Of a stretch of 64,000 nt of DNA, positions 1 to 64,000 are shown in pieces; within the stretch, counting starts at the first letter, position 1; each line of letters starts with the position of its first letter. The notes beneath the pieces were generated by a model. That model was not told the origin of the DNA and did no database searches. It saw nothing but the letters and a program-made list of their open reading frames with translations. The translations under genes were made by a program, and so were the position numbers. The stretch is from Chrysoperla carnea (Eukaryota > Arthropoda > Insecta > Neuroptera > Chrysopidae). The stretch lies in the NCBI RefSeq assembly GCF_905475395.1, contig NC_058338.1, positions 70,257,435 through 70,321,434 on the forward strand, in the 5' to 3' direction.

Positions 1-1479
1 CGATTATAATTTTTGTATATAACTGTTAACACGCTTTTATTAGCTTCATACGCATGTTAGTATGTTGCTATGTTAGTATGTTAGAATGTAACGGAAACTT
101 TGATTTTTACTCCCCTCAAAACGTCGAATTAACATGAAATTTGGCTTATTTATCAAAGATCGATGACAATATAATAATTTAATAAGTTTATTCGATTATC
201 CTGATCAGGATTTTCAGGCATAACGATTTCCATATCTGAAAATATATACATTTATTTGCGCTTCCATCATATTTTTACTGAATCTTTGATAAATAACTAA
301 AAATCACAAAATAAATAATAGTTTAAAAAAACTAAAAAACACGCGTTTGTAACTAGCTGAACTAAAAAGTACAAAATAATTTCTTTAAATTAAAAAATCA
401 TTTTATCATAAAAAAGCGTGAGTGCTTTTTAAGATATTTTATAATGACTTTACTTTTACCAATATCTGTCTATAAAATATTTACAATAATTGAAACTAAG
501 CATCCCACGTTTTTTTACGTTAAGAAAATTTTTTGAATTAAAAGAAATAATTTTCTACCTTTTAGTTCAGTTAGTTACAAAAGCTTGTTTCTTATGTTAA
601 ACTATTATTGTTCACCATTTATTTTTATATCATTACAAAAGGACGATTCCATTAAAGTTGGGCAAAATTAATGCGCATTTAACAATGTATACCTTCTAAA
701 TAAAAAACAATTTAAGAGAAATTTGATGGACTCAGTTTTTTTAAGTTTTGTATAAAAAAATTTTAATAGGATTATAGCCTTTCTTGCGACTATTTCTATG
801 TATTTCTTATATTTTTTAGATAAAACTAAAAAACATGCAGTAAAATGAAGCCCTTTAAAAAATAATTTTACTTAAATTGTTTTTAGTCCAGTAACTTGAT
901 ATTTCAGAGCTTGCGTCAAATCCGGTAGTTCTGATTTTTGCAGGCTTGTTTATGATGTTGGTCCAAATTCGCATTTGTGACCTCAAGCGCCAAACACAAT
1001 TTTGTCAAAAATCGATTTTCGATTGGTAAACCTGAAACAAGTTTTTAAGAGGATCAAGGAACTTTGTTTGTTCCGTCTGCCTTGCGCTAACTTCGTACTG
1101 TTCAATTTTGCTTTAATTAATTTTTTGTATTTATGGATACCATAAACAGCGATCACATCAAAGTGATCATAAAAATATCTGAATACAATTTTTTGAAGGA
1201 ACGCGAAACTTTGAAGAGTCAGATTGAATGAAAGTCTCTATACATTTTTCGAATTACATACAATAACAATAACTATAACAATAAAACTATTTTTTTTACA
1301 GAAATTATTATTTTTTCAATTCGGAAAATTAACTTTTATTTCAAATATTTAATCACAATGAACGAATCAACGTGAAAAAAATAAAACATTAAAAAACAAA
1401 AATCAATTTTTTTAAACCGGATTTTAATGGATAACAACTCATAGCGCAGTGCAATAATAAAAAATAATAAATCATAAAA
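1..1479. other. Non-coding AT-rich stretch upstream of the TSPN-domain gene
   Basis: No open frame of useful length and no repeat family shared with the rest of the window was recognised. The last 100 bases are A-rich and must contain the promoter or 5' UTR of the gene starting at 1480, but no convincing TATA box or initiator stands out. Confidence 0.4.
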
Positions 1480-4400
1480 ATGTTAAAAATTTCTATAAAT
1501 TATAATATGTGTTCGATAATATATGTGTCAAATTTATTATTTTTGTGTACAATAATACCGTCACATGTAACGGTAGGACTTCCGAATATAATTACCGCAG
1601 ATCGTTATTATAGTGATTATATAGAACAAAATAGCGGTAGTAAAGTTTTATCATCATCATCATTGTATGTTCTTGGAAATGATATTGCATCCGGTATTTT
1701 CGTTGATAGAAATATTATTGAAGAAGATGATGCATCTTTAGTACCAAGAAAATTGGAAACACCATTTAAAGGTAATGAGCATTTATCTTTTTATATAATT
1801 AGGTCGCTCAATAGTTTTGTCCGTTTTTATGAGTCTGCTATAAACTGTAATATTTCAGTGAAAATTTATTCAATTTAATCGAAATACGCGTTTTTTGAAT
1901 CAGTGCGTAACATTAGTCATTTAATTCCGTCGGCATAAAAATTGGGTGCTTGGGATTCGATGAAGTAGGCAAAGGCCGTTTTTGGTTTATCTTGATTTTC
2001 GATGTTTTTCCCGTCTAAAAGTTATCGAAGTGCATGAAAAGTTGATAATCGGTCGGCAAGAGTTCTGGGGAGCATAGTGGGTGAGGGAGAACTTCGACGC
2101 TCAATTCGTTTACTTTCGGATGGTGATTTGTGAAACTTGCGGACGGCCATTGTCGTAGATCAGGATTCGGAACACTTCTGATGATCAGTGCCAACTGCTG
2201 CTTACGCAATTTCCGATATATTTCGACGATTTCCTCACAATATGACTATGTTGTCATGATTTAGACTGGTTGCAGAAAGTTATTTTCTACCTACTTTTCG
2301 AAATTTCAACCTTTCCAATATGTTTCAAACCACCAAAGTGTAGTATAGATAAAATTCTCTATCGATCAGTATATACCACGACACCGTAGAATAAATATTT
2401 GTTCAGATACGGAGCTACAAAAACACATGACATTAAAACGGACAAAACAACCAAATATTTAAAGAAGTACTTTAATTTTTTATCTCCAACGTTTCCATCG
2501 AATGTTTTGTTTTAGAATTCCCTTGATAGAATTTTTTTCCAGATAAGGTTTATTTTTATACGGGCCATAAACTCACTTAAAGATAAACCGTTTATGCGAA
2601 TTTTGATCTATAATTGCGTTATTTTTAGTAAAAAAGTCCTTATGCTGAACTGGATAAACTCTCATGTGCTCAACTTTTTTTACTACTGATATTGATAAGG
2701 CAAGCGAACATATTTTTTCACACAAATTAAAAAATCGTAAAGGATGGCTTTCGAAATTTTGTTATCGTCCTTTTTTAAGAGATTCGACTGATAAGTTCTA
2801 GTCTCGTGTCTTCAAAGTATCATTATGTGTAATTAAAAATCGCTTTGAAATAATCGAACTTCGCAAATTCATCCTAACCCGACTAGAAATTGTCCCAGTA
2901 CTTATATTGGGGCCCGCTTGGGATTTGTTGGGGCATGTCCCAATAGGTCTATCCCAATTGGGATCCGATTGGGAACCTTTTGGGATAGCCCAATGTAAAA
3001 ATAGGCGATTTTATAATAGTTTTTCCCAACTGGGGCCTATTTGGGAACTTATTGGGAAAGCCCAAATTAAATTAAAATAGGTCTATCCCAATTGGGATCC
3101 AATTGGGAACCTTTTGGGATAGCCCAATGTAAAAATAGGCGATTTTAAATAGTTTTTCCCAACTGGGGCCTATTTGGTAACCTATTGGGAAAGCCCAAAT
3201 TAAATTAAATGATAAACACAACGGTTTAATTGTTTGAGTGGGACCTGGTTGGGAACACGTTGGGATAGCCCGATGTAAAAATTAAATAATCTTTACTCTA
3301 TTTTTACCGGATTTTGAAAAATTTGATTGCTTTGAATAAAGCAAATATATATGTTCTTAATCTTAGTACAGTTAATTGATTTAAAAAATTTCCTACTTTA
3401 TTAAAAACAATCATAATTTTTCAATTAATTTTTTTTGTTTAAGTTATTTTTTTATAGTAAGTAAATAGTTATAAATTTAGAAAAAAATAATTTCCCTAAA
3501 AAAGTTTTAATTCAAAACGCTTTACTTCACTTTTAACTCTGTACTTTGAGTATTTATAAACTTTTCGTTTTTTACATAATCTATTTTTTTCTCTTAATAT
3601 TATTCTGTTATTGCTATTTCCCTTCTATTTGAATCAAAAGTATCAGTTCTTCATTTTTGAATTTTCCGCGTTTTATTTATTTAAAACATTTCAACAGATG
3701 GCGCTACGAGAAGTTTTTTATTTGTCATAATAAAAACACTGTGATTAACAAACGATCGAGTAATCGAGTATGAATCGAAAATAAGTGATTTTTTATAGTT
3801 TTTTTTTGTTATTTTAATTTATAAAAATTCAGCATCATACTATATCATAAAATTTTTTAAGTGCATTTACGTTTAATTGAATTATATTATTTTGACATAT
3901 GTGTAACGAACTTTTGAGTGTAATTGAAAGTGAGGTTATGTAAAATGTGAACTTGGACTTCTACGGACCAGAAGTTTTTATTCAAGTATACAAGGTAAAA
4001 ATTTCGATCACAAGTTATATTGTAATTATTAAAAAAAATAGTTCTTACATTAATAATTTTTTTTTTTTAATTATTATAGATGTCTTTATTAAAAAACTAG
4101 CTTCCAGTCCCGAAAACCCACTAGACGATAAAGAAATTTTGAAGGCAATGACAGCAGTGATACAAGGTGCTCGAGATTGGGATGGCCATCGTCTTCTTCG
4201 TTTAAAAAAATGATCATTCTATTGACTGAATCTATTGTATTTTTATAAATTTATAAATAAAAAAATTTGCTTGGTAATTTCCAGTTTATTTTTAATTTGA
4301 AGCTATAGGCTACATCATGATTGTATTGATTAACAAGGGGCAAATGATTTACAATAAGGTAAATTAAGCGGGAACAGACCGGGATTATTCGATTGGGAAT

Positions 4401-7400
4401 CCATAGGGCTTGCACATTCGGGAACCTATAGGGACTGCCCAATTGGGAACCAATTGGGATAGCCCCACCGGGCCCCAAATAAGTTTCTGCGTTACAGCCC
4501 AATTTGGGGTCCCAATTGGGCAACCAAGCTGGGTCCCAAATGGGAGCACGTGAAAATTTCTAGTCGGGAAGATAGGTGTAATTGTGTTTAGGGTGAATAT
4601 ATGCCGACTTAAATTCTTTTTCCGGAAGAAATATTTAACGATCTTCTCTGTAATACCTGAAACTAAAAATTGGTTACTTTAAAAAAAGATTGTAATTAAA
4701 AAGTCCGCAATGTTTTTGAAACTTTTGCAAGATTTTGACAAAGACTAAAAAACAGGAAACTATTTTTTTCAAAATGAGCAGAGATGAAATATGCATTAGT
4801 TAATTCATTTTTTGTCACATATCTTGAAAACTTCAAAATTTATGGTTAACTTTATAGTAATATTTTTTTACTATTCCTAGAAGAACTTTATCGTGTATCC
4901 AGCATTTCTAATGATTGAGTGCAGTCGATTTAATCCCAATTATTCATTCCTACTACATTGACCAGTCTTTTTGAACTATCAGATTTAATACTAATATAAT
5001 GAAGTCACAATCAAAATTACAAAATAAATTTTCGAACTCTATGTGAAAAATATGTAATAAACACTTTTTCTCGACCACTTTGTCTATGTATAGTATCAAT
5101 AGAAGATATAAATATTTTCTTGACACGTGTATAAAATACATTTAACACATTCCGATATTTATCTTTGCTTTTTTCTAGATGAGGTTGACATTCTACAGTT
5201 GTTAAACATTACACATAAAGCGCCTGGAGTTTCAATAACAGAAGGACCGATCAAAGATCTACCCGCATATAAATTTCGTTTACCTTATGGAAATGTACAT
5301 TTGTCAAATTCAACACCGATTACTTCAATTCTCAGTGGTAAAAATGGTAAGATTAAATAAAATAAAATACGCACACAATTTATTTTATATATCCAGCCAA
5401 CCAACCAACCCGCTTTTCATACAACACATCTAAAATATTTAAATTATTTATAAACATTTGATCCTTATTGTATAGAATATTTAAATTTGATCATTTATTA
5501 TTACGTATTCAACCCTTTAATTTAACCAAGTTGAATCTCATTAACTTTTGACTCTTTCATAATATATTCATAGGAATGTCTTCATACCTATCTACATGTT
5601 GACACTTTCTCAGAAAAACATTGATAGATGTTTTTCAAAAACTTCTGTGAAACAACGTCTGTTTCATGTCTTTTCGTACACATCACGTAAAAATTACCAA
5701 AAGCTTGATGAAATTCAAATAATTAGTTATAACGTATTCAACCCTTTAACTAATAACCCTTTAATTTAACCAAATAAAAAAAAAACTAATTTCCACTGTT
5801 TCGTAATATTTTCATGGGAATTTTTTTTATACAATGTTAACACTCCTAGAAAAACGAAAAAACCAGTGATGATTGTTTTTCCAAAACTTCTGTCTGTACA
5901 ATAAAGTCTGTTTCATATCTGTTCATGTAGTTATCTAAATTTGACGCAGTATGTAAAATATATCGAAAAATTTGCAAAATATGATTCAAAGTTATGTAGA
6001 TAGCATTGATTTTATAAAATTAGATAAAAGTGGCGTTTATTAATGGAAAAATGGGTTTTTTTTCATGACGTCCCCAAATACAAAGTATCGATTTTTAAAT
6101 TTAATCCAATATAAAAATTTGATCCAAATTAAGCACCTAAGTTTATTTGTTTGGTTTATTATAATTGGATAAAATTTGCATGTATAAAAGAGTCCTATAT
6201 ACAAAAAATCCTTTGTTTTGCAAAAACTACCTGTATTCGATTCGGTATGTAAAAGAAACCAAATATTAGTCAAATTTCCGTACTTCAAACTTGGTACCAT
6301 ATAAATTTAAAAAAAAAAAATCGCCCCTGAACATAGACAAGTGCAATTTACAAAATTTAAAAAACACTTGACATATTTTTCGGGTACGGAACCCTAAGCT
6401 CGTACTTAAAACAAATTTGAGAATACTCTTTATTAAATTACCTTACTCCTTAAAGCCTTCTTCAAGCTGAATCGATTTTGAATACCATCGCTTATTTTTG
6501 AGTTTTTTTCGGGTATGGAACCCTGAACTCGCACTTTAAACATAGCTAAGAACACTCTCCATCAAATTGCCTTTCAAGTGAAACAAAAAAATCGAAATCG
6601 GTTCATTCGTTTATTCGCTACGATACCACAGATAAACAGACAGATAGCACACACATAGCGGTTAAACTTATAATATCCCTTTTTTTGGTTCGGGGATTAA
6701 AAATAGGAAATGATTGGCTATTCACCTACTTAATTTTTATCTACAACCCTATTTGTATGAATGTTGAATTTTTAAAAGGTGGTGTTCTCTCCAGGTGAAC
6801 CCATAATCGTTTCCTCAAAATCGGATCACTAGATTTTAATATACTTTTACGTGTAAGCGACTTTGTTTATTAGATAAGAAGGTATACGTCCTAATATCAC
6901 TCTAAAGCAAAATATAAAATTTTTTTCAAAAATAGAATCGACAAATAATGCACAAAATAGAAAATAATAATTTTTTGATTTTTTTTCAAGTATAATGGTT
7001 ACTGCGATAATAATGTTCACACTTAAACTCGTGCAATAAAGCCAAAAATATACATTTTTAAAGAGCTTGTTTTCCGTGGAACGTGACATTTTGGTGGGTT
7101 ACTAGACAAGACTTCAGGAGAATTGAATTTTTGACTGTTTATTGAATTCTAAGAAACTGATTTCAAGATACAAAAACTGGGGGAATATAACCGACATTCC
7201 CTGATTATATGATTATATTCTTTATAACTGTGGGAATATCATTAGAGTCTTTATTTATATATTTCATTCGAAAAAAATAAATATTTAACTTTGAGATAAT
7301 TTAATTTTTCTTTTTAATAAATATATATTTTCCCATCTAGATATGTAAATATAATTTAATTAATCATTTAATTTAATTAATATTATCAATCTACAGACCA

Positions 7401-10400
7401 ACCTGAACATGATCCTTCTATATTTTGTATAATTGAAACGACATGAAGACAGAAGACACTTTTATTTCATTGGTATTAATTTAATTTTATCTTTTTTATT
7501 TGATTTTTTATTTAAAAAGCACTTAATTGAATTATTTTATTTGTTTAGTGCTTTTTTAATTAAAAATGACTTGAAATAAGAATCTTCTCTGTTACAGTTT
7601 GTAATTACTATTCAACTTAGAATATTCTGTAATATGTACTTCATTTTATATGTTCAATAAAATTAACTAATAGTACGGGAATTATTTCATTGAGCTTGGA
7701 ATGAATGTAGCTTTGGGCAATATTACAAAGCTACGAAAGATACACTATGTCAAAGATTTATTAAAACATAAAAAAACGTATCACAATATAACGGATCAAT
7801 TGTTATATTTTCCTAAGGCAATATACATAAACTTCCCTTATAGACTTGGAGACACTGAATCAAATTTTCATGTTACATTTATATTCATGTTACATTTATA
7901 ATCATTAAACCACAACGATGGTCGCCGAAGCATAATCGAAAGAAGTTTTAGGGATTTGGTAACAGTTGTAATTTGAATGACTAAAATTGAATTTTTTTAT
8001 CAATCAATTTTGACCAGTTATTGTGGATTTTTGGGAAAAATATGGGTTGATGTTTTTCGCGAATGACATCAAACAATACTTACTCGCAAGTGACTGTTAT
8101 CATTGTCTTTAGTTATCTTTCAATTATCACGGAACTCGATTAATAAAGGGTCGCCATACCTATAACAAATGATATGAAATGCAAAAAAAATCGGCCTTAA
8201 TAGGCAATAGCTCCTAGCCTATTAATTCCAATTTTTGTTGTTATTATATAAACAACATTAAAGATAAAGAAAAGGAATACAAAATTCAAATTTTCTAAAT
8301 TTTCCGTTCCTTTTCAAGTATAATTAATCTAATTATAGGCCTTGAGTGTAGTTCTACATTTTTTCATGTACATAAATGTATTTTGTTACCGTGTAAATAG
8401 ATTCAATGTTTTCTTTATAAGCATCTACCTACTTTGTATGCATAACAAAATTACCTTCATATAATTGTAAAAATTCCTGTTTTTGTTTAATTAAACAAAA
8501 CCCTTAAGCTTTTACAAGTGCTTGTTTTAATTTCGTCAAAATCGATACTATTTTTCCCTCACACTTTTTGGGGAAGAATTCTTTTGTATATACAACTCTT
8601 TACTCTTATTGTAGTGATAAAAAGAAAGCAGGTATAAGTGGTTGTTTTATGACCCAACTTTTCATGTTTTTAGGAGCTTATATAATTCTTCAAATAAACT
8701 TTCTGAGATAATTAAAGAAAACTAAAGTAATAAGACTCGACTTTTCAACTCATGAAATTTAGCCTACTACCTAAATGAAACATTTTGAGCAAAAATTAAT
8801 GTGTTCACATTTTGAATCTTTTTATTGAGGTAATCTCTGCTGTGCCCATATATATTTCCAATTCACATTATTTTATTTTGATAACTTTTTTCATAATAAT
8901 TTTATGATTGTTGAAATATGTCAATATTTTTAATTTAATTTTAAAAGTTATACTTTTTGCATTACATTTAAGTATATGAGGCTGCATACCACTATCAAAT
9001 AAAAAAATTTCACAGCTGTTATACTTTTCAACCAACTACGAGCCAAAAGCGGGAAAAGGGGATACTTTGGGACCTGCTATCGTATAAGCCTTTTATTTTT
9101 TAAACTAATTTAGAAGCTCTGAATATCAAAAACCAAGTCATTTATGTTTGGGACCTTTTTTGGGCATCGGCTGTACAAAGTTTAGTTTTTCATGACGTAG
9201 CAAATAATCTGCTCAGTATTTGGCATTTCCGTATAATGTGTACAGGGTGTTTCAATAAGAATGATACTGTTTAAAATTTTGTTCAAGAAAAAACAAGTCT
9301 ATGTAACAAATTATGCATTATTTTTAAGCTAAGATATTGAGTTTTGTTGTGAACAATCTTGCTTAACCACGTCTCTTCCATTCTAAATCATAATGGTACT
9401 TCATTTAAACTATCTTGTAATTTATGTAATTAATAAATTAAAAAAATCAAAAAATTCGACTGCGTTAAATAAAGACTAAAAAAACAAGTCCAGTAGCTTG
9501 TTTATAGCGACTTTAACAGTCGAGACCCATTAAATTCTAGACCGGTTTCCAATAATTACCTGACTGCAAAGGCTATTTTGCTATGTAAACTACTGGTCTT
9601 GTTTTTTCTTTTCAGTTTTTAATTACCACAGTCGGGTTTTTTGATTTTCCAATTTATTCTTTATTTTACACTCTATAGTTAGGATTGTCAAAAAACCTAT
9701 TCAATGATACCCCCTTAATATGGTTCGTCTATTTTCATCCTAGAGACCAGACGCGTGAACCGATTTTAATGATTCTTAAAAATTTCTGAAAATTGGCCTC
9801 TACTGTGTTACAAAGGAACACACATATAAAGACTAATAAACGCATTACCACTCCTTTGCATCACATAGTCGGGTAAAAAATGAGACTAGTTTGAATAATT
9901 TTCTATGAATAAGTTAATATTTTCTCTGCATTGAGCTGTTTTAACCCCCGACTTACAAAGAAGTGTGTTGAAAGTTTAACGTGTGTATCTCTGGCATCAT
10001 AGTTCTAAAGCGGTTGTCCCGATTTTGTTTTTTTTTGTTTGTTTGAAAGGTAATTTGAGCGAGAGTGTTCATAGCTATGTTTCAAACGTGACTTTAGGGT
10101 TCCGTTGGCCGATAAAAACCAAAAAGGAGGAGTTGATGATCTTCAAACGGCTGAGCAATTTTTCTTTAAATATAGAACTAAGAACATCATCCGTTTAGGA
10201 GCTAAAATGACACTAAGGAATCGATCAGGCCTGAGGAATCGATGAAGCATCGTAGTTAAAAAACGGTAGTTTTTTTTATGTTGACAGATAAATTGATCGA
10301 GAGTATTTTTTTTAGCTGTTTTAAATGTGAGTTTAGGGTCGCGTACCCGATAAGGAGATACAATAACACAAACGAATAGATCAGACCTAATTTTATGCCG

Positions 10401-13400
10401 GAAGTTACTTTAATTGAAAATTGAATACGATATGAATCAATTGGAAGCCTAAAAATTAGTATTAAACGTTTAATTGAAGTTATTGGTGTAAAAAACTTCG
10501 ACATTTAAATTCGGGTTTGCTAAAAACCTACAGGGAGCATAACATTTATGTTTAAGCTAAAAAATAAAGTACAATTACTTTGAAACGTTAATTGTTTTGT
10601 TTTACGATGCATATATGTAATATGCAAGGTATACTAAGTTTCCGAATGTTTGTACGTCCGCCCGCCGTCTGTCAACTAGATAACTCAAAAACGAAAAAAG
10701 ATATCAAGCTGAAATTTTTACAGCGTACTCAGGACGGAAAAAGTGAGTAAATGAGCAACATAGGTCAATTGGATCCTGTAAACCGTTAGAGATAGAACAA
10801 AAGTTTAAATGTAAAAAAATGTTCCTTATCAAAAAATAAACAACTTTTGTTTGAAGCATTTTTTCGCAACTGTTTACCCATGAGGGCGCAAATTAGGCGT
10901 AAATTGTATAGTATGTATTATATGGGAATACCAGTTATATATGTGTGACATGTATGTATGTATAATGTAATAGAGTAATCAACACTGTCTATACATGGAA
11001 TTTCAACAATTAACTCAGTCAATTGTTTGTTTTCACTTGTTTTTATTTAAATTTTAAAAAGTATTATTCTTATTGAAAGACCCTATATTTTTATTATAAA
11101 TAAACATTTAGAATATTTGAATAAAAAGTGGAATATAAAATTGTATGAAAATGTAATTTTATTACACAGTAAGAAAAAGAATTTATGAAAAATGTTCAAC
11201 TTAAAAGACTTAAAAGACAAATTTATGTTCTTTAATTAAATTTGTGGTCATATAACCATATAAGCATATTATAGCACTCCATATGCATTTCAGAGAATTT
11301 TCCTTTTAGTTAAAAGTATGCATGATAATTTTTACATTTATTTGCTGACTTGTATAGTCGCAGCAAGCATAGGTTAAAGCACTAAAAACAAAGTATCCCA
11401 ACTGACTTTTTAAACAAGCGCGGAGTCAGCCAATTTGGGGGGGGGGGGTGTATTGAGAATTTTTATGTGTATTTTTAAGAATAATAATTTTTTATTATTA
11501 ATTATTGCTTTGACTTTTATTTTTGTTGACTTATATTGAACCTGAAAAATCTGGTTTATTTTGATATCGATTGAAATTCCTCTGGAATCTCGCATTTCGT
11601 TATACTATTTTAGTTGATATCTCAGAAACGACTTGTCAATCATGAAAGGAACCCACTTCTTGTATATGATTTAAAATTTCTTTAAAAAATAGGTTTTTTA
11701 ATTTTCTCGGTTTTTCGAAATTTTCTCAAATTAGTTTTAGAATCTATTCGACCAAGCATGAAAATAATCAATTTTTTGAAATTGTTAATTGTCAAAATAA
11801 GAAAATGGTTTTTATCCAAACCGGAGGCTAACAATTTTTTTCATGGATATTCATTTCGAAATTTCTTCATGAATACCCTTCTCAAAAATTGAGAAAATTA
11901 CAAATTTGTCTAAAATCCGAGCGATTGCCTATTCGAGAGAAATTTTTATTTTGGAGCCATTCTGGATATCTTCCGTAAAATATTAATCTAATCATTAAAT
12001 AAACTTTTTTCATATTTTTTTGTATCGTCATTACCCTAAAGAAAGAACAAGTTTAGTAATAAAGGAATTACTAAACTTACCATTATCAATATTTTAAAGG
12101 TCAGGTAAAACGAACCAAACAATTTTCACTTCATTTAATACTCACGATTTTGTCCAATTTGCCCATATCATATTTTTAAAAGAGGTATGCTGCAATTAAA
12201 AAAGATCTCGTATTCTTTTGTTATAGGTTTTACTTTAATATTTATCTATAGACAACAGAGAAAAACATTAGGTTCACTACTCTCCGTTAATCCACCAGGA
12301 AGGCTGTCACCATGGTTTCAAGTAACGTCAAATCTACGTACAGGGCAATTAATATTGCATTATCGGATTACTAGCGATGTCAAACAACATCAAGTATACT
12401 GGCCAATAACACAGCAACATCATAAAGCTTGGCCATTAACCGGTAAGACATTATCTATTTCATTTAATTTAACAGTGCTACAGTGTGTTTCAGGTAAACA
12501 CAATTGTAGAATTAAATGAAATAAAACCAAGAAATGTTTTAAGAGCTTCAAAATGCTTTATTTGTTTTGTAATGGGATAGCTATCAATCAAATCATATTT
12601 TTAAATTAAAGCGATATTTCTCATTCATGTTTACTTCTAACCTCATACTAAAAGCAAAGAGATGTGAAGATCAGTTCCCCAACTATTTAAGATCTTTGTT
12701 AAATTCAGGGTAAAGTGGTATACACTTTTATTATTTGAAAATTTCCCTTCTCTTTATGCAGCATGGACTTGGTTAGCAATATCTGTTGACTATAATACAA
12801 GCACCATTCGTTTGGATCAAGATTGTCTTCCAAGAAGGTATCATTCATTACAACAACGGGTGGAGCAACCTCAATCTCATATTGACGCACCTTTAGATGC
12901 ACTTGTTTATTTTCGACAGGAACCAGGTCGAAAGAAACGGTTTTTGGTAAGTAAAAAAACTAATAAAACAATTTTCTTCTATTTTAAAAATATATTAATA
13001 GTACAAGGGCCTCAGATACCGAATAACCGAATTAATTTCACCACTTGTTTAATTTTTCTGAAAGAAATTGACACAAGAAAGAAGAAGAGTGGTCGGACTA
13101 TCAATAGCCATACTGATTCCTTTGTCCTGCATCCTTTAAATTAAAACTTTGGGAAGCCAGAATTTAACAATATTCACCCCGCTGGCGAAGATATACATCG
13201 TAAAATTGTTGAATAACATTATTGAGAGTATCTTTTTTCGATGGGTGTTCATAGTAAGAAGACATACTTCACAAAAGTGCAATGATTCGAGGGTGAATCA
13301 ACTTCAGCTTTGTTTCGAAATTCCATTATTGTACATCAAAACCTCACGAAAGTACATACATTATCATTTACTAATAAGAAACTGTCTTTAGCATTATTCA

Positions 13401-13567
13401 GTTTCATTTATAAAACAGAGAGAGTGACGCAATAAAGCAATTTATTACATTTTCAGGGTTCAATACAAGTGGCAAAACTTTTACCAAACACTTATCCACA
13501 CAGACTATGGTCTTGCATCAAACCTGAAACAGCATCTATTTCACATACAAGAAATCAAAGATATTAA
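1480..13567 (+). CDS. Secreted protein with a thrombospondin-N / laminin-G-like domain, five coding exons
   Basis: Exons are 1480-1771, 5179-5346, 12227-12442, 12762-12946 and 13457-13567 (stop TAA 13565-13567). The introns all have GT-AG ends (donors GTAATG, GTAAGA, GTAAGA, GTAAGT). The first three junctions split a codon after base 1 and the fourth is phase 0; the 972 nt form an uninterrupted 323-codon frame, which is strong evidence for a real gene. Residues from Met10 to about 30 look like a signal peptide. The domain starts near residue 98 (DEVDILQLLNIT) and runs to the end. Exon 4 has the family hallmark WTWLAISVDYNTSTIRL followed by DQDC, and exon 5 ends with GSIQVAKLLPNTYP and a second Cys (LWSC), as in the TSPN domains of collagens XV/XVIII and NELL proteins. 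Unlike those, the frame stops just after the domain, so this is either a stand-alone TSPN protein or a short isoform of a longer matrix protein. No strong donor before the stop was seen. Function inferred: extracellular matrix or ligand binding. Confidence 0.8.
1935..2290 (-). pseudogene. Mariner-type transposase relic (C-terminal part)
   Basis: Read on the minus strand, the stretch encodes VEVLPHPLCSPELLPTDYQLF, close to the conserved EVLPHPPYSPDLAPxDYHLF block of mariner transposases, which includes the third catalytic Asp. A frameshift later the same strand gives TAFAYFIESQAPNFYADGIK and a stop, like the mariner C-terminus (FxFYRRGI). Upstream residues are scrambled by further shifts. It is a dead fragment in intron 1 of the TSPN-domain gene. 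No terminal repeats were identified. Confidence 0.7.
2942..3209. repeat. Two-copy tandem duplication, period 134 bp, inside the CCCGACTAG element
   Basis: The block starting AATAGGTCTATCCCAATTGG at 2942 recurs at 3076 with few differences, including the shared internal stretch AATGTAAAAATAGGCGATTT. It expands the subterminal motif array on the left side only. Confidence 0.8.
3947..4213 (+). other. Short coding-like remnant inside the CCCGACTAG element
   Basis: After a polypyrimidine tract and AG at about 4080, a 44-codon frame (ending ARDWDGHRLLRLKK) runs to TGA at 4211-4213. A GTAAAA donor near 3994 could join it to upstream sequence, but the frame then has no ATG. It may be a captured host exon or the remains of a transposon gene. 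I do not recognise the protein. Confidence 0.3.
5500..5935. repeat. Diverged tandem duplication in intron 2 of the TSPN-domain gene
   Basis: The segment beginning ACGTATTCAACCCTTTAA near 5503 recurs about 230 bases later at 5732. It is followed in both copies by similar text (TTTAACCAA, then AAAACTTCTG and TCTGTTTCAT). Confidence 0.6.
6370..6710 (+). repeat. Interspersed repeat family B, + orientation
   Basis: The copy contains GGAACCCTGAACTCGCAC, CTAAGAACACTCTCCATC, GGTTCATTCGTTTATTCGC, TACGATACCACAG and ends GGTTCGGGGATTAAAAA. The first part is itself a second truncated head of the same family. Other copies are near 9945, 59060 and 63060. Similar sequences are widespread in insect genomes; the class is not determined here. 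Confidence 0.65.
6711..9240. other. Intronic AT-rich sequence without recognised genes
   Basis: Part of intron 2 of the TSPN-domain gene. Only short chance frames are present. I recognise no repeat shared with other parts of the window. Confidence 0.4.
9431..9659. repeat. Imperfect inverted repeat (foldback or MITE)
   Basis: The left arm (AAATTAAAAAAATCAAAAAATTCGACTG region, then AAACAAGTCCAGTAG) is complementary to the right arm (CTACTGGTCTTGTTTTTTC, then CAGTCGGGTTTTTTGATTTT). The arms are about 65 bp around a 100-bp centre. No target duplication was identified. Confidence 0.5.
9945..10250 (-). repeat. Interspersed repeat family B, - orientation
   Basis: The copy starts with TTAACCCCCGACTTAC and contains GGCATCATAG, TTTGTTTGAAAGGTAATTTG, GTTTCAAACGTGACTTTAGG and GAATCGATCAGG. 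These are the reverse complement of the family seen at 6370 and 59060. A further partial copy lies at about 10275-10395 (AGTTTAGGGTCGCGTACCCG). Confidence 0.6.
10606..11042 (+). repeat. Interspersed repeat family A, copy 1
   Basis: The copy starts with a GCATATATGTAATATGC hairpin and GGTATACTAAGTTT. It contains ATAACTCAAAAACGAAAAAA and AAATTTTTACAGCGTACTCA and ends CAACAATTAACTCAGTCAAT with GTTTTCACTTGTT. It is shortened internally compared with the copies at 24961 and 31789. Confidence 0.8.
11046..12226. other. Intronic AT-rich sequence with a G-tract
   Basis: End of intron 2 of the TSPN-domain gene. A run of G at about 11439-11448 is the only striking composition feature. No gene was seen. 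Confidence 0.4.
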
Positions 13568-13990
13568 TACTTTAATCGTGTCAATTTAATATCTGTTGAG
13601 TAATATGGCTGGAACAATTTGGTCCACATATTCACGTTTTTGAAATTTTATTTTCAAACCTTGGATGGTTTAATAATACTTACCGTTTTAGGTAATCTTA
13701 TATTAATAATATCTATTAATAGTAAACGACAAATTTGTAATTTATTTTTAGACAAATTGATTCAGCCATGAGACTGGGGTATTAATTTAATTATGTCTCA
13801 TAATTTAATAGCCAGAATGTATCAAATATCGTATAAGCCGTGTTTGTTGCCACGTTAGTGAATCAGTAAATATATCCATAGATTCAACTGTTTGTTAGAT
13901 GGTGTCGAACTATTTATTCAAATTAATTTTCAATTCAAAAGCCCGTGACATAGCAATGATGCTAATCGATAAAATTCGAGCTAAATGGAG
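13568..13990. other. Intergenic stretch between the TSPN-domain gene and the long-TIR element
   Basis: It presumably holds the 3' UTR of the upstream gene. I found no canonical AATAAA signal. It ends with ATGGAG, the left target-site duplication of the neighbouring element. Confidence 0.4.
13985..13990. repeat. Left target-site duplication (ATGGAG)
   Basis: ATGGAG abuts the outer end of the left arm at 13991 and is repeated exactly at 17925-17930 beyond the right arm. This fixes the element borders and shows integration by a cut with a 6-bp stagger. Confidence 0.85.
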
Positions 13991-14033
13991 AGTAGTATAA
14001 AAATGAGGACTCTACCTCACTTGAAGGTCTTCT

Positions 14034-14181
14034 GAGGTCATTGACCTAGATTGGAGATGCATTGACCTAGAAATGAACGACCTTGAGTGCATTGACCTAG
14101 TTTTGGATGCACTTTTTGGGGGATGCATTTTTTTTTTGGATGCACTTTTGTGAATGCGCTTTTGAGGATGCACTTTTGAGA
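14034..14181 (+). repeat. Subterminal direct repeats, left arm
   Basis: Three copies of CATTGACCTAG are followed by about four copies of GATGCACTTTT or close variants, all within 200 bp of the terminus. Such clusters often bind the protein that recognises the element ends; that role is inferred. Confidence 0.75.
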
Positions 14182-14322
14182 TCATTGAACTCTGATGACG
14201 TATTGTTTCAACAATGGATGTACTTCAACAATGAGAACAACCTTCTCATTCGGTAGCCGTCGTCCAATTGAAGTATGAAGTGCTGATGTAAGTATAGAAA
14301 TACACTTTTTTTAAAAAAACAA

Positions 14323-14397
14323 GAGTAAGCAGCGAGATTTGAACGCAGGTCCATATGAATGGAAGTCTATTACGCTATCCACTAGACCACGGAAGCA
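14323..14397 (-). tRNA. tRNA-like sequence, left arm (probably a tRNA-derived relic)
   Basis: Mirror copy of the sequence at 17518-17592. The A box TGGTCTAGTGG fits the consensus; the B box region reads CGTTCAAATCT and is imperfect. A T run follows. The T stem appears to lack two bases and the anticodon stem does not pair well, so it is not a normal functional tRNA. Confidence 0.5.
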
Positions 14398-14968
14398 TGT
14401 GTCTGTATAGTCAAAAAAGTTTAATATATGAAACACAATTAATCTAATATATTGTAATGGAAAAATTTTGATATGCTAATTTACATATAACATTAAGTGA
14501 TTTTGAATATATGAAATTTTATTGCAAAAACAGGTTTAAAAAATTCGTTATTTCTAAACAGGTAACTACTATTTATAGATGTGTTAAACAACCATAGCAC
14601 GTTAACATATTTAAAATTTTGTCAATTGATGGTTATGTGATGTAGATAATTAAATATTCAAAGCAGGTGTTTTAAAAAAAAAAAATACTTATTCTGTTAA
14701 AATTAATGAAAATTGATTTTATTATAAAATATTATATATGATTTTTTTAATAATAAAAATTTTTAATTATTAACATTACTTGTTGAACACCCACATAAAT
14801 CCGATCCATTCCAATGAAATCCTCATAAGCATCCATAGGAGACTTAATTTTCTTCAACAACCAAATACCTAGATTATTTGAAAATTTTTAAGTTTATATT
14901 TCTTGCCTTACATACATTAATAAGACATGTTAATATCATAACTCCTTTATAGAATATAAAAAATTTAC

Positions 14969-15253
14969 CTAATCCCAAGATGTGATGACTTCCACATCCT
15001 TAAATAATTTCTGAAGGAGGATTCTCTCGGTCTCCCCACCCACGTAAATCCTCCCCGCGTTCTCATAGGAGAGAATAGTTCTTACTATTCTCACCATCTC
15101 TGCTAGCGTCACCTCATTTGCCCATCTACCATTCCACTTCAACCTCCAATAGTTTGAAATATATAAATGCTCTTTTGCATCACCATTCTTATAAATCACC
15201 ACTTCCTTGATTTGGTTATTTAAAATAACCAATTTTAAAGAAATTTTTACCAT
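14969..15253 (-). CDS. 94-aa protein of unknown function, left-arm copy
   Basis: It is identical in sequence to the right-arm copy at 16662-16946 and is transcribed outward. It begins MVKISLKLVILNNQIKEVV and ends EVITSWD. The protein looks like a compact alpha/beta fold: two predicted beta strands at the N-terminus, a Trp-rich centre (YWRLKWNGRW), a helix around EVTLAEMVRIVRTIL and a Gly-Gly turn (YVGGETE). There is no signal peptide, membrane segment or zinc motif. A TATA box lies about 65 bases upstream (15316-15322). I do not recognise the family. Perfect conservation in both arms argues that it is expressed or recently was. Confidence 0.75.
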   Translation of the reverse strand: MVKISLKLVILNNQIKEVVIYKNGDAKEHLYISNYWRLKWNGRWANEVTLAEMVRIVRTILSYENAGRIYVGGETERILLQKLFKDVEVITSWD

Positions 15254-15315
15254 TTTAACTTGTTTTAAAATTTTAACTTGTGTTAAAGATGCTCAGGTGG
15301 TAAAAATATTCAAGC

Positions 15316-15322
15316 TTATATA
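15316..15322 (-). promoter_or_regulatory. TATA box of the left-arm 94-aa gene
   Basis: On the minus strand the sequence reads GGTATATAAGC, 63 bases before the start codon, leaving room for a 30-40 base leader. It is mirrored at 16593-16599. Confidence 0.55.
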
Positions 15323-15791
15323 CCCTAATATTCGTGGATGAATACATTTTTTCTACAAATCTTTTTATCAAAAAGCTTAATTAACTATAAAAATATCCGC
15401 TCAAAAAAACTAGAACCATGAGAGTGTTTTTCAGTTAAATATGATATCTGGGATTGTTATGTAAGAATAAAAAAAAAATTCCATTAGATATAAAAATGAG
15501 AAAAATAATATTTTAATTGATACTATATGCAAATTAGCAAAATCAATAAATTTAAAAAGTGTTTGGCATGTTAATAACCTTACATCAACATATCACGGGA
15601 GAAATGAAATTTTCAAGGTTGCTATACCATTATATGGAATATATTCAAAAATATTTAGCAAAATTAATCTTGTATATAAACTACCTCATTAGCGAGAGAT
15701 GTTAAAAATTTTTTTTATTAGATATTATATCTGAAAAGCAGGTGTATGAGGAACATGTTATTGAAATGGAGAGATTATCATAAAAAAAGGA

Positions 15792-15799
15792 TATAAATA
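15792..15799 (+). promoter_or_regulatory. TATA box of the central element gene
   Basis: TATAAATA stands 63-70 bases before the ATG at 15862. An initiator-like ATTAGTTG lies about 30 bases downstream, near 15822, the usual spacing for RNA polymerase II. Confidence 0.6.
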
Positions 15800-15861
15800 A
15801 GTAGAAAAAGTTTGTCTTAGAATTAGTTGTGAATTGCTTTTAAAAGGTTTAGTGCTACAAA

Positions 15862-16431
15862 ATGGAGAATATAATTGAGGTAAGTTTTTATATAATTATT
15901 TTTCTATTTCTTTTATTATTTTTTTTTTTAATTTTTATATATATATTTCTATTATTTTAATAGGATTTAAATATTGATGATTTAGATTGTGAAATCACCA
16001 ATCAATATTTATATATGATGGCTAAGAAAATGGAAGAAAATTATCCACGTGTAATTAGCAATGTTTCCCTCCCTTCCCTAAACTTGGATGATTACTTGAC
16101 ACAGGATTTAAATGCAGAGTTTAACCCATCCTTATCAATCGATACTTTGCTTTCAGAATTGGAGGCATACTTAAATCCGTCTTCATTTGGACATTCTATT
16201 GATCAATTTAAAGACAATTCAAATCAACCAAGAGCCAATCATTTTAAAGATAATCCATCATCATCCGATCCTTCAACATCTGCTCCTTCTAAGCAATTAA
16301 TATCGCAAAGTAAAGCATTTGTTTATAAACCTGCAAGGCTTCGTCATCGAAAAATATATAAGAAACCTGCTACCAACGAGAAAAGAAAATACCGACAAAA
16401 AAAAATTTATTTTTCTCATTTTTATATCTAA
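15862..16431 (+). CDS. 161-aa two-exon protein of the long-TIR element
   Basis: Exon 1 is 15862-15879 (MENIIE) and ends at a consensus GTAAGT donor. The intron is 84 bases with a T-rich tract and TAG acceptor; exon 2 is 15964-16431. The junction is phase 0. The N-terminus is acidic (EDLNIDDLDCE), the middle is Ser/Pro/Asn-rich (SSSDPSTSAPS), and residues from about 130 are strongly basic (RLRHRKIYKKP, NEKRKYRQKK), suggesting nucleic-acid binding or a nuclear localisation signal. Without splicing the frame would start at Met 16015. The last eight codons and the TAA lie inside the right terminal repeat, so the gene ends in shared sequence. I do not recognise the family; a regulator or packaging-like basic protein are possibilities only. 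Confidence 0.7.
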
Positions 16432-16592
16432 TGGAATTTTTTTTTTATTCTTACATAACAATCCCAGATATCATATTTAACTGAAAAACACTCTCATGGT
16501 TCTAGTTTTTTTGAGCGGATATTTTTATAGGTAATTAAGCTTTTTGATAAAAAGATTTGTAGAAAAAATGTATTCATCCACGAATATTAGGG

Positions 16593-16599
16593 TATATAA
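16593..16599 (+). promoter_or_regulatory. TATA box of the right-arm 94-aa gene
   Basis: GGTATATAAGC stands 63 bases before the start codon at 16662, the mirror of 15316-15322. Confidence 0.55.
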
Positions 16600-16661
16600 G
16601 CTTGAATATTTTTACCACCTGAGCATCTTTAACACAAGTTAAAATTTTAAAACAAGTTAAA

Positions 16662-16946
16662 ATGGTAAAAATTTCTTTAAAATTGGTTATTTTAAATAAC
16701 CAAATCAAGGAAGTGGTGATTTATAAGAATGGTGATGCAAAAGAGCATTTATATATTTCAAACTATTGGAGGTTGAAGTGGAATGGTAGATGGGCAAATG
16801 AGGTGACGCTAGCAGAGATGGTGAGAATAGTAAGAACTATTCTCTCCTATGAGAACGCGGGGAGGATTTACGTGGGTGGGGAGACCGAGAGAATCCTCCT
16901 TCAGAAATTATTTAAGGATGTGGAAGTCATCACATCTTGGGATTAG
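16662..16946 (+). CDS. 94-aa protein of unknown function, right-arm copy
   Basis: Same protein as at 14969-15253, here on the + strand and also transcribed towards the outer end of its arm. The start is the first ATG after the TATA box, in context AAGTTAAAATGG; the stop is TAG at 16944-16946. Having two opposed copies means any expression doubles gene dose, and recombination between arms can keep the copies identical. No homologue is recognised. Confidence 0.75.
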   Translation: MVKISLKLVILNNQIKEVVIYKNGDAKEHLYISNYWRLKWNGRWANEVTLAEMVRIVRTILSYENAGRIYVGGETERILLQKLFKDVEVITSWD

Positions 16947-17517
16947 GTAAATTTTTTATATTCTATAAAGGAGTTATGATATTAACATGTCTTATTAATG
17001 TATGTAAGGCAAGAAATATAAACTTAAAAATTTTCAAATAATCTAGGTATTTGGTTGTTGAAGAAAATTAAGTCTCCTATGGATGCTTATGAGGATTTCA
17101 TTGGAATGGATCGGATTTATGTGGGTGTTCAACAAGTAATGTTAATAATTAAAAATTTTTATTATTAAAAAAATCATATATAATATTTTATAATAAAATC
17201 AATTTTCATTAATTTTAACAGAATAAGTATTTTTTTTTTTTAAAACACCTGCTTTGAATATTTAATTATCTACATCACATAACCATCAATTGACAAAATT
17301 TTAAATATGTTAACGTGCTATGGTTGTTTAACACATCTATAAATAGTAGTTACCTGTTTAGAAATAACGAATTTTTTAAACCTGTTTTTGCAATAAAATT
17401 TCATATATTCAAAATCACTTAATGTTATATGTAAATTAGCATATCAAAATTTTTCCATTACAATATATTAGATTAATTGTGTTTCATATATTAAACTTTT
17501 TTGACTATACAGACACA

Positions 17518-17592
17518 TGCTTCCGTGGTCTAGTGGATAGCGTAATAGACTTCCATTCATATGGACCTGCGTTCAAATCTCGCTGCTTACTC
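17518..17592 (+). tRNA. tRNA-like sequence, right arm (probably a tRNA-derived relic)
   Basis: The sequence around TTCCGTGGTCTAGTGGATAG matches a Pol III A box (TGGTCTAGTGG, full consensus). The B box is CGTTCAAATCT (9 of 11 to consensus), with a run of seven T at 17596-17602 that would terminate Pol III. The overall text resembles insect tRNA-Arg-like D and anticodon regions, but the T stem is missing two bases, the acceptor ends do not pair, and the anticodon stem is weak. It could still be transcribed as a small RNA. Confidence 0.5.
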
Positions 17593-17664
17593 TTGTTTTT
17601 TTAAAAAAAGTGTATTTCTATACTTACATCAGCACTTCATACTTCAATTGGACGACGGCTACCG

Positions 17665-17685
17665 AATGAGAAGGTTGTTCTCATT
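17665..17685 (+). other. Perfect hairpin downstream of the tRNA-like sequence
   Basis: AATGAGAA and TTCTCATT form an 8-bp stem around the loop GGTTG. The mirror copy lies at 14230-14250. It could be a recognition site or an RNA structure. Confidence 0.6.
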
Positions 17686-17733
17686 GTTGAAGTACATCCA
17701 TTGTTGAAACAATACGTCATCAGAGTTCAATGA

Positions 17734-17881
17734 TCTCAAAAGTGCATCCTCAAAAGCGCATTCACAAAAGTGCATCCAAAAAAAAAATGCATCCCCCAAA
17801 AAGTGCATCCAAAACTAGGTCAATGCACTCAAGGTCGTTCATTTCTAGGTCAATGCATCTCCAATCTAGGTCAATGACCTC
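17734..17881 (-). repeat. Subterminal direct repeats, right arm
   Basis: Mirror of 14034-14181: AAAAGTGCATCC-type repeats, then three CTAGGTCAATG units running to the right terminus. Confidence 0.75.
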
Positions 17882-17924
17882 AGAAGACCTTCAAGTGAGG
17901 TAGAGTCCTCATTTTTATACTACT

Positions 17925-17930
17925 ATGGAG
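17925..17930. repeat. Right target-site duplication (ATGGAG)
   Basis: Exact repeat of 13985-13990, immediately outside the right arm. Confidence 0.85.
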
Positions 17931-18655
17931 GGAGCAAAAATATGAATTTTAATAGTTCTTCATGAGTAGAAACTTGACCCAAAACACCAAAAACTTCCAT
18001 TTTAGAGATGAGGACCGTGCGGGATCGTTAGGATGGTAGCAGACACGGCCAGTAAATACATGTAAAGATATTATAATATGTCTTATGAATATTTCTAGGT
18101 CCATTTAAGCTTTGTAAATAATAGATATTCTTCCATAATTGTTATTTAAAACTGTTTCATATTTTTCTTTATTCGAGTATTATGTACTTCACGATATGAA
18201 GCTAAGCGCAACAACCTCTTTACATAAAGTTTGATATCCATTTTAAGTTGCCAAATTTAACTAAACTTGAAAACAGTATAAAAGTTTTCAAAACATTATT
18301 AAAGTAGGTAAGTGACGGCATGGGCTGCATTAGAGCCCACCAATGGAAACACTTCCATTAATTTTTATTATTCAACAAATAAAACCAAAACCTTTGAAAT
18401 CACAATTTTGCAATTCTTTTATCACATTGAATAATGAAGTAAAATAAATATATACAATTTGTTGGGAAAAACATGAATCTAAAAATGAATTGTCCCTGTT
18501 AAAAAGCTTCAATTGATCGAAGCGAGTAATTTTTTACGAAGTTCTCCAAGAGATGAGTCATTTTTCACATGATTACCGATATGCACATATTAAATATATA
18601 TATGCTAAAAAGAGTGGAAAATACACAGTGAATATGTGTATGTTTATAACACACC

Positions 18656-18890
18656 TTATAAAGAAGGAGAACGATCGCAATAGAAAATATTGTCCCCAAA
18701 ATATGGACAAAATAAGTGAGGCGCTGGGATCGCTAAGTTGTCTCATTAAATGCGGGCTGTTGTGCGCTAATATACTACTTACCGACGACAGCGCGGCTGG
18801 TGGCTGAAAAATGAACTATAAATTCTACAAATTTTCAGAGACAGGTGCGCTCATGCTTTAGTACATAGCGATCGTTCTCCTTGTTTATAA
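18656..18890. mobile_element. 235-bp MITE with AAGGAGAACGATCGC termini
   Basis: The left end TTATAAAGAAGGAGAACGAT and the right end ATCGTTCTCCTTGTTTATAA are inverted repeats with one mismatch over 23 bases (to the shared GCGATCG core). The interior is richer in G+C than its surroundings. Either the TTATAA ends are part of the repeat or they conceal a TA-type target duplication. Confidence 0.65.
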
Positions 18891-21800
18891 CCTCCATGGT
18901 TCTTAGTGAATAATGTAAATTCGTAAGGAATTTATAGTTTAAGTATGACAAAACTAGAAATATATTATTTTCTATTATTTTGCACGATTCTAAATTTCAA
19001 AAGTTCCAGTGAATGATTAGATAAACTTAGGAGTAAAATATATATTAATTTGTCAAAAGTTGAACGAGGGAGGGTAAATTCAACCTCATTTTTCAAGAGA
19101 TAAAGATAATATTAATTTCTTTTTTTCCGAACATCTTGTATATATTAAATATATATGGTCGCTTCAATTACATATACCAAAATAATTTTCTACTAGGTGT
19201 AAGAAACACAATTAAATAAAATAATTTCTGTGATTTAAAAACAAAACTAGACACTTAAGTCGAGTAAAGATAATGTAAAATATCTCTAATAATAAGCATT
19301 CATAAAAGAGCTTTTGTTAAAAAGCTTTTACTAAACTCGACTTTACATACAAACACACACACACATATGTAGAATTTAATTATACAAAGCTTTATATTCC
19401 TTAATGTAAATGAAAAATTTATTATTAATATTAAATAAACTCTTGTTTAAAACTTTCAGAAATTTTAATTTGTTTATCCTTATTTTATATAACACGTTCA
19501 TTTCAGGATTATATTAAGAAAACCATTCGGCTTAAAGGTAAGAAATATGTTTAAAAAAATTTTTTCTCGAAACTTGAATTTCACAATTTTACCATTAAGT
19601 TGAAATATTATCATAAAGACACTGTTGTTTCAAGGTTATTTATCATACAAATCCGGTTAAATTTTGTTTTCTATATTAAGATATCTTATTTTATTCTTTG
19701 AAGTTGGTTGAAAAATATTTCAGAGAAAATTTGAGCATGAATTGTTTAGATAAGATAACGAAAATTTTTTTTCTTTTTTCATTCTCTTTTCCCATTTTTC
19801 ATTCTCTTTTCATTCACCATAATTGGCGCTAACCAGTACTTACGCCAACATTTTTATACTTTGTATTGGCATAACACTTCTAGAATACGTTTTCTTAGAA
19901 AATCTGATTCTTAATTCATCCCTTTAGCCACTTTTTGCTTTTCGAATTTATGAGGTCCCAGGTTCTATCATAGAATTAATTCAGTATAAACAAGTCGTAT
20001 AACTAAATCAGGTATGTTGTAAATGGAAGAATACCTGGACTCATCATCATCTGACGGTCTAATATGGAGAGCGTCATTGGTGTATTATGCACCATTTAAA
20101 TATTTCCTGAGAAAAAATCAAACAGGACAATTTTTAGAATCAGTCTGCTCGATGAAAAAAAAAACATTAGTCTTAAATATTTTTAAAATAATTTACAATT
20201 TTTATTCGATGTTTATAAGATTAGAGCATTATAAAAAGTAAAATAATTCAAAAAAAAAAAAATATATATATATATATCTATATATATAAATAAAATAAAA
20301 ATTTATTGCCAATGATAATAATAATATGTTATTTCATTCATTTTGACTGAAGGTTTTTATTTTAATGCATTTTTTATTTTAATACCTAACTAATAATATT
20401 GATGAAATTACAACGAAATAATTTATATAACTGAAAACTTAATTAACTAGCAGTTTAGTTTTATATATTTGATAAAAATTTATTCAAACTATCAAGTAAA
20501 ATGTTTTATTATATAAAACTTTTATTTATTCACCGGATGATTATTTTGATGGCAAGAAAATTCACTTATTTTTATTTAGGCATCTATTGCTCTGGCGGAA
20601 AATTATTTTTTTATATGAGTAACTAACTCCCTTATTGATCAAGCTGGAAGAGCATTCAGGTCAGCTGTATCCACTCATACTTTTATCCCAAACTTTTATG
20701 CAGCATGTTATGAAAAGCGATGGCGAATATGGTATTTTAATTGGATTGGATATTACAAATTGATAAGAAATAAACAAGTAATAGTCAAAAAGTCAAAATA
20801 AATATTGGTCTTTGATGTCAAGGCCGCCAAAATAAACGCTTATATTATTAAAAAATAACGCTAGCTCCAGGGTTTTGACATGTTGCGGTAATCAAAACAT
20901 AAATTTACATAACAGAAAATAAATAGCTTTAAAATGAATTATAAGAAATTAGGGGTTAACAGAAAATTCATAGGCAGTTTTTAGTGTGTAAAATCTGACT
21001 CTGTACATATCGAACAATAAGCAATATAGGGTACCAGCGAGAAAATTAACCAGTGGTTTCTAATAATTTATTTATAGAATCAATATTGAATACTTAAAAA
21101 TTGAAAATTAAACAGTGTTTAATGTTGAGGCATCCGCAAACCGAAATTTTTGTTTGTAAATTTCCTCCACCATTATATTGACGGCTTATTCAGGTTGACC
21201 GCATTACTAATGGCCTTGGTTAAATCACTCAATCACACGGTAAGTAATTGTGTTAGATATAACATATCCATTAAAATTCACCCAAACGAAATCCAATCAA
21301 TTGATGAGCAAATAAAATATTTTGAGATTGTGATCGACATATGGTTCTATAGAAAACCTTGATAAAAAATCACACATGCTTAAGTATAATACATTTTTGT
21401 AAATTTTCAATTTAATGTGTTAAAAATAAAACGGGAATAATCGTAAATTATTTTTGGAATTATGTTCCTTATCGCACAAGAAAATTGAGAAGTTATCAGA
21501 AGTTAAAGTTAACAGATTTAATTCAAAGTAAGTACAATGAAATTTTTTTGTCCAAACGTAATGTACGCACATATTGGGTTGACTAATAAATCAGAAGTAT
21601 GCCTTTTTAAACTTATATTACAATTAATTCATACAGTAAAAAGTAGCGTTAAAATTATATTCTTTAAACAATAAAACAAGTATTTGACTTCTAAAATTAA
21701 TACCATAAATTTTCAGACAATATCTTGTAAATAAAAACAGTAAGAGCTACATTTATAATGCACCAAGGTACGAAAGGGATATAGTTCCAACCGGGTGTCC

Positions 21801-22014
21801 CACGACAACTCTCGTCATTTTTTATCATGTTTAATTGAGATGCCATCAATTTAAATTTGGAAACGTGGATAAACAAAAATATTTTGCTACAACTTTTACA
21901 CACAAAAGCAAGTTAAAAAGACGTTGATTGGAATTTGTTTAATAAATATATCGTTTATTGGGTCCAATTACACAGTAAGAAATCTATCTCATTTACTGCA
22001 ATGCTGGTAGGGTA
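18891..22014. other. AT-rich region with no firm gene
   Basis: Apart from a candidate exon at 20023 and a (TA)n microsatellite at about 20259-20288, nothing was recognised. An AG-exon-GT pattern at 19507-19537 (TTTCAG before, GTAAGA after) could be a small untranslated exon. Confidence 0.35.
20023..20241 (+). other. Candidate short coding exon or remnant
   Basis: The frame opens at an ATG shortly after a CAG acceptor-like site (20010) and encodes MEEYLDSSSSDGLIWRASLV, then APFKYFLRKNQTGQFLE, which looks more protein-like than the AT-rich tail that follows. No neighbouring exon with matching phase was proven; coding-like text in two frames at 20611-20754 may be related. I do not recognise a family. 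Confidence 0.25.
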
Positions 22015-22368
22015 TATACAGGGTCCGTCACCATATGTGGTACATTGAGTATTTTAAGGCTGTATCAATTTAATTTAATTTAGTATTTCATTGGATATAT
22101 ATATATATAGATAGATATGGACACACACACAATATTTTTTATTTTTAAGTAGTGGGAGATTTTGGTACGTAACAAAAAATAATAGTTTTTATTTTTTGTT
22201 ATGTACCAAAATCTCCCACTACTTAAAAATAAAAAATATTGTGTGTGTGTCCATATCTATCTATATATATATATATATATATATATATCCAATGAAATAC
22301 TAAATTAAATTAAATTGATACCGCCTTAAAATACTCAATGTACCACATATGGTGACGGACCCTGTATA
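22015..22368. mobile_element. 354-bp near-perfect palindromic MITE
   Basis: The ends are TATACAGGGTCCGTCACC and its inverse, GGTGACGGACCCTGTATA. The arms pair almost throughout, including TGGGAGATTTTGGTACGTAA, around a short AT-rich turn. The main difference is the length of a (TA)n run (longer on the right, about 22262-22289). The TA-flanked CAGGG end suggests a Tc1/mariner-type foldback MITE. Confidence 0.8.
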
Positions 22369-23306
22369 CAGATACTATAGCTGTATCTAGTAGCAAAAGT
22401 AATGTTCTAGTATTGAATAGCACTATCTACCAGAAGTATTGTGATATCACCAACCAGTATAAGCATGACAACCACATTACATTGACTCGCCCGTCGTAAC
22501 TGCTGCTAATTCTACTATTCCCCCAATGGTCAAATCAGTTAGGCGCTGAAATCGATACGGACATAGTGATATCCACAAAATTTTCTTACCATGTAAAATA
22601 TTAATATAAAAAATTTTTAAGAAATTTTTTTTTTTTTTTTTTTTTGAGTTAATTAAAAAATTTTTACTTTGAATTTCCACAAAATTATTATAACAAGTGG
22701 TTTTTGGACAGGACCCCAAGTTAAAAATGAGCTCATTTTACGACACTGATGAAAATACAACTTTTTTCAGCTTTTTTAGTTATTGTAAAAGCAATTAAAA
22801 TAATTAAATTATGATGTGACATAGCAACTGTAGGATAATTAACAAAATATGTACCACATTATCGTGACAGCGAATGAAAAAATGGTTTGTTTATATTTTG
22901 CCTCTTTATTAAAAAAAAAAAAAACTGATGAATTTATTTATATTATAAAATTGATATAGAAATAATCACATTAACATATATTATTTTATTGATTGTGCAA
23001 TGTCCAATGTCCGCGATTTATTTTTTGAGAGTTAAATGTTTCATAAATCTAAGAGAGGTTAATCGCTGATAAAGCAATTAAAATCAGAGAGCCAAATTTA
23101 AAATTTATTTTCTTGGATTTTTTTTAGCCGTGTTCTATAGTTCTATATAATAAAACAAAAAATTTGAATAAATTTGTAAATATTGTGATTTGTTGTATTT
23201 GGTACATTTCTCTGATTTGAACCTGTATTGACTTTTAAAGAAGTTACTGCAAGTGTCAATTTTTAGTAAAACAGAAATTTTTTTTTTTTAAATTGTTTTT
23301 AGTTAA

Positions 23307-23930
23307 GGATGTACTTGCACCAAAGCAATTTTAAATTACATGCTTTATTTTTTTTATATGAAGTTGGACTAAGTTTAAATCAATTCTGAAAATCTAAGGG
23401 GAGGTTGCCCGATTATTTAAATAAATGACTCCAAAAGTAGGCATATTTATCATTGGTTTTATGGTAAAACGGTAGATGGATGATATTATTTCATAGATTT
23501 CTCCAAAACTAGTCGGTGAAAATAAAATAAAAACTTTTTAAATTAAAGTTAAAACCTTAGTAAATTGTTGAAAAAAAAAAAAACTCGTTGTGCTCGACTA
23601 ATTCAGGATATATAAGCATAGTAGTGGGAACACAAATTAAAAATTATATATTTTCAATTTTGATGGCGAATTATGTAATAACTTGACAATATAAGAATAA
23701 AAGTAAGAATGAAATTTTTCGATATCTGGAGTAATTTTCAAAAAATCGAAATTGCAAATTTTTTTTAATTATTTAGCTTTCGATATTTCGAAAACCAAGG
23801 CAGATATCGATAAATTTTATGATTATTTTTCGTCTACATTCATGAAGCTATAACCAAAGTCATCATCGAAGTTGAAAATTAGGAACAAATAACTTCAATC
23901 CTAAATCTAAAATGGCCTTGTGCTCGTACT
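23307..23930 (+). mobile_element. TTAA-flanked MITE family C, copy 1
   Basis: The left end is TTAA then GGATGTACTTGCACC; the right end is GTGCTCGTACT, truncated before TCC-TTAA. The interior shares TCGATATCTGGAGTAATTTT and CGAAAACCAAGGCAGATATC with copies at 39514 and 57574. Confidence 0.75.
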
Positions 23931-24960
23931 TATTGTCACACTTTTTTTAATTTAAAAAGTATAACCCTAGACATCGAAGTATAAAATATGCTTAAAGATT
24001 CAATAAAAATAATAGGGAATATTCATGAAATTTGAATTTGGTTCAAATTTTTTTTTTCCGTTTCTTTTTTGGCTGCACATTTCAACTAAACCATTATTTA
24101 AGTAATTAATTAATAAAAGTACAAATTCAGTGAGAAAAATTCAAAATTTCTAAAACGGGAAATTCAAATTTTTAAACGGACATGACATCATAGTACTAGC
24201 CTGTCAAATTTGTTGACATACTGTATGGTATACTTACATTTTGTATGCTATTACATTGATTTCTATTATTCTATGGCTTTTTATTAGAAAACTTAATGAT
24301 GACGAGTGTTAATTCTGTGTTGTAAATTCATTTTTTAAAGTGTAAATCGTACATTTAACTGTCACCGATTGACAGTTCACGTACTTATATGCCATCAACA
24401 GAGAGCGCCAAAAAAATTCCGTTTAAATATCTCAAATAATAAGTATTTATATTATATTTTTTACTTTGTTATAACGGTGTAAACAATGAATTAAAAATAT
24501 AAACAAAATACATGAATATTCCCTATTATATGAATATGGGAGCATTATAATTTTTCAACGTGTTTCAATTAGTAATGTATTTTGTGAAAACAATTAAATT
24601 TACCATGAACGATCGTTTGCACGTGTAATTAAAAAACAGAATGCATGAAAATTTACAAATTATATGCGTACTATATAAATTGATAAAATTTTTCACATTA
24701 AAAAAAAATTAATTTTATATAATTTAATTTTTTAATGTTGTGATAATTTTACTAAAATATTTTCAAACAATTTACCGCCATCATAATCACCTCAACAAAT
24801 TGTCCCATTCCATTAAAAGTTATATTTTAAAGATGTGGCATTGAAATCTAAATTTTATAGATTTTTTTTAATGTAGAAATTTTATTTGAATATTTACTAC
24901 CATACACCTGCTCACGTGTATGGGCCATAATAATAAATTATGATCTCGCAGGAATTTTTC

Positions 24961-25480
24961 TACCATGCATATACGTAATATGCATATACGTAATATGCAA
25001 GGTATACTAAGTTTAGTCCCAAGTTTGTAACGCTTAAAAATATTGATGCTACGCACAAAATTTTCACCTAATTAATCACCTAATTAATCCATTCCCGGTT
25101 GTCCGTCCGTCTGTGAACACGATAACTCAAAAACGAAAAAAGATATCAAGCTGAAATTTTTACAGCATACTCAAAACATAAAAAGGGAGGTCGAGTTTGT
25201 AAATGAGCCACAGAGGTCCATAGGGTCTTGGGTCCGTAGGACCGATCTTGTTTCTTATAAAAAAATAAAAACTTTTATATGAAACATTTTCTTGTAAACA
25301 TCACTGTTTCCTCACGAGAGCACACATTATATGCAAATTTTATATGTAATTATGTATTAATTTGGGATTATCAGCTATGTGTGATATGTATAGGTATATG
25401 TGTAATGTGATAGAGTAATCAACACTGTCTATACATGGCATTTCAACAATTAACTCAGTCAATTGTATGTTTTCACTTGT
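24961..25480 (+). repeat. Interspersed repeat family A, copy 2
   Basis: The copy starts TACCATGCATATACGTAATA with a duplicated hairpin arm. It contains GTTTAGTCCCAAGTTTGTAA, GATATCAAGCTGAAATTTTT and GGTCTTGGGTCCGTAGGACC, and ends ATGTTTTCACTTGT. It is nearly full length. Confidence 0.85.
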
Positions 25481-26792
25481 TTTTCAATAAATTTAATTTG
25501 ACATTTATATATATGACATAACAGCCCCATTAAACGCCAAAATTATCCATTGGCATCGCTGGCATCGATTTGATTGTCCCTACCATGACTACAAACCTAT
25601 CGAATATACATACCATCCTTTAGTATTACATATATGCATACCATATACTTGATGTGTCCTTCTCTAAAATTATATTAATAATAAAGTAGTGTGTTATTAC
25701 CATGGAAACTCTGAATTAAAATTTATACGCGGTGCGAATACAAAGACTTTATCTTAAAAGTTTATCTCACCATAAAATAGTTATAAATTCTGACGCAATT
25801 TATCAGTTTTATACCTCTTATCGATAGTGTAATAATAAACCATAATAGTGTAAAGCCATCAATATCCAATATGCCCAGCAAAAACAAAGTTTTAAATTGT
25901 TTTCTTTCGAAGTAAACGTAAATGAGAGGTTATCGGAGTAGGATGTTTTTGATCAGACTTTTAACAATGTGGCGGCCATATAAGAGTCTCGGCCCATTTT
26001 TCGTCTTAAAGTCTGGTTTATTAAAAAAAGAATTATTAAAAATAAAAAGTATATTTTTTAAAATTTCATATTTACAAAAATTAAAACATAATTTTTTTCT
26101 ATGTATCTTAAACATAAAACTAGAACAATTTTATATATAGTAGGTATAAAAGTGGTAAAAAAATAAAATAAAATGTAGTTATAATAATAATTAAATCAAT
26201 TATCTTTGAAATAATCTTAATAATATTTACAATTATTAAAAAATTTCAAAATTATGCATTTTTATATTATTTGAATATTAAAATAAATAATCATTATCAT
26301 AAAATTCCATTAAAAATAATATAATCATCTTTCAAAAGAAAAGATTATGCCCTATTTTTGTTCACCCTTCACGTAATTGTTTTAAGAAATAAAAGGGTTA
26401 ATAATGATATTTTAGTCATTTTGTACATGTCAGAAGATTGATTCACATCATTACGCCCATGGCAATTTTGATACGGTCTAGATTGTGTCGAATAGTGGAA
26501 ACGATAAAAGATATAACCTTTAGTTTTAAAAGTTTTCATGGAAGTTAGAACTTAAGTTAATTTATTCACAATAATGTTTTGGTTTGGAACGTTAAAAAAA
26601 TTTAATAATTGTGAACAATACGGAATCAAATTTTGGAAAATTAAATAAACTATTGGTCATAACACAAATTTTTTCATGAGTTTGTTGTTTTTACATCATT
26701 TTAAAATCGTATCAAAATCATGTCGCTTCGTAAATGTGAATCAAGCCTAAGACTTTTCTTAAGATTACGATTTGCACTACTAATACTTCATT

Positions 26793-27250
26793 TATTGGGG
26801 TTTCGAAAAACAAATTTTTTTGACAAAAATGGAAAGATCATATATAAGTTTTATAAAAAAACTGTTTTTATTATTTATTTGTTCACGATAATTTCAAAGT
26901 TACGGGCAGTTGAATAGAACTTTTCAAAACAGAAATGAAAACGCCCGACAAAAAAAATGTTAAAACACATTAAAAAGATGTTAAAACGTAAAAGATTGTG
27001 TAACGTCATAATGTTAATTAATAATTGTATACCGTGTTTACTATTCAATTAACATTATTACGTCACAACGATGTTTTACGAACATTTTTTTTGTCGGGCG
27101 TTTTCGTTTCTCTTTTGAAAGGTTTTTTTAAAACTGTCTGTAACTTTAAAATTATCTTGGAAAAATAAAAAATAAGAACAGTTTTGTTATAAAACTTATG
27201 TATGATCTTTCCATTTTTGTTAAAAAAAACATTTGTTCAAAATCCCAATT
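26793..27250. mobile_element. Foldback element of about 450 bp
   Basis: The left arm has AAAATGGAAAGATCATATAT and AACGCCCGACAAAAAAAATG. The right arm has the inverse: CATTTTTTTTGTCGGGCGTT and CTTTCCATTTTTGTTAA. The centre around 27010-27060 is itself complementary (AACGTCATAATGTTAATTAA versus ACATTATTACGTC). The 65-codon frame at 26720-26917 is a by-product of this repeat. Confidence 0.75.
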
Positions 27251-27762
27251 GCTTTATTCATTTCTCCTTTCTCACTTAGAAGTTGTAGTTAATTTAGTAA
27301 AATATCGACCATAAAAAGTGTTTAAAATTGATACATATACTATACATACATGATATGAAGGTTCGCTGCAAAAAAAAAGTCATGCAAAATTAGATCGTGT
27401 AAACGAATCATTGTGTACTATTTTAAATATATAGTATTAGCGGTGCATATCAAAACAAAATCAGCTTAAAAATAATAGTTTGGGAAAAACATAAGACAAA
27501 AGTAATAATAACTTAAAAATTATTAATTATATCTTACATTGAAATGAAGTGGTATTTAAATACACACATATAAAAACGATGTGTATATTTGAACGCTAAC
27601 GTCAGTTAAATAAATATTAAATTATAATTGAGAAAATATTTATATCATAAAAAGCAGTTAACAAGTGCTGAAAACGTACTTAAATTTATAGATCTTTACT
27701 GAGCTGCAATTTTAACAGTGCTTCCATCATTTTTATGAAAATTGAAAATTCATTGTTTAGAT

Positions 27763-28290
27763 GCCCTGTATATATGAAATATACAAGAAGCTATACTAAT
27801 TTTGAAAATATTATCATAAAATCGCACTTAATAAGTTCAAATATGTACAATGTGAGCTGAAATATTTATAGCATATTCAGGCAGGAGAAAGGTATCTTGT
27901 AAGCCATAAGAGATATTAGAAAAGGTCTTAATGTAAACGTTATTCTTTATAAAAAATAAACAATTTTTTTTTGAAACATTTTCTCGTAAATATAATTGTT
28001 TTCTCGCGAAGGAGTAAATTAGCGAAAACAGAGAGTTGAAAATTTGTAAATAGTTTCAATTAATGAGTCTTGTGATACATTTTTGAAAAACGTAATAATA
28101 AGTGTTCTTAAAAATACTTTTAAATTTTTTAAATAAATTTTTGTAAACTAGAACAAATGGCTGCCGAAAAACCTTCGCTGGTTTTTTAAACTTTTCTAAT
28201 TTATTAAAAATAATGCCAGCACTAATATTCAAAATTGTCTATACAGAGTGTTTCAACAACTAACTCAGTCAATTCTTTATTTTCAGTTAT
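27763..28290 (+). repeat. Interspersed repeat family A, diverged copy 3
   Basis: Recognisable landmarks include a CCCTGTATATATGAAATATA hairpin start, CTGAAATATTTATAGCATAT, AAATAAACAATTTTTTTTTG and the end GTTTCAACAACTAACTCAGT. It carries an extra internal segment (GAAAAACGTAATAATAAG) shared with the copy at 33857. Confidence 0.6.
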
Positions 28291-30458
28291 TTTATGTTTA
28301 ATTTGTTTAGGGGTGTTTTTTCTATCAAACTTGTAAGGTAAGATAGAAAAAGAAAATGTTTTAAACAGAAGTTGTTAAAAGGTAGTCATTTTATAGTGAT
28401 CTTAAATTTCAAAAGTCAGTTTAGACGCCTTACCTACAGGATTCGTTGTTTAATATTTGTAATTATAAGGCAATTTTAAAATTAAGACGAATCAAACATA
28501 TTGTTTTCTGCAATTTGTTGTAAAAAGAATTGCTACATTCTGGTATAAACCATAGTCCCACACATTAAAAATTTTGTGATTATTTTATGTATTCGCTGTG
28601 CCTGGTTAAACATTTTCATATTAAACAAATCTCGGTAGGGGGGTGATTTCTTTTAGGGAGCCCTGAAAATTGTTGATTGTCGATAAGCTTGAAATTGATA
28701 AATATCCAATTAAAAAAATAAATTCAAACAAACTGAAAAATCTTCTTATCCAGATTCAAGAAAAAGAGATGGCGATTAAGTGTCAATGACAGCCCGTTTA
28801 ATCAAATGTCGGAAAAAATTATTTTCACTTGTTTCGATGATCTTCTTAGTCTACAAATTCAATATTCTGGGTGTCCAAATTCAAAATATTTTGGACACCT
28901 TGAAAGAAATTATCCTCTACCGAGAAATGCATATACTCTAATAGGACAAAGGCCACAAAAAAAAAGTAAAAAAGATGAGGCAATCACAAAGTTTTTTTAA
29001 GCTCAGGTCTGTCATTTCATAACAAGGTTTTCACAATATGAATTTAAATATTTCAAGATTATTTTCAACGTTAGCGTACAAATTGACACGTTTTGAATAT
29101 AAAATAAATAAACTATTCCATACTAATAAATAATTAAATACTAGGTCAGACGAATATAAATAATGTAGGCACTTTCATATAATTTCAATAATTTTTGTTT
29201 TTTGTTGTTTTTTTTCGTTGATGTTTTTTACTAAACAAACAAAACAATAACACAAGCAACATTTTAGTTTTACTGTACAAACAGCATTTTAATTTTAAGT
29301 ATACACTCAGTATATGTTAATTAGTCACATACAAGTGAAACTTTAATGTCTTTTTTTGTTTTAAATCACGTATAATTATTTTATATTTTTAATCAAAAAA
29401 ATCTAATAATGAGTCTGATGATGACTGCGTTGTTGTCGATGAATTATGTGGCCTTTCTGTGGTCCTTATCAACGATGATTGTGTCACTTGTGTTACAACC
29501 TAAAACAAAAAAGAAGCAAATTATTAGTATTGATAAAAATAACCAATAAAATAATATATATTTCAGAAATCATGAAAATCATTAAAATTATGCATCATTT
29601 AAGAGACATATTATTATATGAACAGGGTGTTTACTTAAGTTGGCTACATATGGAAAACTTTTTTTATAAGGTTACGAAAAAAAATTCTTTAAAAAATCTC
29701 TGCTTTCGAAAATATTAACATTAAGCTATTCCCTTTTGACATCGAATGTATAGGGTGTCCAAAAATTTAAAAATTCGATGGTCGTTTAGAAATGTAGACC
29801 ATTTTGAACAGATAATAAGGCAAACGATTCAAAAAATCATTCCCGAGATATGTAGGGGTGTGTTTAAACAATTATGTAAAAGAACAATTACATGTATGGA
29901 AAACGCAGATGGATACGTTGAGGCGAAAACGAACTGAAGATAACTGTTTACGAATGAGTTAACAATGTTAACAATGGGAATGTTTTGATAACTTCAATTT
30001 TGAATTATATTTTTCAAATTCTACTTATAAAACACGTTATCTATTATCCAAATTAACCAGTCATCGTAATTAAAATGTTTATTTGCTAATTTGAAACATT
30101 CATAACAAAATACAAAATACACTCCTGCATTTCGTAATAAAAATAATTTATAATAAAAGGTCTGTCAGAAGTAAATTAACAAAAATTGAACGCCAGATCA
30201 ATTTTTTCAAAAATGGTTCATTATTTATTATAAATTGTGTAAGTTTCAAGCAAGAGTTTTGAAAAAAAATTAGCTTAATTAAAAATGATAACAATTAACA
30301 AATTTTTATTAGTCTGCATTAACAAGTTTTTCAGTCATTTTCACTTTATAATTTTGAGGTGTTAGATGGGTGTCTTTTTCTGTTATGGGCTCTGATACCA
30401 ATATTAAAATATTAAATTATTAGCCCAATCAAAATTTTTAGAGTAAAGCTACTAGTTG
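28291..30458. other. AT-rich stretch without a supported gene
   Basis: A 64-codon frame at 28806-29000 (CPNSKYFGHLERNYPLPRN) has no visible exon context. Two CAGGGTGT-like sites (29623 and 29751) resemble mariner ends, but no partner ends were found. Confidence 0.35.
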
Positions 30459-31004
30459 TACCATGAATATATGAAACATATCATAGTATATTAAGTTTAG
30501 TCCCAAGTTTGTAACGTTTAAAAATATTGATGCCACAAATAAAATTTTCGTATAAATGTTCATAAATTCAGCTAATTAGCCCATTTTTTTGAGCTGTCTG
30601 TGGACACGATAGCTCAAAAACGAAAACGATATCAAGCGGAAATTTTAATAGCGTGCACAGGACGTAGAAAGTGAGGCAAAATTCGTAAATGAGTAACATA
30701 GGTCAATTGGATCTTGAAACCGTTAGAGATAAAACAAAAGTTTAAATGTAAAAAATGTTCCTTTAAAAAACTTTTGTTTGAAACATTTTTTTGTAAACTT
30801 CACTGTTTACCCACGAGGGCGCAACTTAGGTGCGAATTTTATCATATGTATTATATGGGAATATCAGTTATGAATGTACGGCTATCTAAGAGTGGATATG
30901 TTTCTTTACTACGTGACGTCAAAAAACAAACGATTGCCTCATCAACACTGTCCATAAATGGTATTTCAACAATTAACTCAGTCAATTGTTTGATTTCACT
31001 TGTT
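30459..31004 (+). repeat. Interspersed repeat family A, copy 4
   Basis: The copy starts TACCATGAATATATGAAACA and AGTTTAGTCCCAAGTTTGTA. It contains GAGTAACATAGGTCAATTGG and ends CAATTAACTCAGTCAATTGT with GATTTCACTTGTT. The 103-codon frame at 30714 is a shadow of this repeat. Confidence 0.8.
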
Positions 31005-31542
31005 TTAATAGCAACGTTGGTGTGAATCAGAAGTTACAGTATAGACTTTTTCACCACAGAATTATGAAAGTAAACATAATATAATCACTTCTTGCAGAAT
31101 ATTTATATTGTAATTAATTGTCAAATACAGTTTAAAGACTAATGACCAAAGTCGTTGTGGTAATTATCTTAAAACATAAAATATAATAATAATAATATGT
31201 TAGTTTCTATCTATATAATAACTCAGACAATTTACATAAATTATTCTAGAACATAAATTTTCGAATATTGTTTTCGAAGTTATGTGACATATACATTCAT
31301 TCATTCATACATACCGTACTCGTACTGTACTCTGTACATAGAACGGTGGCATTTTAATCATTTCATATTTGTAACTATATCTATCTAATGCATACATACA
31401 ACAATACATTTATAATACTGCATTACTGCATTATGGATGCAATTGAAATATTACATTTGTGTAATTTAAGTAGTGCAATTTCCCCATAAAATGTATAAAT
31501 CGTATATAGTCGCATCAATGAATATTTTAGTCAGGAGTCCTC

Positions 31543-33785
31543 AATGAAGTAGGTATCTTTTGTGTTTTCATTCAATGAAGTAACTAGCTGAGTCTAACTG
31601 GTATGCTTTACAGTATTTTACTCGTGGCGGTGTCGTTTTGGCGTTAAAATCCAATAACAGCAAAACAAGTCAAAAAACTTGTAACTTTATTGTGGTATCT
31701 AATCACTATACGTAGCGTTTTAGTTAATTTAGCGGTGCCTTTAAAGTACTTAGTTGATATGATAAATTTGACATAACATTCGGTAATTATACCATGCATA
31801 TATTTAATATGCAAGGTATACTAAGTTTAGTCCCAAGTTTGTAACGTTTAAAAATATTAATGCTATGAACAAAATTTTCGTATAGATGGTATAGATTCCG
31901 TCTGTTCGTCTGTCCGTCTGTCTGCCAACACGATAACTCAAAAACGAAAAAATATATCAAGCTGAAATTTTTACAGCGTACTCAGGACGTAAAAAGTGAG
32001 GTTGCTCATGTATGAACTTGACATGAGGTTGACTAAAAAAGTGTTGCTCATGAACTTGACATAGGTCAAGTTCATACATGAGCAACATAGGTCAATTGGG
32101 TCTTGACCTATGGGTTCGTATTACTCATCTTGTAAACAGTTAGAGATGGAACAAAAGTTTAAATGTAAAAAATCTTTCTTATCAAAAAATAAACAACTTT
32201 TGTTTAAAACATTTTTTCGTAAACATCACTGTTTACCCGTGAGTAATGTATGTATGTATGTGTAATGTAATAGAGTAGTCAGCACTGTCTATGCATGATA
32301 TTTCAACAATGAAGTCAATTGTTTGTTTTCACTTGTTCTTAAGTTATACTTGCTGCTACAATCGGATTTTATCTTTATCGTATTATTTCAAAACACCAGA
32401 CTTTAAAATCGTATTCTACATTCAATAGGGAATTCTTAGGCCATTCTTAGGGAATCCTCAATGACAACTCCGATTTTGATTTTGTTTTCAAAATGATTAT
32501 TTTGTATATTATTTAAAATCAGAAAAATATCAGATGGGTGAAATAATCTGAAGGAGGAATAGGCAATGTCGATGATATATCGATGCCCAGTCTAAATCGC
32601 TTATGATAGAAGTTTGTAATTTCGAGAAGATATTAATTTTATACTGTAGGTATCACATAAAAAAGGATTTCTCGAAATTCATCCCCTAAAAGAGTGAAAT
32701 AGAGGATTAAAGGTTTTATGAAAATATATATAAACCGTCATTTTTGAGTTCACTACTTAACCGATCTAAAAAGGTCTTTCACCTATAGAATGCTGCATTA
32801 TCAGCAATAAAAATGGACTGTATTTTACTTTATAAAAATTAAGATTTCGCTTCAAAAATAAGAAACCATTAACATGGCCATATTTTCTTTTCAAAATTAT
32901 TAGGGATTCGCATTAAAAGTTACAATCCATTAATGGTGGACAAAAGGAAAGTTAAGAGAATTTTTGGTTATACCGTGGAAAACTACTAGTTATTTATATT
33001 GCTTAAACAATGTTTGTGCAACTTGTATAAAAAATTAATTCTAGCGTGATTTTTTTCCACAAAAAATAGCAATTTTTTAATTTAATAGCAATAAAAATTG
33101 ATTTTAACTTTTGGTGCAGAATCCTAACTTTTTTGAAAATGAAATTCAACCCATATTAATTGGGGATAATGTAGCATTCTTTAATAATTCTTACAATATA
33201 AAATCAATATCTTCTCGAAATTCCAAACTTCTATCATTAGCGATTCAGGCTGGGCTTCGATATATCAGTCGCGACATTGCCTATTCCCCCTCCAAATTAT
33301 TTCCCCCATCTGAAATGTTTCTGATTTTAAATAATATACAAAAAGAACCATTTTGAAACAAAAAAATCATCAAAATCAGAGTTGTCATTGACGATTCCTT
33401 AAGAATGGCTATTTTATGTATTCCTTTATCCGACTAATACATTGAATGTAGAATACGATTATAAAGTCTGGTGTTTTGAGATAATACGATAAAGATAAAA
33501 TCCGATTGTAGCAGTATAAGTAAGTATAACTTAAGAAATATTACCGAATGTTATGTTAAATTTATCATATCAATTAAGTACTTTAAAGACACCGCTAAAT
33601 TAACTGAAACGCTATGTATAGTGATTAGATACCACAATAAAGTTACAAGTTTTTTGACTAGTTTTGCTGTTATTGGATTTTAGCCCCAAAATGACAGCGC
33701 TACGAGTAAAATACTGTAAACCAAACCTGTTAGACTCAGCTGATTATTTCATTGAATAAAAAGACAAAAGATACCTACTTCATTA
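31543..33785. mobile_element. 2.2-kb foldback element with a nested family A insertion
   Basis: The outer ends are AATGAAGTAGGTATCTTTTG and its inverse near 33785. The left arm (31543 to about 32670) pairs with the right arm (about 33165 to 33785) through AAATCCAATAACAGCAAAAC, AATCGGATTTTATCTTTATC and TGATATATCGATGCCCAGTC. The left arm is interrupted at 31789-32336 by a family A repeat that is absent from the right arm. The roughly 500-bp loop has no convincing gene; the 81-codon frame at 33111 runs into the right arm. The arms differ at many positions, so it is older than the element at 13991. Confidence 0.8.
31789..32336 (+). repeat. Interspersed repeat family A, copy 5 (nested)
   Basis: Comparison with the intact right arm of the host foldback element (CGGTAATATTTCTTAAG) puts the borders at TACCATGCATATATTTAATA and TTTTCACTTGT. 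The 5' end forms the hairpin TACCATGCATAT/ATATGCAAGGTA, and ACAATT-AATTGT forms a hairpin about 15 bases before the 3' end. A 30-base local duplication around CATGAACTTGACATAGG (32010-32090) is specific to this copy. Confidence 0.85.
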
Positions 33786-33856
33786 AACATTTTAATGTGC
33801 TGTGCCATATTTGCTCTCCTACTCTTTTATTATTGCGATAGTTTTCCTACTTTTAT

Positions 33857-34400
33857 ACCCTATTTATATATATAATATATATCAAGGTATATTAAGTTTA
33901 GACCCAAGTTTGTAACGTTTAAAAATAATGATGCTACGAACCAGATTTTGGTATAGGTGTTCATAAAATCACCTAATTAGTCCATTTCCGGCTGTCCATT
34001 CGTCTATCTGTGGACACGATTACGTGGACAAGATGACCTAAAAGTGAGACTAAGTTCGTAAACAAGCAACATAGGTCTTGGGTCTTGGGTCCGTAGGAGT
34101 CATCTTGTAAACCGTTAGAGATAGAACAAAAATTTAAACGTAAAAAATGTTCCTTATAAAAAATAAACAATTTTTGTCTGAAATTTTTTATCCACTGTTT
34201 ATCTGTGAGTGCGCAAATTAGGACAAAACTTTGGTGTCTATTTTTATATAAAATATAGTGAGTTCAAAATTTGCATTAAGTTTCAACTAGCGGTCTTGTG
34301 AAACATTCTCGAAAAACGGAAAAAAGTTCTAAAAATACTTATATTCTTATAAATTATTTTCGAAAACTAAAAAAATGGCGACTGAAAGGTATAGGATTAT
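33857..34400 (+). repeat. Interspersed repeat family A, copy 6 (3' end replaced)
   Basis: It has TATCAAGGTATATTAAGTTT, GTTTGTAACGTTTAAAAATA and CCGTTAGAGATAGAACAAAA. It lacks the usual AACTCAGTCAATTG end and instead continues into the segment shared with the copy at 27763 (GAAAAACGGAAAAAAGTTC, ATGGCGACTGAAAG). Confidence 0.65.
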
Positions 34401-35695
34401 TTTGTCATTGGTAAAAAACTTTTCCATTAGTTAAAGTTTTGCCTTCTTATTTGTTTTTTATTAGCTAGACCTTTTCCTTGCACAAAGTCAACTTTTGCTA
34501 TCTCAAGACCGTAAGAGCATACCTTACTAAGCTATAGTTAACTTTGACTAGTTCATATTGATAAAATTTCATCACTTGTCGGTTTTAATAAACTTTTACT
34601 AAAAAGACCAGTTACAGTTCAGCTCAGTTTTCTCCAAATACCAATGGCAGTCTTCTAAAAATTTCTATAGTAATGATTTTTTTTAAATCGTTCCGCCGGC
34701 TGAAATTGATGAATATCTGCTTTTTTCCTTCAAATAATAAGATAACCGACCCTCTGACACTGTCGACTTTTGTCCAATATTGAATAAAGCGTTGCTTGCG
34801 AAAACTGATTTAAAAAGTGCCTACATTGCCGACAGTTAACTGAGTGGGGTGTTCTTAATTCAATACTTATTAGAAATAGAGGAATTTCAATTTTCTTTTT
34901 AGAATTTAAAAAAAAAAAAAAAGAAAAAATATTGTTTAAAGCCTGTCTGTAGATAGAAAAGAAAAAAAAGTCAATAAGATTATTTCCATTAGAGATTTGA
35001 AAAAGCGATACCATATCAAAAACTGACAAAAATCATATTTAATATTATATCAAAAAAAAAAATTCATATTTTATTTGGTAAAAAGTTGAAACAAAAAATA
35101 ATGAAATATATTTGACAAGTTTGAGTGATGATATTTTAAATATCGGTGAAATATTGATGATAAACCACATCATTTGGAATCCGTAGGTATAGAAATTCGA
35201 TAAAATGTTCCCATGTGTGAATTAAAGGAACCTTAAAAGGTTATGGAGGAAGGGAAAGTTATGAATTAACCTATTATCTAGTTAGCTAATCATTTTTATT
35301 GCAGCCTTTTTTTTTTAAATTGAATGAAAAAAATTTAAACATTCCGCGATCTAGAATCAGAAAGTACAAATTCAATTAGTACAATCGATACAACAGAGAA
35401 ATTAAAACCCAAAAATAACACTAAAAAAGTGCTGTTTGTTTTATGACCTGATTAGAAATCGTCGAAATCTCTCTAAGGAAGAGTGATAGATATGGGGTAA
35501 CACTGTATGAATTATTGTATATTTTAGTTCCGAGTTGTAAATTATTCTGAAATAAAATCGTTTTAATGATTTTTTCTATTTACTTCAAAAGGTTATCTTT
35601 ATGAATGTTGAGAAAAATCGGAGAAAAATTGTATTTTCGATTCGTTAAAAGTCAATCTATAAGATAAATTTAATCAAAAAATATAGAAATCTGGT
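34401..35695. other. AT-rich intergenic stretch
   Basis: No gene or shared repeat was recognised. It should contain the 3' UTR of the minus-strand gene ending at 35696, but no clear polyadenylation signal was identified. Confidence 0.35.
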
Positions 35696-36056
35696 TCATT
35701 TTACGATTGGATTAGTAGTTTTGTCCAAAATTGGAACGGATTCCTTAGAAATCCTTTGCGAGTCAAATACAATAGCCAAGTGTATTATACATAAAATACT
35801 TCCTAATAAAATAAATGGAGCAGTTCCTAAGACAACTTCTAATTCTTGATTTTTAAACACTCCTATCAATTTTTTCCACCAATAGAATTTTTCAGGCAAA
35901 CCTTTACCATTTTTTTTGTAATTAAATTGCCTTTTTTCTGGTACTAATTTCGATTGGTTAACAGATCGGTGACTTATTTGTTCATATGGTATGAACAGAT
36001 CTACACTGAACATCTTGCTACTGTTCTTGTTACTGAGACCTTCACTATTTTTTGCG
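35696..36056 (-). CDS. Small single-pass membrane protein, 105 aa
   Basis: The coding frame is 35696-36013 (TGA at 35696-35698). The exon probably starts at 36056, after a clear acceptor (AATTTCTTTCAG), leaving a 43-base 5' UTR portion before the ATG. The N-terminal half is basic and hydrophilic (KRQFNYKKNGKGLPEK), followed by FYWWKKLIGVFKNQELE. One hydrophobic helix, LGTAPFILLGSILCIIHLAI, is followed by a short polar tail. The pattern (basic leader, single helix, about 100 residues) resembles small mitochondrial inner-membrane or complex subunits, but I cannot name the family. The frame is intact and its base composition is less extreme than its flanks, which supports a real gene. A single-exon retrocopy is an alternative. 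Confidence 0.6.
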
Positions 36057-37894
36057 CTGAAAGAAATTACGTGTTATAATTGCAACGGATAAATAAAATC
36101 TCATGAAGTAAAGTAGCATAATATTGTTTACTCTTTTGGTTTTTTTACTACAGATTTAAGAAAAGTTTGAGGCAAAATTTAAGGAAATCAATGAATACTG
36201 TTATATTTAAAGAATTTATATTTGTTATATTCAGATATTATATGTTTTGTGTAGTGGAAGTTTGTTTACTATAAAGTTTTAAAAACCATTTGCACTGGGA
36301 AAATCAATCACTGGTTTTTTCGTTTTGTTTGTTTTGTTTTTATTTTGTAGTTTGTTTCCTATTTTTCATTTGCAAGTAATTGATATAAATAAAAAGTTTT
36401 CAAAATAATTTAACAATACTATACACAATCATTTAAAACTTTTAGTTTTCCCTCAGTTTTTACTTCTGTTCTTTTTTTATGGTAGACTAGATTTTCCTTA
36501 CCGAACGGAATCAGCATTTTCCAATAATCTATTTATAAAATAAGAAATTGTATGCCGTATAAATACATAATAGGAGGGGAGGGAGGTGGTTAACATGAGG
36601 AATAATTTTTTTTAAATCAACCACATAAATCAATTGATTATAAGTTAATATTTTTTCATACAAAATCGTCAAGGGGTTCTCTTTTGAAAAGGCTCCTAAA
36701 ACTTCATAAGTAACGAATATCCTGATTTTATAATGAATGATATTTTGATATTTTTCAAAATATTATGATATTTTTATTAGGAAAACAAAACTAATTTGTT
36801 TCAATACTTAACGGAGTGCTCAGTGTCTGACACATCTTCTTATTCGAATAACCTACATTAATTAATTTTAAACGTGTGTTCTGTATTATCTGTGTAGCAT
36901 GTTTCTATGAACTTGACTTTTATGAAATTTTTATTTTTAAATTTTAATTAATTATTATAACATTTAATATTTTATATAATAATAATATTATAGAAAAGAA
37001 ATATAAATATTAAACTTTTTGATATCAAAGTCTTCGTCCATATAAAAACCTTTTTGTATCTTGTATGTATCTTGTTAAAAATAAAATAATAAATATAATG
37101 TATACAGAATGCTACGTGAAAAATAGGCCCCATACGGATGTGTATATTGGAATAGTAGGTAAAAGCTTCAGTTAGAATACGAAAATATTCTTACATAAAA
37201 AACCAATTAAGTAGATGTATTGTGAAAATGGCAAGTCCAACTAATTATCTCATACAATAATTTCATTATGCATGTACATATAAACCTGATGGCAATAAAT
37301 CGAGTCTCTCGTATATACAAATCTTTTAAAAGATTCGAAACCTCGTAAAATACATACGAAAGCTCTTCTTCTTCAAAATTATGTCGAATGGAGAGCGGGA
37401 ATATTTTACCATTATCATGACTTATTTCTTTTGGGAATAATTTTTTCCTTCTAAACCTAATGGTGCCAGTGTATTTAAGTCTAAAGATCTATTCGCACCG
37501 GTACGAGTTTTATTTCACAAGTTTCCATATGGTAATAATACACTACTTTATTAATACAATTTTATGGATAGACGTATGTATAAGTCTAGGGTTTGCATAT
37601 ATGGTTTACATTAAAAAAGTAATACTTTTTTCTAACAAATTTAAATAAAATATTAAGTTAATTTACATTTGAAAAATATTATTTCTGCAATTTCGTTTTT
37701 TTATTTTCATAATAGACCTTTTTCACATTTTTTTTTTCTTTTTTTGAAAGTGAAAGTAAATGTCTTGATAAATAAACTAATTTTTTCCCCAATTTTTTTG
37801 GGGAAAATTGACAGAGAAAACAGACAACGAAAATCATTAAAATTCAAATTGGCGAAAATGATCTGGAAACACACGAAGTTATACGAATGGCGCT
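36057..37894. other. AT-rich stretch upstream of the small membrane-protein gene
   Basis: It should contain the 5' UTR intron and promoter of the minus-strand gene at 35696-36056. Nothing else was recognised; short frames at 37460 and 37669 are too AT-driven to support. Confidence 0.35.
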
Positions 37895-38155
37895 ATGGCG
37901 TCAGTTCGTCAGTTGACTATTATTAATTATCATAAATATACAAATTGCGAATTAAATAAACCGGCTGTGACAGATAAATTGGTCAATATTGACGATGAAA
38001 AATCGCGCATAAAAATATATCGGGTGTGTTTTGTGCCTCTGTGCCCAAATACTACTTCAAAACAGACAGAAAAACTTTATTTTTCCGTTTCCAATGTATA
38101 TGGCTATTAGAAAAAGTGGTTTGAGCGTCCTAATTGCAAGAAGGTCATTTTGTAG
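37895..38155 (+). pseudogene. Broken THAP-type zinc-finger exon
   Basis: The frame contains RVCFVPLCPNTTSKQTEKLY, then FSVSN, which matches the start of a THAP domain (C-x2-4-C, then a K-x-[YF]-F-x-[VF]-P segment). After an in-frame TAG at 38108-38110 the same frame goes on with KKWFERPNCKK, the expected KKW helix region. A GTAAGT donor follows at about 38155. One stop codon breaks the domain. It may be a dead host gene or a relic of a P-element-like transposase, many of which start with THAP. Confidence 0.5.
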
Positions 38156-38159
38156 TAAG

Positions 38160-39513
38160 TACAGTACGAATATTATCATTGTCATGATTAAAATTTTTTT
38201 TTGCTATGCATGATGAAATTTACCAAAATTCAACATGCTACAAAAGTCCCCACAGCTCTCCCTCGAAATCCTAACAATTTTTTTATGTAATTTTATTAAT
38301 CATATTAATTTATTTGAATGAGTGAAAATCTTTATGATTAGAAAGTTCAACAAGCTATTTAAATGCCTTTTTTTGGAATGGCATATTTTCAAAAAATTGG
38401 TAAATACATAAACTGAAATCTGCCACAAAAAATTTAATATTAGTTCGAAAATTCAGTTATTGCGTTGTATACATTTTGAGCTGAAACACTGTGTAATATG
38501 TATACATTATTTGATAAAATAAAATCCTTTAATCCAGAAAAGTCAGTAATATTAATAAAATTATGGACGAAATAATAATGTTGTAGATATAAAAGAGATT
38601 TTATTATATGTAAAAATAAAAATTATGCATACATAAAGCTTCATGTATTATGTTCGGACATAATATGGAAAATATATACATATACTTTGGTTTGAATGGG
38701 AACATTGGATTCACATAAAGTCGGATTACCTGATAGGCAACGTCTGTAGATTGGGTATTGGATATAGAAAATATTGTATATGGTCTTTATTAATTCGATT
38801 TTTGACAAACGATTGTATTCGATATAAAAATATCGTTAGTGTGATCAAGAGTAAGGAATTAATTTTGATTAGGGACTGAAGATATCAGTGATTGAATTAA
38901 CATGTTCCTTCATAGAATTTTCGGCGATATCTAACTTTAAATTTTTGTCTATCGTTTTGGTTTTACCAAAAATGTATCCAACTAAACTATTTAGTTATTT
39001 TATAAAGAACTACTTATTCTAACTAAAAGTGTTTATATTTTACTAGGTATGAAAACGAGTCTACATAAAGTATTTTCGATCGTAGCTATAAGCTTTGAAA
39101 TTCAATAAATTGGGTATGGTCGATTTACAAATAGGAAATTTCAAATTTCTATTTGACGAAATGTTCATATTTCCATCTTCATCATCCGTAAAGACTAGGA
39201 ATGTCCGGTTCTAATAATCGTTATAAGCTGTAAAAGTATGTCACCGTTGACTTGAATCAGATAAAATTTTCGAGAGATCCATGATGGAAATATATCGAAA
39301 AATTCATTGTCACATATTAAATCTTACTTGATCATCCGTAAAACTTACGCAAATATTTTTTGTACTCTCACAGTATACGTTTTCATATTTTGTAACTTGC
39401 AAATTCTTATCGTTTGTTTTCCATCGAACGTAGAATTCGTTCAGTAGTTATTTTAAAGCCGACATAATGGTGACTGTTTAGAAAAATGCTGAATGAATTT
39501 TTTAAAATCTTAA
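38160..39513. other. AT-rich stretch, nothing recognised
   Basis: No frame, repeat family or RNA gene was recognised between the THAP remnant and the next TTAA MITE. Confidence 0.35.
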
Positions 39514-40089
39514 GGATGTACAAGCGCCCGGACAATTTAGAATAAAAGGCTAAATTTTTTTTATATGAAGCTCCATCTTCAAGTTGGATTAAGTTAAAAT
39601 CAATTCTGAAAATTTTGGACTAAGTTTAACATTGGTCGTATGGAAAATGGGTATAGATGGATGATCTGTTTTCATAGATTTCTTAAAAAATAGTCGTATA
39701 ATTAAAAACAAAAAAAATATTGAAATTATAGTTTAAACCTTAATGAATTATTGAAAACAAAAAACACCCGTTGTGTCCGATTAATATAAACACGGTACTG
39801 TGGACACAAAAAAAATATTTTTTAAATTTTGATAGTGAATTATGTTATAACTAAAGAGTATAAGACGAAAAGTTATAATAAAATTTTTCGATATCTGGAG
39901 TTATTTTCAAAATATCGAATTTTTTTAGTTATTTAGCTTTCAATATTTCGAAAACCAAGGCAGATATCGAAAAATTATATTCTTATTTTTCGTCTACATT
40001 CATGAAGTTATAAAAAAAGTCATAATCGAAGTTGAAAATTAGGTACAAATAACTTCAACCCTAAATCTAAAATGGTCTTGTGGTCGTAC
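39514..40089 (+). mobile_element. TTAA-flanked MITE family C, copy 2
   Basis: It begins TTAA then GGATGTACAAGCGCCCG and ends CTTGTGGTCGTACG. The interior includes CGAAAACCAAGGCAGATATC and CATTCATGAAG, as in the copies at 23307 and 57574. Confidence 0.7.
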
Positions 40090-40249
40090 GAACCGTTAAA
40101 GAAAGAATCCAACGTTAAAGAAAGAAAATACCAAGATACGAAAAAGAAGGTACTTTGACCTGATAGACTATTTACTCTTACAGTGAATAGCTAAAGACGT
40201 TTTTACCACTTATAGAAAAAAAAACATGTACTTCAGACTACAGAGAATT

Positions 40250-41375
40250 TATTTCTGCATTAAATTATAGGAGTTATTTTATTATTTAAATGGGTTCAGT
40301 ATCACGTACTGAATGTAAATGCACAAAATCATTACACAAATAGGAGGAGGAAGTGCCTTCATTTTAAGGAAAACCGTTTTAGGATATATCTCCATAACCG
40401 TGCACTTTAGACCAAAAATGGTAATAACTTTTGTTGTAATTACCTACCTTTTTTTAAACTAATTTTTTTTATATCACTAACCGTTTATGACTTATACGAC
40501 TGTGACGATTTACTTATTGACTATTTGACCGATCTTTCTTCTAATATTTGTCTAAACAAGAAAATGATAATAACTTTTAAATCTAAAAATTTCCTAAAAC
40601 ATTTACTTTAAACTTTTTTTTCTAAAATTAATATATATTACGTTATATGCGTTTAATGTTGCATAACAGCTACAGGTAATTGAGAATTTTTTCTTGCACA
40701 AATTTACAGGAGTCATTTTTTTCTATAGATTGGTTTATTATAACGTACGGAATGTAAATACACAAAATCCTTAAAAAACTGGAGTGGGGAAGTGCCGCCA
40801 TTTTGAGAAAGCCCGTTTCACCTATAACCCCGCAGCCGTGCGCTTTAAGCCAAAAATGGTAAGAACCTTTTTGTAAATAATTAAATTTCCTATCTTTTTA
40901 CTCAATTTTTTTTAAAATAATTTCAAGGGGTGTCGCTGTTTTTGCAGATAAGAACGCAAACTATTTATTGCTAATTATATAACTAACGTTAAAATTTTTC
41001 ATATATTTATTGAATTTTTATCATTACGCTATGTATACTTCTTTTTTAATAATCATGCACCGGCGGTTGCAACATTAAACGCGTTATAACTTCAGAAATA
41101 TTAATTTTAGAAAAAAATGTTTAAAGTAAATGTTTTAGAAATTTGTAGATTTAAAAGTTAAGTTATTATCATTTTCTTGTTTAAACAACTATTAGAAGAC
41201 ATATCGATCAAACAGTCAATAAGTAAACCGTCATAGTAGTATAGTTGACAAAAAAGGTAGGTAATTTAATTATCTACAATAAAGTTTATAACCATTTTTG
41301 GTCTAAACTGCACGGTACGTGATACTGAAGCTATTTAAATAATAAAATAACTCCTGTAATTTAGTGCATTATGGA
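40250..41375. repeat. Composite foldback: one inverted and one direct repeat
   Basis: The block at about 40262-40660 (CAGTATCACGTACTGAATGT, GACCAAAAATGGTAATAAC, AACAAGAAAATGATAATAAC) has an inverted partner at about 41080-41365. It also has a shorter direct partner at about 40700-40890 (ATAACGTACGGAATGTAAAT, GCCAAAAATGGTAAGAAC). It looks like a foldback element rearranged by internal duplication. Confidence 0.7.
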
Positions 41376-44194
41376 CAAGAGTAACTAGCTTCTATATAAC
41401 CTGTAGTAATGTTCTCTCCAGTAAATTGCACATATACGGACCATAATAAACCCATCTGTTCATTCATTTATGCTTAATACTCACTAGAATATTATTATAA
41501 GAATATATTTTTTTCACATGTATTATTTAACTGATTGTTAAGTACAAACATATGTGGGTAACAATGTTTTTTTTTTTGTTTTACAAAAATTAACGGTGTT
41601 AGAAACAACAACAACAATGGTAATAAAAACAACCTTAATTGTATTTTATATTTTTAAATATCCACAACAACTGCAACGTTACCTTCTAATTATATGATAT
41701 CCGTTGTTCTAATAATAATGAATGAAATAAAAACTACTTATTTATTTTATTTACTGATTCACTTTTACTTTTTACATACTTTAATACGTGATGGAAATGT
41801 TTATGTTATGATGTGCATATTGGTTATTATTGTTTACTAACATATATATTTTAACATGTTTTTATTATCTCGCTTTTTTATGTCCGGCTGGAATTTTGTA
41901 GTTGATTTTAAACTATTTTTCGGAAGATCAGAAGTGGATGACAATGCATAAAAATGTGAAAAATTAAGAAGAAAACGAAAATGTTAAGAAAACGAAAAGG
42001 AGGAGAGAAAGATGAGGAAAACGATTTTTAGGATTCGGATAGAATTTTGTAATTAATTTTGAACTAAAAATTGGACCATAGCTTAGAAGTCAATGGCAAA
42101 GGATTCCCTTAATCCAAAAAAGCAGAAAAACCGTGTTTTTATAAGGGGCTAAAAAGTATAAAATAATAAATTTCTATTAAAATACTTGTAAGGTTGGAAA
42201 TGAAAAAATCGGGCGCATGCAAAACATAACTATAAAGAGAGTAGTCTCTACTGCCTGCGCCCTATGTTTTTTGTTTCCATTCTTACAAGTATTTTAATAG
42301 TTATTTAATAGTTTTATAATTTTTAGTCCGTTATAAAAACCTGGTACATTACCAATTTTTTGTATTTTAATTTACCGAAGAATCAATGATCAATAATCCA
42401 TTTGATAAATTACTAATATATTGAATATCACAAAGGTGCAACAGTAAAGCTCAATTACTCTCTAGAAAAGATACTTTATTTTTTAAATTTTTAAAAAAAA
42501 TGAACGGGCAAAGAATTTTTGACTTAATTTTTCATCACAATTGTGCAATTAAAAATTTTAATTTTAACAGGATATTTTAACGTTTCAAGAAAACGAAAAT
42601 ATGCCTACCAAGTTTAAATTTTATAAAATTTTGCATTGGTTTGAAATATTTAAAAAAAAAAAAAAATGTTTCTGAAGCCAATAAAAGCAAATTTTGGAAA
42701 GAAACTGTAGCCACTTTTAGAAAATTGAGTAGCCAGCTTTGGGCACACGATGACTATTCGTAATAGACATGTTTTCTAATTTTTTTATAGGTATCACTTC
42801 AGGTGAATAATTCTCACTTTACGGGCAGAAAACTTAAGTTGGTTTTTGAAAATCTTTAGAAGTACACAAAATATGAACGTTTTAAATTCCTAAAAACAAT
42901 GAGAAAGATATAGGTTAGTGACGGCATTGTCCGATTTTTCCACAGAGATTACATACAAACCTTTTTTTTGTTAAAAAGAGATAGCAAATAATCTTTGAAT
43001 GCTTATAACTTCAACTTTTGTAAATCAATATTATTTTCACTTGCATTTTGTCATGGTATCAAGACCAGTTTTACATTTTTAGGCGTAATATGACAAATTT
43101 GACATCAGGTAACTACCGTATTGTTGAACTGAAAGCATAGCTAGAGGCATCTCATAAATTAATTGTCAAACTTTTTTGCTTTGGATAAAGAATGGGTAAG
43201 AAATTTATCCAGATATCACTCTGATGTGATATCTGAATACCACAATTGCACTATAAAATTTGGGAAAGACCCAACGATCCTAGATATTTTAATAAAATTA
43301 AACCATAATCCATCAATAGCTTTAGATATATGAAAAACTAAAACGAATACCTTAAAAGATTAACTTGTAAAGAATTAGAGTGTTTAATATGTATATCTGG
43401 AAATTAGATAAGTCGCGGTGGCATGTTTCTCAAAAAAAATCGAACAGGTAAAAAGTTTCTAAAAAAAATCGAGATGTCGTCGGATAAGGGTTTTTCGTAT
43501 ATCACTAGTAGTTTTCAAATAACTAATAGAAACTTGTAGTTATTAGTAACTCAATTTTTCTTAATGTTGTAGTAAAGATTATAATTCTCAGATAATATTC
43601 ATCGATTGCAATTTGAGACACTCAAATGAAAATAATAACAACAAATTCACCCATTATGCAAAATTAATTCAGAAAAAAAAACCGTTACACTTTTGATGGC
43701 CACCCTGTTGATAATAAAAATAAAATTAAAAGATTCATAAAAGTACTAGGTATAATGTTATGCATTTAATCATATTTAGATGAATAATTTTCTTCTAACA
43801 CTCTTGTTGAGATTTGTATGAGTTTGTTGTATTGTGGTGTATAGTGAATAAAGTAAATTAATCTGACATAATTACGGTTAAATCTCACGGCATGCTGACC
43901 TCCTAAGGAGAGACACATACATTTATTTATGTGTAGGGTAAGATGTGGTTACCAAGAGTAAAATTTATCTTGTTTAATTTCCTTATTTCTTGACGGATTC
44001 TACAGTCTAAAAGATATAAATTGTATGAAGACTTTGATAGACATTGTTGGAGTTTAGTAACTAGAAAGCGCGAAGAGAACGATTATTTATCAATGTGCAT
44101 TTATTTTTTGTGATTAAAGGAACAAAATTTTGCTTTTAATATTTATTTATTTACAAGCTTACAAATTTTTTTTTGGTCGAAGATACTCCACTGA
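41376..44194. other. AT-rich stretch with one palindrome and no gene
   Basis: Apart from the palindrome at 42130-42345 I see no gene. Frames are short and end quickly. Confidence 0.35.
42130..42345. repeat. Palindromic MITE of about 215 bp
   Basis: GTTTTTATAAGGGGCTAAAA pairs with TTTTTAGTCCGTTATAAAAA at the ends, and TATTAAAATACTTGTAAGG pairs with CTTACAAGTATTTTAATAG inside. The tip carries GGGCGCATGC opposite GCCTGCGCCC. Confidence 0.7.
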
Positions 44195-44404
44195 CTTGTT
44201 TTGGAGAAATCTATGAAAACATATCATCCATCTATCGTTTTTCGATAAGACCAATGTTAAATATGCCTAATTGTGAAGTCATTTATTTATTTAAATAATT
44301 GGACAACCCACCTTAAAATTTTCAGAATTGATTTAGACTTTGTCCAACTTCATATAAAAGAAATCAAGCCTTTTATCCAATTTTGCCCTGGTGCTCGTAC
44401 ATCC
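44195..44404 (-). mobile_element. TTAA-flanked MITE family C, truncated copy 3
   Basis: Its intact end reads GGTGCTCGTACATCC followed by TTAA (44405-44408). The interior is the reverse complement of the 5' part of the copy at 23307 (ATGGATGATA, CCAATTATTT). The other end is missing. Confidence 0.65.
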
Positions 44405-44556
44405 TTAATCATTCCAAAATTAAAAACTCATAATTACAAATTTTGATTCTAGGTGTTACACCTTCCCCTCTATATGAACATTGTAATAATAATACTTTAT
44501 CATATTGTATGAGTAAGAGAAGATCTCTACACTATGAGCATCCACATTTATACGAA

Positions 44557-44593
44557 GCCGGTACCTACGTACACCACCTCCTAGATATACAAT
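44557..44593 (+). repeat. 37-bp direct repeat, first copy
   Basis: The block beginning GCCGGTACCTACGTACACCA recurs at 46691-46727 with one difference. See the finding on this pair. Confidence 0.8.
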
Positions 44594-44679
44594 TCAGTTC
44601 TGAACATTTTATTTATTTGTGTATAATAAAAATGTGTACAAAATGTCTCATACTGAAATTTATCAGTGACGAAAATCAT

Positions 44680-45125
44680 TCCAAATTTGTTACTAGTGGG
44701 TTTTTGAAGTCGCTGAACACGAATACCGTGACTGAATTAGTCTCCGAGGTAGCTGGTACCTAGGGTAAACGGTATGCCCGTCGTCTCCTGGACTGTTTGG
44801 AAAATTCGTTATATAATCAGTCCAAACTCGTTACTCGGGGATTTTTGGGATCACTGAACACGAATATTGCGACAGGATCGGACACCCGGCACCTTCGACA
44901 TCAATTCTCTCACGATATTCATGTTCAGCGACCCCAAAAACCCCCGAGTTATGAGTTTGGATTGATTATATAACGTATATCCCAAAAACTCAATAGAAGA
45001 CGGGATTTTCGTTCACCCTGAGCACTAGGTACGTCGAAGATAAAATTTTGTCATAATATTCGTGTTCAGCGACTCCAAAAAGGAACAAGTGGAACGTGGA
45101 ACAAGTTTGGAATCATTTTCATCAC
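44680..45125. repeat. Foldback with several internal copies of a GCTGAACACGAAT motif
   Basis: GTGACGAAAATCATTCCAAA at 44667 pairs with GGAATCATTTTCATCAC at 45110. Inside, AACTCGTTACTCGGGGATTT pairs with CCCCGAGTTATGAGTTTG. TGAACACGAATA and its inverse occur four times, near each arm. Confidence 0.65.
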
Positions 45126-46368
45126 TTATAACCGAATTGTAAATTTAGTACATTTAACGTCAATTTAAAATGCAATTATAAAATGCATTTTAAGGTCAAC
45201 ATTACCAAGTTCTGTTTTTTATCGAATTTGGAAACGACAACATTTTTCTCGGCCTTCTGGTATTTCCAAAAGATTAACGATCCCTTTTGAAAAAGTCGAA
45301 AAAATCAACAACAACAAATTTTTTTTTTTTGCTAGTTAATAAAATTTGGTATATAAAGTAATTTTCATAAAAAAAAAACCATAAACGATTTTATTTGCCG
45401 ATTGGTAGATTATTTTCTAATATACGGCCAAACATCTGTATAAATTTCTATATTTTGGACAGATTAACGAAGGTTTCGGAGGAATACTCATCTACTCAGC
45501 GTCAAATCAACTGAATTATTGTAGCTTTTGCGCCTTATTTAATCTACGCGTTACAAAACTGGAGACTAACAAAAATGTTTGCAAGCTCGTAAGGGGATCC
45601 AAAAATAAAACGGCTTTTAAAATTCTAAAAATCATTTATCGTTTAAATTATATTTGTTCATCTTGTATTTGTTATAAATATTAAATATTTAGTATCAAAA
45701 TAATGGAATAATATTGTGGATAAAGAATCTATTATTGTTTGTGAATATTTCATATGAATTTTTTTATTGCATAAATAATATAATATGAACAATAAATTTC
45801 ATACAGAGTGGGCTGGCAAAAACTGGAACATACCAATTATACATCTAACCCTCGCAGGTATGCTAACTGAAGATAGCATTCAACTTTTGAATATTTTCTA
45901 TTTTGATAGAGACCAATAAAGTTTTTCGAAGCGTATTTCCATATATCAATTAAATTTGGCTATCCGATATTGATATAACATTATTGATTTCAATACTGGA
46001 TTCGAAGAAATATAAACATTTGGGAGGGAATCAATCCCATGAGCTGTGACATTTCTGGCCAGCTGTCTATTCAAGAGTTACTTGAGGATATATGGCCTAA
46101 TAACAGCTACATAAAAAACTGGATACCGGCAATAATTAAATTACAGTAAGAAAAGGTTTGAAGGTCTTTTACCTGCGTAGACAACTCCGGCGCACAAGTT
46201 TTAAATGAAAGTTTTTTTTCCCAGTTATACCAAAAAATGTATGTAGTGTTTCATGTATGGTCCAAAATCGTTATAATTGTCGTGTTGTTCGTATTTTCGT
46301 TTTATTTTAGTTTAATATAAGTTTAAGATTATATAAACACTTTGCATGCTTTATCTATCAGTTTGAGG

Positions 46369-46720
46369 TTATTTGTACTTGATAAAAAAACGGTTCTCTA
46401 GGGTAAAACGGGTGACGATGAAATTATCGACGGTTGTCTGCTGTTGTAATGCAACTGGATCTTTTATTCTCTCATTCCTTATTTTGGGAAGAAAGTGAAT
46501 AGTCGATATATAATTGAATGGAACTTCACCTGACACAAAGGTTTCTTGTTCAGGCAACGGCTGGATTACGAGATCTAATTTTTAGAATGTATTCATAACT
46601 TCGTTTAAATTATCCGTCTAACTCCAGGAAAGTAATTTTGGTTTTGGACAATCACGAGTCTCCAAATATTTTGCGGAATATGCCTCACATGCCGGTACCT
46701 ACGTACACCACCTCCTAGGT
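46369..46720 (-). pseudogene. Degenerate coding remnant, or possible last exon of the large secreted gene
   Basis: Minus-strand frames, with two interruptions, read EAYSAKYLETRDCPKPKLL, then KLDLVIQPLPEQETFVSGEV and FLPKIRNERIKDPVALQQQT, ending at TAA (46369-46371). The part after CAG at 46561 would be phase-compatible with the donor at 47345 of the large secreted gene, but the acceptor lacks a pyrimidine tract. A decayed transposase-like gene is equally possible. Confidence 0.3.
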
Positions 46721-46727
46721 ATACAAT
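46691..46727 (+). repeat. 37-bp direct repeat, second copy
   Basis: Second copy of the block at 44557-44593, 2,134 bases downstream in the same orientation. Confidence 0.8.
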
Positions 46728-47345
46728 GTGATTTTTATACCGCTTCTTTCTCACAAATTGCAAGTCTTTGTTGGCTTACGTGTAGGGCAAAACGGTTTTA
46801 CGAGAGATTTGGTATTTTTTATAAAGTAAATCAAGCTGCCATATAATACGAATTTTACAGCTTACCCCTTTATCATTCTCTAAATATTGAAAAAGTAGCA
46901 ACAAGTTAAAATTAAAATAAGAAATTGGAAATTACTGCTTAAGACATGAAGTTTAACTAAATGGCCAACCTATATTTAAAATTCACATCTACCATACATA
47001 TTCTTAAGATAATATTGAATATAAATAAAAATTAAATATAATTAAATTATTATAAAATATAATAATACAATTATAATATTTAATTATATTTGCAATTATT
47101 GTAAAGAGAAATCAATCATTTTTATAAACAATCCTATTTTTTACCTATTTAATTGTTTCTTTTCTACGCCCTCATTTTGATTATTGTAAACAAGTGCGTA
47201 TCTAACTCAACAAACATGATCGGATAGTTAAATGCTGTGCAGAAAAAGGTTGAGTAAATTACAAATTTCTACCTGAAGCGGCATGATTTTCAAACAAAGA
47301 AAACAATAGAAAAAGTGCATGAAGTTATTTAAATGTTTTACATAC

Positions 47346-50300
47346 CTTTGAATGACCTGCATTCGTTTCAACAATTCCATCCGGTGGAGGTGTATACGGC
47401 GTTAAATCCATAAGACCCCATAATGCTTTGTACAATGAAGGTGTTCGATTTTTTTCTCTATCAGATTTTGTGGACCTAGCAGTCGTACTAGTTGATTTTG
47501 TGGTAGTTTCTAAATTATTAACTGTAAAAATAAAAAATGGAGTAATATGCAAGTCAATTTTAATGCAAAAATGTTGTCAAACGATTGAAATTCGAGTATT
47601 CTCTGGGCGAATTTTATTTGTCCTATCCAAACCAGTTATAATTTTAGGCGGCCCGTAAAAAACGAAACTGAAAGCTAATATTAAATAAAGAGAATTGAAA
47701 AAAATACACTCGAACCAGGATTCGAACTTCTTGGATTCATGCTAATACATTGGTATGTGCTAAAATGTATTTGCATATTTTTTTGTACCAACTTATGTTT
47801 AAGGTCATGTTTGATTAAATTGAATTCAAAACTGTTGAAGATTAAAAAAGTTTTGGCTACTGAACCGTTTTCGTTTTGAAGTATTGACGAACGGACAAAG
47901 AGAAAAATCGATTTAAGAAAACTGTAATCTAATTATTTTCTACGGTTTATATTTTTAACCATAATAGAATATTCAAACTTACTTGATTGAGGCCATTCAC
48001 TATAAATAATTTTTATATCATTCGCCTTCTTAATCGATGTGGCAGGTGTTGGCCGAACAACAAATCGCGGTGACACAAAATTAAAATTATCATCATCTGC
48101 TATTTCATTTGTTGTTGCGTTCTTCGCATGAATCCATGCAGATTTGGGTGTACTTTCGTTTGGATTCCAAGGCTGTGGTGTCACAACATAAATTCGTTCT
48201 CCTGTTACTGGTGATTTTGATATTTGCCCTTTCTCCCAAATTGGTGTTGTTGACGATGTTTTACTGTTTACTTCCTCATCAATATCTTCATCATAAAATG
48301 ATGTATCTGTAGTAGTTTCCCAAGTGGTTTCGGGTAAAATTGTTTCTTTTGTTGTTTCATCAGTAACCGTTGATTCAGAACTCTCCTCAGTCGTAGTTTG
48401 TGAGAAAACAGGATCAGATACAATTAAATTAGATTCAAATAGTGTATTATTCAAATCACCAATGACAGTGACATTATGCAAGTTTGTGTGAACGGAATGT
48501 TGGATACTACCTGCTGGTTCATGGTCAAAATATAGCTTTGACCCAAAATTAAACTTGGGCACTTCAGTTGATGCAATATCTGAATTGAGATCATTTGTTA
48601 CAGCAGTTGTAGTTAAATATTCATTTGGAATTTTTTTCGAAGGACTAAGATGTCCAATTGTGCTAGCTTTAATTGTATCTTGTTGATTGGAGCTATGTTG
48701 AATTTGATCTGCGTATTCTTGTATTGTCCATTCGTCGATATTTTGTTGTAGACGTAAAATATCGAATGGTACACTCACTGAATCATCGATTCCATTTTGT
48801 TTTCCTACAATGAATTGATTATCATTTGGCAGTATACCATTTTGAGTATTAGTTAACCATAATAATGGAACATCTGATGGTGGTGTCATAAATATACCAG
48901 GATCAGTATTTTCCGGCATTTTTACTTGTCCGTTCAGGAATGCTTGCTGTTCTTGAATCCAATTAGCATTCAATTGTGAAATATCACCAGCTTGTTGGAA
49001 CGGTGTTGGATGACTATTTGATGTATATGGAATTATTATTTGGATTTTCTTTGGATTTTGGCTTGAGCTTGGTGGAGGTGGTGGTTTCATTCCTTCTGGA
49101 ACAGTTTCGGGTATGGTTTCTGTTGGTTCTGGTGTTACCCATATACCTCCGGCATTTGGCGCTGGTGGTACCATTGATGTGGATATTGGTCCAGAAGACG
49201 GTAGCCACGAACTATAATCAATTGTGGGTGGTGTGAATTGGGTTTGGTTATCTACATTCGAAAAATTGAATTCCTTAGCTGATTTCGTTTTTAATTCATT
49301 CTGAATTTCTTCACTGGAAATTATTTCGTAGTTGTGGTTAGGATGTTGATTATGATTTACAGAAGGTGAAATTTCTCCCTGAGTATCACGGGTTGATTTT
49401 AAGCCATCTTCATGATCACTTTCTTCATAATTTTGATCATTATGCTCTAAATAATTGTTAGCTTGTACCGAGATATTATGGGAGCTTGCAGCTGAATGTG
49501 GTTCATTTACCCCATTATCTTCATCTACAACAATTGGATTTTTCGAAAACATACCACCATGGGCATCTTTAGACACAGTAATTTCATTCTGTTTAATTTT
49601 TTCATCATTATCGTCTGTATTTGGATCGACATCTTTTTCGGCAATAATATCTACAATTGGTGCTTGTGATAACGTTGCTGGATATTCAATGGACGAGGTG
49701 AATTCGGCAATCGGAATACTTTTTACAACTTTGACTTCGGTTGTCAAAGCGTCATTATTAAAGATATGAGAATTTTGTGGTCGAGCAAAGTTGTTATTAT
49801 AGTTGAACACGTGGGAATTAAATTGTTGTGGTGAATTTGGTTGTGGGTGATGTCGTGGGGGAAGAATATTTTGGGGGGTGTGTTGTTGTGGCGGAAGGAT
49901 ATTTTGGGAGGAATGTTGGTGTGGCGGAAGGATATTTTGTTGGGAATGTTGGTGTGGTGGAAGGATATTTTGTTGGGAATGTTGGTGTGGTGGAAGGATA
50001 TTTTGTTGGGAATGTTGGTGTGGTGGAAGGATATTTTGGGGAGTGTGTTGTTGTGGAATATTTTGTGATGGAATGTGTTGCTGTTGTATATTATTCGCAT
50101 GATAGATATTGTGTGATGGTAAAACTTCATTATTGTGCAAAATTAAAGTTTGAGGTGGCGGTACCAAAATACTGTCTTCAATATGCTGTAGCGCACTGTG
50201 CTTCGTTTCGCTAATACTTGTGTCTTGGTGCAAGTGATTGTGGCTTGTAACATCTGGCTCTTGTGTGTTAACTTTTTCGGGAAGAGCATTTATTACATGT

Positions 50301-52378
50301 TTTATTAGATTATGGTTATGATCCACGTCTCCAGAATTACCATGTACTCCAGGTGGTGGATTAAGTTTCGATGGATTTGGAATATTGGTTAAATATTGTA
50401 AATTTCCATTTTCACTTTCATGAATTTCTATGGTCGTTATTTGTTGATTTTGATTATCGTTATGGCCACCATGTTGTTGCGGTAAATCTGTATAGAACGG
50501 TTGTGCATGATGGATTGGTGGGATAGGTCCTGGATTTAATTCAGGGAACGGAATAGGCGCTAGTGGCGGTTGGAGGAATTGTGCAGAATTATCATATATA
50601 GGAATATGGACAATAGATGTTTCTTGTGGAATTTCTGCTTGATTTGTGGATATAGGAAGTTGTTGAGGTGGTGGTCGATATTCTTCGCTAGTTGGAGTTA
50701 CTGGTTTGGTTGTATCTTGTGTGGGTAGAGGATTTTGTGGTTTACTTAATTGTGTTGAAACAACAAGGTGATTATCGACGGAAGGTGCTAAATGATAGGC
50801 AGTAGTTGGAGGAATACTGAAATGGGCGGCATTATGATGTGGAGGGGGAGCTAGTATACTTTGTTGAACTGGGATATATTTCAATTGACCTGAATTAGTT
50901 GGAGGTATGTATTTGTTGCTATTTGATATTGAGCTTCCAAAGTGTGAGGCACTAAAACCACCATACACCAAAGGTGTACCATATTTTATCGATGGCCCTA
51001 AATTATTTTTAATTTGTGTATATGGATTTTTGGATGGTGGTCTGCTTAATTTCAACGATGAGGTGCCCTGAATATTTATACCATGTCCACTTGCAGGTGG
51101 TCCTAAGTAATCTCCAATGTATTGTGGAGCATACAGAACATTTGGTTTTCTATTTGCTCCAGAATATCCACTGTTAAACGGTATTGAAGGCTTTTGCGAA
51201 GGTAGCGATTGTAGTTTATATGAAGATTGTCCATTGAATTTCTGTGAGTGCGAACTTAAAATGGTTGGCTTATTAGATTGGCTAATCAGTTTTAATGGTA
51301 CACTATAATGTGAGCCGGGTTTTTGATATGGTAAACCATATGATACACTTAAAGACTGAGACCCTCCATGGATGCTAGATAACTTCAATGGAGTTGGTGA
51401 TACATTTGAAGATCCATGTATAACATTTGGCGCAGGACTTAACGGTCGATTATGACTAGATGATATATGAGCACTTTTTGGTGGTCGATACGCTTGTTTC
51501 AATGGTTGATAATGTCCAGAATCGGCTGGTGGCCTATTATAATTTGAATTTGGAACACCATATGTATTATCTAATGAACCAGCTGAATTATCATGATTTA
51601 CATGAATAATGGAGTCAGGTAAAGGCTGTGGCGGACCATAAGTATCTGCAGGTGGTGGCCCATAGTTGTTTTGTATTTCTAAATTGTTTTGAACTAATGG
51701 AACATTCTGGGCAGGAGAACCATACGTGTCTTTTGGTGGGTGATAATTATTTTGATCAAGTGGTATATTTTGGAATGGTGGCCCATAAGTATCTTTTGGA
51801 GGATTAAAATGGGTAGATATAATCTCTACATTATCCACTCCTGATGGTGGAGGTGGAACACCATAGTTGTCTGCAGGAGGTGGTAAAATTCCTCCGGCAG
51901 TAATCACTTGAGTTTGGCCATCTAAATTTCCATGTCCACCGAAATTATTCTGATGAGGTGGTACAAATTCAATCACAGTTTGTTTTGCTGGTTGATTATT
52001 CAATGGTATCCAAGGCACCTCGTTGCATGGGTTACAATTCTCTTGTTGATGATCATGATTATGATAGATTCGCGGTGCAACAACATGCTGTGGTACTGGA
52101 CCAGTACTTTCAGCTTGTGAATCTTTACCAAATGGGAATATCCAACTAGCGACTCTTGACATAAACGACGGACTCTCTGTTGTCGTACTAACTGTTAGCG
52201 ATTTGCGATTATTACTTTCATATGAATTACTACTACTTCGATCACTGATTCGTACATCTTTATTATCTGAACTTGGTTGTTTGGCTACATCTGAATTTGA
52301 ATTTCTATTTGTTTCTAATGTGGAATCTGCCAGGCAATGTGTTATAAGTATAACACATAGTAATATTGTTTTCCGTCT
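47346..52378 (-). CDS. Large secreted low-complexity protein with YGPP motifs (two exons seen, ends missing)
   Basis: The main exon is 52378 to 47983 and the next is 47521 to 47346, joined by a phase-1 intron (donor GTAAGT, acceptor TTTTTACAG). The main exon follows a strong acceptor (TTTTTCTTTTTGTTACAG), so the hydrophobic frame upstream to 52501 is probably intron and the true ATG lies in an unidentified upstream exon. The exon opens with RRKTILLCVILITHCLADS, the core and cleavage region of a signal peptide. The protein, over 1,500 residues, is then rich in Pro, Gln, Asn, His and Ser, with repeated DTYGPP/YGVPPPP motifs in the first third, Gln/His repeats in the middle, and a Thr/Glu-rich mucin-like part near the end (ETTWETTTDT). 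A more ordered C-terminal block reads ERIYVVTPQPWNPNE and ALWGLMDLTPYTPPPDG. YGPP-type repeats are typical of insect cuticle or other extracellular matrix proteins; that role is inferred. The donor GTATGT after 47346 shows that at least one more exon follows. Confidence 0.8.
49850..50070 (-). repeat. In-frame 33-bp minisatellite in the large secreted gene
   Basis: About seven units encode variants of NILPPHQHSQQ; the middle three to four are nearly identical at the DNA level (GGAAGGATATTTTGTTGGGA on the + strand). The length of 33 keeps the frame. Several long open frames seen on the other strand here are artefacts of the repeat. Confidence 0.85.
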
Positions 52379-54589
52379 CTGTAACAAAAAGAAAAAAAAT
52401 TGATACAAAAATTTTAAATAATAAATTTGAGGTGAAAATGTGAGAGGCTTAAACATTGAATACGAATTTGAACATGTCCAGCACCAAAATTTCAGGAACA
52501 AAAAATCAAATCTTAATATTAATTTTTTAAATTGACTTTTAAGGCAAGCGAAATAAATTTAAATCGTTGCACTTTTTGGATTTTTAACGATCGATTTTTT
52601 CTACCATTATTTAACTAATACAATCTAATAAAACTGAAAAAATTCGTTTTCAATATTTGTCGGCCAGAAATTTTAGCCCTTTTGACTTTCTGTACTTCTT
52701 CCAATGATCGAACAAAACTTCCAAAAAATTATTTAAAACGGTAGCGGATTATTTAATAAGGTACATTGCTTGGAAAACTAGTATATGCATTAGTGAAAGC
52801 ATTATTTCCTAGAAAATAATTTTTTCAATTTTTCAGAGCGACACATTGAAGTAAAAATCCGTATATTCTGGTACAATTTAAAAATCAACGGATTTGAAAT
52901 AATTTGGAGCACATTTATATTACACTTCTATATGAAAACTATACAATTTATCAGTTTGTCAACAAAAAAAACTGTGATTTTAATAGTTTTTTCTATTCCA
53001 GTGTGATAAAATGGTGTTTGTTATTGTCACTTTAAAATAAATTGCATGATTTAATTACATCAGGACGGCTAAAAAAATTTTTAATGGGAAATACAGGATT
53101 TATCAGAATAAACGATCAATAATTTAGGGTGGACACATCGAAACAAGCATTTTCGTTTAAAGAACATCTGTCTGGAAATGCTTATGGCTAAAAACATTAA
53201 AAACTTAGCACATCGTTCCGAATTCAATGAATTGATGAAAGGAAGCTTCGAACAAATGTTTTAGTATTATTATAAGAAATATTGTGACTTGATTCTTATT
53301 TTGCTTTATTTTAAACAGTTTTCGAAACTGTTAGGGATGGAACAAAATTATAAATTAAAAAAATGTTTTTGTTTAAGATTGTTGACTTTTTATAGACATA
53401 ATTTCAGAAAATTCTAAATGTTTTACTTATTAAGGATATTACAAAGCAATTTCCACACATTTCAGTTCGGTTTACCGCCTTCAACTCGAGATAAACTTCG
53501 AAGTAAAGTTCGTATTATTAACACGGAGAGCATAGAAGATTGTGTTTTTAACAAGTTTTTTAATTTTAGAAAAAAAACTAACAGAAATTTTCAAAAAGCA
53601 AACTGAAATTGACGTATTTTTTCAGATTTCAAAAAAGAAAAACAAAAATTATTGACCGCTCCACTGTTGAGATATAAAAACGCAAAGTTAATCAATTTAA
53701 TTTTTTAACAGAATAGGCTATAAGAAGAGTGTTGTGGTTGAAGACAGGTAACTATATTAATATTGTATGATATTGTATGATAAACGGTTGAGTTGGCATA
53801 GTAGAATTAAAAATTACACATTATTTCACTGCAAGCAGTATACTCTTATCGTGTAAATGTATAATCCAAAACATTTTTTACAATTTTGTAGGTAGACAAA
53901 CACATTAAAGTAGCCTCAAATTTTGTTCGAGACATTTTTCAAGAAAATTAACAAAAACAAATTAACAAAAACATAAAGCTCTCTGAAGGCCAGCATTTTC
54001 GGCCACATTAGTTCTTATACTAAAGTTATAATTTTACCAATATAATTTTTATCAACCTTTTTATTAATGACCATTTATTCTGACACACTTCGTGTACATA
54101 GAATGTATTTTTATTTTACAACTGAATTTTAATTAGAACTTTGATTATCATTATAATTACACAAACACCATAAAATTTATATAATGGGTTTGTTTTACAT
54201 TAAAAAATTTTCAACATCATAGAGGAGTGAATATCATTAAAAAATACAAATAAAAATTTGCAATCAAGCATGATTCACTGCACTATTGACAATTATCACA
54301 GGATTCGGTAAGGACGTGTACAGTTCGGTATAAAAGGCATTGGCGTGAATCGGAAGTAAATTAGAACTTCATTTTTTACTAAAATTGGAAGATTGAAATT
54401 ATTATTTTTAAAATATTGAAAGTCTACTTCATATTTTATACTAGATTGATACCCGCCCGCTTCACTGGGCTTAAAAATAAAAACCACCGCTTTACAGCCT
54501 CCACCCTCTCTTGATATACACAGTTTCCAATTTTTTTTAAATGTTAAATAGTCATAATTAATTGAGTATATCAGAATAGTTTACCATGA
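52379..54589. other. AT-rich region upstream of the large secreted gene
   Basis: It should include an intron and perhaps the first exon and promoter of the minus-strand gene, but no start exon could be assigned. A fragment resembling part of family A (TTAGGGATGGAACAAAATTA) is at about 53330-53375. Confidence 0.35.
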
Positions 54590-54737
54590 TTTGTTTGACA
54601 TTTACTATTTAAAATTTTTACAAAATTCTTTAATTTATGGCACAAAATGATGACATAGATCTGCTTCATCTATAATCATCATTTTGAACCATAAATTAAA
54701 GATTTCTGTAAAAATTTAAAAAATGGTAAATGTCAAA
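54590..54737. repeat. Palindrome of about 150 bp next to a TTAA element
   Basis: GTTTGACATTTACTATTTAA pairs with TTAAAAAATGGTAAATGTCA, and TTAATTTATGGCACAAAATG pairs with CATTTTGAACCATAAATTAA. Confidence 0.75.
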
Positions 54738-54741
54738 TTAA

Positions 54742-55204
54742 GGTAGTACCAGCATGAAATCACTTTTCGACAGATTTGGCCGAATTTTTTTTCTCCGATT
54801 TATAATAGCTTTATTTATGAATTCCTAAAATTTCATAATTTTTGACCGTTTAGATCGCGAGATATTTAAAGACAAAGTTCGCGATTTTGAGGGTCATGTC
54901 CCATTTAAAGCATGTAAAATGTCCGGTCTCTCCAACTATTTTTTATGATATTATTATATATTGAAGAAAAAGTAGAAAAAAATGTTTATACTATACAATT
55001 CTAAAAAAAAAATTTAGAAATTAATTTTCACTTTCGAGATATTAATTTTGACGTAAATTGATCGAAATTGGGACGTTGGCATAATTATTTCCCATTTTAA
55101 ACGGTCAAAATTTCTGAAATTTTGGGAATTAATAGTAAGCATTATTAAATTCTTAAATTTAATTTTTCGTTAAATTCTGTCGAAAAAAAAATTGTACCAT
55201 TGCT
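54742..55204. mobile_element. TTAA-flanked foldback MITE
   Basis: The left end is TTAA then GGTAGTACCAGCATG; the right end is TTGTACCATTGC followed by TTAA (55205-55208). Inner parts pair imperfectly (TTTTCGACAGATTTGG with AAATTCTGTCGAAAA; AAATTTCATAATTTTTGACC with GGTCAAAATTTCTGAAATTT). Confidence 0.65.
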
Positions 55205-55208
55205 TTAA

Positions 55209-57569
55209 CATAGAAACTGCAAATACCATGCTGGAACATCGTTAAGTTTAATTTTTAAATTTTTTAAAAATATATCTTTATAAATTATAGTTCATGTGTT
55301 ATTCTGATATTTCAGCTTTATTGCTGAACAGTTTCATTAAAAACCATTCGCTAGTTTTAGCGTGAAAGCGTAACAAATAAACAAACATGCTTACTTTCAC
55401 ATTTATAATATATAAGGATAGGGAATAGGGATGTGTAAAAATTAATAATTTCAAACTTGTTTTTAGATAAGATCAGTAAACCACCAGTATTTAGCTCGAA
55501 AAGAGATTTTTAAATAATTATTCGAGCCTACCCAAACAATTTTCTACCACGCTTATTTCCGGTATCTTTTGGATTTTTTTAAAACCTGCTGTAACAGTAC
55601 AAAATAGAAAATCTAGGGTAGTAATTCTACTTTAAAAATTCAGGAAATTGATGAATTTGATAGAGTTTTGTGTTTTTCGTGTTTGTGTCGAATTTACGAA
55701 ATAAAATTTTTGAGCAGGAAATGTAATTGAAAATTATTCATGCAAGCTAGAATTTTTGTTTTGAAGATATTCCCAATCATTACCAGTGTTGATATTAACT
55801 TACTGAAATAGCATTTTCTAAATTCAAAACCTTATACAAGTAAACATAAATTGTACGAAAGAAAATGTTTGAACAATTAGTTTTTTTTTTCAGTTTAAAA
55901 AACATGAAAATGTTAGGCATGAATTATTTGTGTTAGGCGTGAGTTCTGTAAGGCATGAATAACATAAATAACATGATATTCTGAAGCAAATGCCAGATTC
56001 TAGCTTCGTGAAAAGCAGTCTTAACAGTACTTAAATTAATTCAAGAAAATGAAAGAATCATTTCGTTGGCGCTAATGATTTTAGCTTTTATGTTTGATTT
56101 CTATAAAAAAAGAATTATGAGGCCCATTTTTCAACAGTTTTTCTATAATTTACGAGAACCTTTTCGATCGTATGTAAATATACGGAATTTTTTAAATAAA
56201 TATCCATAAAAACTTAACAATTATAGTATATTATGTAAATAGATTTTTTTTATAGTAATAATCACAATGTAGATAACGAATGTATCTTAAAAATATCACT
56301 TAAAAAAGTTAAATTTTCTAACTCTTTCTAAAACTACCATATTTTATTCAACTTTTTAAATTGTTGGTGATAAAATCAGTAACAAAATACAATATTAGCT
56401 AACACGTTAGTTGAAAAAATTTGGTATGTAGTAGATACATTATACAACCTCTATATCAAAAGCCTCCATATAACCAAAGAATAGGTTAATTTCTTCAAAA
56501 TAAATTTTTGAGAACCGGTTTTATGAGCTATTATTCTGGATAGATTTTTCTTTTTTTTGTATAATTTTTCTATATTTTGAAAAATTTTGGTTGTCAAAAA
56601 ATTTATGCCACGGAAGATGCATGTAAATATACGTACAAGTTGAATGCGTGAAGATGTCAAAGATGTCCACCTGCCTGCTTTACACAAAGATTCGATCTCA
56701 TAATTTCAATCAAGAGGGAGATGTAATCCCCTTAAATTCTAATAATTCCAAGGACGATTTTTGACATAGCTCAGCTTTGCACTAAATTTTGTCTATCCAT
56801 ATTTCTTGAAAGGAAAGATATTAGCGCCCAAAAATTTTCCAAAAATAATGGATTTTACGAAAATAAATGCACGAAATTCGGTACAAAGCAGCTGATTGGT
56901 GTTTCAATCATTTGGAAAAGTCTCCCCGGAATTTTAACAATTTAATGGAATTATACTTATCCGTCAGAATGGGATTATAAAATAGAGTCAGGATGAAGAA
57001 CGGGACGTTGCAGGATACCTTTGCCTATTATACAATTGACAAGTCTAATATCGCCAGGGCCATTTTGAATTAAAGTGAAATTATGTTGACTGATTCCAAA
57101 AAATCAAAGTTATATGATTACCTAATCTTAACTTTATCTTAGAAAGTTAGCCAACTAACCTTGAATGATTAAATAATTAAATTATAAAATTATAAACACT
57201 ATGACCAATTAACTATATTGGATGTTTTCATACAACAGTAGGTATCACAACTGTTAAACAATACAGTGCAATTAAACAGTCTGTGATTATTAAATGTATG
57301 TACATAAACAAAACTTAATAAAAAGTATACAACCAAAGCATGGCAAAGCAGGCAAGGCAAGGGAGAAATTACAATCTGTGCAAAACGTTTCAATGAGCGA
57401 ACGAACGAACGAACGCTTCATAGTATAAATCCAAATCAACTCAACTATTCACTATTACAGTGAAACTGTATCTATAACAATTATATTTTATTTTACAAAT
57501 ATCGGTTTCGCCATTAAATAAATTTAGAGGCTCAAAAAGCACAAGGTTGTTTAAAAACTTTGAATTAGG
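55209..57569. other. AT-rich region without supported features
   Basis: No coding frame or shared repeat was recognised. A short CGAA tandem run (about 57400-57413) is present. Confidence 0.35.
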
Positions 57570-57573
57570 TTAA

Positions 57574-58213
57574 GGATGTATGAGCATGACAACAATGTTT
57601 GATTTAAAGGCTCAAAATTTGTTTGTAGGTAGTCTTTTACTCAAAGAATATGTGGTTAAAATTTCAGCTTAGGTAACCGTGCAAATTTTTAAGAAAAAAG
57701 TCATTAAAAATCGATATAAATAACATTGGCTCTTATGGAGGAATCTCAAAAAACGACATATTTTGGAAGTTTTTGATAATTTTCATTTGGAATGAATGAA
57801 AACAAATTTAAAAAAAAACTTTTTAATAGAAAGTAAACATATTAGCAATGAATTAGAAAAGAAAAAAACTAAGTGTCACCGTCCACATAAGGGATGTAAG
57901 AGCAGGGCTGATTAAGGGTTGAAATTATTTTTATCTTATTTTCAACTTTGATGATGAATTTTGTTATAACTTCATGAATGTAGACGAAAAATAAGAATAA
58001 AATTTTTCGATATGTGTCTTGGTTTTCGAAATATCGAAAGCTAAATAATCAAACAAAATTTTCAATTTTCGATATTTTGAAAAATAAGCCAGATATCGAA
58101 AAATTTTATTCTTACTTTTCGTCTTATATCGTCAAGTAATAATATAAATTTATCATCAAAATTGAAAATATCTATTTTTAAATTTGTGCCCCCACTACCA
58201 TGCTCATACATCC
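57574..58213. mobile_element. TTAA-flanked MITE family C, complete copy
   Basis: The ends are perfect inverted repeats, GGATGTATGAGCATG and CATGCTCATACATCC, between TTAA at 57570-57573 and TTAA at 58214-58217. The element is 640 bp. The interior contains CGAAATATCGAAAGCTAAAT and its inverse. TTAA duplications are known for piggyBac and Kolobok elements; the GG start favours the latter only weakly. Confidence 0.8.
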
Positions 58214-59059
58214 TTAAATATGTGAAAAGTACATAATATTTTAGCAATTTTTCCATTTAAATATTTTTGTATTAAAAAAATATAGTCAGTCATGGGGACT
58301 GTCGACTGAAGTGAAAACTTAAAACTTTGCAGCTCGCTGTGCTTGAATAATAATAAATAATTCCTCAATACCCCATTCAAATAGCTGTTCACAATTTTAG
58401 AGAAATATGTTGGGAGTGTAAACAAATACATCTAAATAGTAAGATTTAATGTAATTCATGGGTTTAAATTTTTGGTGCGGAACCCTCAAAAAGATTTTGT
58501 AGTGGACCGAATGGTGACTTTAAGCCCTCCTCGCATTCACTTGATGAGCTACATTGAATTTTAAGAAATTAAATGATATTTGGTTTTTTAACCATCCTAA
58601 ATATTATCTGATAAAGTTGATATTAAAATAGAATCAATCAACAACCTTCTAAACCTATACTCTTTGACACAATAGAAACTAAATTGTTTGCCTTAAATTT
58701 GATACCCTTGATTTATTTAATTAGATGAAGTTGGTATAAATGATTTGCCTTAAATTTAACCGTTGTCGGTTTTATATTTTGAAATGAAGCTGGTGTAAAA
58801 TTAACATTAAATTACATATCTATTCCAAGCTGCGTAAAGTTTTCCGATTTTCGAAATTTTCTCGGTAACTGTAAGACTAGGCTAGGTTATGGGTTGAAGT
58901 GTTTGTTAGGTATTGCCGAAACTCTTTTGAAGCACTTTGAACTTTTGAAGAATGCAATTAATTGGAATTGGATAGTATTTCGGAACTATATAGAGATGAT
59001 TACAGTTGATGTAAATGAAATTTTAAGCAGCAAGTGAAAATTATTAAATTTAAAAATTT

Positions 59060-59372
59060 CCCGAAAATTTTTTTGGTATGGAACCCTAAACGTATCTAAG
59101 AACACTCTCCATTAAATCACCTTTTTCCTTAGAGCTTACTTCAAACTGAACCACTTTTGAGGATCATCACCTTCTTTTTTTAGGTTTTCTGGGCACGTAA
59201 TCCTAAACTCTCACTTGACATAGCTAAGAACACTCCTCATTAAATTACCTTTCAAACGAAACAAAAAAAAATCAAAATAGGTTCATTCGTTTAGGCGCTA
59301 CGATACCACAGGCAGACAAACACCGACAGCGGTCAGACTTATAACACCCCTTTTCTTGGTTCGGGGATTAAA
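59060..59372 (+). repeat. Interspersed repeat family B, + orientation
   Basis: It contains TATGGAACCCTAAACG, AACACTCCTCATTAAATTAC, GGTTCATTCGTTTAGGCGCT, GGTCAGACTTATAACACCCC and ends GGTTCGGGGATTAAAAA. As at 6370, two heads are arranged in tandem. Confidence 0.7.
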
Positions 59373-62300
59373 AAACATTCGCAGTGCGAAATGATAGGTT
59401 TTTCCATTGTAAGCTTGTAACCTCTCGTATAGATGTTCTACTATACTATAACACTCGATTGTAACAACGTTCACTCTAATGTCGGGAATAGCATTTAAAA
59501 TAGAAATGAGGAATGGGGCATAAAACCTTTCCACACCGACCGACCCGACTATTACTAGATTCTGACTATAACAGTACCACCATACCGTGTTAGGGTGTTG
59601 GAAACATTTGATCAAGTTGGCTGAGTGCCAACTATCTTGTGTTTGGATTATTATGGTATACTTACTTTCTCATTCAATGCCACTATAAAAAGGAAAATAC
59701 GAATCAATTCTTTTGCGTTTTCTATGAATTCAACTTTTTTTTCTGTATATGAATGTGGTTAAATATAATCAATTAAATAAATTTCCGCTTATCTATCATT
59801 TATCAAGCACTCGAGTTTATTGCATAAATGTTCTGTAGTGTAGAGATCATTAAAATTAATTCTTTTGTAAATCACTTCCTGTAAACATGATTGGATTATT
59901 TACGGATATAATTTTTAAGATATATTTTCAGTTTTTATACCAGTTTTAAAAAACATTTCTGTTTCTGTAATTGGTACGAGAGTTGGTAAAAAATTCGAGC
60001 GTTTATTTGCCATCGACGACGGTTTAATTTCGGATATATCTTCCTTATTGAAATTACGTAGGGATGAAGATCGTCTCGCTCCTGCATGCGGGCAAATATA
60101 GCATTCGAATTTCTGCCTGGTAAATTAAAATGATATTCTTTTTTTATAACACCCAAACTAAAATGATTTGCAACCGTTTTTTTCCTGTTTGACAGGCGTA
60201 CTTCATTCCTACCTAACTTAAAAAAAAAAAAATTCAGCCGTCTTAAATGCATTATTTTGGGGTCTAGTTGTTATACCATCACTTTAATAATGAGATCAAT
60301 TTTTATATTTTATTTATAATCTTGGTCTGGCGAGCCATATTATCAAAAACACGAAAGAAACAAAGGCAAGCACCTTTTAGTACCACAAGCCGAGGACTGG
60401 ACAGTGAAAACATCGCTATGGAACGTGCTAGATCTACAAAAGGCTTAGTTATATATTAGATCGATTCTAAAGAAAGTAAAATTGGACAACGAATTTATAG
60501 AGGCCAGTCCATGTTTAACGGTTCTTAAGATAGAAGTTTCTTCAAAAACCCAACAGATTATCCAAAATAATTTTGAGGAAAGTTTTAGCATGCTTTTACA
60601 TTTAACAATTATGACCCCCGAGGTACCTGGTGCCCAGGGCGAGCAATAGAGGGACGTGCAGGGACGAAATATGTTACACATTCTCGTAAAAATACAAGAG
60701 ACGAGGTGTCCACTGAATAACAAAATCATTTCCATCGATATTTAGTTTCCAGATTTTCATTTCTCCCTCATCATTTTACTTACAAAATTAGTAGAAGCCC
60801 TCACGAAGTGGATCCAAAAAATTGTATCCCGTTCCGTCTTATTGCTCACAAAACAGTTCATTGTTTTGTCTCTTTGACTATATCTGTAACATTGAAGAGG
60901 GCGTAGAGATATAGTAGTGAGCCAAAGCAATACCAAATTAATGATACGACTATCTTGTCTTGCCCACTAATCTATAGTTAATCTTCTGATAAGCTATCCT
61001 CTGAGCTTTCTGTTACAGAAATAAGTTAATATTTAAAACAAACAAAGTTCTGACTAGCAAATCTAAGATTGAAAAAAGGCCATGTAGGGATTAAAGGCTC
61101 ACAACTGTCGCAGTTGATTCAATGGTAATAACGATGCAAATGCATAGCCCTTGGAGTAACCAAAGAAAAATGTACTGTTAGGGTGAAACACAATAGACTG
61201 TCCCATTTACTTCAAACAAATTTTGCTGTCATGGTGCATAGTTCAATTCAACCATATTTTATACGAACCGTACGAGATAGCATATAGATTTGTTCCAACT
61301 ACAAAAGTCCTGTATTCCTAACATTATTTTTTTTATGTAGTAAACATATGTTTGTGTGATAAATCAACTGTTCTTTTTATATAACGTACACCACTGACCG
61401 TATCCCTTGTTACCCGGACAAAGTATAGTTCTTCCTTTTATATAAATATCATTTTAGGTTATATTATATAAATATATATAAGTAAAAGCTTGTTGGTAGG
61501 GCTACACTAATGGCATCAGTACTAAAAATACAAACACAGGACATTACTTGACTGTATATACACAAAATTATTAATTAAGATTATATTTCCATTTTAGCAA
61601 ACAACAAATTTTCTTCCTCACCTCTTCAATTTCACTTCACTTAAAACAAACATTTTTATATGAGGGAAGAGCTATTAAGTTTTATTTATATGTTTTGTCA
61701 CTTACTAATTAAGGACACTTTGATCATAAATATTACGAAGACATAAAATGAAAAAGCCTTGAGCATGACTTTTAGAGGCCAGTTAATAATTTCTTGCTAA
61801 AATATATGGTGCTGTTAAAGATGTTACAAATCAAGGAAAATGAAAGAAATCGCTCGCATTTTGTTTAAAACCTAATTAGTAACGCTTAAAATCATTAGTA
61901 ACGCATGGGTTAGTGGCGCCAATGTTTCTATGTGTTAGTAAACAATAAGTTGTTAATTCAATGGAACGGTTAATGTTAATTGTTGACTTACAAAATAAAT
62001 AAAAAAGCAACTTGAATTACGTATACGTTATACATGTAACTATTATACCTTTGATTATTTGACAAACTCTTAACACTTATGTCAAACAAGTTGCCTAATT
62101 ACTACTTTTTTAATTAAAAATTTGTTGTTTTTTAACAAATAGAAACATTTGCACCACTAACTCATGCGTTATTAATGATATTTGACACCTAAGAAACACA
62201 TTCCATGAGGTTTTAGAGAAATGCAAGCGGTTTCATTCATTTTGCTTTATTAGCCGATTAGTGTAACATCTTTTACTGCGCTAATATATTTACACTATTA

Positions 62301-63054
62301 TATAAACCGAGAACTTCTAAATTTTAGTTCATCCTAATATTGGAATCACATATAATATAACCTTCTAATCTCTAATTATTAGCATCACTTTCCGATTTCA
62401 TTATTCTTAGTTTAAATAAGAGGCCTATATGGCATTATACAGGCCTCTTAAGAGAATTATATGGCATTATATGATTTCCGGGATTTAAATCTGCATTGTA
62501 TCGATTTCAAGACAAAACTTCGATCGTTTCTTAAGGATGTTTTTAGAAGAATATTTTTTAATTTTTGAATATATAAATTGGATATTTTTGGCATAAAATG
62601 TCAAAATTTTATGAATATTAGCCAATAAATTCTCTTTTGACCCTCTTTTTATAAGATAAAATTTTTGTAAATTATGAATTTTCTATTTTGGTAATAAAAA
62701 AATATCATTACTTTTAATTATAGAAAATATTAGTATTATTCTTTTGGTGTTGAGACTATTTAATGCCATGTATATTTGCACGCTGCCGTCCAAATCACCT
62801 TGAAAATTAATTACACGTAAAAATGTTTAATTAATACATTTAACGAATTTAAAACTTTTTTCATTATACAGCAAGTATTTTGTCTTCATTAAGGTATTAC
62901 AAAATAGTTCTGTTTATTTAATTCCAAATATTTTTTACATTCATTTTTTAATAGCTTGCTGTCTTGCAGAGGTTTTTTTTTACTTTGATTTTTAATATAT
63001 CTTCACAGTATTTCCACCATATCTATATTTCATGGCATATTTTCTACTACTTAA
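59373..63054. other. AT-rich region without supported genes
   Basis: Frames of about 100 codons on the minus strand (59298, 59935, 60445) lack start context, splice context and recognisable motifs, and the first overlaps a family B repeat. I see no gene here. Confidence 0.35.
62417..62450. repeat. Short perfect hairpin
   Basis: TAAGAGGCCT and AGGCCTCTTA form a 10-bp stem around a 14-base loop. The loop text ATATGGCATTATA is repeated just downstream (62459-62471). Confidence 0.7.
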
Positions 63055-63335
63055 GAAGTCAGTGGCATCGTGACTCCAAAACGGATGAACCAATTTTGGT
63101 TTTGTTGGTTTGTTTGAAAGGTTATTTACTTCAGAGTGTTCTTAGTTATGTTTCAAGATCCACTTTAGGATTTCGTATCCAATATCAAACTAGAAAAGAG
63201 GTTAATATAAACAAACTGCTCAGCAGATTTTCTTGAATCATATCTGAGAACATTTCAAACAAACAAAAAAATCAAAATCGTTATATCCCTTTCGGAGCTA
63301 AAATATCACAAACGAATCGATCAAAGCTGATGTTG
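63055..63335 (-). repeat. Interspersed repeat family B, - orientation
   Basis: AAACGGATGAACCAATTTTG, TTTGTTTGAAAGGTTATTTA and GTTCTTAGTTATGTTTCAAG are the reverse complement of family B. It ends with ACGAATCGATCAAAGC. The 90-codon frame at 62964 lies on this repeat. Confidence 0.6.
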
Positions 63336-63571
63336 TGTCCGAGGTTTCTAAAAGTTGTTTAATTTATGTGTTATATTGTCATTAGACCCCAATTTATCTT
63401 GCAGATTTTAAAATAATTTGCCACACAACAATTCTTCGTTACCGTACAAATAAACACTTGTTAAAGATAATGTTCAATTAAAATTAGACGTAAACAGTAA
63501 AAAATAATTTACTGTCATTTCATATTAGAAATATTTATTGCCTTTGGTTATTTAAAAAGAAAGTCGGATAT

Positions 63572-63595
63572 AATAAATAAATAAATAAATAAATA
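63572..63595 (+). repeat. (AATA)n microsatellite
   Basis: Six consecutive AATA units, about 24 bases. Confidence 0.8.
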
Positions 63596-64000
63596 CTTGC
63601 AGCAATTTTTATTTAATGTTTTGACATTGTCTTTATATTAGTTTTGGGTACTAGATGGTAGTTACTATGTAAAAATAAAGGAGCATATTTTTAATTGGAA
63701 ATAAAAAGCCGTATGTTACCATCAGATGCTATAGTATTAACTTTACTTTCATTTATATGTTTGCAAAAATGCCTTGAAATCGGATAAATTTTAATTATTC
63801 AGGAAATTGTTTTTCCAAAAAATTATCCAACTCTGTGTTACCAACAAGATGAAGCAACAACGTAGCTTTAATACTATAATGGGAATTGAGTGTGGGACAA
63901 TGCAAAAAAAAAATTTTCTTTGTCAGCTGCGTGAGATATTTTTACTAAATTATATGTTTTAGAATGCTCTGATTTCAGAAGTGATGGCCATTTTTTTCTA

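Follow-up and report, generated by a model that had tools for sequence, protein, structure and literature searches.

Structure of the element

The element at positions 13991-17924 of the window (the whole 64,000-nucleotide stretch of Chrysoperla carnea DNA that was analysed) is very probably a deletion derivative of a Polinton/Maverick, non-autonomous and built of terminal sequence only. It measures 3,934 bp between two direct copies of ATGGAG, read from the sequence as a target-site duplication (13985-13990 and 17925-17930), and comprises a left terminal inverted repeat (13991-15508, plus strand), an unpaired spacer (15509-16406, plus strand) and a right terminal inverted repeat (16407-17924, minus strand). 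The repeats are 1,518 bp each, differ by one mismatch and have the termini 5'-AGTAGTATAAAAATGAGG. The original prediction, which gave two 1,518-bp arms with a single mismatch, ATGGAG on each side and 5'-AG termini, was exact to the base for the arms and duplication, and its termini are borne out. A looser repeat search stretched the left arm to 15519. No other inverted pair in the window exceeds 245 nt (92% identity), and a search with the 22-base tip (up to three mismatches) matched only the two ends of the element in the window and nothing in 100 shuffles. The left flank (401 bp) matched itself alone in the 559 Mb assembly of C. carnea, in a search that skips very common words.

A full-length Polinton with the same ends

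A search of the assembly for a longer element with the same ends, as had been proposed, found one of 19.3 kb (C5:71938898-71958220), which is a Polinton/Maverick flanked by the 6-bp duplication GGAGTT. It encodes an rve integrase (1.4e-11), an A32-type ATPase (Pox_A32, 1.8e-7), a double-jelly-roll capsid protein (1.1e-82), a phospholipase A2-like protein (5.5e-6) and an adenovirus-type protease (1.1e-3, under its cut-off). Its 1,217-aa orf has no Pfam match and is absent among the 49 PF03175 matches of the genome; the sole basis for its identification as PolB is its 45.7% identity (1,173 columns) to an orf with a PF03175 match (5.8e-30). The arms of this Polinton are 4,049 bp long and differ by 9 mismatches and 5 gap openings, and the start of the PolB gene is present at both ends. 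Positions 7-2420 of the window element align as a single block with each of these ends (97.8-98.0% identity), the spacer prolonging the left arm just as in the Polinton, and positions 2418-3941 align with the same ends inverted (97.9-98.3%).

The derivation from a Polinton is drawn from these shared ends and the 98% identity. The two elements have in common their termini, a 6-bp duplication and a 94-aa terminal orf, but the longer one has 4,049-bp repeats and genes for PolB, integrase, ATPase and capsid. Of eight Polinton proteins searched for in the window element, two were matched, namely those of the orf preceding PolB and of the 94-aa orf, and no match to the body of PolB, integrase, ATPase or capsid was found; therefore, the window element is classed as a deletion derivative and not as an autonomous Polinton. 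The lead toward Polintons in the original prediction is thus upheld, whereas its alternatives, an unidentified type or a new family, are not supported. A new family of long-repeat DNA transposons with no Polinton kinship could have been argued from the absence of Pfam, NCBIfam, PHROG and IMG/VR matches, but the element is 98% identical over its full length to the ends of the Polinton, which leaves this explanation a negligible probability.

Of the features that define Polintons/Mavericks, the window element has termini of the AG/(AGT)2 type, a 6-bp duplication and terminal inverted repeats in common with members of the family; it does not have the gene set (protein-primed PolB, rve integrase, ATPase, capsid) or the size of well over 10 kb. 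Other classes were rejected. MITEs are very short (under about 600-800 bp) and present in many copies, whereas this element is 3.9 kb long and its junction occurs at one place. Foldback elements have long inverted repeats made of internal tandem units, whereas the only tandem stretches in these arms are of 14 and 18 bp, in 2-3.4 copies. For vertebrate Mavericks the reported end motif is (AGT)2//(ACT)2, and intact elements are 12.7-24.6 kb long, have 6-bp duplications and carry terminal repeats that measure 46-1,447 bp (PMC8097293). The window element, ending in AGTAGT...ACTACT, fits that motif and shares the 6-bp duplications and terminal inverted repeats, but its arms are just above the repeat range given there and it is far shorter than those Mavericks (PMC8097293).

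Differences between the arms

The sole mismatch between the arms is an A at 15384 (plus strand); the corresponding base of the right arm, in that arm's own direction, is C. All five other terminal sequences in the alignment, the right arm among them, have C here, so the A is a change private to the left arm. Both arms, but none of the four other aligned terminal sequences, carry an 18-bp deletion at 14153, a T at 15365 and one inserted base at each of 14466 and 14755. Because the arms share these private changes and differ only at 15384, they were either a single sequence or homogenised up to the time when the element inserted or formed. With a mutation rate that we assume to be 2.9e-9 per site per generation, one difference in 1,518 bp corresponds to ~0.11 million generations (0.003-0.63 million), a rough date only, since homogenisation of the arms may precede insertion.

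Other loci and a second short element

A 6-bp duplication was legible at ten of the 12 paired loci examined, the window element and the second short element described below among them; at the other two (C6:8.50 Mb and C5:71.909 Mb), one end each was illegible in the pieces used, and the count leaves out the facing-partner tips at C1:139.52, C1:139.72, C5:71.898, C6:3.83 and C6:5.28 Mb. Among 18 plus-strand tips of related subfamilies, the nearest facing partner lies within 10 kb for one and at 13-31 kb for ten, and seven have no facing partner within 40 kb.

A second short element (C1:127385881-127390942, 5,062 bp) is flanked by TATTTC on each side. It resembles the window element in its shortness, inverted ends, paired 94-aa orf, PolB piece and 6-bp duplication. 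It differs in belonging to another subfamily (76-84% identity in the matched pieces), in its junction, and in having more decayed arms with mutually different tips (AGAATGGGG and AGTAGAGGG). When its two flanks are joined, the alignment runs ungapped across the insertion point with all five window copies of a repeat and with one copy in locus L048; judging from these alignments, a repeat retains its empty site. Another candidate short element (C1:132.80 Mb, in L048), which would have been the third, was dropped, as a single tip was found.

Junction and formation of the short form

The junction is a 5-bp overlap, AAAAT, at 16402-16406 (plus strand), where the fit to the 19.3-kb Polinton passes to the opposite strand: bases 1-77 and 73-151 of a junction query match the Polinton on opposite strands. 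The query matched 16 places, and only the window copy spans the junction. The breakpoints, at distances of 2,414 and 1,518 bp from the termini, both fall within the relative's 4,049-bp terminal repeats; for this reason a strand switch looks the same as a plain deletion.

Deletion in the course of replication, ahead of insertion, and later deletion in place are close rivals. The explanation that is only slightly favoured, with about an even chance of being correct, is loss by strand switching during replication, followed by integration in trans. In the course of protein-primed replication, the polymerase would have switched strands close to the end, so that the middle of the element was lost and the terminal repeat rebuilt; this would join the PolB-side end (~2.4 kb) through the 5-bp microhomology to the last 1.5 kb in inverted copy. 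The resulting short linear molecule would then have been integrated in trans. The insertion itself was probably made by a Polinton-type rve integrase, as encoded by the element with the same ends. The integrase-coding 19.3-kb Polinton has such ends, and the junction of the short form is found at one place. Defective genomes formed by strand switching are known from other linear DNA viruses. Among the endogenous mavirus-like elements (EMALEs) of Cafeteria burkhardae, three are truncated to 5-15 kb but retain terminal inverted repeats on both sides; according to the authors, these repeats must have regenerated once truncation had occurred (PMC8547959). EMALEs resemble the present case as integrating DNA viruses whose rve integrase is related to that of Polintons, but they are protist virophages with duplications predominantly of 3-5 bp, and the likeness drawn here is one of description (PMC8547959).

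Alternatively, with a probability somewhat short of even, the Polinton that inserted at ATGGAG was full-length and subsequently shed ~15 kb of internal sequence in situ, through end joining or palindrome-driven deletion. Such a loss would be outlasted by the target duplication and both ends, the 3.9-kb form never having been mobile; the single occurrence of the junction, its 5-bp microhomology and the rarity of short forms (the one tip in 18 mentioned above) all agree with it, and there is no decisive evidence against it. The location of the breakpoints in the terminal repeats of the relative, together with the similar plan of the second short element, fits copying of the ends somewhat better than random internal deletion. 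Misassembly, in which the long arms of a full-length Polinton locus collapsed together, is very unlikely: arms of such length and near-identity collapse easily, but the 6-bp duplication is perfect, there is a one-base difference between the arms, which have locus-specific changes in common, the left flank matches itself alone, the junction is absent elsewhere, and the contig is 100.7 Mb long.

In a wider reading, with a probability a little below even, the Polintons of this insect would yield defective linear genomes of terminal sequence only by such strand switching, with insertion in trans by the Polinton integrase, as a natural satellite form of an animal Polinton represented in two subfamilies. 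A satellite mobilised in trans by a Polinton integrase, which the original prediction also raised, is possible; because only the window copy spans the junction, movement of the short form is put no higher. If short derivatives with intact ends moved as such, Polinton ends would be sufficient for insertion, and the derivatives would be a record, in an animal genome, of errors in the replication of a protein-primed element. Polinton stubs also bear on annotation, which would otherwise file them as unclassified long-repeat transposons. The window element is a clear, modest case, mainly an example of large elements yielding shortened versions. A phrase search of an open-access library returned no paper on Polintons or Mavericks described as non-autonomous, miniature or MITE-like, and in broader open-access searches the topic appeared in no title or abstract start among the matches listed.

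Coding content

The original prediction credited the element with genes of its own, a claim not supported in that sense: its 94-aa orf is common to Polintons and its spacer orf is the broken-off start of the PolB gene region. The latter (15862-16431, plus strand) is 96.7% identical over 152 columns to the orf preceding PolB in the 19.3-kb Polinton. Its predicted layout is an exon (15862-15879), a GT-AG intron (15880-15963) and a second exon from 15964; splicing, both internally and onto PolB, is predicted from sequence. The orf is broken off at ~16404, and the remainder to 16431 is a chance tail.

A stretch at ~17520-17588 (mirrored at ~14327-14395), with A- and B-box-like words, was presumed by eye to resemble a decayed arginine tRNA, a candidate rejected because ARAGORN and Rfam were blank in the window and in 20 and 16 related loci scanned.

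The 94-aa orf is listed in both arms (14969-15253, minus strand; 16662-16946, plus strand) and has relatives at three other loci with 71-74% identity and dN/dS of 0.22-0.25. Pfam gave no match for the orfs of the element. There was likewise none in NCBIfam for the 94-aa orf and the parental spacer orf, or in PHROG for the two parental forms. IMG/VR contained neither a confirmed relative of the 94-aa orf, a 161-aa orf, capsid or PolB nor the exact end sequence of the element. Among 5.8 billion proteins no relative of the 94-aa orf was found, the one candidate falling short of E 1. The fold predicted from seven sequences (pLDDT 85.8) gave no match at E 0.001 in either comparison (0 of 514 and 0 of 788). 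Its order of strands and helices is known from RNase H-like folds, and its weak matches included RNase H-like folds and a protein of a Drosophila-associated adintovirus (E 0.25).

Anatomy of the element

The element at 13985-17930 consists of two inverted arms of 1,518 bp each (13991-15508 and 16407-17924), flanked on the outside by ATGGAG and separated by an unpaired spacer (15509-16406). A single mismatch, at position 15384, distinguishes the arms; the anatomy given in the original prediction was exact. Among the inverted pairs detected in the window, the arms rank first in length; the runner-up (31543-31787 and 33540-33784; 245 nt, 92% identity, 1,752 nt apart) is possibly another mobile element. 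In each arm, a stretch (~14327-14395 and ~17520-17588) with A- and B-box-like words resembles, by eye, a decayed arginine tRNA; no tRNA or Rfam match to it was found in the window or in the relatives scanned.

A full-length Polinton with the same ends

The genome (G000; 559,487,470 bases in 337 contigs, the window being C2:70257435-70321434) was searched with the left arm, and at least 73 matches were found (40 of 99 candidates scored). Many of the matches listed are concentrated at C5:71.9-73.8 Mb, about 2 Mb of a 76-Mb contig. Two matches facing each other bound a 19.3-kb element (C5:71938898-71958220) with GGAGTT in both flanks, and its ends, like those of the window element, start with AGTAGTATAAAAATGAGG. 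These ends agree with the motif (AGT)2//(ACT)2 reported for vertebrate Mavericks (PMC8097293).

The 19.3-kb element encodes an rve integrase (45.0 bits, cut-off 32.6), an A32-type ATPase (31.4, cut-off 22.8), a double-jelly-roll capsid protein (278.3, cut-off 27), a phospholipase A2-like domain (27.0, cut-off 23.9) and an adenovirus-type protease scoring under the cut-off (19.2 versus 21.3). No Pfam match was obtained for its 1,217-aa orf, which is also absent from the 49 PF03175 matches of the genome; aligned over 1,173 columns to a second orf, itself a PF03175 match (5.8e-30), it shows 45.7% identity. This gene complement is the Polinton/Maverick set, which bears out the suspected family. 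A public C. carnea gene model (P0002, conserved oligomeric Golgi complex subunit 8-like) contains a Polinton capsid domain and is probably a chimeric annotation.

Over positions 7-2420 the window element aligns in a single block with either end of the 19.3-kb element (97.8-98.0% identity), and over positions 2418-3941 it aligns inverted with the same ends (97.9-98.3%). With such identity and shared ends, the element can no longer be called unidentified in type: it is a short, non-autonomous Polinton derivative made up of terminal sequence only and flanked by a 6-bp duplication, a previously known kind of element in a new form. It was presumably inserted by a Polinton-type integrase.

Spacer, junction and loss of the middle

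When eight Polinton proteins were compared with the window element, two gave matches: the 94-aa orf and the pre-PolB orf (152 columns, 96.7%). The latter match indicates that the spacer contains the beginning of the PolB gene region, and the 94-aa orf is shared with Polintons; the original reading of these as the element's own genes is thus not supported. Two exons are predicted from sequence, one at 15862-15879 followed by a GT-AG intron and one from 15964 whose frame is cut at the junction; they may be spliced onto PolB.

The middle may have been lost before insertion, through strand switching in protein-primed replication. Alternatively, it may have been lost in place after insertion. A 151-bp query around the junction matched 16 places, and the window is the single one of them that spans the junction, where the overlap is AAAAT (16402-16406); one copy with 5-bp microhomology is compatible with loss before insertion and afterwards alike. 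A published parallel for loss with rebuilt ends comes from three truncated EMALEs whose terminal repeats were regenerated (PMC8547959). A search of the genome with the left flank returned the self-match alone.

Six terminal sequences were aligned (both window arms, both arms of the 19.3-kb element, the right end of a 13-kb element and a lone end). The A at 15384 occurs in the left window arm alone. The two window arms share a deletion of 18 bp at 14153, T at 15365 and insertions of 1 bp at 14466 and 14755, all of which the remaining four sequences lack. Therefore, the arms were one sequence, or were kept alike, until insertion or formation of the element. The arms of the 19.3-kb element (4,049 bp, 9 mismatches, 5 gap openings) both include the PolB start, whereas the spacer query matches only one end of the element on contig C238, a pattern that suggests copying or exchange of ends within this Polinton group.

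Tips, duplications and a second short element

The 22-base tip had eight matches in the genome with up to three mismatches, versus seven for the reversed control. Seven of the eight have at most one mismatch and come from four loci: the window, the 19.3-kb element, the 13-kb element (C5:73091625-73104577, TTTCTT on both sides) and the lone end (C5:73499444). A tip sequence of related subfamilies had 38 matches, 33 with at most two mismatches (reversed control, six). Among the 18 plus-strand tips of the 33, the nearest facing partner lies within 10 kb for one and at 13-31 kb for ten; seven have none within 40 kb. A 6-bp duplication was legible at 10 of 12 paired loci, the other two being unreadable at one end, and five further tip pairs lie outside this count. 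Duplications were read on C238 (GAGAGT), C213 (TTGATC), C279 (CTTGGA) and C267 (TACGTC), and at C1:139.9 Mb (AATTTT), C2:25.77 Mb (TAGCTA) and C1:127.386 Mb (TATTTC).

The last is a second short element (C1:127385881-127390942; 5,062 bp) of another subfamily. Its inverted ends comprise 150 bp at 99.3%, 64 bp at 100% and further blocks at 87-95%; its tips are unlike (AGAATGGGG left, AGTAGAGGG right) and its duplication is exact. Two copies of the 94-aa orf lie in it, along with part of PolB (residues 43-218); it gave no match to the integrase, ATPase, capsid, minor capsid, protease or pre-PolB proteins. The insertion target was a dispersed repeat, which has five copies in the window (10957-11054, 25397-25494, 28207-28304, 30920-31017 and 32257-32354). 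The flanks of the 5,062-bp element, once joined, align to all five (at 10976, 25416, 28179, 30942 and 32276; the third and fifth gapped elsewhere) and to one copy at C1:132.80 Mb (L048), at 75-86% identity and with no gap where the insertion lies; this is an empty-site test for one short element of the group.

Open reading frames

Within the subfamily, the 94-aa orf, present once per arm (14969-15253, minus; 16662-16946, plus), shows 98.9-100% identity; the figure falls to 71-74% at three related loci and to 39-43% close to two further PolB loci. Its dN/dS is 0.22-0.25 against the three related loci and 0.48, 0.63 and undefined among them, with few changes between them; these values suggest a real protein. 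The predicted structure is confident (pLDDT 85.8), and a structural search with it gave no matches reaching E 0.001. Elsewhere in the window (47933-52501, minus), a 1,522-aa open frame with repeated His/Gln/Pro-rich units has a distant likeness to uncharacterised insect proteins, the best match being 31% over 28% of the query.
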